A stretch of DNA of 64,000 bases, taken from assembly GCA_024734495.1 (NCBI GenBank), contig JALMQS010000841.1, forward strand, positions 3,838,176-3,902,175, written 5' to 3'. Below, in pieces: positions 1-64,000 of this stretch (positions are counted from its first letter, which is position 1; every line of letters starts with the position of its first letter). The stretch comes from Forficula auricularia (lineage: Eukaryota > Arthropoda > Insecta > Dermaptera > Forficulidae). The position numbers and the translations under genes were made by a program. The notes below the pieces were generated by a model. It worked only from the letters and a program-made list of their open reading frames with translations. It had not been told where the DNA came from and did not search any database.

Positions 1-938
1 CTCATTAACAAATAATATGACCATAGATTTCCATCAAAAGACAAAAAGTAATTTACAAATTCCACGCAAAAACCCGATACCAGGAGCAAGCGACGTATTA
101 GCCATCCCGGCCTTTGCCATAAGTTGTTAAGGAAACCTGATCAAAACCTTAACAAGGATGGTATGACCTCTCTCTACCTCAGCTAATATCTGCTTGTGAG
201 AACTAAATAAAATTTTGTACAACTCTAGGACTTTAGGACTTGACAAACTTCATAATTGATTTAATCATACTATAATCTCAAGTAGTAATAAATAGACTGC
301 TCCATAAATCAATGCCAGATCCTACAAATTGATGCAAACCTACATATTAATATCTGAATTAACTAACTTGTAGGAACCAGACCAATTTAAATTAATACCA
401 TTCTTCCCTTTTCAAAAATTCAAAAATTTTCTATTTGCTGAGTAATATGGTAAATAAAAGAACAGAGGGAGCTTATTTATTTTCCCGATCAATATTTTAA
501 CAAAATAAAAAGGCTTGCTAATTGGACATTAGGATTTTGAAAGCCATCTAAGATAACATTGCACTCACCACTGTATTTTTTACTAGTGAGAGGTTTAGTT
601 AGTATAACTAATAACATTAATAAATACAGCTGTGTGTATGGTTTTTTTTTATTTACTTGTCTTGCTTTTTTAAACAATTATTTATATATTTGAAATTCAC
701 ATTTAATGTCTTTTTAGCATATAAAATATTAACTTTAATGGGTTTTCTAAATCGTTTCGCTCTTCTCTCTTTCATTTCAAATAAACTTTTCTGAAATGAA
801 TTTTCGAATCGTAAACTAAAAATACTTCACTGTGTGATTCATTGTTTAGCACGCAGACGATAAAAATCCTCTCCCTGTTTTCCCTTTTCCTTTTTTGACT
901 GCGCGCGAGGCGAAAAAGGGAATGAATGACTCAATTGG
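1..938. other. AT-rich unique sequence, no gene seen
   Basis: No coding frame with a recognisable domain. Bases 841-935 are somewhat less AT-rich and contain a GCGCGCG stretch near 901; they may be conserved non-coding DNA, but the sequence alone cannot show this. Confidence 0.5.
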
Positions 939-1085
939 GAAAATTCGCTTTTCCACGATTTAAATCGAATTCTTCTCTGACGGTTGACTCATTTATGACC
1001 TTAAAGTCGACATCGCCATACTAATCTAGATTTATTTAATAATCTGTCAATTTTGATTCAAAATACAAACAATGATAATTAGTAT
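939..1085 (+). repeat. Diverged direct repeat, copy 1 (partner at 3854-4000)
   Basis: This segment and 3854-4000 both start GAAAATTCGCTTTTCCACGA and continue colinearly for about 150 bp, through a TCATTTATGACCTTAAAGTC-like block and an AATAATCTGT block, with indels. I see no terminal repeats, so this is either an old segmental duplication or an unidentified dispersed repeat. A weaker resemblance to the TTGACTTTAAATCGACATAG block lies near 22028. Confidence 0.55.
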
Positions 1086-1262
1086 AATTAATTACTAGAA
1101 GAAATTTCCTCTTCTGAGAGAGACGTAGATACTGATAGAAATATTATTTTGGAGTAACATATTTAAGGAGGTCCTTTTGCTCTAGTTGAGTCAAAAGAAG
1201 TGTAGCATCTAATATTTAATAAAATAAGTTTAAATACAAATGAAAAATAATAGAATTAAAAA

Positions 1263-1976
1263 AATAATTTTTAAGAAAAATAAAAACCGACTTCAAAAAT
1301 TAAATGCAACAAATAAAATACACTAAAAGGTATAAAATAATTATTATCTTATTTAGTTACAACTAAACTACGTAATATTAAGATGAAATTACTTTTTGAA
1401 GACGGTGCCAAACATATACCTTTTATGAATCGCACTCGACGGATCTTACTTAGTACGTTTGGTGGGTACGCTTGCTTATAGGTATAGTTTGTTTGGCACC
1501 AACTTCAAAAAGTAATTTCATGTTAATATTTCGTCGTTTAGTTGTAACTAAATAAGATAATAATTATTTTATACCTCTTAGTGTATTTTATTTGTTGCAT
1601 TTAATTTTTTGAAGTAGGTTTTTATTTTTTTCTTAAAAATTATTTTTATTTTTCTCTTTTTAGTGATGTTATTAATAGTGATCATATCATCAGAACTTGA
1701 CCAAATTAATATGGCACCATCCCTAAAATACCCCCTTTCCAATAAAAAAAGAATCATTGAAATCGGTTCATAAACAGAGAAGTTAGGCCGGAACAAACCT
1801 AACAAAAAATGTCTAATACCTATGAAAAAAAATGAGACCAATCGGAAGGTAGACTGAACCCAAGGCAAAAAAAATTTTCAAAATCGGTTGACAATTGGCG
1901 GAGATATGAGGTAACATAGGCACAAAAAAAAAAAATCAGTCGAATAGAGAACCTCCTCCTTTTTTGAAGTCGGTTA
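1263..1976 (-). mobile_element. CCGACTTC-family repeat, copy 1
   Basis: Minus-strand copy of a repeat present four times. Its outer end (right side here) reads AACCGACTTCAAAAAAGGAG on the minus strand. The other half (1263-1640) is a foldback whose arms end in GAAGTCGGT-like motifs and enclose a spacer around 1400-1500. The architecture is a unique head of about 340 bp followed by a palindromic tail of about 400 bp. Sequences with the CCGACTTCAAAAAAGGAGGAGG-type end are widespread in insect genomes. The transposition mechanism is not evident from the sequence and no coding capacity remains. Confidence 0.75.
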
Positions 1977-2492
1977 AAAAATAAATAGTATTAAACCCAT
2001 AAATGTTTGAAATAAAAACAATTCTAAAAAAACAATTAAATACAAAAGTTAGTTTGATTTATTCAAATGAGTTGATAATAACTCTTGTATGATTTGGCAA
2101 TGCGTTGTATTAATACTGCTTATGTTTACATCCAAACATAGCATTTATGTGATTTGAAGTAAATTTCTCAGTAAATTCGTCGGTCAATCATATATTTTAT
2201 TGCAAAAAAAGAAACCTGCATGTTTCAAAAAGCTAATTTTTAGTGTTTTTTTAACTTTATCAATTCAACTAATAGTAGTATAATTCAAGAGAAAGTGTCA
2301 AGGTCTTAAGACTCTGAGAAAATGTTTACATTTTGAAAAATTTTATTTTCAAAATTTTGCTAGCTAATGTGTGATTGAAACTTCACAAAAGCATAGATAG
2401 AGACTTAAACTATTATAAAAAATTAAGTTATAATTATAATCTAATATTTTTTATTTAACATTGGTGGCGAAAGGACCTCCTTAAATTAAGTA
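1977..2492. other. AT-rich unique sequence
   Basis: No recognisable repeat, RNA gene or coding frame. Confidence 0.4.
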
Positions 2493-2765
2493 AAGAAAAT
2501 TAAAAATTTAATTTTTTTTAATATAAGATTCTAGGTAGGTTTTACAAAAATAAAATACAGGATGCTTGTTGGCATGACTATAAATATATTTCGGGGTACG
2601 TCATTTTATATTTTTGTATTCAGTTTTCTCTTTAAACTCCTGAAGATGGGCTCGTACCCCGAAATATATATAGTCATGCTAACAACCATCTCGTCTTTTA
2701 TTTTTGTGAAACCTACCTAGAATCTTTTATTTTTAATTTTTAAAATTTTCTTTACTTTATTTAGA
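2493..2765. mobile_element. Foldback element S1 with hammerhead-like core
   Basis: Inverted arms: left CTAGGTAGGTTTTACAAAAA (about 2531) and right TTTTTGTGAAACCTACCTAG (about 2700), extended by A/T-rich arms to 2493 and 2765. The same end occurs at 30637-30754 (S2). The centre carries CTGAAGA (2640-2646), a GGG/CCC hairpin and GAAAU (2661), matching the hammerhead-type core seen in other families of this window. Confidence 0.7.
2640..2677 (+). ncRNA. Hammerhead-like core, S family
   Basis: CTGAAGA at 2640, extra T, GGG-CTCGTA-CCC hairpin, then GAAAT and an AU palindrome (AUAUAUAU) in the stem III position. Stem I pairing is poor here, so activity is doubtful. S2 (30637-30754) carries a diverged version on the opposite strand. 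Confidence 0.35.
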
Positions 2766-2809
2766 ATTATTATTAATTAAGGCAAACTTGAAAAATCCAT
2801 TCTTTAAAA

Positions 2810-2990
2810 ATTCTATCGATATCTCTGTTGAGAAAGGATAAATTTCGAGCACTGCTAGAGGAGAGAAAGGATAAATATCTTGTATTTTTCCCTCAATGAC
2901 ACCTTTTAAAGCCTGAAGAAGGAAGGAAATCCTCCGAAACATTGGTTTTTGAGTGATGAAAAAAATGAATATCTAATAAACCTATTGATG
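2810..2990 (+). mobile_element. Half copy of D-family foldback with hammerhead-like core
   Basis: Only the right half of a D-family palindrome is present: a TCAATGACACCTTTTAAAGC block, CTGAAGA (2913-2919), an AAGGAAGGAAATCCTCC stem-loop and GAAAC (2936-2940), ending with TTGGTTTTTGAGTGA. The last block matches the copy at 31305-31530. H17 would be U and stem I is only partly paired, so this is a decayed copy. Confidence 0.6.
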
Positions 2991-3853
2991 CCTTCTGAAC
3001 CCACTAATTCGCTGTTATTCTGATTCCGCAGTTTCTACTGAGTAAAAGATGCCGTAGGGCTCCCGAAATATTTGGATTAACCAATTGAATTAAGAAAAAA
3101 AATTACTGGAAAGAAGCAATTGAATTTTATTCATCTTAAAAAAAAAAAATTAGAATCACTACAATTCGGCTGAAGAGATAAGGTAGTTGTTTCGCGACAA
3201 TACTAGCAAAAAGTTAAATCTAGAGTATATAGAACAGACAATAAGGATTCATAGTTCATAAGCCCGAAACCTTTTGCTGTTTATGTACCAATTCTAGCCA
3301 ATCCCGTGCTCGTTTGACAAATTTGGCACCATTGTAAGAGATTGAATTTTTTTATACATTTTTTATTATTTATTCCTTATTATCTCAGAAACTTGTAGCT
3401 ATGAATCAAAATTGTCTTAAAATATGTATTGGTTATTGTTTAATGTTGGTTTAGTTTTTTATAAAAATGGTAAGAAGGGTTTCTTAATTATAATTAAATA
3501 TGTATGTAAATTTTCCGATGTCCCGTATAGTGCAATGCTAAATAGACCGAAAAACTCGATTTTTGTAATTAAATATCTCCGGAACTATATTGTTCATAAA
3601 TTTCGTTTTGCCACCAATCGATGCAGAAGTATTTAAATAATAATATATGTAAATTTCAGAAAAATCCTAAGAAAACGCATTTGGCGGAACAACTACCTTA
3701 AGCTCTATCGTTTGCCTGTATCTCCGAAGATTAAAATAATTCTTGTGAAACATCTACAAGAGCAAATGTTTTCTTTAGTAGACACTTTTAATAGAAAAGT
3801 TATGTGTCAGCCTTCTTGATAACATCTGCTCTTTAAAAACGTTCACAGATTAA
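2991..3853. other. AT-rich unique sequence
   Basis: No gene or repeat recognised. A 70-codon frame at 3424-3636 has no recognisable feature. Confidence 0.4.
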
Positions 3854-4000
3854 GAAAATTCGCTTTTCCACGATTTGAAATGAATTCAGCTGACTTATTT
3901 ATGTCTTTAAAGTCAACATAGTAATGGTAATAATCTAAATTTAATATTTTTCAATAATCTGTTAACTTAGAACCAAAAAACTAACATGATAATGAGAAAT
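3854..4000 (+). repeat. Diverged direct repeat, copy 2 (partner at 939-1085)
   Basis: Colinear with 939-1085; see that entry. Substitutions and small indels throughout indicate considerable age. Confidence 0.55.
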
Positions 4001-4140
4001 TAATTTTGCTAATTCTTTTTACCTTATACTTATTTACAATAAATACCGAGTTTTCCTTGTATTTAATATTCATTTAAGTTATATAATATAGGTATTATAT
4101 GAAAGTAAAACAATCGAACGGCTATTAAAACTGATATTGT

Positions 4141-4262
4141 ATTAGACCTAGAGTATTATTTTTTCCCTGTTCCGCGGAGGGTTAAAATAGTTCTTATGTC
4201 ATCCCATTTCAAACCAGATTTCTTCATTAATAAAAGTGAATTATCAAAAAAAAATGATTCTT
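4141..4262. repeat. Weak dispersed repeat shared with 5448-5560
   Basis: Both segments share TTTTCCC..G....CGGAGGGTTAA, then a (T/C)TTATGTCA- or CCTGTGACA-like block, then CAGATTTCTTCAT in the same order. At 5335-5586 the minus strand is open for 83 codons, but I do not recognise the product and the paired copy here is not open. Confidence 0.3.
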
Positions 4263-5687
4263 TCGTGAGGGTGTTTTTTTCGGTGCTGTCAAGAATTAGG
4301 TAACTTCTTAGAATTCTCGTTATTTAGAACATATATTTTCGTTGATAGAAGCACAACTATTTTATAAAACCTACGGGAATAACAAACCTGATAACGATTA
4401 CATATGTTATGATTGAAATATCCTGTATTTTATCTTATGTTTGTTTAGCTATTAATAAATTCCGTTGTAGCATAATGTATGTTTATATGTCATGTTTATA
4501 ATATATAATTAAATTTAATTATAACTATTCATTCAACTTATTAAAATTTCAACAAATTAATTAAGCTACCATATATCATAAAAACAATGAAAATCGCTCC
4601 AGTATGAATCCACACTAACATTTAAATTATTTTTTACTTTATCCAATGCGAAACAAGCGTGACTTCAAAGGCTCCTTAGGTAAAGACTACGGAACCCATA
4701 GTCTCAATTAAAATCACAAATTGTAGTATTCAATTAGGTTGAATTTCAGCAAGTGAAGGTTTTGCCAAAAATTACATGGGGTCTCGTCCAGAGGCCAAAA
4801 AGTGCGATTTTTTCATTTAGTCTGTGTGGATGGATGGATGTTTGTGTGTGGACGTTTTTTTCGTCCACGATTTTTTCCACACCGTTGAACCGATTGAAAT
4901 GAAAATGAAAACCTACAAGTATTTTAACAAAATGAAGCGCTGATTAGTTTTTGGTACATATCGACCAGCAAATATTAGTACTTTTTTATATTAGTTTTTT
5001 CTAAATATCTTGAAAATGACTTAACCAATCTTGATGAAATTTAATATGCTAATTAAGGACCTCGGGGACCACAAAAAAGGTTAAATAAAGTTTTTAGTAA
5101 AATTATATTTTAAAGTACTTTACTCTAGAGTAAGATAGTACCTTTTTTTAAATTCTTTATTATTTTATTTTAAGCATGGGCCGCAAATAGCCAGTGATAT
5201 CTGATTAGTAATAAAGGAATAAACATATGGATATTTCAAATGGCTTTGGATAAAGTAATTTAGCAACGATTTTATTTTTTTAAACGAAAATATGCAATAA
5301 CTCTTACAACCTATAACCCTAGTAGCACAATGTTTCAAACTAGATAGTAACTAGGAAATATATAAGGTGAGGTATAATAAGCCCTTACATTTCTGAATAG
5401 AAGAAAGTGTGGGGTTATCCAGTCGTCGGGAATTAATCGAATAGGCACTAAGGTACTATTTTCCCCGCCATGTGGAGGGTTAATGTAATTCCTGTGACAC
5501 TCCTCGTTCAAGCAGATTTCTTCATCGTGAGAAGCAAAACACCTTAATAAAAGTTGTGATTCACTCTTTGTGATGTCAGTTCTCACATAATAAGGACTGC
5601 GAATGTATATTATAGTGTCGTGTATTTTATTATTAGTTATAAATCAGTCTAGAATGAATCTGATTTCTTTCTTTTACCCATACCTCA
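4263..5687. other. AT-rich sequence with one unassigned minus-strand frame
   Basis: Includes 4740-5130, which resembles low-complexity dispersed repeat DNA (GGATGGATGGATG and CCGATT.AAATGAAA blocks) but has no matching second copy here. The minus-strand frame 5335-5586 has no recognised domain. Bases 5292-5345 contain a diverged fragment of the T hairpin MITE (CTAGTAGCACAATGTTTCAA), whose better copies lie at 30755 and 31028. Confidence 0.35.
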
Positions 5688-5689
5688 TC

Positions 5690-5945
5690 CTGCAAAATTT
5701 TCATTTATAATTCACGTGTCTCTTAAGATGAGTTCTTGCATCTGAGCTCTTCTCTTCCCCAAATTATACAACAGTGTTCTAGTTACCCTAATCCTATCAA
5801 GAACTTTCGTTAGTTCCATCTATCATTTTAATTCCCAATATTGTACTATTCCCACTGTTCGAAGGCCTATATCTCATCCCATCTGCTGCTCCAAGTTTTG
5901 CGCCCAAACAGCCCTATGTACCTGCTCGCTACGATCCTTGTCTTT
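5690..5945 (-). pseudogene. Non-LTR retrotransposon C-terminal fragment (decayed)
   Basis: Minus-strand translation gives GLFGRKTWS..R.DE...AFEQWE near 5900-5850, then in another frame KVLDRIRVTRTLLYNLGKRR (about 5800-5740) followed by AQMQ. This order (GAKTWTL-, AFE.W-, EVL.RI-, R.LLYN.G-RR) is typical of the region after the reverse transcriptase palm in many arthropod LINEs (established family knowledge). Several stops and frameshifts interrupt it. No intact RT or endonuclease domain is nearby. Clade not assignable. Confidence 0.6.
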
Positions 5946-6166
5946 ATATAATAATCGTGTATGAATTATGTTCAAATGGTTTAGCTATAAATCAAATCTA
6001 ATTCTACTGTTATATACCAATAAGCGTGGGCTAAATTTATTCATCAAAATCACTTCCTAAGAAACAGTATTATAAATATTAGTCTATTGCAAGTTACGAC
6101 CACCTGGGATAAGAATAAAATTTGATTAATAAAATATATTAATTACATTCACATTTATATTCTATA
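5946..6166. other. AT-rich unique sequence
   Basis: No gene or repeat recognised. Confidence 0.3.
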
Positions 6167-6174
6167 GAATTTAG

Positions 6175-7155
6175 CAGTGATTTTCAACCTTTTTCATGAC
6201 GCGACCCCCTTTGTATGAAAAAAAATTTCACGACCCCCTATTTCGTTTTTCCGCCCATAACTTCTTCAAAATAGGTCAAAATTCAAATTTTTATTTTTTA
6301 AATACTTTTTAGAAAAAAATATTAAAAAATAATCTAAAGTTTTTTTATATGCGATTTTTGAGTTTGAAAATTTTAATCTTGTTTTTGAATCTGTATATAG
6401 GTACTTGTCAATTTTTTTGATAATTTTTTATTTTAAACTTCTATTCATTCTACAAATTTTAAGACCGTGTTGATAACGGTCCTATGATAATTAATTTTTT
6501 TTTCGATTTTCGATTTTCTTTCAACAAACTAAAATACTAATTATTTATTTTAAACACCTGTAAACGATAAAAATCAATTCGAAATAACTAAAAAAAGAGA
6601 ACTCACTACAAAAAGTGGTTTTAATAATGAGTAGGCCTAATATCGATTTTTTTCGAAATTTTCAAAAATCGAAAAAAAATAGTAATTATAATAGGACAAC
6701 TATCAATCTCTTAAAATTTCTAGAATGAATAGAAGTTTAAAAATAAAAAAACCATAGGTACAGTTTCAAAAACAAGATTAAAATTTACAAACTCAAAAGT
6801 CGCATATAAAACCACTTTAAATAATTTTTTTAATATTTTTTTTTCTAAAAAGTATGTAAAAACAAAGATTACAAAAAAAAAAAACACGTTTGAATTTGGA
6901 CCATTTTTCGAAAAAGTTATGAGCGAAAAAACGAAATTCGATATCTTTTAAACGGGTCATCAAAAAAATTTCAAAATTTACCAGGAAGTATTTTTTTGAT
7001 GGGTACTAAAAAATGAAGGAAATCAAAAATTAAAATTTTTCAAACCCTCCGATTTTGGCTCAAATATATTTTTAAACTTTGTTTTTTTTTCTTTCTTACT
7101 GAGGTTTTGCGACCCCTTTATAGAGGCGTCGCGACCCACAGGTTGAAAAACACTG
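6175..7155. mobile_element. hAT-like foldback MITE (981 bp)
   Basis: Termini CAGTGATTTTCAACC (6175) and GGTTGAAAAACACTG (ending 7155). The subterminal GCGACCCCC / GGGGTCGC blocks are also inverted and the two halves are roughly palindromic about 6630. Flanking 8-mers GAATTTAG (6167-6174) and GAATATAG (7156-7163) match at 7 of 8 positions, as expected for a hAT 8-bp target duplication. CAGTG-type ends on a TCAACC subterminal repeat are typical of hAT elements. No transposase remains. Confidence 0.85.
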
Positions 7156-7163
7156 GAATATAG

Positions 7164-9300
7164 TAATGTGAATTATTGCGATGCCCTGTCTGGGTCTTGA
7201 CTCTGAGAGCTTGTATCCCAGAGAAGAAAAAAGTTAATTTCATTTTGTAACATCAAGGTGGAAGGAATCAATGCCCTTAATAGTTGGAAACCGGATTTAT
7301 TTTTCTAATTAAAATTAGATAGTATTATATCTAGTGTATAATTGCGGTCATAATATCATAATCCGTATAGTATGAAACACCTATTTTAGAATTTTTAAAA
7401 CATTGAAAATTTATTAGTTATTTCATGGAACATTAAATTTTCTATAGCGTATGAATATCTGTGGATGTTTTGCTTCCACCATCTGTTGGATAATAATATT
7501 TTACTTATATTTGTGTACGTTGATGGCATAGAAAAACGTTCTGGAAAAACAAAAACAAAATAAAACAATTTACTGCTTAAAATCATTATCTTAAACGATT
7601 TTCAAAAAAATGAATTTCATCTATCATTTTATAACCTCTTTATGCTTGTATATTAGGATTTATCTTAAATTTAAATCTCAAGCTTTATTATGTGCTTTTG
7701 AGAACAAAAACGAATCAATCATCGTAAACAAAACAAAAAAACTCAAATAAACCAAACAAAACCAAATACTGAATTTAATAACAATATTTACTTAAAAAAC
7801 TATTATTGTATTTTAAACAATTTATTTGGTGACTTTAATGCGTTTTTTCAATGGAAAATTTCTTGGTTAAATTTGTTAATTGAGAAATGGAAGGCCACTA
7901 ATGCTGGATCAAAAAAACAAAACAATTCTATTAGGTAGGAGACTTTTCTATCTTTATTTTTATTCTTATTTAACAAATTATGTTTTATGATTGGTGAATA
8001 AATACGATCTCCGTGAATAAATCAGCTAAATTCCCTACCTTTTAGAAACGTTGATAAATTCATTAAGGGTGAAAACATCAATTTCAACTCAAGTACCTAA
8101 ATTCTTAGTGATTTATTTCGAATATTGAAAAATAAAAACGACTTAAATTGAAAGAACTGTCCACGTAATTATATCAACAATCCTTAGTTTTAACTACACA
8201 CTGTCCATGTCTATGCTATACCTAAGCAAATTGACAAACTATATCTTTTCAACTTCACATTGAATTATGGGATTAATCACGTACTAATTACTTTAAAATT
8301 GGGGCTAATATTTTTAACCATCAAAAGTACCTAACTTTTAATATTTTTCATACAAAACGAATACCGCTTGATACAATTATTTTAACAGAAAAATATTTGT
8401 TATATCTTTAGTTAATGATTCTCAGTTTTTCAAAATAATTTCAAGAAAATTACGATTGTTATTTAATGAAACAGTCGCATTAACATCAATCGGGATAGGG
8501 TTCCCGTGTATGCAAATTTCAATGGTCAATATTTATAAATTTAGTGCCGCAAGGACTATTGAAAAAAAATTTCTACGTATAAAGGACACTTATAAATATG
8601 TGTATTCAAAGTTTTAAAAACATTGCAAGAAAATCCATTTATTACGGAACGTCCTTAACTTAATTTTCTGTCTTTTCAACATCCAAGGCCCTTTTTTTAC
8701 ATATTTATATATTATTAAATTTTAATAAATATTTAATTCCACATTATAAATAAATACAGCTAATTTTTTTTTAATTTAATTAATTTTATGCAAAAAAACT
8801 TTTTAAAATCAAATTCGGCTTTATTAGGGACGTGCTCTGCTTTGAATTCGTATTTGTATTTTCAGAAAAATCTATTATTGTCTGTATTTTTATGACTCTA
8901 TCCTTCCAGATTAAATCGAATTGTTTGTTCAAACCAGATTAGACTACATAATAAATATCCTATATATATTCACAGCGTTGTTTAATTTGACTGTAAACAT
9001 TTTCGAATGGGTTGCCTTAAATGGTAACCGAGGCCAATTATATGTAAACAGAGGAGCTACTGCCAAATATCGATAGTTCGGCCTTTCCCAATATGGAAAA
9101 TCATTCAGGTGAATAATCGGTAAACCTTTTACGACCAAGTTCAATGAATTTGAACTGAAATAAAACTACCGCCGTCCATTTATAATCTTCAGTTTTGCTT
9201 TTATCGATATTTATTTATATTTTTCTATTAAAAGATTATACACACTTAGGAAAGAATGCATATTTATCTTTGATTAAGTCGCGTTGATGGTTATAAATTT
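7164..9300. other. AT-rich unique sequence, about 2.1 kb
   Basis: No coding, RNA or transposon signature recognised. ORFs of 63 and 66 codons on the minus strand (7395-7586, 8944-9144) lack recognisable features. Confidence 0.4.
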
Positions 9301-9329
9301 TTTAAAGAATTTTATTTTTTTTCATCAAA

Positions 9330-9500
9330 TTAAAAAAAGGAATTCTTGGTGATAATTTGCACTTCCTAGTCGCCCCCGTGCGAGGTCTAACGGTTGATGC
9401 ACCACAGTCTGCGGGTGTTCTACTCGCCACTCCTACTCCTACTCTATATTTAAATATTGATTCACGCCTGCATACTTCTACTTCTTGAACAAACGTCAAC
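9330..9500. other. Short GC-richer unassigned segment
   Basis: A step up in GC within AT-rich surroundings (GTCGCCCCCGTGCGAGG, CTCGCCACTCCTACTCC). The minus strand is open from 9302 to 9499 (65 codons) but shows no recognised domain. No second copy in the window. It could be a transposon scrap or a host exon; not resolvable here. Confidence 0.25.
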
Positions 9501-9589
9501 TATATATCAAAAATAAATTTATTCATTAATCTAAAAAATGTTATATTTTTACTTTACCATAAGTAAACTATAGAAAAAAATTATTCATG

Positions 9590-10800
9590 TTTTACTTTAC
9601 CATACAGGTTTTTATACTTCTGGGGTCCCAATGATTATGTATACAAAATTTGGTTGAGTTTGGTAAATGCCCAAGATTTTCATTTTCTGACCCCCCCCCC
9701 CCCATTTTGGGCGGGTGGTTTTTGTATTTTTAGACTAAACTAGGCGTCCCACTGATTATGTATACAAGGTTTGGTTGAGTTTGCTCAAATGGCCTGGATT
9801 TTTAATTTTTAACCCCCCCCCTCCACCTTAATTTTGGGTCGATATGCACCAGAATCTAATCAGCTCTTAATCTCAATGGACCAAAACTGGGTGTGAAATT
9901 TGGTTTCGATATTCAAACTAGTTTTTGAGCTAGCTCATCCACAAAAATTTGGTAACGCATAGACTAACGGACAACCAGACAGACTAACTAACAGACATTT
10001 TGACAAAACAATTATTATCTCGAAAAATATAATTTTTTCAATGTTCACTTATTAGAGCTTTTTTGTAGACCGTAATGCCATGGTTTCGCACAATTTTTTT
10101 AATCAAAATAGTTTCAGCCGTTTTTGAGATATTTCGAAAAAAAGAAGGAAAAAACCCACTTTTTTCATGCACGATTACAATATTTGACCATACCCTGTAT
10201 GGTAAAGTAAAAAGTGGGTTTTTCCTTCTTTTTTTCAAAATATCTCAAAAACGGCTTAAACTATGTTGATTAAAAAAATTGAGCGAGCTATATATACGAC
10301 TACTAAGCACTAATAAGTGAACATCGAAAAAATTATATTCATCGAGATAATGATTGTTTTGTCAAAATGTCTGTTAGCTAGTCTGTCTGTAAGTTAGTTA
10401 GTTAGTCTGTTAGTCTATGCGTTACCAAATTTTTGTCGAAACCAATTTTCACACGTAGTTTTGGTCCATTGAGATTGAGAGCTGATTGATTGGTGCATAT
10501 CGACCCAAAATTAAGGGGGCGGAGTGGGGGTTAAAAATGAAAAATCTGGGCTATTTGAGCAAACTCAATCAAGTTTTGTATACATAATCAGTGGGACCCC
10601 AGAAGTCTAAAAATGCAAAAACTAACCGCCCAAAATGGGGGGGGGGGGAGGGGGTGTAGGATCAAAAAATGAAAATCTAGGCCCTTGTACCAAACAACCA
10701 AATTTTGTATACATAATCAGTGGGACCCCAGAAGTCAAAAAATGGAAAAACTAATCCCTCTCCCCTACATGTTTATAAATAATTTTATTACCATTGATTT
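9590..10800. repeat. Giant palindrome: two head-to-head P-family elements
   Basis: The left copy (+, 9590-10208) and right copy (-, 10195-10800) meet at CCATACCCTGTATGG (about 10193-10207), giving an inverted repeat of about 1.2 kb with almost no spacer. Shared blocks in both arms include GATTATGTATACAA, the poly-C/poly-G tract before ATTTTGGGCGG, GGGTCGATATGCACC, TGTTCACTTATTAGAGC and GTTTCGCACAATTTTTTT. P-family copies occur singly at 13385, 34055, 38930, 55015 and 56347. Frames at 10038-10269 are chance ORFs at the palindrome centre. Confidence 0.85.
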
Positions 10801-10974
10801 GTTTAAATTTGCCAAAACTTTCATGAAAAATTTCTTTTTATTAGTATTTTTGAGATAATCTTTTAGTGGACTTTAATTGAAAAGAATTAAAATTTAAAAT
10901 ATAAATTATTATCATTTTAATTTTGTGATATTTGGTTATTTGGATATTTCTAATACTGTTGTACACTTCCGAAT

Positions 10975-11054
10975 TACGACTAAATCCGCGGAACACTGGT
11001 GAAATACTTACAGGGTACTCCAGTGCTCCGCGGAACACCGGTTGGGAACCACTG
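10975..11054 (-). mobile_element. Terminal fragment of a hAT-like element
   Basis: On the minus strand the segment reads CAGTGGTTCCCAACCGGTGT followed by a CCGCGGAGCACTGG block. CAG.GGTTCCCAACC is a typical hAT terminus. The partner end is absent, so this is a truncated copy. Confidence 0.5.
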
Positions 11055-11446
11055 CTGTAGTAGATAGATAGGTACAATGAATGTTAGGAATTTATTTTAC
11101 TTGAAATCCAATATCATATTAAAATTTTGAGTTTGGATGCATCCATGAATCATGATTATTTTGAGAAGGGATTCGAATTTTTGTGAGATGATTTTTCCTT
11201 ATCATAAGTTAAGAAGTATACCTCTTTAATGATCGCAAAAAGTAGAATTAAGCTGAATTTTTAAAAATATATTTAACTATAAAATAACAATGTTGGAGGG
11301 TTTCAAAGTAGCTACATGATACTCGTAATTTTGTACTTAACAAGATTTCCAAATTAATAAATATGGCTATAAGATCTGGCCAGAATTTAAATGTAAATGT
11401 AATCCTCTTGTGGCCATATTATGGCCGGTTTCGGTGGTCTATTGTT
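11055..11446. other. AT-rich unique sequence
   Basis: No feature recognised apart from flanking transposons. Confidence 0.35.
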
Positions 11447-11454
11447 GTTATGCC

Positions 11455-11775
11455 CTTAGACCATGAAATATATAGACACGCCCTGGTGTCGATTTGGTGA
11501 GGCCAACATCAACTAGAGAATGTGACGTCATCTGTAGGTAGGAACACCCAGAAATAGCATGGCCACTATAGGAATTATTATACATTGAGATAAATTTATC
11601 GTAGTTTAGATTATTTATTTTCGATTCCATTAATCGCAAATTAATAATATTAAATTAATATTACCAAAATATTTATGGGAGAACGTGACGTCATCTGTAG
11701 GCGATGTTGGCCTCACTTTACTCTGTGTGTGTGGAGAGTAGCAGAGGGCGTGTCTATAATATTTCATGGTCTAAG
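11455..11775. mobile_element. TIR MITE with 8-bp target duplication (321 bp)
   Basis: TIRs CTTAGACCATGAAATAT / ATATTTCATGGTCTAAG, continued by TAGACACGCCC and by an inverted GAGGCCAACATC block. The exact 8-bp duplication GTTATGCC flanks it (11447-11454 and 11776-11783), which fits hAT-type or another 8-bp-TSD superfamily. GTGACGTCATCTGTAG occurs twice in the same orientation (about 11521 and 11687), so each half carries a TGACGTCA (CRE-type) palindrome. No coding capacity. Confidence 0.9.
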
Positions 11776-11838
11776 GTTATGCCCATAAACGGAAAATAAG
11801 AACGCTTTTTTGAATAAAATATATTAATTTTTCTAATT

Positions 11839-12795
11839 AACCGACTTCAAAAAAGGAGGAGGTTTTCAATTCGACTGAATTTTTTTTTCGTGTGTCTATG
11901 TTGCCTCATATATCCGCCAATTGTGAACCGATTTTAATGATTTTTTTTTGCATTGGGTTCGGTCTAGCTTCCGATTGGTCCCGTTTTTTTCATTGGTATT
12001 GGACCTTTTTTGATATGTTTGTTCAGGCATAACTTCTTTGTTTATGAACCGATTTTAATGATACTTTTTTTATTGGAAAGAGGGTACCTTAGGGGTGGTC
12101 CCATATTAATTTGGCCATGTTCTGAAGATATGACCAATGACGTAAATCTCCAATTCTTATGACGAAATAATCGAATCGAAATTATAATAAATAAAATCTT
12201 TTATAAAAAAAATCTTAAAACATTCATTTAAAACCCGCAAACGTTTCGAGAGAATTTCTATATTCATGAATTGAATTTTATTATCATTTTCTGATTCATT
12301 CGCCCGACGCTTTCTCTTACGAGATGCATGCAAAGTATTATATTAAGTCACTATTAATAACATCACTAAAAGAGAAAAATAAAAATAATTTTATAAAAAA
12401 AATAAAACCGACTTCAAAAAAATTAAATGCAACAAATAAAATAATAAGAACTCAAAAATAAAATAAAATACACTAAAAGGTATAAAATAATTATTATCTT
12501 ATTTAGTTACAACTAAACGACGAAATATTAACATGAAATTACTTTTTGAAGTCGGTGCCAAACATATACATTTTATGAATCGCACTCGACGGATCTTACT
12601 TAGTACGTTTGGCGGGTACGCTCGCTTATAGGTATAGTTTGTTTGGCACCGACTTCAAAAAGTAATTTCATGTTAATATTTCGTCGTTTAGTTGTAACTA
12701 AATAAGATAACTATTTTATACCTTTTAGTGTATTTTATTTTATTTTTGAGTTCTTATTATTTTATGAAGTCGGTTTTATTTTTTTTATAAAAATT
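11839..12795 (+). mobile_element. CCGACTTC-family repeat, copy 2
   Basis: Starts AACCGACTTCAAAAAAGGAG. Head 11839-12390; foldback tail 12395-12795 with arms ...ACCGACTTCAAAA / TTTGAAGTCGGT... around a spacer near 12600. Internal landmarks shared with copies 3 and 4: CCGATTTTAATGAT, GGTACCTTAGGGGTGGTCCC, CGTAAATCTCCAATTC, GATGCATGCAA. No coding capacity. Confidence 0.8.
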
Positions 12796-13384
12796 ATATT
12801 TAAAACTATAGTTAGTGTATAATTTGACTAAATTGCTCAAGTATTTTGGAAGATATAAGATTCAGAAACTAATATATGCTGCACTTGGCTCGCTTATTTT
12901 AAAAAAGATAAATTTCGACTGAAACCATTTAGATTAGACATTTTTAATTGGACAATCTCATCAAATGCACTTCTTATCTTTTGAATGACTTCACAAGTAC
13001 TCGAAAACGACTCTCCATAATCCCCATCTAATTAGATGTGGAAACATTAAAATATACTATATATATATATATATATAATCGAGCTGGTTTCAGCTTTAAT
13101 TTCTCATTTGATTGAGTGAATTTGTTCTAAGATAGCTTAACATTTTTTAAATCAAGAAAGAAAAATGGACGTATTGTTTTATGAATGTTTGTTGATCAAA
13201 TATTCATCCCACTCTTTTATCGATATTGATGAACAAATATAATTAGATTCATGTTCTTCAAGTTATATCTACTAAGAATAATAAATAAATAAATCATCAT
13301 GTTAGAAGAATGGTATATAAATAAATCCCAAGAAGAAACTTGCAGTAACTAACAGATTTATTCAACAACAGTTTTTACTTTATT
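12796..13384. other. AT-rich sequence with an AT microsatellite
   Basis: A (TA)n tract lies near 13058-13077. Nothing else recognised. Confidence 0.4.
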
Positions 13385-13615
13385 ACCATGCATACAGGGT
13401 AGGTATGTTCGAGTATTGTAATCGTGCATGAAAAAGTGTTTTTTTCCTTCGATTTTTCAAAATATCTGAAAAAACGGCTTAAACTATTTTGATAAAAAAA
13501 ATTGAGCGAAATCATGGCGTTTTGCTCTACAAAAAGCTCTAATGAGTGAACATCGAAAAAATTATATTTTACGAGATATTAATAAATTTGTCAAAATGTC
13601 TATAAAATAACTATA
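13385..13615 (-). mobile_element. P-family element, truncated copy
   Basis: Reads as the minus-strand right part of the P family: CATACAGGGTA near 13393, then the CGTGCATGAAAAAG, ACGGCTTAAACTATTTTGAT, AATGAGTGAACATCGAAAAA and TCAAAATGTCT blocks in the order seen at 10195-10400. The rest of the element is missing. Confidence 0.7.
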
Positions 13616-13664
13616 AAAATATGCTATTGTACTATATTGTTATACCAGACTTTTGTTTTTGAGG

Positions 13665-13885
13665 GAGGATACTGTTTATTATTATTATTTTATTTTGTGT
13701 TTTTTTATGACATTTATACAATAAGATTTGCACCAAAAAAGTACAACTTTTGCATCGGGGATGGACCGTTACATTGTGAATAAGAGAACAAACTTTAGGG
13801 ATTGGGTCGGATTTGAAGGTATATTTAGGATCCAATATATTACACCGAAATATTTGCCAGATTTTTATTGATTTACCGTAAACCA
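13665..13885 (-). mobile_element. LINE L-family 3' end fragment, copy 3
   Basis: Shares colinear blocks with 44290-44410 and 38690-38790: GCACCAAAAAAGTACAAC, the CGGGGATGGACC-like block, GTGAATAAGAGAA and GGATTGGGTCGG. These correspond to the 3' non-coding part and final codons of the element whose C-terminal coding region is at 44381-45117. Confidence 0.55.
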
Positions 13886-14007
13886 AATAGTTTATTTATT
13901 TAACTTAATTAGTAAATTTATACCACCACTAGCTTTCAATTTCGGTAGGTAATCCGATTAGACTAGTTCAACTAACTTTTAAGTAGAATTGTCAAATTTT
14001 GGAAGTA

Positions 14008-15043
14008 CAGTAAAACCTCGTTTATCCGCCCCTCATTTATCCGGACCGGATTTATAGACATTTTTATTTTAATAAATGTTTACATAGATAATAATTTTTA
14101 ACTCTAATAGCAAGAATGTAATTATTATTTGACCAAAAATGCTTCATTCAAATTCACACGTGCTTAAAACAAAAGATAGTGGTCCAATTCTTTGAAAAGT
14201 TATTTTTTTTATGTATGCATTCTATGTAATTTTGATATAAACATGTTTTTTTATCGTAATAAATTCAAATTCGCTTATTTGAGGATTTATTTTGTTACTA
14301 TTATTATCTACCCATTAGGATGCACCTGATTTTGGATATTTTCGAATATTTGCTAGGACAGGGGCTCATATGGTTCTAAATAAATAAAAAAATATCCCCC
14401 AAATTTCAAGTCTTTATCTCAATTTTAACCTAGTGCTATACAGCGATTAACTTTCCCATCTAAATAACATGGGAGTTTTTGGCAATGAACGATCAATTTT
14501 TTATTCCGGCCAAAAAATGGTTCAAAAAATTTGAAACTCTCTAGACTTTATCCTTATAATAGTAGCTATCCTTCAAAGTTTTTATAGGTTTTTAGTTATT
14601 ATAATTTTGGAGTCTATAACTTACTAATACTAAGATATAGCAGTATTTTATCTAGATGAAACTCCAAAATTATAATAACTAAAAATCTATAAAAATGTTG
14701 AAGGATAGCTACTATTATAAGGATAAAGTCTAGAGAGTCTCAAATTTTTTGAACCATTACTTTGGCCGGAATAAAAAATTGATCGTTCAATGCCAAAACC
14801 CCATGTTATTTAGATGGGAAACTTATCGCTGTGTAGCACTAGGTTAAAATTGAGATGGAGACTTGAAACTTGGGAGATATTTTTTTTTATTTATTTAGAA
14901 CCATATGAGGTCCTGTCCGCGTAAATATTCGAAAATACCCAAAATAAGGAGCACCCTATTACTCTTAAATACGGATTATCCTTATTTTCGATTATCTGGT
15001 TTACCTTTGGTCCCAGTTAGGACGGATAAATGAGGTTCTACTG
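14008..15043. mobile_element. pogo/Tigger-like MITE, TA-flanked
   Basis: Termini CAGTAAAACCTCGTTTATCC (14008) and GGATAAATGAGGTTCTACTG (ending 15043), flanked by TA on both sides. CAGT.(A/G)AACCTCG.TTATCC ends are characteristic of pogo/Tigger (Tc1-mariner superfamily) elements. A second MITE (14328-14956) is nested in the middle, so the host element was about 400 bp. Non-coding. Confidence 0.85.
14328..14956. mobile_element. G-family foldback MITE, nested copy 1
   Basis: Almost fully palindromic, with termini GGATGCACC... / ...GGAGCACCC flanked by TA. The arms share GCTCATATGGTTCTAAATAA, CCCATCTAAATAACATGG, AATTTTTTATTCCGGCC and ATAATAGTAGCTATCCTT. Copies: 51762-52378, 61336-61950 and a fragment at 15860-16010. 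TA flanks and near-complete palindromy suggest a Tc1/mariner-type non-autonomous element. Confidence 0.85.
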
Positions 15044-15257
15044 TAACGAAATAATTTAAGTGATCTCTCGTAATAATGGAGTTTCGATTTTTCTAGGGGG
15101 GGAGATGAGTTTTGTTGGGGGGCATTGTCCCCCTCTCCCTCCCCCTAAGTACGCCCATAATTATAAGAGGAATAATTGAAGGTTATTTGAATTACACAGT
15201 AATTTATTCTGCATACGTAGGTACATAGATTAGAATCAGAATCCGTTATATAAAGAG
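15044..15257. other. Unique sequence with a poly-G/poly-C patch
   Basis: Contains GGGGGGG and CCCCCTCTCCC runs around 15097-15150; no gene seen. Confidence 0.3.
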
Positions 15258-15563
15258 TCAATACAAAAGCGCAAAAATCCGAGAATCCAATAAATTGGTC
15301 ATCTGATGAAAGCGCAAGTGGAAGTTGAACGAATTGGTATTTCCTGTTAGATCCAGCGAGACGCGTACAGGCGTGAAGGAGGGTGTTGATGACTCGAGGC
15401 AGAAGATTCTCTTCTTCAATGGTCTGGCCAATGAGGGAGCTGATTTGTCGTTAAGGGCGGAGTCTCTCAGCCTTGGCCCAATCCATGCAGAGACCCTAGA
15501 AGCCCTTCTCCATTGATCCCTTTTTTGTCGTCCCCATCCTACAAAAACAAGCTCGGTTGACAA
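15258..15563 (-). other. Unassigned open frame in a GC-richer island
   Basis: 101 codons from ATG on the minus strand, with a 63-codon frame on the plus strand of the same island. The segment is clearly less AT-rich than its surroundings. The product is unrecognised, with basic and Ser/Arg-rich stretches but no motif. It could be a host exon or an unrelated retroelement scrap. No splice or start context supports a real gene. Confidence 0.2.
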
Positions 15564-15859
15564 AATGTCATTGAAAAGAAAACGATCCTCTTACATCTTC
15601 ATATATATAATCGTAAATTTAAGAAATAATATTATTACTACACTCTGCTTTCTCATTAGCTATCTCTCATTAATAAAATATATATTTTATTAAAGTTTAA
15701 ATTGCTATCAATTTGAAATGTATTATATTATATAAAACTAAAGATTTGAGCATCTTTTTTTTTGAAAACATGTATGTAGTTGGTATGTTTTTCAAAAAAA
15801 CACCTTGGGTTCAGCTTAACCAATGTATATTAAAAGAAAGAATTTCATTCAGGCGTGTA

Positions 15860-16012
15860 AGTTTCCCTTCTAAATAACATGGGGTTTTCAGCGGTGAACT
15901 AGCTTTTTTTTTGCCAAATTTTTTTTTGAAACTCTTTAGACTTTGTCCTTATAAGAATAGCTATCTTTCAGAATTTTTATCGATTATAATTTTCTTCTGA
16001 GTAAAATATTTA
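15860..16012 (+). mobile_element. G-family MITE fragment, copy 4
   Basis: TAAATAACATGGGGTTTT, GAAACTCTTTAGACTTTGTC and AGAATAGCTATCTTTCAG match the left arm of the G family in order; both termini are missing. Confidence 0.6.
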
Positions 16013-16043
16013 AAATTTAGCCTTGATACTATACGATTTTTCG

Positions 16044-16317
16044 ATCTTTGAGGCGTCTGGCTACAGCAAGGAACCGCCGAGAGTGTCTGGCAATAGTAAT
16101 TGTAGGTCGCTAATACTATCCTGTATGACATATTAAAAAACTAGCTTTGTTACTATGACGTAGATTATCCCATTTTTTCTATCTTTGAGGCGTCTGGCTA
16201 CAGCAAGGACCCGCCCAGAGCGTCTGGTAATAGTATTTGTTGGTCCCTAATACTATCCTGTATGATATATTAAAAAACTAGCTTTGTTACTATGACGAAG
16301 ATTAACCCATTTTTTCA
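16044..16317 (+). repeat. Tandem duplication, 137-bp unit x2
   Basis: ATCTTTGAGGCGTCTGGCTA starts at 16044 and again at 16181, and the following 137 bp are about 90% alike (GGCAATAGTA.TTGT.GGTC, AATACTATCCTGTATGA, AAAAACTAGCTTTGTTACTA). No terminal repeats or coding frame. Confidence 0.8.
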
Positions 16318-16560
16318 CCTCTTCGGTAACTGATATCTTCCAAAGCCCCCCTGACCCAAGTTAGCTATTATCCATTCGTTATTACCTACTATTGTAACTA
16401 CCTACCCATCGAAAAATCTTAGGCTTTATACTTTGACGTAGGTCTGGGGTCTCTGGGATCTTGCTCTAGCAGGGAGATAGGGAGAGAGCTTATGGCTAGA
16501 AAAGTGTCGCCTGCCTATGTCATCGCTGACTCACAGTCCGCCATCTTGAGATGACCAAAA
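16318..16560. other. Less AT-rich unique segment
   Basis: Contains AGCCCCCCTGACCC and GACTCACAGTCCGCCATCTT. No repeat copy or frame recognised. Could be part of an untranslated exon or regulatory DNA; not demonstrable. Confidence 0.2.
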
Positions 16561-19500
16561 ATTTGAGATTTCCATATGGTATACTAAAATATATATAATT
16601 TTAAATTCGATTTTCTAAATTATAAGGTCTCCTAAATAAAAAACTAATAAAATAACTATTTTAAATTATAGTTTTGTGATTTTTACATTCTTGTAAAATA
16701 TTTCTCGATTAAAAAATATAATAATAAAATAAATTGTAGGTATATATATATTTTGTCATGTTGTTGTGTCGAATGAATCACAAATAGATCGTCTATAAAA
16801 TAAAACGTTCAAGCAAAGTGAGTGGATTTTCGTGATCTCCACTGTTTTTTGATTAACCGAGAGAATTATTTTCTTCTTTTCTTTCTCACTTTTAAATTTT
16901 ATTTAAAATTCCATCAAAATCTGTTGTTGTTTTTCTCAAAATATTATTTTCTGTTTTCATTCATTTGAGTGAGAATGATAGCTACACCTAATGTAATAAA
17001 CTATTCGTCCCAGGAAAACAAAATTTCCAGCGTTTTTGTTAGGATGATTTGCGAAAAATTAACAATTTATGAATGTAAATTTAATCATTACTTTTTAGGC
17101 AGGTTAAATTTACAAAATCAAAGTATGGCATCTACTCTTCGAATTATATTAAAAGCGAAAAAGTTAATCATAGAATGTTTCAGTCAATATTTTAAAAACG
17201 ATTGATAAATAATATATTTACTTAGCTGTAATTTTGACTGAACTTTTTCTCAGTGGAGATCTAACTTCTAGAAAAAACGCTTATTTATATTAATATTACT
17301 TAGCTTCCGTCTTAGACTCTATCAGAAAATAATTCATTAAGGATTCAAGAATTGTGTTAAAATTTTAATTTTCAAACATTTGGTCCCAGATGAATCCTGT
17401 GCTGTTCAGTTTCCATATTTTATTTATTTATTTTTTTTTATTCAAATTAGAGGACATATTTGTATTATTTCCGATATCATAAGACATAAATTATTAACCA
17501 TTACCCAACCAACTAACAAAAGTAGGTATAACGTTTAGATAATTGTTTTTTTGCTGCCTTGTACTTTAATTTTTTTTTTTTAATTCCCTTTTTATTTCAA
17601 TTACTATACATAACAAATTCAAATTTTTAAATATAAAATGGGAATCTTGTTACATTGAAATAATTTTCAGATTTTCTCTCTGTTGATTTCCATCCACAAA
17701 CTCATTAGGCAATGTGTTGCAAGTAGATTTGATCATTCCCCCACTTTTTTCATATCATATCACAATTTCAAGGACATTTACCAATTTTCTATTTTTTTTT
17801 TTTACTAATATAATAAAATACGAGCTTTAAAAATTGTTAACAATTTATAAATATACGAAAAACAATACAAAAAGTTTTTTGTTTTTTGTATGAAAAATCG
17901 AATTTTTATCTAAAAAAAAAAATTTGAAATAACTAATGTATGATATATTAATAATGTATTATTACTATCTAAAAACAATATTTTACTATAGTAAGAAACT
18001 AGATAATTTTTAGATTAATTTTGTTCATGACGTATACTTATAATGCATAAAGAATAATGAAATATTTTTAAAAATAACACACTTGCTCAAGATTTTAAGT
18101 GAAGAAATTCTTTCTTTGGACTATACACTATATCAACCCCTCTATTCAGGCCTCTCGATATATATATGGTAATATGTGCTACCCCCTACATACCAATTTA
18201 TTATCAAAATTTACAACATTTTCAGATAATTTTTGTAATTTAAAAAATTAAAATTACTATTTTTTTATTTGTTACTTATAATAATAGACATAGCTTTAAA
18301 CAATTAATGACTTCAGTTTAATGTAGGTGGCCATAATCTTGACTCGGTTAAAAATGTGCAAAATACTAGGTATCTGTTTATTGTCTTAGTTTTTTTTTTT
18401 TACTTTCTCTAATTTTTTTTATAAGCAACACTCGATCGTCATTTTCTTCAACTTATTTTCGATACTCGATTACCTGTTTAATTTACAATATTCAAAATAA
18501 ATTCAAAAAACTTGTTTAACACATTAACAAGTAAACATTCCTGATGAAATGATTTCTGAATCTCGAAAAGTTCCAGGTGAGAACTTAAGCAAATGAATAA
18601 TCAATTAATAATTATATTATAGATAATAATCAATTCTTGATGAAATTAAATATCCAAAAATAGTAGAATTTAAGATATTGTAAAACTCCTCCAATTTATT
18701 CGAAAAAAATTCATCGTATAAAACATATTTTAATACTTTCTGATAAATTAAATAACATCTCATTTTACAGCATCTGGAATTTTTCTGATTATTATTATTT
18801 TATTATTTATTTTTTTTTTAATTTGGCAACGTCTCATCGAAAATAATTTTGTCTAAACGCGAATCGAGCTAATGCAGTTTGAACTCAAGATTCTTTATTT
18901 TTTTAATTAAATTCCGACGAAAACATTTAGCTTAAAAACACATATAGATAGGAATAATATTTTGGCTATCGATTAAAAAATTTAACAAATTTTCTATATA
19001 CGTACTTCAAACTTCGTTTAGGATTATATTTTTTCCTTTGTAAAAATATTTTTTTATTAAATTTTTTATTCTTTATATATAGTAGGTATTCTTTTTTATA
19101 TATATATATAAAATTTCATTAATTATAGAGGTATTTTTTGATTAAAATCCTTTCACTTTAATATTTTTATTAATATTTAAACAAGTAAATGTAAATATAG
19201 AGTATTTTGTTTGATAGGTATGCGGAAATTTCATCAATTGACAATTCTGACAATATATATAGATATATATGCCTACCTATATTTTTTTATATTTATTATT
19301 TCATCTTGATTATGAATGTGAAAAAACCGCCTATTTTCGTCCCCAATTAAAAAGAAATCGAAAACAATAATCGACAGAATTGCCGATTGATGATATTCCT
19401 AGAGATCAAATAAAATAATTGATTACTTTTATACGATTAACAAAAATATTAATGGAAAATGTTTATTAAAAAAAAAAAAAAAAAAAACACCTTTTTATTT

Positions 19501-19594
19501 CAAATTGTATTAAAGAGTTAAATATAAATTTTTTCCCCAGTATTTAGCTTTCAAAAAAATTATATACTCATTAGTTGAAGTGATGTATATGTAT
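16561..19594. other. AT-rich desert, about 3 kb
   Basis: Homopolymeric A/T runs and short TA microsatellites (for example near 19100 and 19260; a poly-A run near 19468). No gene, RNA or transposon recognised. The 78-codon frame at 16969-17205 has no recognisable domain. Confidence 0.45.
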
Positions 19595-19976
19595 CAGTAA
19601 AAACCCGTTTTTAGTGAGAAGGAGTTCTTACTAGTTAAAACACGTTTCGCTGAATACCTTTATGGCTATTAACTAGAGTTTAATGATTTTAATGAGGTTG
19701 GTTCAAAGGTCTAAAACCTTCATTTTTGACCTTCAGCCTCATTTCAGGTGTTTATTTTCAAAAAAATTTTAAATGAAAATGTCAAAAATTACATCCTCTT
19801 CAACTTTTCTTCTAATTTTTGAAAATTTCTTTTGAAAATTTTTGAAAATAAACACCCGGAAGGTCAAAAATGAAGATTCTAGACTTTAGAACCAATCTCA
19901 ACCAACACCAGTAAACTCTAGTTGCCATAAAGGTATTCAGCGAAACGCGTTTTTACTAATGAACGGGTTTTTACTG
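19595..19976. mobile_element. Foldback MITE (382 bp)
   Basis: Termini CAGTAAAAACCCGTTT and AAACGGGTTTTTACTG-like (right end ACGGGTTTTTACTG). The arms share AAAACACGTTTCGCTGAATA / TATTCAGCGAAACGCGTTTT and the GACCTT...TTTTGAAAATAAACACC blocks around a centre near 19790. No clear target duplication. The GAAACG in the arm is not preceded by a CTGANGA box, so it is not counted as hammerhead-like. Confidence 0.8.
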
Positions 19977-20204
19977 CAACATATATATCCTGAGAGCTGA
20001 TTAGATTTTGGGCTCTCAATAGCTTTCGAATTTCCAATTCAATAATGCAGACAATATTATTTTTTTTTTAATAATTAAAATAGTATACTCGTATTAAGTA
20101 AGTATATAACTACTAATTTAGGTTTATTACTAACTGACGAGCATAGGGAGTTTTGAAAAAGTTTTTACTTATAAGATACTAGATAAGTATTGAAATGCTA
20201 ACAG
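19977..20204. other. AT-rich unique sequence
   Basis: Nothing recognised. Confidence 0.3.
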
Positions 20205-20880
20205 TTTTCTACTATTATAAATCAAATGTCAAATTCAAAAGTAAAATTTAAAAATACCTTGCTATGAATATTTACTAAAACTACTTTTTATAGAGAATTT
20301 TAATTCAACCTACATTTTTTTTCTATTCTCAAGTGATTTTGATTTAAAAGCAAATGCGTTTATTTGTTTATTTATTTATTTTATTGATGAACTTCAAATC
20401 TTGTTCAAATGCCAAATTCAAAAGTAAAATTTAAAAATACTTCACTATAGATATTTATTAAAATTGCTTTTTATTGGTGATTTTAATTCAACCTTCATTT
20501 TTTTCAACTATTCTCTTAAAAGCCAATGCGTTTATTTATTTATTTTAATGATGATCTTCACATCTTAATCAAATGCCAAATTCAAAATTAAAATTTAAAA
20601 ATACTTCACTATAGATATTTATTAAAATTGCTTTTTATTGGTGATTTTAATTCAACCTTCATTTTTTCAACTATTCTCTAGTGATTTTGATTTAAAAGCC
20701 AATGCGTTTATTTATTTTTATGATAAACTTCACATCTTAATCAAATGCCAAATTCACAAGTAAAATTTAAAAATACTTCACTCTAGATATTTATTAAAAT
20801 TGCTTTTTATTGGTGAGTTTTTTTTCAACTATTCTCAAGTGATTTTGATTTAAAAGCCAATGCGTTCATTTTTTTTTTTT
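20205..20880 (+). repeat. Tandem array, four units of 164-183 bp
   Basis: The block AAATG(T/C)CAAATTCA recurs at 20224, 20407, 20571 and 20743. Each is followed by TAAAATTTAAAAATAC, a TTTATTAAAATTGCTTTTTA block, an AATTCAACCTTCATTTTTT block and AAAGC(A/C)AATGCGTT. Unit length shrinks by small deletions. No coding frame; a local satellite. Confidence 0.85.
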
Positions 20881-20939
20881 GTAAAGTATTTCGTGATGAC
20901 CGGCCATTATTCTGTTCACTGGCTATTTAAATCTAATTC

Positions 20940-21510
20940 CTTTTGAAAAATTAATCTCTGATCTGGAACCGTCTTAGTATTGAAAGAATAGCAGGAGGAA
21001 GCGAAAATCTTCTCCTATCCAATGAGAAGTGCATTTTTCGAGGTGAGGGGGCTGATTTTCCATGCAGGGGGACTTGCGGGCCCCCCCTGGCCACCACCAG
21101 AGCAGGTAAATGCCCTCGCGTGATCTCGAGGTGCAGGCACCGCTCCCTTCCACTCATTTCTTGAGCGGCCGTCGCATGCCATTCTTTCTCACTTGCACCC
21201 ACGGAACAATCCATCGTGCCCTCTCACTTGCACCCGGCTGTCACGCAATGCGACGCCACGCACGCATTCGGCTAATTCCGGCAGCGCCGCCGGCGTCGCG
21301 GTGGTCGCTCGGTGCAACCCGACAGCCAACCAGTGAGCGCAGAACGTGGCGAACCGCAGTGTTGAGTGCATACAGTTTCAATCTGCTCCTAAGGGTGGGT
21401 GAGGTGAATGCGGGATCGTGACAAGTGGCCCATTGCCCAGTGCGTCTGTTTATTTGTCCATTTATTTTCACGTGCCAAATTCCTCCTTTTGCCATTGCGA
21501 CATTGACCAA
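20940..21510. promoter_or_regulatory. GC-rich, CpG-containing island, possible promoter or 5' exon
   Basis: The longest GC-rich block of the window, with many CpGs between 21100 and 21430. Frames of 60-103 codons are open on both strands, as expected of GC-rich DNA, and none shows a domain. Donor-like GGTGGGTGAG lies near 21394 and GAGGTGAATG near 21401. An island like this in an otherwise AT-rich arthropod desert is typical of a promoter or conserved regulatory element, but transcript evidence is needed. Direction unknown. Confidence 0.35.
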
Positions 21511-22049
21511 TTTCCTTTCAAGAAGATTTATCCAACGAATGTGAATTTTTACCTTTTTTAAATTCGAGTAACTTTTTTTTCATAATTATGACGTGGCTCA
21601 AAATGAACTTTTAAACATGACGTGTTCTTATCTTTCGCTTTTGTTTCCTTCTTTTCTTTTTACTATTTATTCAGTGAATTGTCATCTAGATTGAAATAAT
21701 TTTCAAGGTTTTTATGCTATCCAGTCAACTTTATTCTTTTATCCTACGCATTAAGAATAATGTTCCATTTATTCATTTTTATAATTTATTAATTAATTTA
21801 TAATACAAAAAAAAAACATTGTTCATTTCCAGTGCCTAAAATTAAAAAAAAATACTTGTCCGTAAATTCGGTATTTTTATTGAAAATACAAATAACTATC
21901 TTCAATCATGTATATAAAATCTTTTCAATTGCATTATTTATATCATTTGACGTTGTTCATTTTATAAAATCGAAAATATATATCTAATTTAATCATGAAA
22001 TCATCTCTTGGAAATATTGAGTGCGTCATTGACTTTAAATCGACATAGC
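21511..22049. other. AT-rich unique sequence
   Basis: Nothing recognised beyond a short block near 22028 resembling part of the 939-1085 repeat. Confidence 0.3.
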
Positions 22050-22280
22050 AAAAAAGGTGAACGTACGCCGGTGTCGTTGGCGGACCTAGTAGCTCCTTCT
22101 GGCGGCGTGAGGCACAACTATGGCTGGTGATTGCAGCGCCGTTGTGGGACAGGGAGCCACTCTGCGTTCACTCGGCCTTTTTTGCCTGCGAGTGAACACA
22201 GCTGGTGGTATCTCAGTCCCCGCGGGGCACTTACTTCACTTCCACGGGACAAGGGACTCACCCAGCCAGGGTGCATTTTT
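22050..22280. promoter_or_regulatory. GC-richer island, candidate regulatory DNA
   Basis: Contains GGCGGCGTGAGGC, GGGAGCCACTCTGCGTTCAC and CCCCGCGGGGC (palindrome). No open frame with a domain and no second copy. Candidate conserved non-coding element only. Confidence 0.25.
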
Positions 22281-22433
22281 TACAAATCATCCCACTTAGT
22301 TTAGATAAATATTTACTTATATATTAAAAAAAAATTGATTTTAATTTTTCATAAAATTTATTTTCATCCTGATGAAATTAATTTTATTTCTCCTCCTAAT
22401 ACTTTTTTGTTCACCTCGGTAGGTTTAAATTTG

Positions 22434-22638
22434 GATTTATTACTCCTCTGGATAATCAATATTTACTCAAATTGAAGAAATCCTTTCTTTTGATTTGATT
22501 TTTTCATTAATTTTAATAACACGTTCGTGTTTTGTTTAAAGATTTTTTCTTCAGAAGAAATACCCTTTCAAGTTCTATTATTATTATTTTTTTGATTTTT
22601 TTTTGGAATTCAATGTTCTCTTTCTCAAAGGATTACAT
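22434..22638 (+). repeat. Segmental duplication unit A (host flank of element M1)
   Basis: Matches 22902-23159 from GATTTATTACTC to GGATTACAT, including TGGATAATCAATATTTACTC and GGAATTCA.TGTTCTCTTT. Unit B has about 50 extra bases. The two units are separated exactly by M1, so duplication and transposon are linked. Confidence 0.85.
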
Positions 22639-22901
22639 CGAGGGTGATCCGCGATTGAAAGTAGGTACACCTCTTTGGAAGTATTTTGGAAGTATTTGGA
22701 AACATTTGGTAGTACTTGGAAATATTTGGAATTACTTGGAAATTTTTAGAATTACTTGGAAATATTTGGAAGTACTTGAAAATATTTGCAATTACTTGGA
22801 AATATTTGGAAGTACATTGAAATATTTGGAAGTACTTGGAAATATTTGGAAATACAAGTGGAAGTAGGTGTACAGCATATTAGGTCGGGGTTCATCCCTC
22901 G
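22639..22901 (+). mobile_element. Minisatellite-bearing TIR element M1
   Basis: Left end CGAGGGTGATCCGCGATTG, then AAGTAGGTACACCTCTTTGG, about 170 bp of the 20-bp tandem unit (AAGTACTTGG + AAATATTTGG variants), then GGAAGTAGGTGTACAGCATA and the right end GTTCATCCCTCG. Left flank GATTACAT, right flank GATTTATT; they do not match, because M1 sits at the joint of a segmental duplication (22434-22638 / 22902-23159). The 111-codon frame here is a by-product of the repeat. Confidence 0.85.
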
Positions 22902-23159
22902 GATTTATTACTCTCCTGGATAATCAATATTTACTCAAATTGAAGAAATCCTTACTTTTGATTTGATTTTTTCATCAATTTTAATAACACGTTTTGTTTA
23001 AAGATTAATTCATCTGAAGAAATACCCTTTAAAGTTCTTTCATTAATTTTTTTAACTGCAAGATGTATTATTTTCGATCTTCTGAAAAAGAGTTCATTTA
23101 TTATTATTATTTTTTGATTTTTTTTGGAATTCACTGTTCTCTTTCTCAAAGGATTACAT
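22902..23159 (+). repeat. Segmental duplication unit B
   Basis: Second copy of 22434-22638, ending in GATTACAT immediately before M2. Contains an extra ACTGCAAGATGTATTATTTT segment absent from unit A. Confidence 0.85.
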
Positions 23160-23242
23160 CGGGGGGGGGGGTGATCCGCGATTGTAAGTAGGTGTACACC
23201 TCTTTGGAAGTACTTGGAAATATTTGGAATTACTTGGAAATT

Positions 23243-23516
23243 GATAGAGTTTTTCTTTAGGAGACGGACTGGTATAAATATACAATTGGATGTTGATGAA
23301 GGCAGTCCAAGGTGGTTGTAAAAAAATAAGACTATATCAGTTTTATTATTTTACATTTATTCGATAACCGACGTTTCGGAGATTTACTCTCTCCTTCTTC
23401 AGGGTCTATATAATTGAGGGGAAGACGAACATCAATTATTATTGGGATTTTCATATGTCATTCATTATATATAAAAAATAAAACAATATATACAAAATAA
23501 AATACGGATTACATTT
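23243..23516 (-). mobile_element. D-family half element inserted in M2
   Basis: Begins GATAGAGTTTTTCTTTAGGA followed by GACGGACTGGTA, the D-family extension motif, then TTGATGAAGGCAGTCCAAGG and the antisense hammerhead-like core (23361-23415). It ends near 23506-23520 with GGATTACATTTATAAA, a copy of the sequence that flanks M2 on the right (23911-23926). The second arm of the palindrome is missing. Confidence 0.7.
23361..23415 (-). ncRNA. Hammerhead-like ribozyme motif
   Basis: Minus strand: CTGAAGA, extra A, stem II GGAGA/TCTCC, GAAAC, ACGU, C17. The first stem I pairs are CCAG/GGUU (one G-U), followed by an internal loop. Stem II differs from the GGAGG/CCTCC family by a compensated pair. 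Confidence 0.5.
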
Positions 23517-23919
23517 ATAAATTACTTGGAAATTTTTAGAATTACTCGGAAATATTTCGAAGTACTTGAAAATATAAGCAATTACTTGGAAATATTTGGA
23601 AGTACTTGGAAACATTTGGAAGTACTTGAAAATATTTGAAAGCACGTGAAAATATTTGGAAGTACTTGGTAATATTTCGAAGTACTTGGAAATATTTGAA
23701 AGTACTTGAAAATATTTGGAAGTAATTGGAAATATTTCGAAGTACTTCCAAATGTTTCCAAGTACTTCAAAATATTTCCAAGTACTTCCAAATATTTCCA
23801 AGTACTTCCGAATATTCCCAAGTACTTCCAAATATTTCTAAGTAATTGCAAATATTTTCAAGTACAAGTGGAAGTAGGTGTACAGCATATTAGGTCGCGG
23901 TTCACCCCTCGGATTACAT

Positions 23920-24178
23920 TTATAAATAATATTTGACAATTGTAATATATTGACCAAAATCTAATATCAACCTCTTATAAAATTTCTAATATTATACTTT
24001 TATTAACATATTTTGTATATTAATTTAAAACAAATGTATTTTTTTAATATTTTAATTGCAAAATTCTGAGTACCTATATAAAATGTTCAATCTCAAATCG
24101 TTAACCGTAACTCAAAATTTCGCAAAATAATCAAAATATTAAAAAAATAAAAATAAAATACATTTGTTATAAATTAAT
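23920..24178. other. AT-rich unique sequence
   Basis: Nothing recognised. Confidence 0.35.
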
Positions 24179-24186
24179 ATAAAAAA

Positions 24187-24546
24187 CGAGGGGTGAACCG
24201 CAACCTAGTATGCTGTACACCTACTTCCACTTGTACTTCCAAATATTTCCAAGCACTTCCAAATATTTCCAAGTACTTCCAAATATTTCCAAGTACTTCT
24301 AAATATTTCCAAGTACTTCCAAATATTTCCAAGTAATTCCAAATATTTCCAAGTACTTCCAAATATTTCCAAGTACATCCAAATATTCCCATGTACTATC
24401 AATTATTTCCAAGTGCTTCCAAATATTTCCAAGTACTTCCAAATATTTCTAAGCACTTCCATATATTTCCAAGCACTTCCAAATATTTCCAAGTGCTTCC
24501 AAAATACTTCCAAAGAGGTGTACTTCCAATCGCGGATCACCCCTCG
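24187..24546 (-). mobile_element. Minisatellite-bearing TIR element M3
   Basis: CGAGGGGTGAACCGCAACCT (24187), then TACACCTACTTCCACTTG, about 15 units of (ACTTCCAAAT + ATTTCCAAGT), then AGAGGTGTACTTCC and CGCGGATCACCCCTCG (ending 24546). Exact 8-bp duplication ATAAAAAA at 24179-24186 and 24547-24554. Inverse orientation to M1 and M2. A clean example of the family. Confidence 0.92.
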
Positions 24547-24554
24547 ATAAAAAA

Positions 24555-25850
24555 ATATGCTAATAAATGTTATATTATACATTTAGGAGAGTTTAATATT
24601 GGATTTTTATTAATTTATATTTATCTATAAAGTAGTAATTTCGTAAGGAGATGCGGGTCCTTCCTTGGTCGAATATCTTTAAATTAAAGAAAAATAAGTC
24701 AAATAAAAACACTTGTTCAACTTGAGTAAGAGAAAATATTGATTTCAAAGATGAGAATTATTTTATGATTAAACCTACCAAACAAAAATTTATAATGTTT
24801 ACTAATTGTGAATTTTCAATTTTTATAAACTTTAATAAAATGTTTATTTTAATAAAAATTAAAAATTAAATTAAATGAATACTTTATTTATATTATATTT
24901 TCAAAAGATTGTAGAACCCTATTAGTTTTTCCTTTATTAAAAATTACTACATTAATATCGAAGATTTTTTAGTGTTTTATATTCATATTTGGCATTTATA
25001 CATTTTTATCTAAAAACAAAAAATACTCTAGAAGGAGAAATTATTCCATCCGCGCAAAAATAAATTTTTATCCATGTGCAATTATTATTTCAACTACGAA
25101 CTAATTTTTTCTTTTTATTTTACACTCCAACGCATTCTCATTTGTTTAAAATTATTTCACTCAAATAGTAGATATAAAATAACAATAATAATAAAAAATA
25201 TATATACCTAAGGTTCATTTAACATGAAATAAAGCGGAACTAAAAATTTTCTGCAATTCCTTATACAGCCAAGGGTAACATCGCATTTTAGAATATTAGT
25301 AGTAGTAGGTAAATTGTATAAACGCTTTTAATAAATAAATTTTTTCTTTAAATTTAATTATTTAATTTTTTCGTTAAGCTATTTAAATAAATGATATAAA
25401 TAATATGTAAATGATAATAATATTTGATAAAATAAATATATATTTTAAAATAATAATTAATTATGAACCACTGGCAAATGAATTTTTTTTTTACTAATAA
25501 ATTGATTTTGAACTTTTGTATTTTTTAATTTTTCCTCACCTTTTCATAAATCATAACATATAATTTTAAACCAAATAATTTAGTTATTTGTTAATTTACC
25601 ATTTTTGAAAAAACAAGCTCTTATTTTTTTCATTTTATAAAATGATATCACAGTTATATATTTCTATTTAAGTTCCTTAATTTTAAAATTTTTATAGAAT
25701 ACGTTCAAATAAATTTAATTAAGTATAAATTTAAAGCAATTTCTTCATCTTAGACTACATATTTTCTATTTGATCTGACATTATTTCAATTATCCTTCTC
25801 TTGATTCCATCTAATGATTTTTAGACATTATAATATAATTATAATAAATA
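24555..25850. other. AT-rich desert, about 1.3 kb
   Basis: Very high A+T; no gene, RNA or transposon recognised. Confidence 0.45.
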
Positions 25851-25894
25851 GGTTATAATGAAGGGCAGTGCATAAATTATTTAAATTTTAATTG

Positions 25895-26090
25895 AAATGT
25901 TTTTGTTTTGCCGAGAGTAGCAGAGTTAATATTTATAATTAAAAAGACTGATGATGAGGGCCAAGCCTTCGAAACTATAGTCTCAAACAAATAAATAATA
26001 TATATAATATATATATATACAGATATATCATTTCGATATATATGTGTGTATATTTATTTGCATCAAGCAGAGGACAAGCTCTTTGTTTCT
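25895..26090 (+). mobile_element. F-family element with hammerhead-like core
   Basis: GTTTTGCCGAGAGTAGCAGA, then the core at 25948-25982, CAAACAAATAAATAAT, a TA-rich microsatellite, then TTTATTTGCATCAAGCAGAG and GACAAGCTCTTTGTTT. Other F copies or pieces: 35461-35545, 37437-37490, 37915-37973, 48580-48700 and 61957-62075. The order of modules is constant where more than one is present. Confidence 0.65.
25948..25995 (+). ncRNA. Hammerhead-like ribozyme motif, F family
   Basis: CTGATGA (25948), extra T, stem II GAGGGC-CAA-GCCTTC (one G-U), GAAAC (25971), stem III palindrome ACTATAGT, then C (25982) as H17, so the cleavage triplet is GUC. Stem I starts GA/UC, then an internal loop, then AUUUAU/AUAAAU. 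Stem II and stem III are unrelated in sequence to the D family while the core is the same. Confidence 0.5.
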
Positions 26091-26099
26091 CTTTATTTA

Positions 26100-26590
26100 A
26101 ATTTTCGGAGACTTTTTTTCTCTCCTTCTTCAGGGTATTGAATAGTTATTGATGGGTGAGTATAACTATTCAATACAATATCAATAGTTTTGGAGACTTT
26201 TTTCTCTCTTTCTTCAGGGTATTGAATAGTTATTGATGGGTGAGTATAACTCATATACAATATCAATAGTTTTGGAGACTTTTCTCTCTCCTTCTTCAGG
26301 GTATTGAATAGTTATTGATGGGTGAGTATAACTATTCAATACAATATCAATAGTTTTGGAGACTTTTTTCTCTCTTTCTTCAGGGTATTGAATAGTTATT
26401 GATGGGTGAGTATAACTCATATACAATATCAATAGTTTTGGAGACTTTTCTCTCTCCTTCTTCAGGGTATTGAATAGTTATTGATGGGTGAGTATAACTA
26501 TTCAATACAATATCAATAGTTTTGGAGACTTTTTTTCTCTTTATTCAGGGTATTGAATAGTTATTGATGGGTGAGTATAACTATTCATTA
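26100..26590 (-). repeat. Tandem array of 82/84-bp units, each with a decayed ribozyme core
   Basis: CAGGGTATTG starts at 26131, 26215, 26297, 26381 and 26463, with a sixth near 26547: spacings 84, 82, 84, 82, 84. Two unit types alternate (TATAACTATTCAATAC versus TATAACTCATATAC), a two-unit higher-order period of 166 bp. Each unit contains antisense TTCTTCAG...GAGAC; in most the GAAAC box has decayed to CAAAAC. Confidence 0.85.
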
Positions 26591-26592
26591 CG

Positions 26593-26640
26593 CTGAAGAA
26601 GGAGAGAACAAAGTCTCCGAAACGTCGGAAATTGAATAAA
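26593..26640 (+). ncRNA. Hammerhead-like ribozyme motif
   Basis: CTGAAGA (26593), extra A, GGAGA...TCTCC, GAAAC (26619), ACGU and C17 (26626). The 3' strand GGAAATTGAATA would pair with TATTCAATACC, which is present upstream of the core in the neighbouring array units (10 pairs, one mismatch, one bulge), but here the 5' strand is mutated. Confidence 0.5.
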
Positions 26641-26683
26641 ATTTAAATAATTTATGAACTGCCTTTCATTATAACCTACTTAT

Positions 26684-26809
26684 TTCGCTTACCAGTCCGT
26701 CTTCTAAGAAAATAAATAAAATTATATAATTATAATATATAATATTTTCGCTTACCAGTCCGTCTTCTAAGAAAATAAATAAAATTATATAATTATAATA
26801 TATAATATT
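26684..26809 (+). repeat. 63-bp tandem duplication at the D-element right boundary
   Basis: TTCGCTTACCAGTCCGTCTT plus the adjoining AATAAATAAAATTATATAAT occurs at about 26684 and again 63 bp later. The repeat joins the D extension to flanking DNA, so it arose after insertion. Confidence 0.85.
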
Positions 26810-27124
26810 TTAGAATTCGTCATTTCATTAATATTTTTATGGCAAAAGTTTTAAAATTCAAAAATTATTTATAAGTGATGAGTTTCATAATATTATTTCT
26901 AAAAAACAACCATTAATCACTATAATTGTTTTTATATAAAAGTAATTAATAATATAATATAAATAAATAATATACTCAATTATATTTAATAAAAATAAAA
27001 TATCCATCCTAGCCCCTTGTAGATAGTCAACTAAACATACACGCCTTCCTAATTAGTATGTTAGGGGACAAATTAAGGTCGATTTGTTGTCATCTAAGCT
27101 TTAAATATTTTTTAACTTCTAACG
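26810..27124. other. AT-rich unique sequence
   Basis: Nothing recognised. Confidence 0.3.
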
Positions 27125-27129
27125 CATTC

Positions 27130-27210
27130 TATTCTCTCCCATTGAGACTCTTAACAAGCTTTTCGGGCCTTTAGCACTTGGGTTCGATTCCCGAGGAGAC
27201 TACACTCCTT
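27130..27210 (+). repeat. tRNA-like / SINE-head-like segment
   Basis: Contains GGTTCGATTCC (27176-27186), a perfect RNA polymerase III B-box, preceded by AACAAGC...CCTTTAGCACTTG. The same order occurs at 28258-28365 (AACAAGC...GCCTGTTAGTACTTGGGTTCAA). No full cloverleaf could be drawn, so a tRNA-derived repeat is more likely than a tRNA gene. Confidence 0.4.
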
Positions 27211-27311
27211 TTAAGCAAACATTTATATTTCTTTTATTAAACTCAGGCTTGTTAAATAAACTAGTATAGATTATCACTCAAATAAATTAATAAATTAGTA
27301 TAAATATTTTA

Positions 27312-27505
27312 CTATTGATATTTAATAGTTCGTTCTATGTTATTTGGAATAAAGAGTGGACTATTTATAGCACTTCAGACAGGCCGAATATTAAACTCCT
27401 TGGGCCCACTTATCGATATCGACATCAGAACCACTCAAAGCAGGCGATGAGTGAATGCTTGCTGAAGATCCTCAAATCACTTTTTATACGTAAAAAATAG
27501 TTCCC
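27312..27505 (+). repeat. Left arm of a 1.7-kb inverted repeat (partner 28825-29010)
   Basis: The arms share AATAAAGAGTG, AGGCCGAATA, TCCTTGGGCCCAC and CTCAAAG(C/A).GGCGATGAGTGA. The roughly 1.3-kb spacer holds a D-family foldback, a second inverted pair and a tRNA-like hairpin. Probably an old foldback transposon with later insertions; the 61-codon frame here is not supported. Confidence 0.75.
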
Positions 27506-27679
27506 TTTAAAAAAATAAATAATTAAAAAATAATGACAATTTTTTTAAAATAAATTTTTCATCGTTAAAATTTAAACTTACTAAGATTGGAGTAATTTTT
27601 GGAGACGGATAAGTGAATTAAGTGGATATTGATGAGGCAGTCCAAAAAAAAGAAGAAGATAATTTACACTATCTTTTTT

Positions 27680-27738
27680 ATTCATAAAACCGACGTTTCG
27701 GAGACTATTCCCTACTTCTTCAGGGTTTTGAAAGGTCA
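27680..27738 (-). ncRNA. Hammerhead-like ribozyme motif
   Basis: Minus strand: CTGAAGA (C3 at 27723), extra A, stem-loop to CTCC, GAAAC (27699-27695), ACGU, C17 (27692). Stem I: CCAAAA side to GGUUUU (6 pairs), internal loop, then a second A/U helix. One stem II base is mutated relative to the sister copy at 27865. Confidence 0.55.
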
Positions 27739-27852
27739 GTGAAGGAAATCCAATGCGGCATTCCCCTCTGTCTCCTCTTTCAGTGGCAGTAACAATAATA
27801 TCTTGTATTTCATTCTCAGCAGAATTATAATGTTATATATTTTCTTCACTGA

Positions 27853-27914
27853 CTTTTCAAAACCCTGAAGAGGGGGGGAATAGCCTCCGAAACGTCGGTT
27901 TTATGAATAAAAAG
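27853..27914 (+). ncRNA. Hammerhead-like ribozyme motif, well paired
   Basis: CTGAAGA (27865-27871), GGGGG...CCTCC hairpin, GAAAC (27889), ACGU, C17 (27896; GUC triplet). Stem I: CTTTTCAAAACC with GGTTTTATGAATAAAAAG gives 6 pairs next to the core, an internal loop (C / AUGAAU) and 5 outer pairs. An internal loop in stem I is the usual position of the loop-loop contact in natural hammerheads. Confidence 0.6.
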
Positions 27915-28174
27915 ATAGTGTAAATTATCTTCTTCTCATCAATATCCACTTTAAACTTACTGTTTTAAAAATAAAAAAAATGTGAAAAGGGGACAAATCT
28001 TTGATTTTGATTTTATTAGCAAAACAATTTATTATTTTTGTTTCGCCCTTTTCACATTTCTATTATTTAAAAAGAAAATTTAAAGTGATTAACCCGAAGA
28101 TTTGAGTATCTTTTTATTGAAAAATAGATGGATTCTTTTCAAAAATACAACTCACGGTATTTAAACCAAATATG

Positions 28175-28260
28175 GTATATCAAGAAATAATTTAAATTTT
28201 AAGATCAAAATCCAGATTTAAGTAGAAAATATTTTTACATTGCTTATCAGAAGGCTCCAT
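28175..28260 (+). repeat. Inverted repeat arm (partner 28670-28765)
   Basis: TTTAAATTTTAAGATCAAAA, CAGATTTAAGTA and AAAATATTTTTACATTGC pair with the reverse complement of 28670-28765. The two arms enclose the tRNA-like hairpin at 28258-28365. Confidence 0.75.
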
Positions 28261-28365
28261 CCCCTCAAGCGTTGCATGTCAGGGTGTGTTTTGTCTCGAG
28301 GGTCGAACTAACAAGCCCGGTAAGCCTGTTAGTACTTGGGTTCAACTCCTGAGGGGATGCTCTCT
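28258..28365 (+). repeat. tRNA-like hairpin segment
   Basis: CATCCCCTCA (28260) and TGAGGGGATG (28354) form a perfect 10-bp closing stem. Inside are TCTCGAGGGTCGAAC and GGGTTCAACTCC (B-box-like, one or two mismatches). Related to 27130-27210. Could be a tRNA-derived SINE head; a true tRNA is unlikely. Confidence 0.4.
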
Positions 28366-28379
28366 AAAATTGAAATAGT

Positions 28380-28670
28380 TGAAACCTCACCCTTTGAATC
28401 GGTGACGTCACGTCACGTACGGCCGAAGTCACCGCCAATACCGTGAGTTTATTTGAAAATAACTCTCAAAATAGTTATTTCCAGTTTATTTCGATGGCCG
28501 CTGGGAGCGCTGCTGTCTTTTTTTTATTTTTTTTGACTTTTCGGCCTTTCTAGCCATAAGCCAATTTACGATACTAATTATTATTTTTTTAAAAATATAG
28601 TATTTTATTCGTTTTTGAGGCTACACAAATATAATTTATGGCCCTAACTTATCCTTAATCCACCCAGAGA
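28380..28670. other. Spacer with GC-richer block and CRE palindromes
   Basis: GGTGACGTCACGTCACGTAC (28400) contains TGACGTCA. CGATGGCCGCTGGGAGCG follows near 28492. No frame or repeat family recognised. Confidence 0.3.
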
Positions 28671-28765
28671 CCTCTGATATGCAATGTAAAAATATTTTAT
28701 ACTTAATTAAATCTGCCTTTTGACCTTAAAATTTAAATTCTATTTAGAAATTTTTAAATTTATTG
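28670..28765 (-). repeat. Inverted repeat arm (partner 28175-28260)
   Basis: Reverse complement of the 28175 arm with a few substitutions. Confidence 0.75.
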
Positions 28766-28824
28766 ATTAAAAAATTATTTAAAATTTGTTGTCAGTATTA
28801 TTATTATTTTTTTTAGACTACTAT

Positions 28825-29010
28825 TTTTCAAGTATAAAAAGAGATATGAGGTTCTTTAGCGGGCACTCACTCATCGCCGGCTTTGAGTGCTTCTGACATC
28901 GATTTCGATAGGTGGGCCCAAGGAGTCTAGTATTCGGCCTGTCAAATGAAGTGTTATAAACAGCACACTCTTTATTCTAAATTACATTGAAGGAACTACT
29001 AAATTTAAAT
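28825..29010 (-). repeat. Right arm of the 1.7-kb inverted repeat (partner 27312-27505)
   Basis: See 27312-27505. Confidence 0.75.
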
Positions 29011-29527
29011 ATTATCACTTATTGATTAATATATTTATTCGAAGGGTAATTTATACGACTAGTTTAATTAGCTAATATTTAGTATTACCACAATTTCTGC
29101 TTGTCGGACAAAGCATTGTAGCTCTAGACTAGAAAATACAATTTACAAGTTTTATTTGAGTCTTTCATAAGCTATTATGTATGATTAAGTGTACTTTTGG
29201 AAAACGTATAAATTCCTTATCCATTAAATTAGGTTTATTTCTTTTAGTATAAAAGGTTTTATGTTTTGTTTTACTTTTCCACAGTAGGGTTATTATTTCT
29301 AAATATCTTTTATAATGAAGTTGGGATTTAAAAAACATCAATTTTTAACGACTTTTGTTTTATGGACTAAATTGCATTGATCTCTCTATACGGCTTATTT
29401 ATTCCTTTTAGTCAAAATTAAAAATTCTATTAAAATTTAAATCGGCTTATTATTTTACCAGATATATCTTGTGGGCTTAGAAAATACAAATATTTTTTTT
29501 CTTAGGCCTTCCCTGTCAGCTCACTTG
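29011..29527. other. AT-rich unique sequence
   Basis: Nothing recognised. Confidence 0.35.
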
Positions 29528-29535
29528 TTCTAAAA

Positions 29536-29786
29536 CGAGGGGTGAACCGCGATATAATATGCTGTACACCCTACTTCCACTTCCACTTTTATTTCCAAAC
29601 AATTCCAGTGCTTCCAAATATTTCCAAGTAATTCCAAATATTTCCAAGTAATTTCAAATATTTCCAAGTAATTCCAAATATTTCCAAGTAATTCCAAATA
29701 TTTCCAAATAATTCCATTAATTCCAAAATAATTCTAAATAATTCCAAAGAGGTGTACACCTAATTCCAATCGCGGATCACCCCTCG
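29536..29786 (-). mobile_element. Minisatellite-bearing TIR element M4
   Basis: CGAGGGGTGAACCGCGA (29536) to CGCGGATCACCCCTCG (29786). The internal unit has drifted to TTCCAAGTAATTCCAAATA-type and the array is shorter. Flanking 8-mers TTCTAAAA and GTCTAGAA match at 6 of 8, an aged target duplication. Confidence 0.85.
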
Positions 29787-30204
29787 GTCTAGAATATGTT
29801 TCATAGACACTAGGAAATCTTCTAGACATCTTAGAGACATCTTAAATATAATAATAGCATCTTCTAGAGCGAGTGTCCTATTTGGGTTAGTATTTGTTAA
29901 GAGCTCATGAGTAGAATAAAACTGAATTTTTTTCAAATTTAATTCACTTTATAATAAAAGTGTGTGGGTGAAAATGAGCCACTAGTCTTCTAACATTCGT
30001 AGTTTCGAAATAAATTAAAGTAAAATTGTGAAAAAAAAAAATTGAATTCCATTTATACTGAAGGTTCTCATTTTAAAAGTGATTATTTCCAATTTGGAAG
30101 CAACAATGTTTTGTCTTCAAAACCTTCAAAAATAAAATCTGTAAGTTCAACAATGTTTTCAATTTAAATAACTCAATAAAAATCTTACTACATCTTTTCC
30201 ATGT
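29787..30204. other. AT-rich unique sequence
   Basis: Nothing recognised. Confidence 0.3.
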
Positions 30205-30585
30205 GTATTTAACTCCAATTCTATTTCAGACTTCTCAATTGATTATTGGAAAATAACAATTGTATTTCAGAAATCTCAATTCATTTTCAGGAAAAACCCA
30301 ATTCTATTTCATACTTCTCAATTGAATTGAATATTAGAAAATCACAAATATATTTCAGAAATCTCAATTTAATTTCAGAAAACCTCAATTGTATTTCAGA
30401 AAATGTCAACTGTTTAGTTAGTTGTTTATATATGTTTATTTTCTTAAATACAGTCTGAGATTTTCAGAAATTCAATTAGATAAAAATTCTGAAATACAAG
30501 TGAGATTTTCAAATACTCAATTGAAGATTCTAAAATACAATTGAAATTTTTTGAAATTGAATTGAAAATTCTGAAATACAGTATT
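30205..30585. repeat. Degenerate about 21-bp minisatellite in foldback arrangement
   Basis: Left part (30205-30410) repeats CTCAATT.(G/T)ATTTCAGAAA; the right part (30455-30585) repeats its reverse complement (TTCTGAAATACAA.TGA.ATT). The strand switch is near 30430. No TIR recognised. The arrangement parallels the inverted array inside M2. ORFs here are repeat artefacts. Confidence 0.65.
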
Positions 30586-30636
30586 GGTTCTAGATGAAAC
30601 ATTTTTATATAATAATAAAAATTGCGTAAAATTGCG

Positions 30637-30754
30637 AGGTAGGTTTCACAAAAAAAAAAAAAGTTTTGAATTCGATATATTTCGTGTGTCAGCCCATCAT
30701 TCAAGAGAGAGAGAAATATATTGAATTCAAAACTCATTTTTTTCTGTGAAACCT
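30637..30754. mobile_element. Foldback element S2 (relative of S1)
   Basis: AGGTAGGTTTCACAAAAAA and TTTTTTTCTGTGAAACCTCC ends, with the arm AGTTTTGAATTCGATATATT / AATATATTGAATTCAAAACT. The centre read on the minus strand resembles the S1 core (TTGAATGATGGGCTGACACACGAAAT in pieces), with a one-base insertion in the CTGAAGA box; decayed. Confidence 0.65.
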
Positions 30755-30967
30755 CCCTAGTATCACACTGTTTCAAACTATATAGTGCCTATATAGATTT
30801 CGAGAATCTATGTAGTCACTACATAGTTACTATATAGTTTGAAACAGATTTCGAGAATCTGAATAGGCACTATATAGTTACTATATAGTTTGAAACAGAT
30901 TTCTAGAATCTAAATAGGCACTATATATAATAGTTATTATATAGTTTGAAACATTGTGCTAGTAGGG
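30755..30967. mobile_element. T-family hairpin MITE, copy 1
   Basis: Termini CCCTAGTATCACACTGTTTC and GAAACATTGTGCTAGTAGGG. The interior is a short tandem of GTTTGAAACAGATTTCGAGA and TAGGCACTATATAGTTACTA units that are themselves palindromic. Followed by ACCTCGCAATTTTAC, which also follows copy 2, so a larger unit was duplicated. Confidence 0.8.
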
Positions 30968-31027
30968 ATACCTCGCAATTTTACTCAACTTTTATTATTA
31001 TATGTGATTTTCTATTATTGTGAAACC

Positions 31028-31201
31028 TCCCTAGTATCACAATGTTTCAAACTATATAGTGACTATATACTGCCTATATAGATTTCGAGAATCTATGTAG
31101 GCACTATATAGTTACTATATAGTTTGAAACAGATTTCGAGAATATATATAGCCACTATATATAATAGTTACGATATAGTTTGAAACATTGTGCTACTAGG
31201 G
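31028..31201. mobile_element. T-family hairpin MITE, copy 2
   Basis: CCCTAGTATCACAATGTTTC to GAAACATTGTGCTACTAGGG. The flanks (TACCTCGCAATTTTAC.CAAC downstream of both copies, GTGATTTTCTATTATTG after each) show that the two T copies lie in a tandem duplication of about 245 bp. Confidence 0.8.
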
Positions 31202-31304
31202 CTACCTCGCAATTTTACGCAACTTTTATTATTATATGTGATTTTCTATTATTGAATCGAGAATTTTCAAATATAATTAGGATTTTCTGAATTTAACTTA
31301 ATGA

Positions 31305-31530
31305 TGGAAATTCCGCCCAAGGGTAGTGAAAAAATTCTCTCGAATAAAATAAATTTATTTAATTTTTTCCTCACTCAAAAACCAACGTTTCGGAAGATTT
31401 TCCCTCCTTCAGAGTTTAAAAGGGGTCATTGAGGGACAAATACAAGATACTTCTCCTTGGGCTGCCTTTCCATCACTTATCAATTAAAATTTCTATCAGT
31501 CCGTCTCTCTCCGAAGAGAAAATTTCTTCT
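31305..31530 (-). mobile_element. D-family half element with extension
   Basis: GATGGAAATTCCGCCCAAGG, antisense core at 31384-31412, AAGGGGTCATTGAGGGA, then GGGCTGCCTTTCCATCA and the extension CAGTCCGTCTCTCTCCGAAG on the right. Flanking TTAACTTAAT (about 31295) and TTAACTTGAT (about 31539) match at 9 of 10, a probable target duplication. The core has lost two bases (CTGAAGG). Confidence 0.6.
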
Positions 31531-31789
31531 AATATTAACTTGATATTTTCTTAAATAAAATTGGAAAAGGTGTAGTAATTGTATTTTTGTGCGAAGCTTC
31601 TTTATTATCGTAATGCTGTTTATATCTGTTGCCAGGCGAATGCTTATGAATAAAAATGTCTGTTTACACAAACAAAACCTGTTCATTTCTGCTCCATGAT
31701 TCTCTCCAATTTACTATACAAATAATATGTAATTATATATATATATAAAAAACAATTTTGCATCTTAAGTAAAACCCACCTGTTCTAAC
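31531..31789. other. AT-rich unique sequence
   Basis: Nothing recognised. Confidence 0.3.
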
Positions 31790-32060
31790 AGCGTTTATAT
31801 AATGGATCGTGTTGCTTTTGATGTTCATTCTCGAGGCGAGGGAATCCGGGCAGGAAAACATCTTCTCCGCTCGCTGACACATTTGGGTTAATGCCATTAG
31901 AATATCACAATCGAGTCATAGGGGTAAAATTAACTGAAATCTGCTGACATTGGGGACGGCGAGGGGACCTCAGGGGGCTGGAAGGGATCCGACGAAATGA
32001 GTGTGCAACCGACCAGCTGTTCTTTAGCGAATATTTTTAATAGCGACTTGAACTGAAAGC
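31790..32060. promoter_or_regulatory. GC-richer island with homeodomain-type sites, candidate enhancer
   Basis: Unique, non-repetitive and moderately GC-rich, with GGTTAATGCCATTAG, TAAAATTAACTG and CAGCTG (E-box) motifs and no open frame with a domain. This composition is typical of conserved non-coding elements; conservation cannot be tested here. Confidence 0.25.
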
Positions 32061-32169
32061 ATCTTTATCCAGTCTATTTATTTACTTTATTTCTATTCCC
32101 TGACCTAGGATCAGGAATGTATTTGCATTTCTAAGCTAACTTATTATTTCATTTTCATTTTTATATATT

Positions 32170-32275
32170 GATATATTTTATTATTTATATAACTAGATGT
32201 TAAATAAAACTGCGGCCAATATGTCTGTTTATTTTCTTTAGTCTTCCGCCAACGTTTCGGATGAAATCCTTCAGG
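32170..32275 (-). mobile_element. Foldback fragment with decayed hammerhead-like core
   Basis: GCCAACGTTTCGGATGAAAT...CCTTCAGGTCAGAGG; on the minus strand this is CTGAAGG, a GGA/TCC hairpin and GAAACGTTGG. Partner arm not found. Confidence 0.45.
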
Positions 32276-32391
32276 TCAGAGGATAGTAAACAAATTTCGA
32301 ACGGTATTTCGTCAAATAATTTGAATTTTTATTAATGTTAATAACTTTCCAAGCCATTCTCACTCCAATCTTGAATTCGAAGCTTCCCTGA

Positions 32392-32586
32392 AAAAAGATA
32401 TCGATTAGGATTTTCTCACAAAAATCTGCTCTCATAAGGCATTCAAGTACACATACTGGGGAGAAGCCTTTTAGCTGTGGTCTGTGTAAACAAAGCTTCT
32501 CACTAAAACCATATCTCACAAATCATTCAAGGACACGTCGGCGGAATGCTATAAAAAATTACATAACACCGAAGTATTGGCTGTAG
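32392..32586 (+). pseudogene. C2H2 zinc-finger protein fragment
   Basis: Open for 65 codons between a TGA (32389) and a TAG (32584). It includes [14 protein letters not shown], the linker TGEKPF, then C-G-L-C with 12 residues to H and SRTR where the last zinc ligand (H) is replaced by R. That is one and a half Kruppel-type fingers with a canonical linker. No start codon, no further fingers and no donor/acceptor context. Likely a processed or transposon-captured scrap next to foldback repeats. Confidence 0.75.
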
Positions 32587-32639
32587 TTTTATTAAACTAT
32601 TATTATCATTTTCGTCCATAATGTGTATTAATTCGAAAG

Positions 32640-32864
32640 TTTATAACGGGGATTAAGGACAAGTTTTCTGTGTAATTTTTTTTATTTTTTAACCAACGTT
32701 TCGTCGACTTTTCCGACTTCTACAGGGCTTAAATAATTACATGACATATTCATCTAAAGTACATTATTTTCTTTTATCTCCGTTACCAATGAAAAACCAT
32801 CAAAAACTTAAATTTCAAAAAATAAAAACTTGTCCTTAATTCCCATTATAAACTTTCGAGGTTT
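32640..32864 (-). mobile_element. Foldback element with GTCG-stem hammerhead-like core
   Basis: Arms: AGTTTATAACGGGGATTAAG GACAAG (32637) and CTTGTCCTTAATTCCCATTA TAAACT (about 32830). One core on the minus strand (32687-32740). The second core is not recognisable. Confidence 0.65.
32687..32740 (-). ncRNA. Hammerhead-like motif with covarying stem II
   Basis: Minus strand: CTGTAGA (one core change, A6 to T), extra A, GTCG-GAAAAGT-CGAC, GAAAC, ACGU, U17. Stem I: C-G, C-G, G-U, A-U, one A-A mismatch, then UUU/AAA. Stem II is entirely different from the GGAGG family yet still complementary. Confidence 0.45.
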
Positions 32865-32944
32865 AAAATTAAATTAGGTTAGAGTTGGTGGTGTTTCACA
32901 CTTCTCCTTGTGAAACACCACCAACTCCAACCTAATTTAATTTT
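32865..32944. repeat. Near-perfect hairpin, 36-bp arms
   Basis: Arms 32865-32900 and 32909-32944 differ at one position around an 8-nt loop (CTTCTCCT). Could be the core of a very young hairpin MITE or fold as a small-RNA precursor; no flanking target duplication is obvious. Confidence 0.8.
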
Positions 32945-33103
32945 AACAATGTTTCCCTAAATTTGGTTTATAAAGAGTAAAGAGTAATTAAGGATATGGG
33001 ATGCCAGACTTTAGAGAGGCCAAAGAGGATGGGTCAGAGCCGAATGGAGACAGGTGGTTGTGTCAAACCAGTCTTAGGGCTGTGTACTCAATAATGATGA
33101 AAG

Positions 33104-33373
33104 AATAAAAAATTAACGGTGTCTCCATCTCCATATCTAATTCATATTCACATGATTTTATTCATTAATCATCCTCAGAAGCATTTGAAAGGAAGTTGCT
33201 CTGAAAAACGATACTGTTGACGATCCAAAACGTCTGCGGAAGGCGAAAATTTTATTACCTCGTTTTTTTTCAACATCTATAAAGAATAAAAAATTTAACT
33301 ATGTCTCCATCTTCACATCTAAATGATAAACACATGTTTTTAATTTATTTATCGTTCATCCTCAGAAACACTT
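33104..33373 (+). repeat. Diverged direct repeat, offset about 178 bp
   Basis: AAAGAATAAAAAATT...TGTCTCCATCT.CA.ATCTAA and CATCCTCAGAA recur in order at 33104-33190 and 33282-33373. Just upstream (33000-33090) is an unassigned GC-richer block whose plus-strand reading includes a tryptophan motif (GDRW) loosely like LINE C-termini. Confidence 0.5.
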
Positions 33374-33711
33374 GAATTTATCATCTGTCTGAAAGTCTTT
33401 GCATTCTCATTTTTTGCAAATCCAAGAATAGATATTAAAAAAAAAAAAAAAAAATTCCTTAATTCAACATTAATCAATCAATCGATAAAATTAATTCAAC
33501 TATTTCTTATGTTTTGCACTATATCTAGTCCTACATTTAGGTATCACTAAGCTAATATGAAGGTGTTTGATTTTATTAATTGTTTTGATCTCTTTACTAC
33601 GCACCACCCTTTTGAGTAGAAAAATTTAGAAGTTTTGTGTAGTGAAGCTTTGTAGTTTGCATACTGTTAATTTCTCAATTTCTCATTTAATCATTCTGAA
33701 ATTGATACATA
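33374..33711. other. AT-rich unique sequence
   Basis: Poly-A run near 33440; nothing else. Confidence 0.3.
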
Positions 33712-33800
33712 CTAGTACTTGCTGTCTTCATGGTACTTGGCCTCACCAGCGATGACTCTCCATCTATTTTGATCTTGAGCTGCCTTTTTGTAATATGGAA
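33712..33800 (-). pseudogene. Non-LTR retrotransposon C-terminal scrap
   Basis: Minus-strand translation ends KKAAQDQNRWRVIAGEAKYH. The motif A.DR.RWR.(V/I)..EAK lies near the C-terminus of many arthropod LINE ORF2 proteins. The open frame extends to 33915, but the rest is not recognisable. Confidence 0.45.
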
Positions 33801-34054
33801 CATTAAACATCATTAGTCTCTTTTTAACTTGTTTCTCCAAGTGGCTGTTAGTTATAAAAGCCCTCCCATTACGTTTTGAAATTCTGCAATTATTCGTCTT
33901 AAATATATTGCCCATCCATGCTATAATAATTACATACTATAAAATAATTTTTTAATCTTTCAACATTGTTCTAACTTAAAAACTTGAACTTTTAAGAATA
34001 ACAGCAATCTAACGTCCAATTTCACAAACCGTACTTATAACTAAAGTAAAATAA

Positions 34055-34640
34055 ATTGACATGTTCTCATATGGCCATCCACTTGACTTTACCATACACT
34101 TCTGGTTGAGTTTGGTACAAGGGCCTAGATTTTCATTTTTTTGACCCTACAACCCCCCCCCCATTTTGGGAGGTAAGTTTTTGTCTCCCCCTCCTAATTT
34201 TGGCTCCAGAAAAAAAATATTTTCGTTATTATAGTTTCATTTTATAGTATATTTCATTTTTCTTGTTTTTTTTTAGTTTGAAAATATTATAATTTTAAAT
34301 TTAAATTCCCCCTCCCTCCCCTTAATTTTGGGTCGATATACACCAAAATCTATTCAGCTCTTGATCTCAATGGACCAAAACTACGTGTGAAATTTGCTTT
34401 TGATATTCACACTAGTTTTTGAGCTAGCTCGTACACAAAATTTGTTAACACACAACCTAACAACTTAACATACTAACAGAATAACAGACTAACAGACATT
34501 TTGATAAAACAGTTATTATCTCGAAAAATATAATTTTTTCGATGTTTACTTATTAGAGCTATTTTGTAGACCGAAATGCCATGGTTTCGCCCAATTTTTT
34601 TCAAAATAGTTTGAGCCCATACCCTGTATGGTAAAGTAAT
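34055..34640 (+). mobile_element. P-family element
   Basis: Starts with GTTCTCATATGGCCATCCAC TTGACTTTACCATACA and ends CCATACCCTGTATGGTAAAGT. Internal order as in the other copies (poly-C tract, GGGTCGATATACACCAAAAT, TGTTTACTTATTAGAGC, ATGCCATGGTTTCGC). The segment before the right end is deleted. Confidence 0.8.
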
Positions 34641-35460
34641 TAACCTCAAGCTAACCGATGCTTTAAGTATTATCGGTGAAATATATATTATCTTAAAACT
34701 TGGTTTGAGGTTGGTGAAATCGGGCGCAAAATACATACTTCATTTATTACATAGTTTATGACCAAGGTGATCTCAACATAAGGAATCAAGTGTGAAATTA
34801 AATTAGGTACTTATATTTTAGTTGTATGCAAATTTTTACTCCTACTATTTATCACTTCTCTTTCTCCAGCTCTTGAGTTTTCCAGTCTTTTATTTTTCCT
34901 CCTTCCATTATTTCCATCTTGCCCTGAGTCTAACTTTTCTTCTTTCAAAAGGCGTACAATGCAATATAAATTTCAAAATCATAAGATATCACTATGGAAT
35001 AACATTAATTTAATAAAAAAAATATGACTAATTTTAAAAGATATCGAATCATTAAATATTTAACATTAACCTTTATATCGTACAATTTTGATTGCTACGA
35101 TAAACTTCGAGGTTTTGTCCAGTCTTGCGGCCCTTTTTGTCATCCTCCTAAGATCTAATCTGAGATTAAAACAACGATTTCGAGGAAATTACTCACAACT
35201 CAAGTCAAAGAAGATGACCTTTCTAATCGCAACACTCTCTCTATCTATAGATCTAGATATACGATCATCAGGTAATCTATGTTAGAGAAAAAGTAATCTG
35301 GTATTTTATGATGCTATCAATTTTAATTGAAAACACAAGGTTAAATATTCATCAAAAGATCTTATTCTGCATTAACGAATTATTAAATGTGTTTGATTAG
35401 AATGGTTTTTAATTTTAACTGGCTTTTCGTCAAGTAAGATCAAAAAAATTTTAATATCCA
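34641..35460. other. Unique sequence
   Basis: No domain in the frames at 34822-35013 and 35088-35285. Bases 35080-35280 are slightly less AT-rich. Confidence 0.3.
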
Positions 35461-35539
35461 TGAAAAATTATATTTATAATTTAAAAAAGACTGATGATGA
35501 GGGCAAAGCCTTCGAAACTATAGTCTCAAACAAATAAAC
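35461..35539 (+). ncRNA. Hammerhead-like ribozyme motif, F family
   Basis: CTGATGA (35491), extra T, GAGGGC-AAA-GCCTTC, GAAAC (35514), ACTATAGT palindrome, C17 (35525). Same core as 25948 with a different loop base. The upstream ATTTATAATTTAAAAAAGA and downstream TCTCAAACAAATAAA supply a weak stem I. Confidence 0.5.
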
Positions 35540-35825
35540 AATATAAGGAACCAAATATTCGTAAAAATCCCAAACACATTCTAAAACGACTAATATGCAA
35601 TGAAAATGTGATGGAAGGCAGGTCAAGGATAATGAAAAATAAAATTCCGAATAAATTTATTGGAACTTTCATCCTCTTAAAAAGCGACTTACGGAGGATC
35701 TTCCTTCCTCCTTCAGGGTTTAAAAGAGTCAATGAAGGAAAATATACAGGAAACTTCCGTCTTCTCTCCTTCAGCAGTGCTTTAATATTGCCGATTTGTG
35801 ACAGAAATATCAATAGAATATTTTT
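35540..35825 (+). mobile_element. Left arm of a D-family palindrome split by 2.4 kb
   Basis: Inverted relative to 38212-38497. Shared blocks: AATCCCAAACACATTCTAAAA, TGATGGAAGGCAG, TCATCCTCTTAAAAAGCGAC, GTCAATGAA.GAAAATATACA and AATATCAATAGAATATT. The hammerhead-like core (35683-35720) has decayed. Confidence 0.8.
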
Positions 35826-37370
35826 CTTTAATATATGGCATGCAATGCACCGTGTATATAATATGAGAATTTACGTGGGTGTTAAATGTTGTCTATAGTA
35901 GAATAAAAAGTCAAACCATATTACTTTTAGAATTAATAAAATGGTGTTGAGTTGAAAATCTTATTACGAAATGAATGTAAATTGATTTTATATAATATTC
36001 CGTCTCTACCGATAAATCGAGTAAATAAACAAAATATGTGAACTTTATTAGAATATAATTTGAATATATATTGAATATATAAAGATTAAAGAATTTGAAT
36101 AAATCTGAAATCAATTTAATATTCGGATTTTTTCTTTTCTTTTTGCTATTTTTTTTCTTATTTGCCTGAAAGAAAAAAAACAAAAACAAAAGTCACCTTG
36201 ATTACTATCCATGTATAGGTAAGAGATCGGTGTGCAAACCAAAGGCCATTTTAATCCATAATATTATTTATTATTTGATTATTTAAATTGATTTTTCTTT
36301 TCTTTATGTATTTCATATTTTATTTCTCGAAGTAGAGTTTCATTTCATGAATCATCGTTTCTTTTCATTTGGTTTATTCAACAATTTTTCTGACTCAAGT
36401 TTCCGAATAGATCATTGAATACATTCTTTTAATATGTATAATTTGTTGACCTGGCCATGATGCCAGCATTACAGCCAGCCAATTGCAGCATTGAAATCAA
36501 GCGTTAACCATTGCTTTTCTTAAAATTTTAAAAATTTGTATCCGGATACCAGGAACGATCAGGAGTGTACTTTCCTCCCCGCCATTTTAATTTTAAACGA
36601 TTTGTTGTGAACAAAAATGTTGTTGATCTCGAGAGCAGTTGAAGTGAAAGAAATCAGTAAGCATCAGTAGAATCGAGTTTCATTTCACTAATCATACTAA
36701 TTAATGATTTTTATTAAATTTTTAGGCTTCATGAAAATGTTGTTGTAATATACCTTCTTTAGAAGGGCAATAGCAAGAAATTTTGATATGGGATACGTCT
36801 TTTCAAAACACTAAAATCCGTAGGATACAACCAATGGTAAAATTTGAGATAGGTACTTATTCCAACAACATTACGAGTTAATGCTAAATTCTAAGATTAT
36901 TACTAATTAGACCATGAACTAAAATAAAAGATTCAAATCAACACAATTATTTCGTTTCCGAAATTTTGTTATGTATTCTATATGTCTATGTATGCAAAAT
37001 GCATCGTACTTTTCTCGGATATAAGTTATAGTTATAGAACATTTCTTCGTTTTATTTTTAGAAAAGTGGTCCAGTGAAAATTCCCAGAGGTATTCAGTGA
37101 TTTGTTAAATAAAATACTATTCTATTCTTTGGTTTAAATTGTATATTTTTCAAAACTTCGAAGGGATCCTCTACAATTCTTTTTGGCTTTGACTATGATA
37201 TATTTAAAACTAATTTGTAAAACTCCGGACAAACTACCTGATGACTTTGTCATCTAAATTAACTTGACGTATTATTTAAGTGTGATTACCTAAAGTTAGA
37301 TCTAAAATGACAGTTATCTGATATATTGAATTTAAAGCTGAATTAACCTCCAGCCAACTTTAACTACTTT
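35826..37370. other. Mostly unique sequence with a candidate conserved block
   Basis: 36445-36690 is less AT-rich and non-repetitive (TTGACCTGGCCATGATGCCA, CAGCCAGCCAATTGCAGCAT, TTCCTCCCCGCCATTTTAAT); candidate regulatory DNA. The remainder shows nothing recognisable. Confidence 0.3.
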
Positions 37371-37436
37371 GAAGGAGACAATAAAAGAGTGTGTCTTCTG
37401 TTGGAATTATGGACACACTCTTTTATTGTCTCCTTC
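37371..37436. repeat. Perfect hairpin, 25-bp arms
   Basis: Arms 37371-37395 and 37412-37436 are exactly complementary around a 16-nt loop. The right arm continues into the F-family module (CCTCGGCAAAAAAACTTTC). A similar but unpaired ACACACTCTTTTCTCCTTCA lies at 48599, so the hairpin is probably an F-family foldback centre. Confidence 0.85.
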
Positions 37437-37490
37437 AATATATAAAAATTTTGCTACCCTCGGCAAAAAAACTTTCAATTTAACTACATG
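37437..37490 (+). mobile_element. F-family fragment
   Basis: AATATATAAAAATTTTGCTA CCCTCGGCAAAAAAACTTTC matches 48612-48660 directly and 25895-25930 inversely. Confidence 0.6.
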
Positions 37491-37914
37491 TTGACAAAGT
37501 GATTTTTAGTAATAAATAGGAATTATAATAACTTTATCTAGAGTTAGAAGCTTATCCAAATGTCGGACTCAGAAATAATCTAGCTCGCACTACACATACA
37601 TGTAAATCCTCGAAAATCTAATATAAAATAATTCAAAACCATTTAATTGCAGTGATAAAGTTAAGACTTCTTATCTAATGATAATGATTTAATATTATAT
37701 TTATTATATTAATATGTAATTAAATACAGTATATTAAAAACATTTAGAAATCATTTTTCAAAATAGTTTTTTGGACACTTGCCCTTGAACATTACTACAA
37801 CCTAAATAATGTTTCATCAATTGATTTTGCCTTTTTCAGACTTTTAAATGAATTATTATAAAGTATAAAACTTCTACAATCTAACAACCATTCTAATAAA
37901 TACATAAAGAAAAA
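37491..37914. other. AT-rich unique sequence
   Basis: Nothing recognised. Confidence 0.3.
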
Positions 37915-37973
37915 CAAAGAGGTTGTCCTCTGCTTGATGCAAATAAACATTCACACCTATATATACATATAAA
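37915..37973 (-). mobile_element. F-family terminal fragment
   Basis: AAACAAAGAGGTTGTCCTCT GCTTGATGCAAATAAACAT, the reverse complement of the F module at 26058-26100. Confidence 0.6.
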
Positions 37974-38222
37974 TCGTCGGATTACTGCCAAAACAAGCTA
38001 ACTCCACTTTTATTCAATTCGGAGTTAAGTACTCCATTAGATTAAAAAATGTTCGAAAAACATACTGACAAAACCAGACAACTCCAAACAAACTGTTAAG
38101 GCAGGCAAAACAAGTGGTCCAAAAAACCCAACTCCATTTTTACAACTTTTAGTTTGCTAAAACGAGATAAAAACAGTTGGATCAAATTATGGAGTTTACT
38201 TGTTTTGGCAGTAACCCGACGA
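37974..38222. mobile_element. W-family TIR MITE (249 bp)
   Basis: Termini TCGTCGGATTACTGCCAAAA and TTTTGGCAGTAACCCGACGA, continued by CAAG...AACTCC / GGAGTTTACTTG. It lies between the F fragment and the right arm of the split D palindrome. Target duplication not clear. Confidence 0.75.
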
Positions 38223-38497
38223 AATATTCTATTGATACTTCTGTTACAAATCGGCATTATTAAGGCACTGCTGAAGGAGAGAGGAAGGAAGTTTCCTGTA
38301 TATTTTCATTCATTGACTCTTTTAAAACCTGAAGAAGGAAGGAAAAGAACGTCGCTTTTTAAGAGGATGAAAGTGACGTTCCAATAAATGTATTTTTCAT
38401 TATCCATTGCCTGCCTTCCATCACATTTTCATTGCATATTAGACGTTTTAGAATATGTGTTTGGGATTTTTACGAAAATTTGGTTTGTTATTTGATT
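38212..38497 (-). mobile_element. Right arm of the split D-family palindrome
   Basis: Reverse complement of 35540-35825. Carries CTGAAGAAGGAAGG at 38330 but the GAAAC box is lost. Slightly overlaps the W element edge because the junction is not exact. Confidence 0.8.
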
Positions 38498-38659
38498 TTT
38501 CTCTAATAGATACCTGCAAAGATATAATAAAGTAGAGTGTTTATTTGAAATAACAATAAACTGTCAACAGCCTTGGTATCTTCAAATCACCTGTTTCCAA
38601 ATGACTAAGACGTGTGATTGCTTTGTTCTGAAGTGACTCACCCAACTCAGAATCTATGT

Positions 38660-38929
38660 GCTGTTTTTTTATAATGATATTGATACAAGAAGAAATTGCA
38701 CCAAAAAGCTACAACCTCTGTAGTCCGCGGTGGGTCCTTTTATCGTGAAAATAAGAAGAGATTTTATGGATTGACTCGGAGTTGAAGATATCTCTGGATG
38801 GGGTTCTTGAAAAACTAAAGGTTATATGTAGCTGGGAAGTCGGGCATGGAAAGAGAGTTCCAGTATCTAGAAGCCATAGTGATAAACGAATTGGCGAATT
38901 GTTTGCATTTTTACACCCTTTCTATGAAA
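38660..38929 (-). mobile_element. LINE L-family 3' end fragment, copy 2
   Basis: Colinear with 44290-44540: GCACCAAAAAGCTACAACCT, GGTGGGTCC, ATCGTGAAAATAAGAAG, TTTTATGGATTGACTCGG, GAGAGTTCCAGTATCTAGAA and AAACGAATTGGCGAATTG. Reading frame disrupted. It joins the P element that follows without spacer. Confidence 0.6.
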
Positions 38930-39508
38930 ATAAGCTGACGTGTTCTGATGTGGCCATCCACTTGACTTTAATATACAACCAGGCCCCTCACTTATATTTA
39001 ATATTTAATAAAATGATTTATAATCATGAAGGGGAGGGGGTTAGTTTTTCCATTTTTGGACTTCTGGAGTCCAAGTGATTATGCATACAAAATTTGGTTG
39101 AGTTTGCTCAAATAGCCTAGATTTTTAATTTTTAACCCCCCCCCCCTCCACCCTTTGGGTCAATATGCACCAAAATATAATCAGCTCTTAATCTCAATGG
39201 ACCAAAACTACCTGTGAAATTTGGTTTTGATATTCACACCTGTTTTTGAGCTAGCTCGTCCACAAAAATTTGGTAACGTACAGACTAACAGACATTTTTA
39301 CAAAACAATTATTATCTCGAAAAATATAATTTTTTCGATGTTCACTTATTAGCGCTTTTTTTAGAGCAAAATGCCATGGTTTCGCACAATTTTTTTAATC
39401 AAAATAGTTTAAGCCATTTTTGAGATATTTCGAAAAAAGAAGGAAAAAACTAATTTTTTCATGCACGATTACAATACTTGACCATACTCTGTATGGTAAA
39501 GTAAAATC
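38930..39508 (+). mobile_element. P-family element
   Basis: AATAAGCTGACGTGTTCTGA, TGGCCATCCACTTGACTTTA ... CATACTCTGTATGGTAAAGT. Full internal order (GGGGAGGGGGTTAG, poly-C, AATATGCACCAAAATATAAT, ATGCCATGGTTTCGCAC, CATGCACGATTACAATAC). Confidence 0.8.
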
Positions 39509-40371
39509 AACACCCCTTAGCGATAATCTAAAACAAATTAAATTATGTACTTCATTTACCCCGATGAATTCTAGAGAGTGATAAATTTAAATCCGAATCT
39601 GAAATTTTTTCGGATTAGATCACCCTTGATAAAATTAGAAAACTAATCAAAAACTTCCAAGTGTTTCACGAATTTGACTCTTCAATTACTTAACTCTAAA
39701 GTCATCTAGGTATTTCGACAAATTGATGACTTTTGAGGCGACGAATACTTTTTTCATCGTTTAAAAATTTTAATTATCCTAATTTTTCTAATTTCTTCAA
39801 AGGTCGTCTAATACAAAAAATAACTTCTAAATCATGCCCTTACTTTTTTCAAAATAAAAATTTGAATTTTCGATTCTATTTCTTAAGGGTATAAAATAAA
39901 TATGAATAGTAAGATAATTCAGAATTTCTCAAATAGAATTTACGCCTTAATAGAGTGTTACAGAGAAATGTTTTTTCAAAATTACTTAAAAAGTAAATAA
40001 TAATTCAATGATGTCTAACATTTGTATAATATAAATATTTTTATTTAATTGAAATCGTGTAATTCCGAAAGCATTTCATTCATATTTAGTAAAAATATTT
40101 CAAATCGATAATTAATAAAATTTCAATCATAGCTTGAATTTATATCTTTCGAAAAGAATGCGGAAATAGTTCATTGAACTGCTACTCTGAACAAAATACC
40201 TCTTTAATTGTATAAATATTTGGTTAACTATTTTTACTCTCACTTACGAATATCTTGAATTGCAAAGATCTTAGAAATGCGAATTACCCGGAAATATAGA
40301 TATCTTTGAGGTCTACTGAATAAGCCCTGCAAACCCTTTTTTCAACGTTTTAGACATATCTTGTATTTTTT
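39509..40371. other. AT-rich unique sequence
   Basis: Nothing recognised. Confidence 0.35.
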
Positions 40372-41365
40372 AACCGACTTCAAAAAAGGAGGAGGTTCTC
40401 AATTCGACTGAATTTTTTTTTGTGTTTCTATGCTACCTGATATCTTCGCCAATTGTGAAACGATTTTGATGATTTTTTTACATTGGGTTCAGTTTAATTT
40501 CCGATTGGTCCCTTTTTTTTCATTGCTATTGGACCTTTTTGGCTATGTTTGTTTAGGCATAACTTCTTTGTTTATGAACCGATTTCGATGATTCTTTTTA
40601 TATTGGAAAGAGGGTACCTTAGGAATGGTGCCATATTAATTTGGTCAAGTTTTGATGATATGATCAATGACCAATTAACGTAAATCTCCAATTCTTATGA
40701 GCAAATATTCGAAATTATAATAAAAAAAATCAATCTTAAAACGTTCATTTAAAACCTGCAAACGTTTCTAGTGAATTTCTATATTTATGAATTTTATTTT
40801 ATTATCATTTTTTGATTCATTCGCCTGACCCTTTCTCTTATGAGATGCATGCAAGGTATTATATTAAGTCACTATTAATAACATCACTAAAAAGAGAAAA
40901 AAAAAAAATTTCCCTTTGGCCTTGGTGGAAAGAGAAAAATAATTTTTATGAAAAAAATAAAACCGACTTCAAAAAAATTAAATACAACAAATAAAATAAT
41001 AAAACTCAAAAATAAAATAAAATGTACTAAAAGGTATAAAATAATTATCAAATTTAGTTACAACTAAACGACGAAATATTTACATGAAATCACTTTTTGA
41101 AGTCGGTGCTAAACAAACTATATAAGCGACCGTACCGGCCAATCGTACTAAGTAAAATCCGTCGAGTTTGATTCATAAAATGTATATGTTGGGCACCGAC
41201 TTCAAAAAGTGATTTCATGTAAATATTTCGTCGTTTAGTTGTAACAAAATTTGATAATTATTTTATACCTTTTAGTGCATTTTATTTTATTTTTGAGTTT
41301 TATTATTTTGTGTGTTGGATTTAATTTTTTTGAACTCGGTTTTATTTTTTTTTATAAAAATTATT
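40372..41365 (+). mobile_element. CCGACTTC-family repeat, copy 3
   Basis: AACCGACTTCAAAAAAGGAG start; head to 40955; foldback tail 40958-41365. The spacer of the palindrome is in the opposite orientation to that of copy 2 (CTATATAAGCGACCG...ATTCATAAAATGTATATG versus CATATACATTTTATGAAT...TATAGTTTG), so the central spacer has flipped between copies. Confidence 0.8.
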
Positions 41366-41523
41366 GTTTCTTTGAGGTGACTAAAGTATCTCCTTCATCT
41401 GAGTTTTAGACTTTCGAAGCTAAGTTTCATTACTCATTTGGAAGTGCCGTTAAATCTCTAGAAAAGAGCTCAAAGCAACCAGACGGCGAAGAACACAATC
41501 GAACTCAGAACCCCTTATTCACT

Positions 41524-42034
41524 AACTAGTCAAAGTTTTGATCACCATTCAATGGGTTGCTAACTGTTTTATATATTAGAGAAGGAAGAATTTTACTCTT
41601 GTAATAACTCTTTGTTCAAATCAAAACTGATTTCTACTGGGAACTAAAACTTGGGTATCGATTAAATGTAAAACGGGCACCTAATTACTGTCGATACAAT
41701 GTTTGGTCTGTCTGTCTGAATGTCCTTCTTCCAGAGCTCGTAATCTAAATCTTATAAGATACAAACTTGAAGTTTACAAGATTCTAAATTTATTTTTAAT
41801 TCAAAAAAAAATTGTTTCTCTCAGAGTACAGAGTTGTTGATTCATAAAGAGATTGTTAACTAATTAGGGCCCCGTTTTACATTTGAACAGGCTTCAATAC
41901 CCAAGTTTTCGCCCGCGGTAGAAATCAGAATTGATTTGAACAAAGAGTAATTTATTACAAGAGTAAAATTCTTTCTCCTCTTTTAAATGAAACGGTTAGC
42001 AATTCCATTGAGTGGTGATCAAAACGTTTGACTA
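41524..42034. mobile_element. K foldback element
   Basis: Arms: AGTCAAAGTTTTGATCACC ... and GGTGATCAAAACGTTTGACT, with inner shared blocks TTACTCTTGTAATAA, CTTTGTTCAAATCAA, ACTTGGGTAT and ACATTTAATC-like ends. The spacer is about 200 bp. Single copy in the window. Confidence 0.75.
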
Positions 42035-42037
42035 ATG

Positions 42038-42477
42038 CAGTGTTTCTCAACATGTGTGCAGGTCCGTGCCTGGTGGGTGTTCATTGCTTTCGCTGCACGC
42101 AGGCGTTCAAATAGCCAGGAATTTTTTTATGAGATTAAAATATGAAATTTGTAAAAAAAAATTTCAAATCATCTATACTTTTTTTTTACAAATTTCATTT
42201 TTAATCTCATAAAAAAACAAAAAAAAATCCCTGGCGATTTGAACGCCTGTGTGCGGCGCACGCAATGAACACCCACCAGGCCCGGTGATGTGTGCCGCGA
42301 GACATTGTCAAATAATTAAAATTTCAAATTGCATGGGCTTTGTAACTTTGAAATGGTATTTGTAATTACTTCAATTTTTTTTTATTGTATCATACAACTT
42401 TTACATATTCAGGTGGGCCGCAAATGATTTCAGATATTTTTAGTGTTCCGTCAACTAAAAAAGGTTGGGAAATACTG
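42038..42477. mobile_element. hAT-like MITE J1 with nested insertion
   Basis: CAGTGTTTCTCAACATGTGT ... GGTTGGGAAATACTG, homologous to J2 (43388-43607): GTGCCGCGAG, AATAATTAAAATT, GTAATTACTTCA, CCGCAAATGATT.CAGATAT and CCGTCAAC. CAGTG.TTCTCAACC ends are typical of hAT. The 42069-42280 MITE is inserted near the left end. Confidence 0.75.
42069..42280. mobile_element. Hairpin MITE nested in J1
   Basis: CCTGGTGGGTGTTCATTGC ... GCAATGAACACCCACCAGG, with inner palindromic arms (CAGGCGTTCAAAT, ATGAGATTAAAAATGAAATT). Confidence 0.85.
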
Positions 42478-42535
42478 GTTTAACTTTAAAAGTTCCTGTT
42501 CAAAAATGCATATAGAAAAAAATTTTATTTAGATT

Positions 42536-42803
42536 AAAAATTCAGTTTATTGGACAAAGTTTTTTTATTGAAGTTCTTCTTCAATTTTTGTACAACGTTT
42601 CGTCTCTCTCGAGACTTTTTCAAGTACTCAATTGGCTAGAACAACATTGGTTGAAATAAAGATAAAAATAACTGAGACATAGTAGAAAAAGTCTCGAGAG
42701 AGACGAAACGTTGTACAGGGGTTGAAGAGGAACTTCAATAAAAAAACTTTGTCCAATAAACTGAATTTTTAATCTACTAATTATAATGGACATTAATCAA
42801 CAT
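42536..42803. mobile_element. Foldback element with U3/A8 ribozyme core and 15-bp target duplication
   Basis: Palindrome ATTAAAAATTCAGTTTATTG ... CAATAAACTGAATTTTTAAT, plus an unpaired extension of about 28 bp on the right. Exact 15-bp duplication AATTTTATTTAGATT at 42521-42535 and 42804-42818. Both arms carry the GTCTC-GAGA-GAGAC / GAAACGTT core. The long duplication argues for retrotransposition. Confidence 0.8.
42581..42634 (-). ncRNA. Hammerhead-like motif, U3/A8 class
   Basis: Minus strand: TTGAAAA, extra A, GTCTC-GAGA-GAGAC, GAAAC, ACGU, U17. Stem I: GUAC/GUAC next to the core, internal loop GA/AAA, then CAAUU/AAUUG. The core differs from CTGANGA at positions 3 and 8, and the two changes preserve a Watson-Crick pair (C-G to U-A). 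The sister core at 42686-42715 has lost its stem I. Confidence 0.5.
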
Positions 42804-42818
42804 AATTTTATTTAGATT

Positions 42819-43387
42819 TTAATGCAAAGTTATATATAGGAATAAATAAACAATTTATATTTAAGTTTAATATTAATTACTACGGCATATCTAGCGACCC
42901 GAGTCTTGGAAAAAATTTCACTTTTTTTCTTAATTAATAAATATGCGGGTGAGCGATTCTTTCATTAGAATTCGATTGAGGAAAATGACTAAAAAGGGCA
43001 TGGATAGAATTATCTAACTTCTTCCTTTATAGCAAAGGAAATGCATGGATGTGAAATTCAAGTCAAGACCTGTTCAGACTATTAAAGATTTACTTTTTAA
43101 TTTCTATTATTCTAGGAATGGCCTTTTACTCTTTGATCAAAATTATACTCGTTATAGAGAGAGCAAATATCTAATTGAACTTCAATAAAATTCAGACAAT
43201 AATGTGAAAAAACTTGTTCTAACTGGCGAACGTACTAGGTCGTTAAAAAGTTTTACTTTTTCTTCATTTTTATCATTCAATAGAAAAATTAAATTCATAA
43301 AAAGAAATCGTCTTAAAAAGTTTGTTCTGTAGCAAAATTTTTATATTTTAAAAGCGGAGAACTGTTTAGATTTTGGGCTCTCTAAGC
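42819..43387. other. AT-rich unique sequence
   Basis: Nothing recognised. Confidence 0.3.
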
Positions 43388-43607
43388 CAGTGTTTCTCAA
43401 CCTGTGTGCCTCGAAAGATTGTCAATGTGCCGCGAGCGTTTTTGACAAATAATTAAAATTGCATTGGTTTTGTAACTGTGAAATAGTATTTGTAATTACT
43501 TCATTTTTTTATCACACCTTTTTTACTTTTTTTTTTATTTAGGTGTGCCGCAAATGATTCCAGATATTTTTAGTATGCCGTCAACCAAAAAAGGTTGAGA
43601 AACACTG
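43388..43607. mobile_element. hAT-like MITE J2 (220 bp)
   Basis: CAGTGTTTCTCAACCTGTG ... GGTTGAGAAACACTG. Same family as J1. No clear 8-bp duplication. Confidence 0.8.
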
Positions 43608-44289
43608 GACTAGTGAATATGGGGTTCTTGTTGTTTTGAGGTGTTTTCTAGAGATTGTACTCTAAAACTACATGTATTCTAACCTTGTCAAGAACAAACA
43701 ATATTGTATTTTGAGAGTTATAGAACTCTTAGTTTGCGAGTCTTAATTGTCCGGCTTATTTAAAATTAAGGAATAAGGATACTCTCCTCAGATTCAGTTG
43801 ATTCCTTCGCTAATTCCTCATCTTCGCCAACAAAGAAATTCCCATAGATTCCTTGCAAAGTAATCTTTTGAATTGATTAGTAAATTCTGGAATTATTTCA
43901 TGGAAAACAATCTATTGGTTAAGTGGAATTTAGACCCATTTGTCTAATTGAAATCACTTAAGTGAGTGAAATGCTCTCATTTGATAGTGAGTAACAATTG
44001 AAAGATAAGTACCCTCTACGCTTGTAAAGTTTCAATAATACGCATTCTGCATGAAGAGGCAATCAGCCGATTTACCCATGAAATATTTTGACTTCCCCTT
44101 AGAAATTATATAGCATATATTATATTTAGAACACTTTGTTACCATTATAACTCAAAAATCGCAAATCTTGATAAATTAAATTCAAAATTGAAGTTATATT
44201 TTCGGCAAGAAATATCATACTAGGGATTTGTTTTAAATTATTCGGATGTTTTAACAAGTGTTTTTATCTATTTCGAATTTTTTTTTTAT
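43608..44289. other. AT-rich unique sequence
   Basis: Nothing recognised. Confidence 0.3.
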
Positions 44290-44380
44290 GAAAATGATGA
44301 GAGAAGGAGTTACACCAAAAAGGTGCAACCCCTAAAGGCCTGGGTTGGCCCCTCCATCGTGAAAAGAAGAAGAAAGAATT
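44290..44380 (-). mobile_element. LINE L-family 3' tail, copy 1
   Basis: Non-coding 3' end of the element above: TTACACCAAAAAGGTGCAAC and GTTGGCCCCTCCATCGTGAA, matched at 38690 and 13730. The 3' end lies in a T-rich/A-rich stretch near 44280. Confidence 0.7.
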
Positions 44381-45117
44381 TTATGGGCTGGGCGGGGGTC
44401 GAATACGGGTCTTAAATAGCTGAAGGTTATAAGTCGCGGGAAAGATGGTGGCAGGGAGCGAGTTCCAGTCTCTGGAGGTCATAGGGATGAAAGAGTTAGC
44501 GAAAGCGCTTGTTCGATTTTTATCCAACTTGACAGCGAAGGGGTGCTGAGCATTAGGAAACCGCGTGTTTCTCGTAAAGAGGGCTTTAGGGGGGATAATT
44601 GATTTCAGCTCGACTGAACAGACACCGTGATAGTATCTGTAGTACAGGGAAAAGACAGAAACGGTTCTTCGGTGAGCCAGGGAGTCGAGTGAGTTGTTAA
44701 GAGCCGGGTCTCCTATTAGTTTAATTGCTCGCTTCTGAATCGCATCCAGTGTAGCAAGAGAATGCTTGTAGGCACCCCTCCACAGATTAGAGCCATATTC
44801 GAGACAGGGACGAATTTGAGCCTTATACAGTATAAGAAGTTGACTGGGAGTATAACAGCGCCTAGACCTAAATAAGAGACCAAGCTTGCGCGCTGCAGCT
44901 TTAGCAGTGGTTGAGATATGGTCATTCCATGAAAGGCAGACCCTAGAGTTACGCCTAACATTGAAATTTTATCCCTGAATTCTAGTGAGCTTGAGTCGAA
45001 TGATATGTTTGGGAGGTTTCTGTCGACGCGCCTAGAAATAAGGCAACACTGAGTTTTCCCTGCTTTGAAGTTAACTAAGTTTTGCGATCCCCAGTTTTTA
45101 AGTCTGCCTAAGTCTAA
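44381..45117 (-). pseudogene. Non-LTR retrotransposon ORF2 C-terminal region, frameshifted
   Basis: Minus strand, 183 codons from the tryptophan codon at 44929 to the TAA at 44381-44383, with LLFRSRRCYTPSQLLILYKA, QIRPCLEYGSNLW, LDAIQKRAIKLIGDP, HRRTVSVFSLYYRYYHG and WNSLPATIFP. This is the thumb/C-terminal region that follows the YVDD-type palm in jockey/CR1-like arthropod LINEs. The upstream part (45117-44931: LKNWG.QNLVNFKAGKTQCC, then LGVTL) is in another frame, so one base is missing near 44930. The catalytic palm and endonuclease are absent (5' truncation near 45118-45130). The 81-codon ATG frame at 44716-44961 is a shadow. The 3' non-coding tail extends to about 44290. Confidence 0.9.
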
Positions 45118-45321
45118 ATTTATTGATTATTTAATCATTATTGTTTGATAATTAACTTGAAAAATTGTTAAAGATAATTATTAGGAACGAAATTTTCTCT
45201 GGAGAGAGACGGAGTGGTAGAAATTTTAATTGAATGTAATGGAAGGCAGCCCAGAGGTAGTGAGGAAAGAAAAATTTAACACATATCAAATATGGTGTAA
45301 TTTATTGGAATTCTTCCTCCT

Positions 45322-45378
45322 TTCCTTTCAAACCGACGTTTCGGAGGATTTTTCCCTCCTTCTTCAGGGTTTCAAAGG
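45322..45378 (-). ncRNA. Hammerhead-like ribozyme motif, best copy (antisense arm)
   Basis: Minus strand: stem I 5' strand CCTTTGAAACC, CTGAAGA (C3 at 45367), extra A, GGAGGGAAAAATCCTCC stem-loop, GAAAC (45342-45338), ACGU palindrome, C17 at 45335 (GUC), stem I 3' strand GGTTTGAAAGG. Stem I has 10 Watson-Crick pairs of 11 with one central G-G. All invariant core bases (C3, U4, G5, A6, G8, A9, G12, A13, A14) are present. The extra nucleotide after A9 is tolerated in at least one natural hammerhead, that of chrysanthemum chlorotic mottle viroid. Stem III is too short to close alone, so it would need a dimer. Confidence 0.65.
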
Positions 45379-45583
45379 GTCAATGAATGAAACAAATAAT
45401 AATTCCTTTCTTCTCTCCACAGTGGTGTTCAAAAACATTCTTCATTTTTAACAAAGGCATAGAAAAACAATTTCCTCCTAATGAAAAAAAAATTGTTTTT
45501 CTATGCCTTTGTTAAAAATGAAGAATGTTTTTGAACACTACTGTGGAGAGAAGAAAGGAATTATTATTTGTTTCATTCATTGA

Positions 45584-45640
45584 CCCTTTGAAGCCCTGAA
45601 GAAGGAGATAAAAATCCTCCGAAACGTCGGTTTGAAGGGA
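45584..45640 (+). ncRNA. Hammerhead-like ribozyme motif, best copy (sense arm)
   Basis: CTGAAGA (45596), extra A, GGAG...CTCC hairpin, GAAAC (45621), ACGU, C17 (45628). Stem I CCCTTTGAAGCC / GGTTTGAAGGGA: 10 pairs (two G-U), one G-G mismatch. The A-to-G change in the 5' strand keeps a G-U pair. Confidence 0.65.
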
Positions 45641-45748
45641 AAGGAGGAGGGATTCCAATAAATTACACCTTATTTGATATGTGTTAATTTTTTCTTTCCT
45701 CACTACCTCTGGGCTGCCTTCCATTACATTCAATTATAATTATTAGGA

Positions 45749-46679
45749 TTTTTTGAGATCTAATAATTGATTTAATATTTTGTTTATTTGATGTCAAATA
45801 AAAAAATAGTTCTGATGAAAGTTGCTTAGTTTTTCTTGTAGATTATGAATATGAAACGAAATATATAGGTTTCTATTTAAAAAACAGAACTTGACCTTAA
45901 AATCCCTTGAAATCTTGTTCTACATCGACAAACAATAGCGTAGTTTAGTTTCCCCCACGATATAAATAAACTTTTATTTGAAACTTTTTTTTCATAAATG
46001 CACTGCTTTTGAATTATAAGACTCTCTCAAGATAAAAAACTCACCCGGTATATATATATTTAAAAAGATTTGGAAAGCTAAATTTACATGAGTATATACC
46101 TGCAATTTTTTTACTTTGACTTATATCTATCATTATATGGTATTATTTTAATCTACTAAAAAAACACACAAATTAACTAATTAACTTTTAGTATTATTGC
46201 TAATTATTTTATTTTAATGTTACATCATTGTTATTTAAGCAGGGTAAGTAAGTCTTGACACGCTAGAATATTTTAATTAGTTAGTGATGGAGCGAAATTT
46301 AGATCCGGCGCCAAGCACGCTCTGCTGTTCACTAAGCTGTTTGCGCTTCACTCACTTAATAGTACTATGGTATATAATTAGAAAAGAAAAAAAAATTAGA
46401 AATTTTGCCCAGCTTATGCCTGTAATGACAATGCTACTTTTAAGGGGTATGTTTATGTCTGATTGAATCCTAATGTACATATAAGGTTGAAAGGTTTTAT
46501 GAAAAAATAAAGAAAATTAAGGGAGTGCGGTTTTGGTTTATAGTGAAACAGTATATGAATTATAATTAAGGGGAGTTGTTTGTGTTGAGTACCACAGAAT
46601 TGAAAGATTTGGATTAATAACCCGAAATATATTGAGGACTTTTTAAATCTTTCAATTCTGTGAAAATCAACAAAAACTC
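45749..46679. other. Unique sequence
   Basis: 46590-46660 has a short hairpin (CAGAATTGAAAGATTT / AAATCTTTCAATTCTG). No gene recognised; the frames at 46284-46466 and 46453-46683 are unsupported. Confidence 0.3.
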
Positions 46680-47110
46680 TCATTAATTACAGGGTGGGGC
46701 ATAAAGATCTACCACATTTTGAAGAGGTATAAAAAATGAAAAAATTTTACTAGAAAAAATTGAATATATTTTTGAAAAGAACATAAATTTTTTTTAATGT
46801 GTTTTAAACATTATATCAGACAAAAAAAGTAGGGGGAGGGGGGTCAAAAATGAAAATTCTAGCCCTTTCGACCAAACTCAACCAAATTTTCTATACATTT
46901 TCTGTGGACACCCAGAAGGCTAAAAATGCAAAAACTAGCCACCCAAAATGGGGGGGGGGTCGAAAATGAAAATTCTAACCCTTTCGACCAAATTCAATCA
47001 TATTTTGTATACAGAGTTTGCTCGAAAGGCTAGAATTTTTATTTTTGATCCTTCCTCCCCATTTTGGCTGGTTAATGTTTGCATTTTTAGCCTTCTGAGG
47101 GCTGGGAGCT
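46680..47110. mobile_element. P-related foldback
   Basis: 46830-46990 reads as antisense P-type sequence (CCAAATTTTCTATACATTTT, CCCAGAAGGCTAAAAATGC, CACCCAAAATGGGGG). 46985-47105 is its inverted partner (TTGTATACAGAGTTTGCTCG, TCCCCATTTTGGCTGG, GCATTTTTAGCCTTCTGAGG). ACAGGGTGGGGCATAAAG at 46690 is a possible terminus. Diverged from the main P family. Confidence 0.55.
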
Positions 47111-47866
47111 TATTTATTAAACATTTTCTTTTCACTATTTCTATTCAAAATGTATTATTTTAATCAATATTGAATTTTTTTCTTCTTTCGAATCCATAAT
47201 CTAGTTGGATTTAGCCAATAAACAACAACAGACTAGAGAAGCTTTGGTTTAATCCAGACTTCACTTTTTGATAACGAATTAAAATAGACTAAGGATAGTT
47301 GAATTTGAATATTTTTTTATCTACGTTATTTCTCTATTTTGTTAACAAAAACTATTTCATATAAAAATACGGATAAAATCATTTTATTCTATTTAGTTTA
47401 CCTTTACTCAGAAAATGCGAATCTAACGAATATAGACTTTAGCTAGAAAAAGATGAGAATATGCAAATATTTATTGGTGAATATATTTGAATACAAGTAA
47501 ATATCTGGCAAAAAATATATATACAGTACAAGAGGATAAAACATATTTTCGTTTAAAGAATAAATATTTAAATTACCTTTTTAAATTGAAAAAAAGTAGT
47601 TTTTGTAGAGACTTGTTAATTTTTTTATAGATGAACGGTTTGACCTAAAATGTTGAAACAAGATGCAAATTTGGTGCTTTAGTGGTTGAGTTGTTTATTA
47701 AAATTTCGGCTAAAACAACCTATTATAGATTGGACATTTTTATTGAGGAAATTGCATCAGAATGCAGTGCAGTTTAATAAAACAATCAAGTATGATATGT
47801 CGAATTTGAGCTCATAGAGAGCTTTTTAATGCATTTTTAAAAACTAAACAGAATTTGAAATAATTA
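47111..47866. other. AT-rich unique sequence
   Basis: Nothing recognised. Confidence 0.3.
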
Positions 47867-47874
47867 GTATTTTG

Positions 47875-48180
47875 CGAGGTGTTATCCGCGATTGGAAGTA
47901 GGTATACACCTCTTTGGAAGTATTTTGGAACTACTTGGAAATATTGGGAAGTACGTGGAAATATTTCCAAGTACTTGGAAATATTTGGAAGTGTTTGGAA
48001 ATATTTGGAAGTACTTGGAAATATTTGGAAGTACTTGGAAATATTTGGAATTACTTGGTAATATTTGGAAGTACTTGGAAATATTTGGAAATACTTGGAA
48101 ATATTTGGAAATACTTGGAAATATTTGGAAGTATAAGTGGAAGTAGGTGTACACCATATTAGGTCGCAGTTCACCCCTCG
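47875..48180 (+). mobile_element. Minisatellite-bearing TIR element M5
   Basis: CGAGGTGTTATCCGCGATTG ... GGTCGCAGTTCACCCCTCG. Exact 8-bp duplication GTATTTTG at 47867-47874 and 48181-48188. The interior has about 11 units of AAGTACTTGGAAATATTTGG. Open frames of 60-148 codons exist in four frames, all from the repeat. Confidence 0.92.
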
Positions 48181-48188
48181 GTATTTTG

Positions 48189-48579
48189 TGATAGTAACAT
48201 ATGATTTTGTTTTAATCGTATTTAGCTGAAATTTTACATACAAATCGAAAATCCTCAAGTTTCGTATATAAATTTTGATTCTTGAGAAATATGATGAAGG
48301 TTTTAGTCAAAATTTTGACTTTTTGGACCCCCCCCCGTCACGTTGCGTTATATTTTCTGGAACCCCTTAACAAATATAACGTCAAAAATCTAGACCCCCT
48401 CCCTATAATAAAATTAAAAAAAAAAACAAATTAAGAAAAGAAAAAATTGATGAACTTTTCTGTGGATAGAGAAAATTCATTTCGGTAAACAAGCTAGCTA
48501 AAAAAACAAATTGGTATTGACCCCATGAGAAGTGACGGATAAAATATTAATATTAAAAAGACTAGTTATAAATAAAATT
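48189..48579. other. AT-rich sequence with a poly-C tract
   Basis: Poly-C at about 48328-48337. Nothing else recognised. Confidence 0.3.
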
Positions 48580-48705
48580 TATAATTCCAGCAGAAGACAC
48601 ACTCTTTTCTCCTTCATTATATAAAAATTCTGATTACCTCGGCACAAAAACTTTCAATTTAATTTAAAAGACTGATGATGAAACTATGGTCCCAAACAAA
48701 TAAAT
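48580..48705 (+). mobile_element. F-family copy with deleted stem II
   Basis: GAAGACACACTCTTTTCTCC, the CCTCGGCACAAAAACTTTCA module, then CTGATGATGAAACTATGGTC: the hairpin between CTGATGA and GAAAC is deleted, so this copy cannot fold. Confidence 0.65.
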
Positions 48706-49008
48706 TATAATAAATTTCTTCTAATTCTATTGCTAGAAGCAAGCTATGAGTTGTCTATACCACTTTTAATTATTTTCGATCTTATATAATGAGAGTTCTT
48801 AGAAATGTATTAGTCCACAGATTCTCGAATCATCTTTATTTATTCCTTTTTTTGTATTCTTACTATTTTAATAGTTCCTCAGCGAGAACAATTTTTATTC
48901 GACTACAACTGGTCTTGCCTTGTCTTTGACTTGCTTGAACTTGAAGATATACCAGGCAGGGACTTCAAACTTCTATCCTCATCCTTTTCGGAAAATCATT
49001 CATTATAC
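48706..49008. other. Unique sequence
   Basis: Nothing recognised. Confidence 0.3.
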
Positions 49009-49165
49009 TAAGATTGAAGTAATTTTTGGAAACGGAATGATAACTGAATTGAGTGGATATTGATGAGGCAGTCCTTCAGGGACTTTCAAAGCCCTGAAGA
49101 AGGAGGGAATATTCTCCGAAACGTAGTTTTATTAATTAAAAAGATAGTATAAATTATTTTCTTAT
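49009..49165 (+). mobile_element. D-family copy with internal deletion
   Basis: The left extension and GGATATTGATGAGGCAGTCC (as at 27596-27640) are joined directly to the right arm core (CTGAAGA at 49094, GAAAC at 49118). The left ribozyme half is deleted. The cleavage triplet would be GUA and stem I is partly lost. Confidence 0.65.
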
Positions 49166-49442
49166 TTTTTCGGAATGCCTCCTCAATAACCGATCATTCA
49201 TTTTAATTGCCTCTTGAAACTATGCAACAATTTTATTTCATTTCGAGAACTAATATTGTACTTTTTAAAACAAAAACATTTTTTTTATAGAAATATTTGA
49301 AATAACGCATAATAATTTGAAAATTAAAAGATCGTCCTGAAAAGTCGACTTTATTTTTTATGAAAATGTTTGAAATTTTAGGGATGCGCAGCATGGACCG
49401 CACGCCACTGATATATATATAAAAGAAAAAAATTATTGATTG

Positions 49443-49715
49443 TTTTTATAAATTAAAAAAAATACAAATCTTTTATAAAAAACATTCCAAAACACGTTTA
49501 TTCAAAGTCAAACGTTTCGGGAGAATTTCTTCCTTTTTCAATGACAAAATTTTTTTCAAAAAAAGAAAAATTTGCTTTCTCTAGAATTTAGCTTTAATTC
49601 TAAATTCTAGAGAAAGCAACTTTTTTTTTGAAAAAACTTTGTCATTGAAAGGGGGAGAAGTTCTCCCGAAACGCTTGACTTTGAATAAACGTGTTTTGGA
49701 TTTTATATATATACT
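49443..49715. mobile_element. Foldback element, U3/A8 ribozyme class
   Basis: Arms CCAAAACACGTTTATTCAAA / TTTGAATAAACGTGTTTTGG and TTTGCTTTCTCTAGAATTTA / CTAAATTCTAGAGAAAGCAA. Cores at 49500-49550 (-) and 49645-49680 (+). The related element at 59165-59955 is interrupted. Confidence 0.8.
49500..49550 (-). ncRNA. Hammerhead-like motif, U3/A8 class
   Basis: Minus strand: TTGAAAA, extra base, a hairpin closed by GGGAG/CTCCC-type pairs, GAAAC, ACGU, U17. Stem I next to the core is GUCA/UGAC (4 perfect pairs), then an internal loop. In the relative at 59240 the same stem is CCA/UGG, a compensated change. Confidence 0.45.
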
Positions 49716-49722
49716 ATATATA

Positions 49723-50369
49723 TATGTCATTAAAGGTTTTTTGGGTTTCTCCGCGTGGGTTTGAGCGTTTTACTCGACGTTTCGGCTCTGCTTTTGAAGC
49801 CATTTTTAAGAGAGGGGGTGGGTGTTCTACGTGGTCTTAACTTTGTAGTCCAAGGTTCGTTTTGGAGGGTGTCTTCCGAGTGAATTTCTTCAGTCGGAGG
49901 GTTGGGTATATTTGGATATTTGGGAGGTTTTGGGTGTTTTGTGGTTGAGTGTGTATTACTTACATTATGGTGGCTGGCGTCTCGGCTGTGGCTGTTTTGA
50001 GAATGTTGGGCACTATCGATACGTTCACTGTCACGGTTTGTAGGCAAATGTGTAACAGTGACAGTGAACGTATCGATAGTGCCCAACATTCTCAAAACAG
50101 CAACAGCCGAGACGTCAGCCACCATAATGTAAGTTATACACCCTCAACCACAAAACACCCAAAACTTCCTAAATATCCAAATCTACCCAACCTTCCGACT
50201 GAGGAAATTCACTCGGAAGACACCCTCCAAAACGAACCTTGGACTACAAGGTTGAGACCACGTAGACCACCCACCCCCTCTCTTGAAAATGGCTCCAAAA
50301 GGAGAGCCGAAACGTCGAATAAAACTCTCAAACCCACGCGGAGAAGCCCGAAAAACCTCTAATGACATA
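49723..50369. mobile_element. Q foldback element, arms open in frame
   Basis: A palindrome of about 647 bp with ends TATGTCATTAAAGGTTTTTT / AAAAACCTCTAATGACATA, centred near 50047. Both arms are open in the frame read outward: 131 codons (-, 49730-50125) and 137 codons (+, 49949-50362). The translation is hydrophilic (S, T, N, H, P-rich) with THSTTKHPKPPKYPN-type stretches and a basic C-terminus, and matches no family I know. The arms differ at about 15 residues, so constraint is not obvious. The frame runs through the hammerhead-like core near its 3' end. Confidence 0.7.
50278..50320 (+). ncRNA. Hammerhead-like motif, U3/A8 class, in Q element
   Basis: TTGAAAA (50283), extra T, GGCTC-CAAAAG-GA-GAGCC, GAAAC (50309), ACGU, C17 (50316; GUC). 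Stem I adjacent to the core is only 2-3 pairs; in the opposite arm (about 49770-49812) it is CUC/GAG. Confidence 0.4.
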
Positions 50370-50402
50370 GAAGCTATCCGCGGAAGCCTCACTGAACATA
50401 TA

Positions 50403-50689
50403 CAGGGTGGTCCCGAATTCATGGTACAAACGTTGATGGTAGGTGCAGGACATTGTAACAATGAGTTATTGTATAGGAATGTATAGTCGCAAGTGACGCG
50501 GTGAGGCGTAAACAGGGGAAATAACGGCTATACATTATACATACATTATACACTATATTACTATTACACTATACATACATATACATATTAGATATACTTA
50601 TTACACTATACATTCCTATACAATAACTCATTGTTACAATGTCCTGTACCTACCATTAAAGTTTGTACCATGAATTCGGGACCACCCTG
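50403..50689. mobile_element. Tc1/mariner-like foldback MITE (287 bp), TA-flanked
   Basis: CAGGGTGGTCCCGAATTCAT ... ATGAATTCGGGACCACCCTG, with TA at both ends (50401-50402, 50690-50691). Long arms continue through GTACAAAC and GACATTGTAACAATGAGTTA. CAGGGTG(G)TCCC ends and TA duplications are typical of Tc1/mariner. Confidence 0.88.
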
Positions 50690-50691
50690 TA

Positions 50692-51761
50692 TATATATAT
50701 AAATCTGTATGTTTATTTGAATCGGGCGGAGTTCAATCTCTTTGATTCTCTTTATGATTTTTATTAATACTTGTAAAAGGTTGAATGATAGATTTATTTC
50801 CATCCAATTTTATTGTAAATAGCCATCAAATTTTAATTAAACTTCAAGAAATTATTTACTTTTTTATTGTCTAACGACTTATCATACTATAATCTTCAAT
50901 AACCTATAACCGGTTGACGTCCTTAAATCCGATGCATTTGTTGATTGTTATTATCTTCTTTTTTTATTTTCTAGTAAAAGCATAAATATTAATCAAATCT
51001 TAATGCAAGTTTTGTTATTCATTTCAGAGATAAACTATATCATAAATAATTTTCTTATATCAATGATATTAATAATAATATATAATAAATGAGAGAACAA
51101 ATTCATTCTGACAGTGATTAAACTCTGATTAATGACGCGAATCTCTTCGTCAGCGACGGCTTCGAGTCTGACGTAAACGCACCTTAAATAAAAATTTTCC
51201 ATGTTTTTTTTTTTTTAATTCTTATTTTAAATTTTTTATACCTAATTTATTTACATGATTTGTCAGATCTTAATAATTTAATTAACATAATTAATTTTTA
51301 CAATGTATTTATGTTTATTTCAATGAATTTAAGACCTTAGTCTCTATATAAGCAATATTTATTAGTCATTTTAAGGTATTAAATTCTAAGATATAGGTAT
51401 AATTTTTGATCATAAATTTTGAATAAAGAGTCATTAATTTCTCCTACTCTGAAATTATTGCGATAGTCTTAAAAATTCGAACTGAAATCTGCCGACAGAG
51501 CTAAAAAATAAAATTCACTCGAATTTTTTTTTCTTATTCATATTTATAAATGTTTGAAATCGGATATTCACGTCATTTTTAAACATGGTTTTTAATGGAA
51601 ATTCGTAGAAAATTCAATTGAAAGGAAATGTCTAAACCCCTTGAACTTATGCATCATACTGTCTTATCAGCCAATTTGGTTGACTGTATTCTAGGGGCTA
51701 CAATTTTGAAATTATTATTACCTACCGATTAACCCTGACTATATTATTATTTATTTATTTA
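50692..51761. other. AT-rich unique sequence
   Basis: Nothing recognised; 51110-51180 is slightly GC-richer. Confidence 0.35.
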
Positions 51762-52378
51762 TTTCGAATATTTACGCGGACAAGGGCTCATATGGTTCTA
51801 AATAAATTTAAAAACAAAATATCCCCCAAGTTTCAAGTCTCTATCTCAATTTTAACCTATTGCTACACACCGATTAAGTTTCCCATCTAAATAACATGTG
51901 GTTTTTGGCATTGAACGATCATTTTTTTATTCCTGCCAAAGTAATGGTTCGAAAAAAGTTGAAACTCTGTAGACTTTATCCTTATAATAGTAGCTATCCC
52001 TCAGAATTTCTACAGATTTTTAGCTATTATAATTTTGGAGTCTATTATAACTTACTAATACTAAGATATAGCAGTATTTTATCTAGATGTAGCTCCAAAA
52101 TTGTAATAGCTAGAAATCTATAAAAAATCACAAGGATAGCTACTATTATAAGTATAAAGTCTACAGAGTTTCAATTTTTTTGAACTATTACTTTGGCCGG
52201 AATAAAAAATTGATCGTTCAATGCCAAAAACCCCATGTTGTTTGGATGGGAAACTTAATCACCGTGTAGCACTAGATTAAAATTGACATAGAGACATGAA
52301 ATTTGGGGGATTTTTTTTTATTCATTTAGAACCATATTCGCCCATGTCCGCGTAAATATCTAAAAATATCCAAAAAGC
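51762..52378. mobile_element. G-family foldback MITE, copy 2
   Basis: Both arms are present (TTCGAATATTTACGCGGACA ... TGTCCGCGTAAATATC) with the internal landmarks of the family. The outermost GGGTGCTCC ends are missing. Confidence 0.85.
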
Positions 52379-52499
52379 AGCCTTTTTTTTTTTTTTTTGG
52401 TTTTGTGAAATAGTACAAGAATAAATTTTAGTTTCAATCAATTACTTGTATTGCGGGCAAGATGGTTAGGCTGATTTTAAATTTAATACAATTTTAATT
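52379..52499. other. Unique sequence with a poly-T run
   Basis: Nothing recognised. Confidence 0.2.
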
Positions 52500-52948
52500 G
52501 AAATTAATGGAAGGTAGCCCAGGGGTAGTGAGGAAAGAAATAATTAACACATATCCAAATAAAGTGTAATTTATTGGATACCTTCCTCCTTTCCTTTCAA
52601 ACTGACGTTTCGGAGGATTCTTCCCTCCTCCTTCAGGGTTTTAAATGGTCAATGAAGGAAATAAATAAAATCCTTCTTTCCTCTCTCCACTAATATAATT
52701 AAGAAAAGGAAGAAGAGAGAAAAAAAATTGTTTTTCTATGCTTCTGCTAAAGAAAAATAAAATTTTAAACACTGCTGTGGAAAGAGGAAGGAAACATCCC
52801 TTGAAACCCTGAAGAAAGAGGGAAGAATCCTTCGAAACGTCGGTTTGAAAGGAAGGGAGGGAGGATTCCAATAAATTACACCTTATTTGATATGTGTAAA
52901 TATTTGCTTTCCTTACTACCTCTCGGCTGCCTTCCATTACTTTCAATT
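52500..52948. mobile_element. D-family foldback
   Basis: AATGGAAGGTAGCCCAGGGG ... GGCTGCCTTCCATTA. Same sub-family as 45187-45735. The left core has a mutated box (CTGAAGG, 52607-52636); the right core (52798-52852) is intact. Confidence 0.8.
52798..52852 (+). ncRNA. Hammerhead-like ribozyme motif
   Basis: CTGAAGA (52809), extra A, stem II AGAGG.../...CCTT(C), GAAAC (52834), ACGU, C17 (52841). Stem I CCTTGAAACC / GGTTTGAAAGG: one base lost in the 5' strand, otherwise paired. Confidence 0.55.
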
Positions 52949-53309
52949 ATTTTAAGATTTTTATAAAAGAAGAAATTTTCTCATTGGAGAGAGACGGACT
53001 GGCAGCCCAAGGACAGTGAAAAAAAAATTATTACATTTTCAAATAATATGTTTTTATTGAACTGTCATTTCCTCTTTCCTTTAAAACAAACGTTTCGGAG
53101 GATTCTAATTAGAGGGGGAAAAAATTCTATTCACTGCTTCTGTTAAGAACTGCTAGAGGATAGAAAGAAACATCTTGTTGTTTCTTTCATTGACCCTTTG
53201 AAACCCTGAAGAAGGAGGGATGAATCCTTCGAAACGTTGATTTTAAAGGAAACGGGAAAAAGACTCTCAGTCCAATAAATACACCTTATTTGGAAACGTA
53301 ATAATTGTT
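52949..53309. mobile_element. D-family foldback with left extension
   Basis: Extension GAAATTTTCTCATTGGAGAG AGACGGACTGGCAG, palindrome from AGCCCAAGGACAGTG to CCAATAAATACACCTTATTT. It lies directly downstream of the previous D copy and directly upstream of CCGACTTC copy 4. Confidence 0.75.
53195..53248 (+). ncRNA. Hammerhead-like ribozyme motif
   Basis: CTGAAGA (53206), extra A, GGAGGGATGAATCCTTC hairpin, GAAAC (53231), ACGU, U17 (53238). Stem I CCCTTTGAAACC / GATTTTAAAGG: the central G-G mismatch of the best copy is here G-U, at the cost of one C-A near the core. Confidence 0.55.
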
Positions 53310-54270
53310 AACCGACTTCAAAAAGGAAGGAGGTTCTCAATTCGACTGAATTTATTTATTTTTTGTGTCTATGTTACCTCATATCTTCGTCAATTGTGAA
53401 CCGATTTTGATGATTTTTTTTTTTGCATTGGGTTCAGTCTAGTTTCCGATTGGTCCCGTTTTTTTTCATTGGTATTGGACCTTTTTTGCTATGTTTGTTT
53501 AGGCATAACTTCTTTGTTTATGAACCGATTTAGATTATTCTTTTTATATTTGAAAGAAGGTACCTTAGGGGTGGTCCCATATTAATTTGGCCAAGTTCTG
53601 ATGATATGATGAATAACGAAATAACGTAAATCTCCAATTCTTGTCGGCAAATAATCGAAATTATAATAAATAAAATCTTTTTATAAAAAAAAAATCTTAA
53701 AACGTTAATTTAAAACTCGCAACGTTTCGAGAGAATTTCTATATTTATGAATTTAATTTTATTATCATTTTCTGATTCATTCGCCCGACTCTTTCTCTTA
53801 CGAGATGCATGCAAGGTATTATATTAAGTCACTATTAATAACATCACTAAAAAGAGAAAAATAAAAATAAATTTTATAAAAAAATAAATAAAACCGACTT
53901 AAAAAAATTAAATGCAACAAATAAAATAATAAAACTCAAAAATAATATAAAATGCACTTAAAGGTATAAAATAATTATCTAATTTAGATGAAATCACTTT
54001 TTGAAGTCGGTGCTAAACAAACTATATAAACAAGCTTATCCGCTAATCGTACTAAGTAAAATCCGTCGAGTTTGATTCATAAAATGTATATGTTTGGCAC
54101 CGACTTCAAAAAGTAATTTCATGTTAATATTTCGTCGTTTAGTTGTAACTAAATTAGAAAATTATTTTATACCTTTTAGTGCATTTTATTTTATTTTTGA
54201 GTTTTATTATTTTATTTGTTGCATTTAATTTTTTTGAAGTCGGTTTTATTTTTTTTATAAAAATTATTTT
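53310..54270 (+). mobile_element. CCGACTTC-family repeat, copy 4
   Basis: AACCGACTTCAAAAAGGAAG start; head to 53890; foldback tail 53893-54270. The spacer orientation matches copy 3. Confidence 0.8.
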
Positions 54271-54879
54271 ATAAAAGATTTTCATGGATTTACATTGACT
54301 CGTAGATATGTTGTGTTAGATGATATTGGAAGTAAGATAGACTGGCTTCCTGAAACCATTCCTAGGTGTGGCTCATTCTATTTATTATTTCTCTTGGAAT
54401 GTGAACATTACATTTTTAAATTACCTATTTATATATAGATGAAGGATATATGGAGTTTCCCGTTGAATAAAACACACCTTAATTGACAGAAAATCCATCG
54501 TTTCGCATCAATTAAAAACATTTTCAGTTCATCCATAGATATTTGTATTCGCTTTGATCAAAGGCAGTCAGATTGTATCGCACCCCTTAATAGGTATAAA
54601 TTTATACCTTTTTCTGTAAATCTTTAAAATTTTCACATGCTTTTAATTAGCTTGCTTTTTTAGTTGGTTAGCTCATTAGTTGAAGTCAAAGCTTGCGACC
54701 CACTTCGACATATCCTGAAATTTCGCAATTTTTACCTCAAGAAACTTGATTTTACCCTTTCTCCACTTCCATCACCTACCGGATTTTTGAATCGTCAGAA
54801 AAATCCATCAATATGGATATTTATTATTATCAAACTTGAGTTTACACTTTCTATATTATTATTAGATGAAGGAGGTATC
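54271..54879. other. Unique sequence with a decayed ribozyme-like repeat
   Basis: 54445-54590 contains GAAGGATATATGGAGTTTCC, then TTGAATAAAACACACCTTAA, ATCGTTTCGCATC and TTTTCAGTTCATCC: an antisense CTGAAAA...GAAACGAT relative of the element that follows, with no good stem II. No gene seen. Confidence 0.35.
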
Positions 54880-54914
54880 AGCCAAAGTTAGATGCGATGG
54901 GTTCAATAAAACAC

Positions 54915-54975
54915 GCTGAATAAAACGTTTCGGTCTGAATTTATTTGGCCATCTTCAGTTAATTGGGAGTTATAC
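54915..54975 (-). ncRNA. Hammerhead-like motif, GGCC stem
   Basis: Minus strand: CTGAAGA (C3 at 54958), extra T, GGCC-AAATAAATTCA-GACC, GAAAC, ACGU, U17. The sister copy at 55545-55575 has GGCC/GGCC in stem II but GAAAA. Stem I is A/U-rich and only partly paired. Confidence 0.4.
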
Positions 54976-55014
54976 ACAAAATACGGTACACATATGTGAT
55001 CGAATCAAGTCTTG

Positions 55015-55460
55015 TCAAAAATAATAAGCTGACGTGTTCTGATGTGGCCATCCACTTGACTTTACCATACAACCTGGCCCTTCTCTTATATTTAATATTT
55101 AATCAAATTATTTATAATCATGTAGGGGAGGGGGGTTAGTTTTTGCCTTTTTAGGCTTCTGGGGTCCCACTGATTATGTATACAAAATTTGGGTGAGTTT
55201 GGAACAAGAGCCTAGATTTTCATTTTTTGACCATAGCCCCCCCCCCCCCCCACACGCCATTTTGGGCGGTTATTTTTTGCATTTTTAGACTTCTGGGGTC
55301 ACACTGGTTATGCATACAAAATTTGGTTGAGTTTGCTCAAATGCCCTAGATTTTTAATTTTAACCCCCCCCCCGCCTTAATTTTGGGTCGATATGCGTTA
55401 AAATCTAATCAGCTCTTAATCATATGATTAACCATTACCATACCCTGTATGGTAAAGTCA
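55015..55460 (+). mobile_element. P-family element, nested
   Basis: AATAAGCTGACGTGTTCTGA, TGGCCATCCACTTGACTTTA, CCATACAAC ... CATACCCTGTATGGTAAAGT. The part between GGGTCGATATGCG and the right end is deleted. Confidence 0.8.
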
Positions 55461-55692
55461 AAATTGTAGCTTCATGTAAATTTATAACGTGCCTGTGCTC
55501 AAGAATCATATGTGTACCGCATTTTGTGTATAACTCCCAATTAACTGAAGATGGCCAAATAAATTCAGGCCGAAAAGTTTTATTCAGGGTGTTTTATTGA
55601 ACCCAGCGCATCCAACTTTGGCTGATACCGCCTCCTTTATCAAATACAGTTTCATCACAGCCTCGAACTCTAACAATATTTATTGTTAGGAC

Positions 55693-55997
55693 CCCGGGGT
55701 GATCCGTGATTGGAAGTAGGTGTACACCTCTTTGGAAGTATTTGGGAGTACTTGGAAATATTTGGGAGTACTTGGAAATATTTGGGAGTACTTGGAAATA
55801 TTTGGGAGTACTTGGAAATATTTGGGAGTACTTGGAAATATTTGGAAGTGCATGCAAATATTTGGAAGTACTTGGAAATATTTGGGAGTACTTGGAAATA
55901 TTTGGAATTACTTGGAAATATTTGGAATTACTTGGAAATATTTGGAAGTACAAGTGGAAGTAGGTGTACGGCATATTAGGTCGCGGTTCACCCCTCG
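55693..55997 (+). mobile_element. Minisatellite-bearing TIR element M6
   Basis: Left end mutated (CCCGGGGTGATCCGTGATTG), right end GGTCGCGGTTCACCCCTCG. About 11 units, including a GGGAGTACTTGGAAATATTT variant that has spread locally (five consecutive copies). No clear 8-bp duplication. Confidence 0.88.
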
Positions 55998-56346
55998 GTA
56001 AATGACTAGTGTTAAAATTTTTGCTCGTATTTCCCACTTCAAAGTGCTGAATCTGTTAATTTATTAGTATGAAATCGAAAAAAAAACTTTTTATTTTAGA
56101 CAAATTAACGTTAAACATTAGTTTAAGGCAGGCTTGCTATCCGGGTAGCTGACTGAACCCTACCTGTAAGATTATTTACTATTTTTTAGTTCATTTTAAA
56201 ATAAAAACTCGATTTTTAATTTAAGTTTCGGTATATTTTATGTTTTTTATTCGATCGAATGTTCGCAGTGTTAAATTAATCCGAAAATGTTCTTTTTACT
56301 GGTAGAGTAAAGAAAATTTTGAAATTTTTTTTTGAAACTTTTTAAA
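55998..56346. other. AT-rich unique sequence
   Basis: Nothing recognised. Confidence 0.3.
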
Positions 56347-57003
56347 ATTTAAAATATCCACTTGACTTTACCATACACTTCTGGCTGAGTTTGGTCCAAC
56401 GGCCTAGATTTTCATTTTTTGTACCCCTGCCACCCCCCTCATTTTGGGCAGTTTGTTTTTGCATTGTTAGTGTTCTAGGGGCCCACTGAAATATGGTTGA
56501 GTTTGCTCAAATGGCCTAGATTATTATTTTTTGACCCTCCCTCCCTAATTTTGGCGCCAGAATAAAATTTGATTATTATTGGTTATTTTTCTTGTTTTTT
56601 TAGTTTGAAAATATTATAATTTTAAAATTTAACCCCCCCGCCCTCCTTAATTTTGGCTCGATATGCACCAAAATCTAATCAGCTCTTAATCTCAATGCAC
56701 TAAACCTATGTGTGAAATTTGGTTTTGATATTCCCACTAGTTTTTGAGCTAGCACATCCACAAAATTTGGTAACGCACAGACTAACAGACATTTTGATAA
56801 AACAGTTATTATCTCGAAAAATATAATTTTTTCGATGTTCACTTATTAGAGCTTTTTTGTAGACCGAAATGCCATGGTTTCGCCCAATTATTTTAATCAA
56901 AATACTTTCAGCGGTTTTTGAGATATTTAAAAAAAAAATAACCAAAAAAAGAAAACACTTTTTTCATTCACGATTACAATACTTGACCATTCCATAAAGT
57001 AAA
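56347..57003 (+). mobile_element. P-family element
   Basis: ATCCACTTGACTTTACCATA ... CACGATTACAATACTTGACC ATTCCATAAAGT. The right end is degraded. Internal order as in 34055-34640. Confidence 0.75.
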
Positions 57004-57084
57004 AAATCGCCAAACTTTAAGGAGAATATTTTTAGCTTTAAGAATGTTTTTATTTGAAATTTTCTTTTCTATGTTTTTCCAGCG

Positions 57085-57460
57085 AATTGATATTTTCTTA
57101 AGGATTGGGCTAAGGGCTGACAGCATCCGTGAGTTTGCGTGAGCAAAGGCGAAAAGCCTTCAAGGAGACCATTTATCACCCTATGGATTACTTGCAATTG
57201 GTTCCATAAAAGATCGTTTTCCGAGTGCAATGAAAGACAAAGGGCTTAGGGGATTAAGGCCAAGAGTGTATCACTTGGCTACCACGGCCCTTTGGCCAAG
57301 TTCCAACCGCGGAGTGGTTACGTGCATTGCCACTGGGTGGCGCTGACGTCGCGGAGGGGCATCCTCGCGTGGGGGGGTCTCCCGTTGGTCGCTGCCACTG
57401 TATGATTCCTATTCAGTTGCGGTTTGTACTGACGCTCGATTCGGACCATGTCGAATTCCC
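57085..57460 (+). promoter_or_regulatory. GC-richer island with initiator-like motif, candidate promoter
   Basis: Unique and CpG-containing. TATTCAGTTGCGG near 57410 contains TCAGTT, the arthropod initiator consensus, and GGACC lies 28-32 bases after its A, one base from the usual DPE position. Upstream, 57165-57215 has TTTATCA and CCATAAAA homeobox-type motifs. No first exon can be confirmed. Confidence 0.3.
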
Positions 57461-57900
57461 CATAGATATTTTATATATATTTAGAGATTAATTATTTTTA
57501 TCTAAAAATATGGATCCCACCTAATGAAAAGGCTGGGTCCCCCCGCGAAGGGGTTGGTTTGTGCTCTCTCTTCACTCTACATCTTTTCTGTGATCTGTGC
57601 ACCCTCTTGTGCGACCGATTTTTTTTTTTAATCCGGGCGGCTTTTATGTTCTTTTTTATCTGTAATTATTTTTTTTCATCACTTTGGGAGCTTTTTGTGT
57701 TGACATCTGGGACGGGACGCTTCCACCATCCCCCAAGCGCATGATCCCTTAAATTCTCGCCTTAATTGTTTTAATCCCTTCACTACGCCATTTTGTGCAT
57801 GTGATCAAACCAATTGTTATGTAATTATTACTATTTCTAATAATCATATAAATAATAGAAATAGTTTAAAAAATTATCCTCTAGAAAACTCTTAATTTCC
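57461..57900. other. Unique sequence downstream of the island
   Basis: 57530-57600 reads GGTCCCCCCGCGAAGG and CTCTCTCTTCACTC; no domain in the 61-codon frame at 57559-57744. Confidence 0.25.
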
Positions 57901-58290
57901 TCCTTAATCCGTGGGGATAATAAGTCTTCCGGCAATCGATCTGAATTTGAACCCCGGGGCGCATGTTGCGTAATCTTTCGTTGCATAACCTGCTGCTCGT
58001 GTGTGTCTGTTATGTTCTCATCCTATTGGCTGTAAATTTGACCCCTCGCTTGTTGCGACGCTCAAATTTAAGAACCAATTCGCGTGCACATTGAATTTAT
58101 GGGATGCTCTTCTCTCTGCGATGGTGATAAATGGTCTCTGGACAGTCCTGGAAGGCTCTTCGCGACTCCGCTGTCAGCCCAGTCCTGGAGTCCGTGCCAG
58201 AAGCGCGTTTACAAGGCTGACAATTGAAATCTGTAAATGCACTATCTGGTACGACATTCCAGCACGCACGATCCGTCCCCGCTGATGGCT
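57901..58290. promoter_or_regulatory. GC-richer island, candidate regulatory DNA
   Basis: Non-repetitive, with CCCCGGGGCGCATG and TGATAAATGG, CTGACAATTGAAATC and GTAAATGCAC stretches. The 94-codon frame at 58001-58285 has no recognised domain. Confidence 0.25.
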
Positions 58291-59164
58291 GTGGCTGCTC
58301 TTTTATTATAATTTTTTGCTCTATTTTCTGATCTCCCCTTCAGAAAAGTGATTCAATCTCGAAAATTCTCGACGTGCTTGTTGATGTTGAGGGGAAACTG
58401 CAACAAACATATCTTACTTTAGTGACTGAACCTAACCTAAAAAAAATGATCCTAACCTAAAAGCGGCTTATTTGACTTGGCGATGAATTATTTCCTGATA
58501 GAATGACTGGTTATAAATTGAATAGATTAGATTTGCAAACTAAGATTAAATTACAAAGGTCAAACAAGCCGCTGTTGTCGCGAATTTGTGTTTAATTCTG
58601 CTAAATCAACTTCCAACGAGAATTCATTTACCTTAACCATTATATAAAATGTTATCCATTATGTATTATCTCTGTTCATTTCGTTGCTATGTTTTGTTTG
58701 TTCTTTTCTTACCAAATGGGAGAATCAGAATTGTTATAAAAATAAAATAAGAATGAATCAGGGGATCTCAACCTATTAAATTTGCATGATTTAGAATTCG
58801 GAATAACGTTGGGAACCCCTGGGTATTTTGTTATATTCTGTAAATAATTTGAAAAAACTTTAAGTATTTCCAATATAAATACACTCAATAATTTTAAAAA
58901 TAAAATTATTCAAAGAAAGTTTTTAGTTAAAATTATAATTATTTTACAATTTTTTTAATTATTAACAAAATAGAAGCCAAGTACGAGTGTGGAAATTGCA
59001 TTCCGATAGTACTGTAGTTTATTTCAACTATGATCGCAATTAATTATTTTCTTTAGAATTACTCACACTAAGCTACATTCATGAATTTTTAAACAATTTT
59101 TAAATCAAAGAGTTGCAAAGTCAGGGTTAGATAAATTGCGCGACTCGGATGTCTAAATAAAACG
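58291..59164. other. AT-rich unique sequence
   Basis: Nothing recognised. Confidence 0.35.
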
Positions 59165-59229
59165 TAATAAAAAAAAAGTAAAAATACAAATATTTTATAA
59201 AAAAAACAATCCAAAATACGTTTATTTAA

Positions 59230-59275
59230 AAAACCAAACGTTTCGGGAGAATTTCTTCTTTTTTCAATGGATAAA
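59230..59275 (-). ncRNA. Hammerhead-like motif, U3/A8 class
   Basis: Minus strand: TTGAAAA, A, AGAAGAAATTCTCCC hairpin, GAAAC (59244-59240), ACGU, U17. The stem I start is CCA/UGG. Partly decayed stem II. Confidence 0.4.
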
Positions 59276-59330
59276 ATTTGCGAAAAAAGAAAAAAAATTG
59301 TTTTCTCTAGAATTTAGAAAACAACACTAA

Positions 59331-59532
59331 GGGCCAGTTGTATGTCGGTTGGTAGTCTTTGTTAAAGTTGACAAAGGGTAAAACCTTGGTATTCACCTTG
59401 TGCTCGGCCGGATGGCACACACACACACACACTTCATCTGATTGGCCATCCCGCAGGGCACAAGATGAATTCTAAGGTTTTACCATTTGTCAACTTTAAT
59501 AAAGACTTTACAAACCGACATACAACTGGCCC
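59331..59532. mobile_element. X-family hairpin MITE (202 bp)
   Basis: GGGCCAGTTGTATGTCGGTT ... AACCGACATACAACTGGCCC. Long arms continue through AAAGTTGACAAA.GGTAAAACC and TTGTGC. The loop contains a (CA)n tract (about 59411-59430). Confidence 0.88.
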
Positions 59533-60011
59533 AAAGATATTAAATATTTTTATAAATAGACAATTGTGCATATTTTCTTGGTGACCAGATTACCTTTAAA
59601 TAAAAATATAAATATTTATGAAAAGTTATTTTTCTCTAAATTTTTTTTATAAACATTCGAAAGACAATCCATATCTGACCTTTTATTAATCGAATTTTTG
59701 TTATTTAAAATTTCGATCATTTCTAAGATTAATCATTATTCCAAGTTATGTTCTTTATCTAGAATTTTGGGATTTGAAAAGTCAAAATTGTGTTTAAGGT
59801 TAGTAGAATGGTTAGCCAGTATTGTGCATTCGGAATTTTTCATTCTTATTGAATATTCATGCTCGTAAATCCGAGATTTTAAGTATTGTTTAGTCTGTTC
59901 CGTCACAATTTAAGCAATCAATTTATATTGTTTTTTATAAAAGATTTGTATTTTTTTAATTTATAAAACAATCAATAACATTTTTAAAACGAACCGTGTT
60001 TGATGGCCCTA
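59533..60011. other. AT-rich sequence within or next to the interrupted foldback
   Basis: No feature beyond the arm remnant at 59931. Confidence 0.3.
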
Positions 60012-60235
60012 TTTTATTTTAATGAATTTGCTAAGGGGCCAGTTATGGGAAAAAGTTGAATTAAAAGCTAACTTTTTATTAATACTTTATTTTGAGCAGA
60101 CGTAATCGATATTTAGCGCTCGAAACGTTGTAAAATATCGATTACGTCTGCTCAAAATAAAGTATTAAATAAAAGTTAGCTTTTATTTCAACTTTTTCCC
60201 ATAAATGGCCCCTTAGCCAATTCATTAAAATAACA
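60012..60235. mobile_element. Near-perfect palindrome with GGGGCCA ends
   Basis: TTTTAATGAATTTGCTAAGG ... CCTTAGCCAATTCATTAAAA. The inner arms include GGGGCCAGTTATGGGAAAAA and GAGCAGACGTAATCGATATT / AATATCGATTACGTCTGCTC. The 18-nt loop is AGCGCTCGAAACGTTGTA. Possibly related to X1 by the GGGCCAGTT end. Confidence 0.85.
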
Positions 60236-60534
60236 TAATGTTTAATAGAATATATACTAATAAAATATTGTTTTAATTCATTTTATTTTAAAATTATTAA
60301 GTGTAGTTTTTTACTCTTTGAGTATATTTTTATAAAAATTTTAATGTTTTAGTAAATCTCTTGTCTATGAAATATATTTGATTTTTGATTGATTTATTCT
60401 CTCTATTTGGTTAATTTATGAAAATAGTATTTCTTAATGTATCGTTCAAGGTCTTTTCTAAGTAGAAGTGATTTTTTAATTGATATTGAACGATGAATAA
60501 TGTATGCTCTCTCTGGTGCACTATTGTTTGTAAA
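60236..60534. other. AT-rich unique sequence
   Basis: Nothing recognised. Confidence 0.3.
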
Positions 60535-60790
60535 TTGGACATAAAAAGTTGAGCTGCAGTGAAGAAACCCACGGGGTGGCTGCTGAAGACATTTTTCCCA
60601 TCCATCCCAAGTGGAAGATTGTTTTGCCCACGGTCATTAGCTGCGCTGGGTGAGCCGGAGACCGGGATCTTCTTCCCATCGGTGTCCCCGTTTATTTTGG
60701 TTGCATCTCTTGGACGCTCTCCATTACCGCCCGGTCCCCTCAGCCCAACAACATCTTGTCCCCCTTTAGAAATTATTTATACACATATTC
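60535..60790. promoter_or_regulatory. GC-richer island, candidate regulatory DNA
   Basis: CCACGGGGTGGCTGCTGAAG, GGTGAGCCGGAGACCGGGAT and GCCCGGTCCCCTCAG. The 83-codon frame at 60559-60810 has no domain and runs straight into AT-rich DNA. Single copy. Confidence 0.25.
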
Positions 60791-61335
60791 TACCCTCTCG
60801 TTTGTTGTAACATCTACACTGCGCTACTGCATTGCATTTCTTGTTATCAATAAATCATCAAAAAGTTTTCTTATCATTTTTGTGTTGATATCTCCCTTCC
60901 TTGGAAACTTATTTGCCTTATTTTCTTATCTTCTTTTTTTTCTTTTCATTCTTGAATAGGTATTAATTAGCTCAGGGGAAAAGAGACACGCTGTACTAAT
61001 TTAGAAACCAGATAGATACCTACCTTTTTTTTATATTTAATTAAGAAACTCGTTTACTTACTAAGCGGATGAAATTTATCAAAAAATTCCAATGAAATTA
61101 GCATAGAAGGGGGACAAGGAATAAACCAGAAAAAGAGACCATTTCTTCCAGGGATTATAGCGTCAAGCGGTCATAATCAAAAGGGAATTTCGAAAGATAT
61201 CGACTGGGTTTGTATAATATATAGACATTGAAAAATATGCATAAGATTCTTGAGAGGCAACAAGCTGAAACATGTTTCTACGGAACCTTCTGTAAAGAAA
61301 ATTTTGTTTTTTTAAGAGAAAATGAATGAGCGTTA
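60791..61335. other. Unique sequence
   Basis: Nothing recognised. Confidence 0.3.
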
Positions 61336-61950
61336 GGGTGCTCCTTATTTTGGATATTTTCCAATATTTACGCGGACAGATGCTCATATGATTCTAAATA
61401 AATAAAAAAATATCCCCAAGTTTTAGGTCTCTATCTCAATTTTAACACAGCGATTAAGTTTCCCATCTAAATAACATGGGATTTTTGGCATTGAACGATC
61501 AATTTTTTATTCCTGCCAAAGTAATGGTTCAAAAAATTGAAACTGTAGACTTAATCCTTATAATAGTAGCTAGCTCTCAGAATTTTTACCGATTTTTAGC
61601 TATTATAATTTTGGAGTCTATAACTTTCTAATACTAAGGTACTAGCAGTATTTTATCTAGATGTAACTCCAAAATTGTAATAGCTAAAAATCTATAAAAA
61701 TTCAGAAGGATAGCTACTATTATAAGTATAAAGTCTACAGAGTTTCAATTTTTTTGAACTATTACTTTGGCCGGAATAAAAAATTGATCGTTCAATGCCA
61801 AAATCCCCATGCTATTTAGATGGGAAACTTAATCACCGTGTAGTACTAGATTAAAATTTAGATAGAGACATGAAACTTTGGGAATATTTTTTTTTTTTAT
61901 TTATTTAGAACCGCGTAAATATTCGAAAATATCCAAATTAAGGAGCACCC
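61336..61950. mobile_element. G-family foldback MITE, copy 3 (complete)
   Basis: GGGTGCTCCTTATTTTGGAT ... AATTAAGGAGCACCC, flanked by TA (61334-61335 and 61951-61952). A 615-bp near-complete palindrome and the best-preserved termini of the family. Confidence 0.9.
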
Positions 61951-61956
61951 TAATGA

Positions 61957-62080
61957 GGATATTATCTGCTTTATGCAAATAAACACACATCTATATATAA
62001 TAGAAAATAATAACATTATTTACGTACATATATAATTTTATTTGTTAGAGATTATAGTTTCGAATACTTGAGTTTATCGA
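61957..62080 (-). mobile_element. F-family copy with decayed core
   Basis: Minus strand: TTCGAAACTATAATCTCTAACAAATAAA (in pieces), an AT-rich microsatellite, then TTTATTTGCATAAAGCAGAT. The CTGATGA box and stem II are missing. Confidence 0.55.
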
Positions 62081-62129
62081 TATAAGTTTCAGCTAAAACA
62101 CCTAGATTGAACATTTTTATTGTGAAAAT

Positions 62130-62759
62130 CTCAACCGAATTCACGACGCTTCTACACCTTTTTCTGGAGTTATTTTCAAGTTCTGTGGAAGAAAAACTAT
62201 TTCAGAAATAGAGGTGTCTAAACGTCGGCCATTCGGATGAGATTTTCTCTGTGCAATCTAGATTGTACAGCCGAAACTTTGCGTTCATTAGACAACTCAA
62301 CCTCCGAAAAATCAAATTTGCAATTCATATTTTTTAAATATTTTATTTAAAAAACTTTTCTTCATTGTTTTGTAATTAAAATTAATATAAATCTTCTAAA
62401 AAACAATCCCCAAAAGTTTGGCTTTTATTTTGAGGATTGTTTCTCTCAACCGAATTCACGACGCTTCGACACCTTTTTCTGGAGTTATTTTCAAGTTCTG
62501 TGGAAGAAAAACTATTTCAGAAATAGAGGTGTCTAAACGTCGGCCATTCTGATGAGATTTTCTCTGTGCAATCTAGATTCTACAGCCGAAACTTTGCGTT
62601 CATTAGACAACTCAACCTCCGAAAAATCAAATTTGCAATTCATATTTTATAAATATTTTATTTAAAAAACTTTTCTTCATTGTTTTGTAATTAAAATTAA
62701 TATAAATCTTCTAAAAAACAATCCCCAAAAGTTTGGCTTTTATTTTGAGGATTGTTTTT
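62130..62759 (+). repeat. Tandem duplication, 315-bp unit x2, ribozyme-like
   Basis: CTCAACCGAATTCACGACGC begins at 62130 and 62445, and the two units are almost identical over 315 bp. Each has a small foldback (CGACGCTTC(T/G)ACACC / GGTGTCTAAACGTCG) and a C(T/G)GATGAG box followed by a hairpin-rich segment and GCCGAAAC. The second unit has an exact CTGATGA (62550-62556). Unit size and tandem organisation resemble retrozymes, but stem I and stem III are not convincing. Confidence 0.75.
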
Positions 62760-62944
62760 TTAAAAGACCTGTATTTATTTTTATTTTATTTATTTTATTT
62801 GGGCATGAATACCAGATTGTTTGAAAAATTGTTTGTAAGTAGGTTCATTCAAATTTTCAGCGAATACTATCTTACTACATTAATTTACTCTTAAAAATTA
62901 AAAATCTATTTAATTTTATTTATTTTCTTAGAAATACGGACTGG
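62760..62944. other. AT-rich unique sequence
   Basis: Nothing recognised. Confidence 0.25.
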
Positions 62945-63185
62945 TAGGCGAATTAAGTAGGTTATAATGAAACGCAATCCATAAATTATAATTATAGAAA
63001 CTTTTTCTCTCCTTCTTTGGTGTATTGTATAGTTATTGATAGGTGAGTATTAGTTGTGTACTCACAGTCAACTTCAGGAGTGTAGTATTTAATTTTATTT
63101 ATTTTCTTAGAAAGACTGGTAAGCGAAATAAGTAGGTTATAATGAAGAAGGAGAGAAAAAAGTCTCCGAAACGTCGGAAATAAAA
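62945..63185. mobile_element. D-family copy, rearranged
   Basis: The extension ATACGGACTGGTAGGCGAAT and AGTAGGTTATAATGAA occur twice (62935 and 63115). TGAAGAAGGAGAG...TCTCCGAAACGTCGG lies at 63143-63178 (C3 replaced by A). Partial palindrome (TTTTTCTCTCCTTCTTTGG at 63004). Same sub-family as 25851-26690. Confidence 0.6.
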
Positions 63186-63276
63186 AATCTATACATTTAT
63201 AATCGGCTATTATTAAAGATCGGCTGACTAGGAAGTGAAGATGAAGATGTAAATTTCGACTTTTTCTACTGACGAT

Positions 63277-63681
63277 CAGCGCCGTAACTAGGCAGGTGCA
63301 ACAGGTGCACCCGCACAGGGCCCAGAGATCTAGGGGGCCCTAAAACGAAATTGTTAATTGAATTTTCTTTACAAATTTGTTTTACAAAAAAGTTAAAATT
63401 AATTAAAAACTATTTAAGGTGGACAAGATAGATTATACAATCTTGACATAATATCTATAGAGTATAACATCGCAAAGGATATTAATTATGATGATATAAT
63501 TAATTACTTTGCTCAAATGAAAGCTAGAAGAGTACAATTTAATGAAAATTAAATATTCTTATAATATAAATAATGTAATATATTTTTGTGTACAATAAAT
63601 TTTTTATATGATATCTATTTGAACTATAATTACTTTTTCCCAAAAAATATAGGTTCCCTAAAAAAGCTAGTTACGGCACTG
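63277..63681. mobile_element. hAT element remnant (405 bp) with 8-bp target duplication
   Basis: Ends CAGCGCCGTAACTAG and CTAGTTACGGCACTG. Exact 8-bp duplication CTGACGAT at 63269-63276 and 63682-63689. CAG.GCCGTA(A/G)CTAG ends and the internal transposase tail (63442-63552) identify a hAT element with its 5' coding region deleted. Confidence 0.93.
63442..63552 (+). pseudogene. hAT transposase C-terminal fragment
   Basis: 36 open codons ending at TAA: LDIISIEYNIAKDINYDDII followed by NYFAQMKARRVQF. The pattern SIE..IA..I.(F/Y)D..I..FA.(M/L)KAR(K/R) is the familiar last helix of hAT transposases of the ZMYM/TTF-type group. The catalytic DDE region and the BED/TTF finger are absent. Confidence 0.75.
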
Positions 63682-63689
63682 CTGACGAT

Positions 63690-64000
63690 GATCTCCCATT
63701 AGTCTATACAAGCTATTTTTATTTATTTATTTATTTTTTGAGTAGCCACGACGACTTTTTAATGTTGATTGAGATCAAAAAATAAATTAATAAATAAATG
63801 AGAAGCAAGATTAGTAGATTAGATATTGACTCAGATATAATTTTAATATTAATTAATTAATCGTTGATAAGGAAATAAGAAATATGCATGATCAGCTTTT
63901 TTCAAACATAGAAAATTAATTCTTTTGTTTTAAGTTTTATTATTATAGATAGGATAAGTCAATAGTATTATAGTCGGAGTTGAAACGGCTGGTCAAAGTC
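63690..64000. other. AT-rich unique sequence
   Basis: Nothing recognised; TTTATTTATTTATTT-type runs near 63718. Confidence 0.3.

Follow-up and report, generated by a model that had tools for sequence, protein, structure and literature searches.

Minimal hammerhead ribozymes were reportedly described from Penelope-like elements (PLEs) by Cervera and De la Pena in 2014 and by Lunse, Weinberg and Breaker in 2017. According to excerpts of the published accounts, these hammerheads lack helix III (PMC6155905, PMC7229834) and are reported to act as dimers (PMC6466107). They have the core bases, stems I and II, a palindromic stem III where the helix is missing, and a home in PLE repeats. The hammerhead cores of Forficula auricularia described here are like them in all of these respects. 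They differ in that most lie in inverted pairs without an open reading frame (ORF), and that some families carry U3-A8 in the core.

Three other systems are close. Inverted pLTRs of Penelope, as far as described in excerpts of two papers, are likewise joined head to head, with short duplications, an optional tail on one side and a palindromic junction; they are found on either side of an ORF or of captured DNA, or stand solo (PMC3846280, PMC8969392). Here, in contrast, the pair alone makes up a family, with hundreds of first-look candidates. The Anolis element PAc also has a minimal hammerhead near the start of reverse transcription; both target strands are cleaved and extended by its protein, which has two adjacent internal start sites separated by the length of an optional tail (PMC11167929). 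PAc differs in being autonomous and in keeping C3-G8, and the main text of that paper describes no foldback product (PMC11167929). Metazoan retrozymes are also short non-coding repeats with type I hammerheads; in the excerpt drawn on they are head-to-tail tandems and most of their hammerheads are canonical, whereas the repeats here are inverted and minimal (PMC7229834).

The window, that is, the whole stretch of 64,000 nucleotides analysed, contains the following foldback of family A. Cores are named below by the position of C3 and, where minus, the strand.

45187..45735, family A foldback: two head-to-head arms, each with an outward core; arms 94-96% complementary; 40 scored copies in the genome
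45174..45186, left target-site duplication (TSD), 13 bp, exact repeat of 45736-45748
45736..45748, right TSD, 13 bp, exact repeat of 45174-45186
45187..45221, minus strand, family A tail of about 35 nt, on the left arm only; the right arm has no match to it
45321..45381, minus strand, minimal hammerhead of the left arm, with C3 at 45367 and cleavage predicted to follow C17 (45335)
45582..45642, plus strand, minimal hammerhead of the right arm, with C3 at 45596 and cleavage predicted to follow C17 (45628)

Our preferred reading, which we hold to be probable, is that the cores are minimal type I PLE hammerheads and that the foldbacks are ORF-less pairs of terminal repeats made from two RNA copies.

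Cores and their two stems

A preliminary description of this DNA had reported more than 20 cores; 27 were tabulated (CUGANGA, an extra base, stem II and GAAA), variants and decayed copies included. Each of the 16 positions it listed has a core at that place and on that strand. Departures from the listed motif are GAAAT at 2640, CTGTAGA at 32725- and GAAAA at 55545. The extra base after A9 is present in every family; at 27865 it is G. Several window copies are decayed, departing from the core at bases other than 3 and 8. AATAAA lies at most 50 nt after the predicted C17 in 22 of the 27 cores, compared with 13.8% of 50-nt stretches.

A strict scan of the window (CTGANGA, a stem of at least 3 pairs, GAAAC) gave 10 matches, compared with 5 summed across 20 dinucleotide shuffles. 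In a free scan, core positions 3, 7 and 8 were unconstrained and one extra base followed A9. Across 264 kb it gave 24 matches (10 in the window, 14 in another 200 kb) and none in 8 shuffled sets. The 200 kb come from two places (100-kb blocks) of contig C845 (L048-L067) and played no role in the definition of the motif. The strict pattern had no match in viral contigs; phage records likewise gave none. Seven strict matches in prokaryote genomes (GC 0.56-0.70) were taken as chance, the ORFs having been inspected in two of them (L004, L005). The following cores of the window lie outside any detected foldback:

2899..2957, plus strand, core with C3 at 2913
23356..23416, minus strand, core with C3 at 23402
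31370..31426, minus strand, decayed core with C3 at 31412
49080..49139, plus strand, core with C3 at 49094
59223..59281, minus strand, family G core (U3-A8) with position 3 at 59267
63128..63189, plus strand, decayed core with A at position 3

The stem pairing table covers 25 of the 27 cores (2 were left out). Pairing was scored in nine family representatives; for the random expectation, 5' and 3' halves were dealt anew among them. Pairing in stem II helped to select some of the copies; stem I played no part in finding them. In families B and D the cleavage site was positioned by hand. The first four pairs of stem I are formed in 28/36 cases (17.0 ± 3.2 by random re-pairing; 6/20000) and the first six in 32/54 (24.0 ± 3.4; 185/20000). 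For the first four pairs of stem II the figure is 34/36 (21.8 ± 2.8; 0/20000). For 11 representatives of the 14 matches in the other 200 kb, 30/44 stem I pairs are formed (20.3 ± 3.7; 170/20000). A MAFFT alignment (A2) holds 17 of the 27 cores, with 10 left out. Of its cells 74.5% pair, compared with 62.7 ± 1.9 in shuffled alignments; 13 of 15 pairs changed on both sides, compared with 9.1 ± 1.7; slid partners pair worse. The hammerhead reading was to be given up if there were no covariation, or no excess over shuffled controls. Stems I and II do covary and the cores do exceed shuffles; the reading is supported.

Not every core is equally complete. A stem I of 10-11 bp, claimed for the best copies, is seen at 45367- (10 of 11 pairs); in families B and D stem I is weak. 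Both stems otherwise pair as in the minimal PLE hammerhead, and the conserved core CUGANGA ... GAAA ... NUH is present, with families E, F and G departing at positions 3 and 8. When folded without constraint, 45367- and 42623- formed stems I and II only. Helix III is missing; in its place stands mostly ACGU, and in family B ACUAUAGU, both of which are palindromes. None of the Rfam hammerhead models matches, even at E <= 5, and membership of the three-helix Rfam hammerheads was rejected for lack of a covariance-model match. A covariance model of our own (R1) has 30 matches in the window at E <= 0.001; these are not counted as proof because 17 of the cores had trained it. As judged from sequence, the cores are of the minimal hammerhead type published for Penelope-like elements, without helix III.

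Foldbacks and the link to Penelope-like elements

The census of foldbacks started from 46 inverted-repeat rows. Of these, 40 were taken (6 left out), and 37 compact foldbacks were retained after three wide spans had been removed. The preliminary description had held that most foldbacks here are, or descend from, self-cleaving RNAs; this is not supported, a core being present in 11 of the 37. These 11 fall into about nine sequence types by our own grouping, and one of them is a tandem array at 26435-26623. All 18 of their cores point outward. Within the wide spans that were left out, two cores read inward (25948, and 27865, which has its own foldback). No clear TSD is found in 8 of the 11, which counts against the preferred reading. 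The remaining core-bearing structures are as follows:

2482..2763, family D foldback with a weak core on the plus strand, 2640 (GAAAT; stem I pairs poorly)
26103..26640, 84-bp units in tandem that carry part of the hammerhead, with core 26593 on the plus strand at the end
27583..27949, foldback with cores 27723- and 27865 (plus); left arm longer at its outer end
27571-27582 and 27950-27961, 12-bp TSD of the preceding foldback
32633..32859, family H foldback, core 32725- (CTGTAGA)
42536..42803, family F foldback, U3-A8 core 42623- and decayed core 42683 (plus); right arm longer
42521-42535 and 42804-42818, 15-bp TSD of the family F foldback
49474..49709, family G foldback, U3-A8 cores 49541- and 49645 (plus)
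49723..50369, family E foldback, U3-A8 cores 49809- and 50283 (plus); no TSD found
52495..52949, relative of the family A foldback with cores 52636- and 52809 (plus); no clear TSD
53023..53309, foldback related to family A, core 53206 (plus); no clear TSD
54860..55646, family C inverted pair, cores 54958- and 55545 (plus), 510 nt apart

The head-to-tail tandem order of metazoan retrozymes is not that of these repeats: the 11 compact foldbacks are inverted, and there is one 84-bp array with partial cores. In this array (26103-26591) about six copies of the unit carry a partial hammerhead beside an inner palindrome, a tandem form adjoining foldback forms. Among the foldbacks without a core, two groups are seen by eye, each with short strings in common: one comprises 1246-1661, 12380-12802, 40929-41373 and 53864-54270, and the other 14316-14958, 51768-52359 and 61333-61953. 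A PLE-repeat piece (61952-62070) abuts the end of the last of these at 61953. Another coreless foldback, 6231-6961, has a 12-bp low-complexity duplication. A 20-bp unit (TTGGAAATATTTGGAAGTAC and its reverse) also forms arrays in the window, on either strand, at 22675-22855, 23519-23865, 24233-24513, 29593-29747, 47914-48133 and 55732-55951. An open frame of 195 aa (44381-44968, minus strand) resembles, by eye, the end of a LINE-type reverse transcriptase.

The link to Penelope suggested earlier is supported: this genome has an element encoding reverse transcriptase (RT) and GIY-YIG domains, and its terminal repeat contains the motif. Of 3423 first-look candidates for GIY-YIG matches, 150 were scored, with frames of up to 864 aa. 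Contig C563 has three such matches 2.9 kb apart, in tandem; its frame at L080 (857 aa) matches RVT_1 (E 1.6e-16) and GIY-YIG (8e-6). RT and GIY-YIG in one frame, together with tandem copies, fit an autonomous PLE as the source of family B. A family B hammerhead stands just before the ORF in four of the seven ORF-start regions fetched (L074, L075, L076, L078). No core was found in the other three that were read (L077, L079, L081), which counts against the preferred reading. The window contains these family B pieces:

25887..26094, plus strand, piece of the terminal repeat of the RT and GIY-YIG element, core 25948 (plus); 25928-26094 is 85% identical to L074, and the inverted piece that precedes it (25927-25887) 98%
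35457..35545, plus strand, second family B piece, core 35491 (plus), 88% to L074
48680..48709, plus strand, short family B piece, core partly deleted

Family B is PLE sequence by homology, because the L074 repeat matches the window pieces 25928-26094, 25887-25927 and 35457-35545 as well as shorter ones. In the comparison with L074, a repeat in common with the RT and GIY-YIG element was shown for family B only, and PLE coding sequence had no tblastn match in the window; both points count against the preferred reading. In the 200 kb the PLE protein had one match, of 75 residues. By their anatomy, families A and F resemble PLE terminal repeats that are joined head to head and lack an ORF: they have a hammerhead, outward cores, TSDs (8-18 bp) and, on one arm only, a tail of some 27-36 nt. 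Families C, D, E, G and H look like PLE repeats from the core alone. The preliminary description had spoken of at least eight unrelated families. They look instead like one kind of element, head-to-head Penelope terminal repeats.

Two arms, one tail and a varying centre

The genome search with family A gave 2042 candidates, of which 40 were scored and 38 of these read (L010 and L019 match in reverse, and L035 is a duplicate of L033). A full-length foldback is present at each of the 40 scored loci. A duplication of at least 8 bp lies near the ends in 35 of the 38 copies, and the best matches in the first 18 copies measure 8-18 bp. No listed locus has a tail on both arms, because the reversed matches begin at query 32-52, or at 96 in a single truncated copy. 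Most copies have TTTTTTTGCA at the tail end, ahead of the duplication, which places an A run at the RNA 3' end. To our knowledge such a run is not a PLE feature, and it counts against the preferred reading.

Family F has the same outer anatomy. At ten loci the two outer ends form separate rows; the longer row extends to query 268 and the shorter one ends at 237-252. In four copies with duplications of 12-14 bp (the end limits are those of these four; L070 and L071 were left out), one arm ends ..TTTTTAATC(T), or in L073 ..TTTTTAACAATC. The other arm ends 28-33 nt further out, at ..AATCAACATA(ATTT). The outer ends are near-constant; the centre differs each time in all four, and the inner lengths of these young copies differ in both arms.

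Inverted repeats and duplications are also features of DNA transposons (TIR or MITE), which would move as DNA and carry the hammerhead by chance. That the foldbacks are such elements is very improbable: the outer ends are unequal instead of matching, the duplication length varies between 8 and 18 bp instead of being fixed, an A run stands at one end, the hammerhead occupies the same place in both arms and family B is linked to PLEs. LINE twin priming does not place the same segment in both arms; it was set aside by reasoning alone.

The arms of a family A copy are related to each other. Non-consensus bases common to both arms of a copy number 102, compared with 28.0 ± 5.9 after re-pairing (maximum 50, n=1000); without L035 the figures are 96 and 26.1 ± 5.5. 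At nine segregating sites in 38 copies, the arms do not differ in 15 copies, differ at one site in 15 and at two to four in 8. The mean arm difference is 0.071 within a copy and 0.083-0.092 between copies. The left arm is closest to its own right arm in only 2 of 38 copies, which speaks against a simple reading. It would suit a foldback that is copied as a unit, its arms being equalised later by gene conversion and its joint varied by central deletions; so would the full-length foldback at all scored family A loci, and gene conversion and loss of the centre are known behaviours of palindromes. Against it, single bases found in no other copy occur in both arms at scattered sites, and the inner lengths differ in both arms of the four young family F copies. 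Copying as a unit is given a slim chance.

The centre of family A is recognisable in 36 of 38 copies and measures 0 to 94 nt. It can be oriented in 23: the left arm reaches further in 9 and the right arm in 14, and the further-reaching arm often extends to the palindromic CTTAATTAAG. A palindrome at the inner end of many copies, varying centres and arms alike within a copy could all result from self-priming, in which the cDNA (or an antisense RNA template) folds at the palindromic RNA 5' end and copies the second arm from the first. For rotifer Penelope, whose inverted pLTRs have a single tail and junctions that are palindromic, this is the interpretation that the authors favour in the excerpt drawn on (PMC3846280). 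It is unlikely here. The second arm must stop about 30 nt short of the tail every time, and the fixed rule of one tail is left unexplained; L016 and L026 are among a few copies whose arms carry differing subfamily bases, which asks for two templates.

These data suggest instead that every insertion builds its own palindrome, using one RNA in two copies, and the preferred reading can be put as a series of steps. A short non-coding RNA, consisting of a 5' segment, the hammerhead, AAUAAA and a 3' tail, would be bound by a PLE protein, which is how families A and F would be moved. These cores may cleave RNA, their stem III being reduced to a palindrome able to pair only between two RNAs. Reverse transcription on this RNA would be primed from both ends of a staggered break. 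One break end would start at the distal site and yield the tailed arm; the other would start about 30 nt further in and yield the tailless arm. The two cDNAs would stop at different points close to the 5' end of the RNA and then be joined head to head. In vitro, the Anolis protein showed no start-site difference between the two strands (PMC11167929); this counts against the preferred reading because one tail per copy needs such a difference. A further elaboration is that the stem III palindrome serves as a pairing device that brings together two template RNAs, one per break strand, and that a natural U3-A8 lineage is still spreading. Palindromes would then have exactly one tail because one complex copies one RNA into each strand. 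This elaboration is rather doubtful.

The motif could also be a dead relic, its shape kept by descent in related repeats and without cleavage. In one published PLE, mutating the ribozyme did not stop insertion in vitro, and the site yielded no RNA ends (PMC11167929); several window copies are decayed. Set against this are the compensatory changes, which affect positions 3 and 8 as well as both stems, and the distribution of variants in family A. Two-arm variants are rarer in the hammerhead (8 vs 89 one-arm) than outside it (88 vs 390; p = 0.016), and the core is kept in 54 of 74 arms, compared with 38.6 expected from the outside rate. One-arm variants per site are also somewhat fewer in the hammerhead (1.64 vs 2.00-2.45), so that the deficit is a hint of selection, not proof. 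On balance a dead relic is improbable.

Core pair U3-A8 and its place in the genome

Among the 24 free-scan matches, positions 3 and 8 are C-G in 18, U-A in 4, A-G in 1 and C-A in 1. The association of U3 with A8 has a one-sided Fisher p = 0.0005, which is a guide only because matches of one family are not independent. The four U-A matches are 50283 (plus), 42623- and one in each 100-kb block, and their stems differ. Family G (49541-, 59267- and 49645 on the plus strand) is U-A too and was missed by the free scan. A single old U-A copy would mean little, because each of the two steps is a transition and transitions are the common form of decay. Family F, however, is young: over query 1-152, which is the arm that holds the U3-A8 core, 24 rows (23 loci) show 100% identity. 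At six loci all 11 cores found read TTGAAAA; stem I is GUAC/GUAC in 10 of these and GUAC/GUAU in 1.

Base exchanges at core pair 3-8 have been studied in other hammerheads. In the open-licence PMC literature, searched with a small set of word forms, no paper on natural U3-A8 hammerheads was found, and the use of U3-A8 instead of C3-G8 in some families, one of them recently amplified, is possibly new as read from these sequences. In a published PLE hammerhead, cleavage is lost with either C3G or G8C alone and returns in part when the two are combined (PMC11167929). The U3-A8 families are natural double changes at the core pair of a much-studied ribozyme, and are suited to a simple cleavage test.

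The window also contains the precursors of mir-317 (22139-22229) and mir-277 (58179-58267), both on the plus strand and 36 kb apart; these two matches mark the DNA as arthropod. Many of the plus-strand hammerhead cores fall between them. In flies these two microRNAs are co-transcribed; if the same is true here, active cores would cut that transcript.

The insertion of PLEs is unsettled, as is the cause of the frequent inverted, one-tailed arrangement of their copies. Young copies of short families that lack an ORF allow this insertion to be read from sequence, through the outer end of each arm and the varying joint between them.
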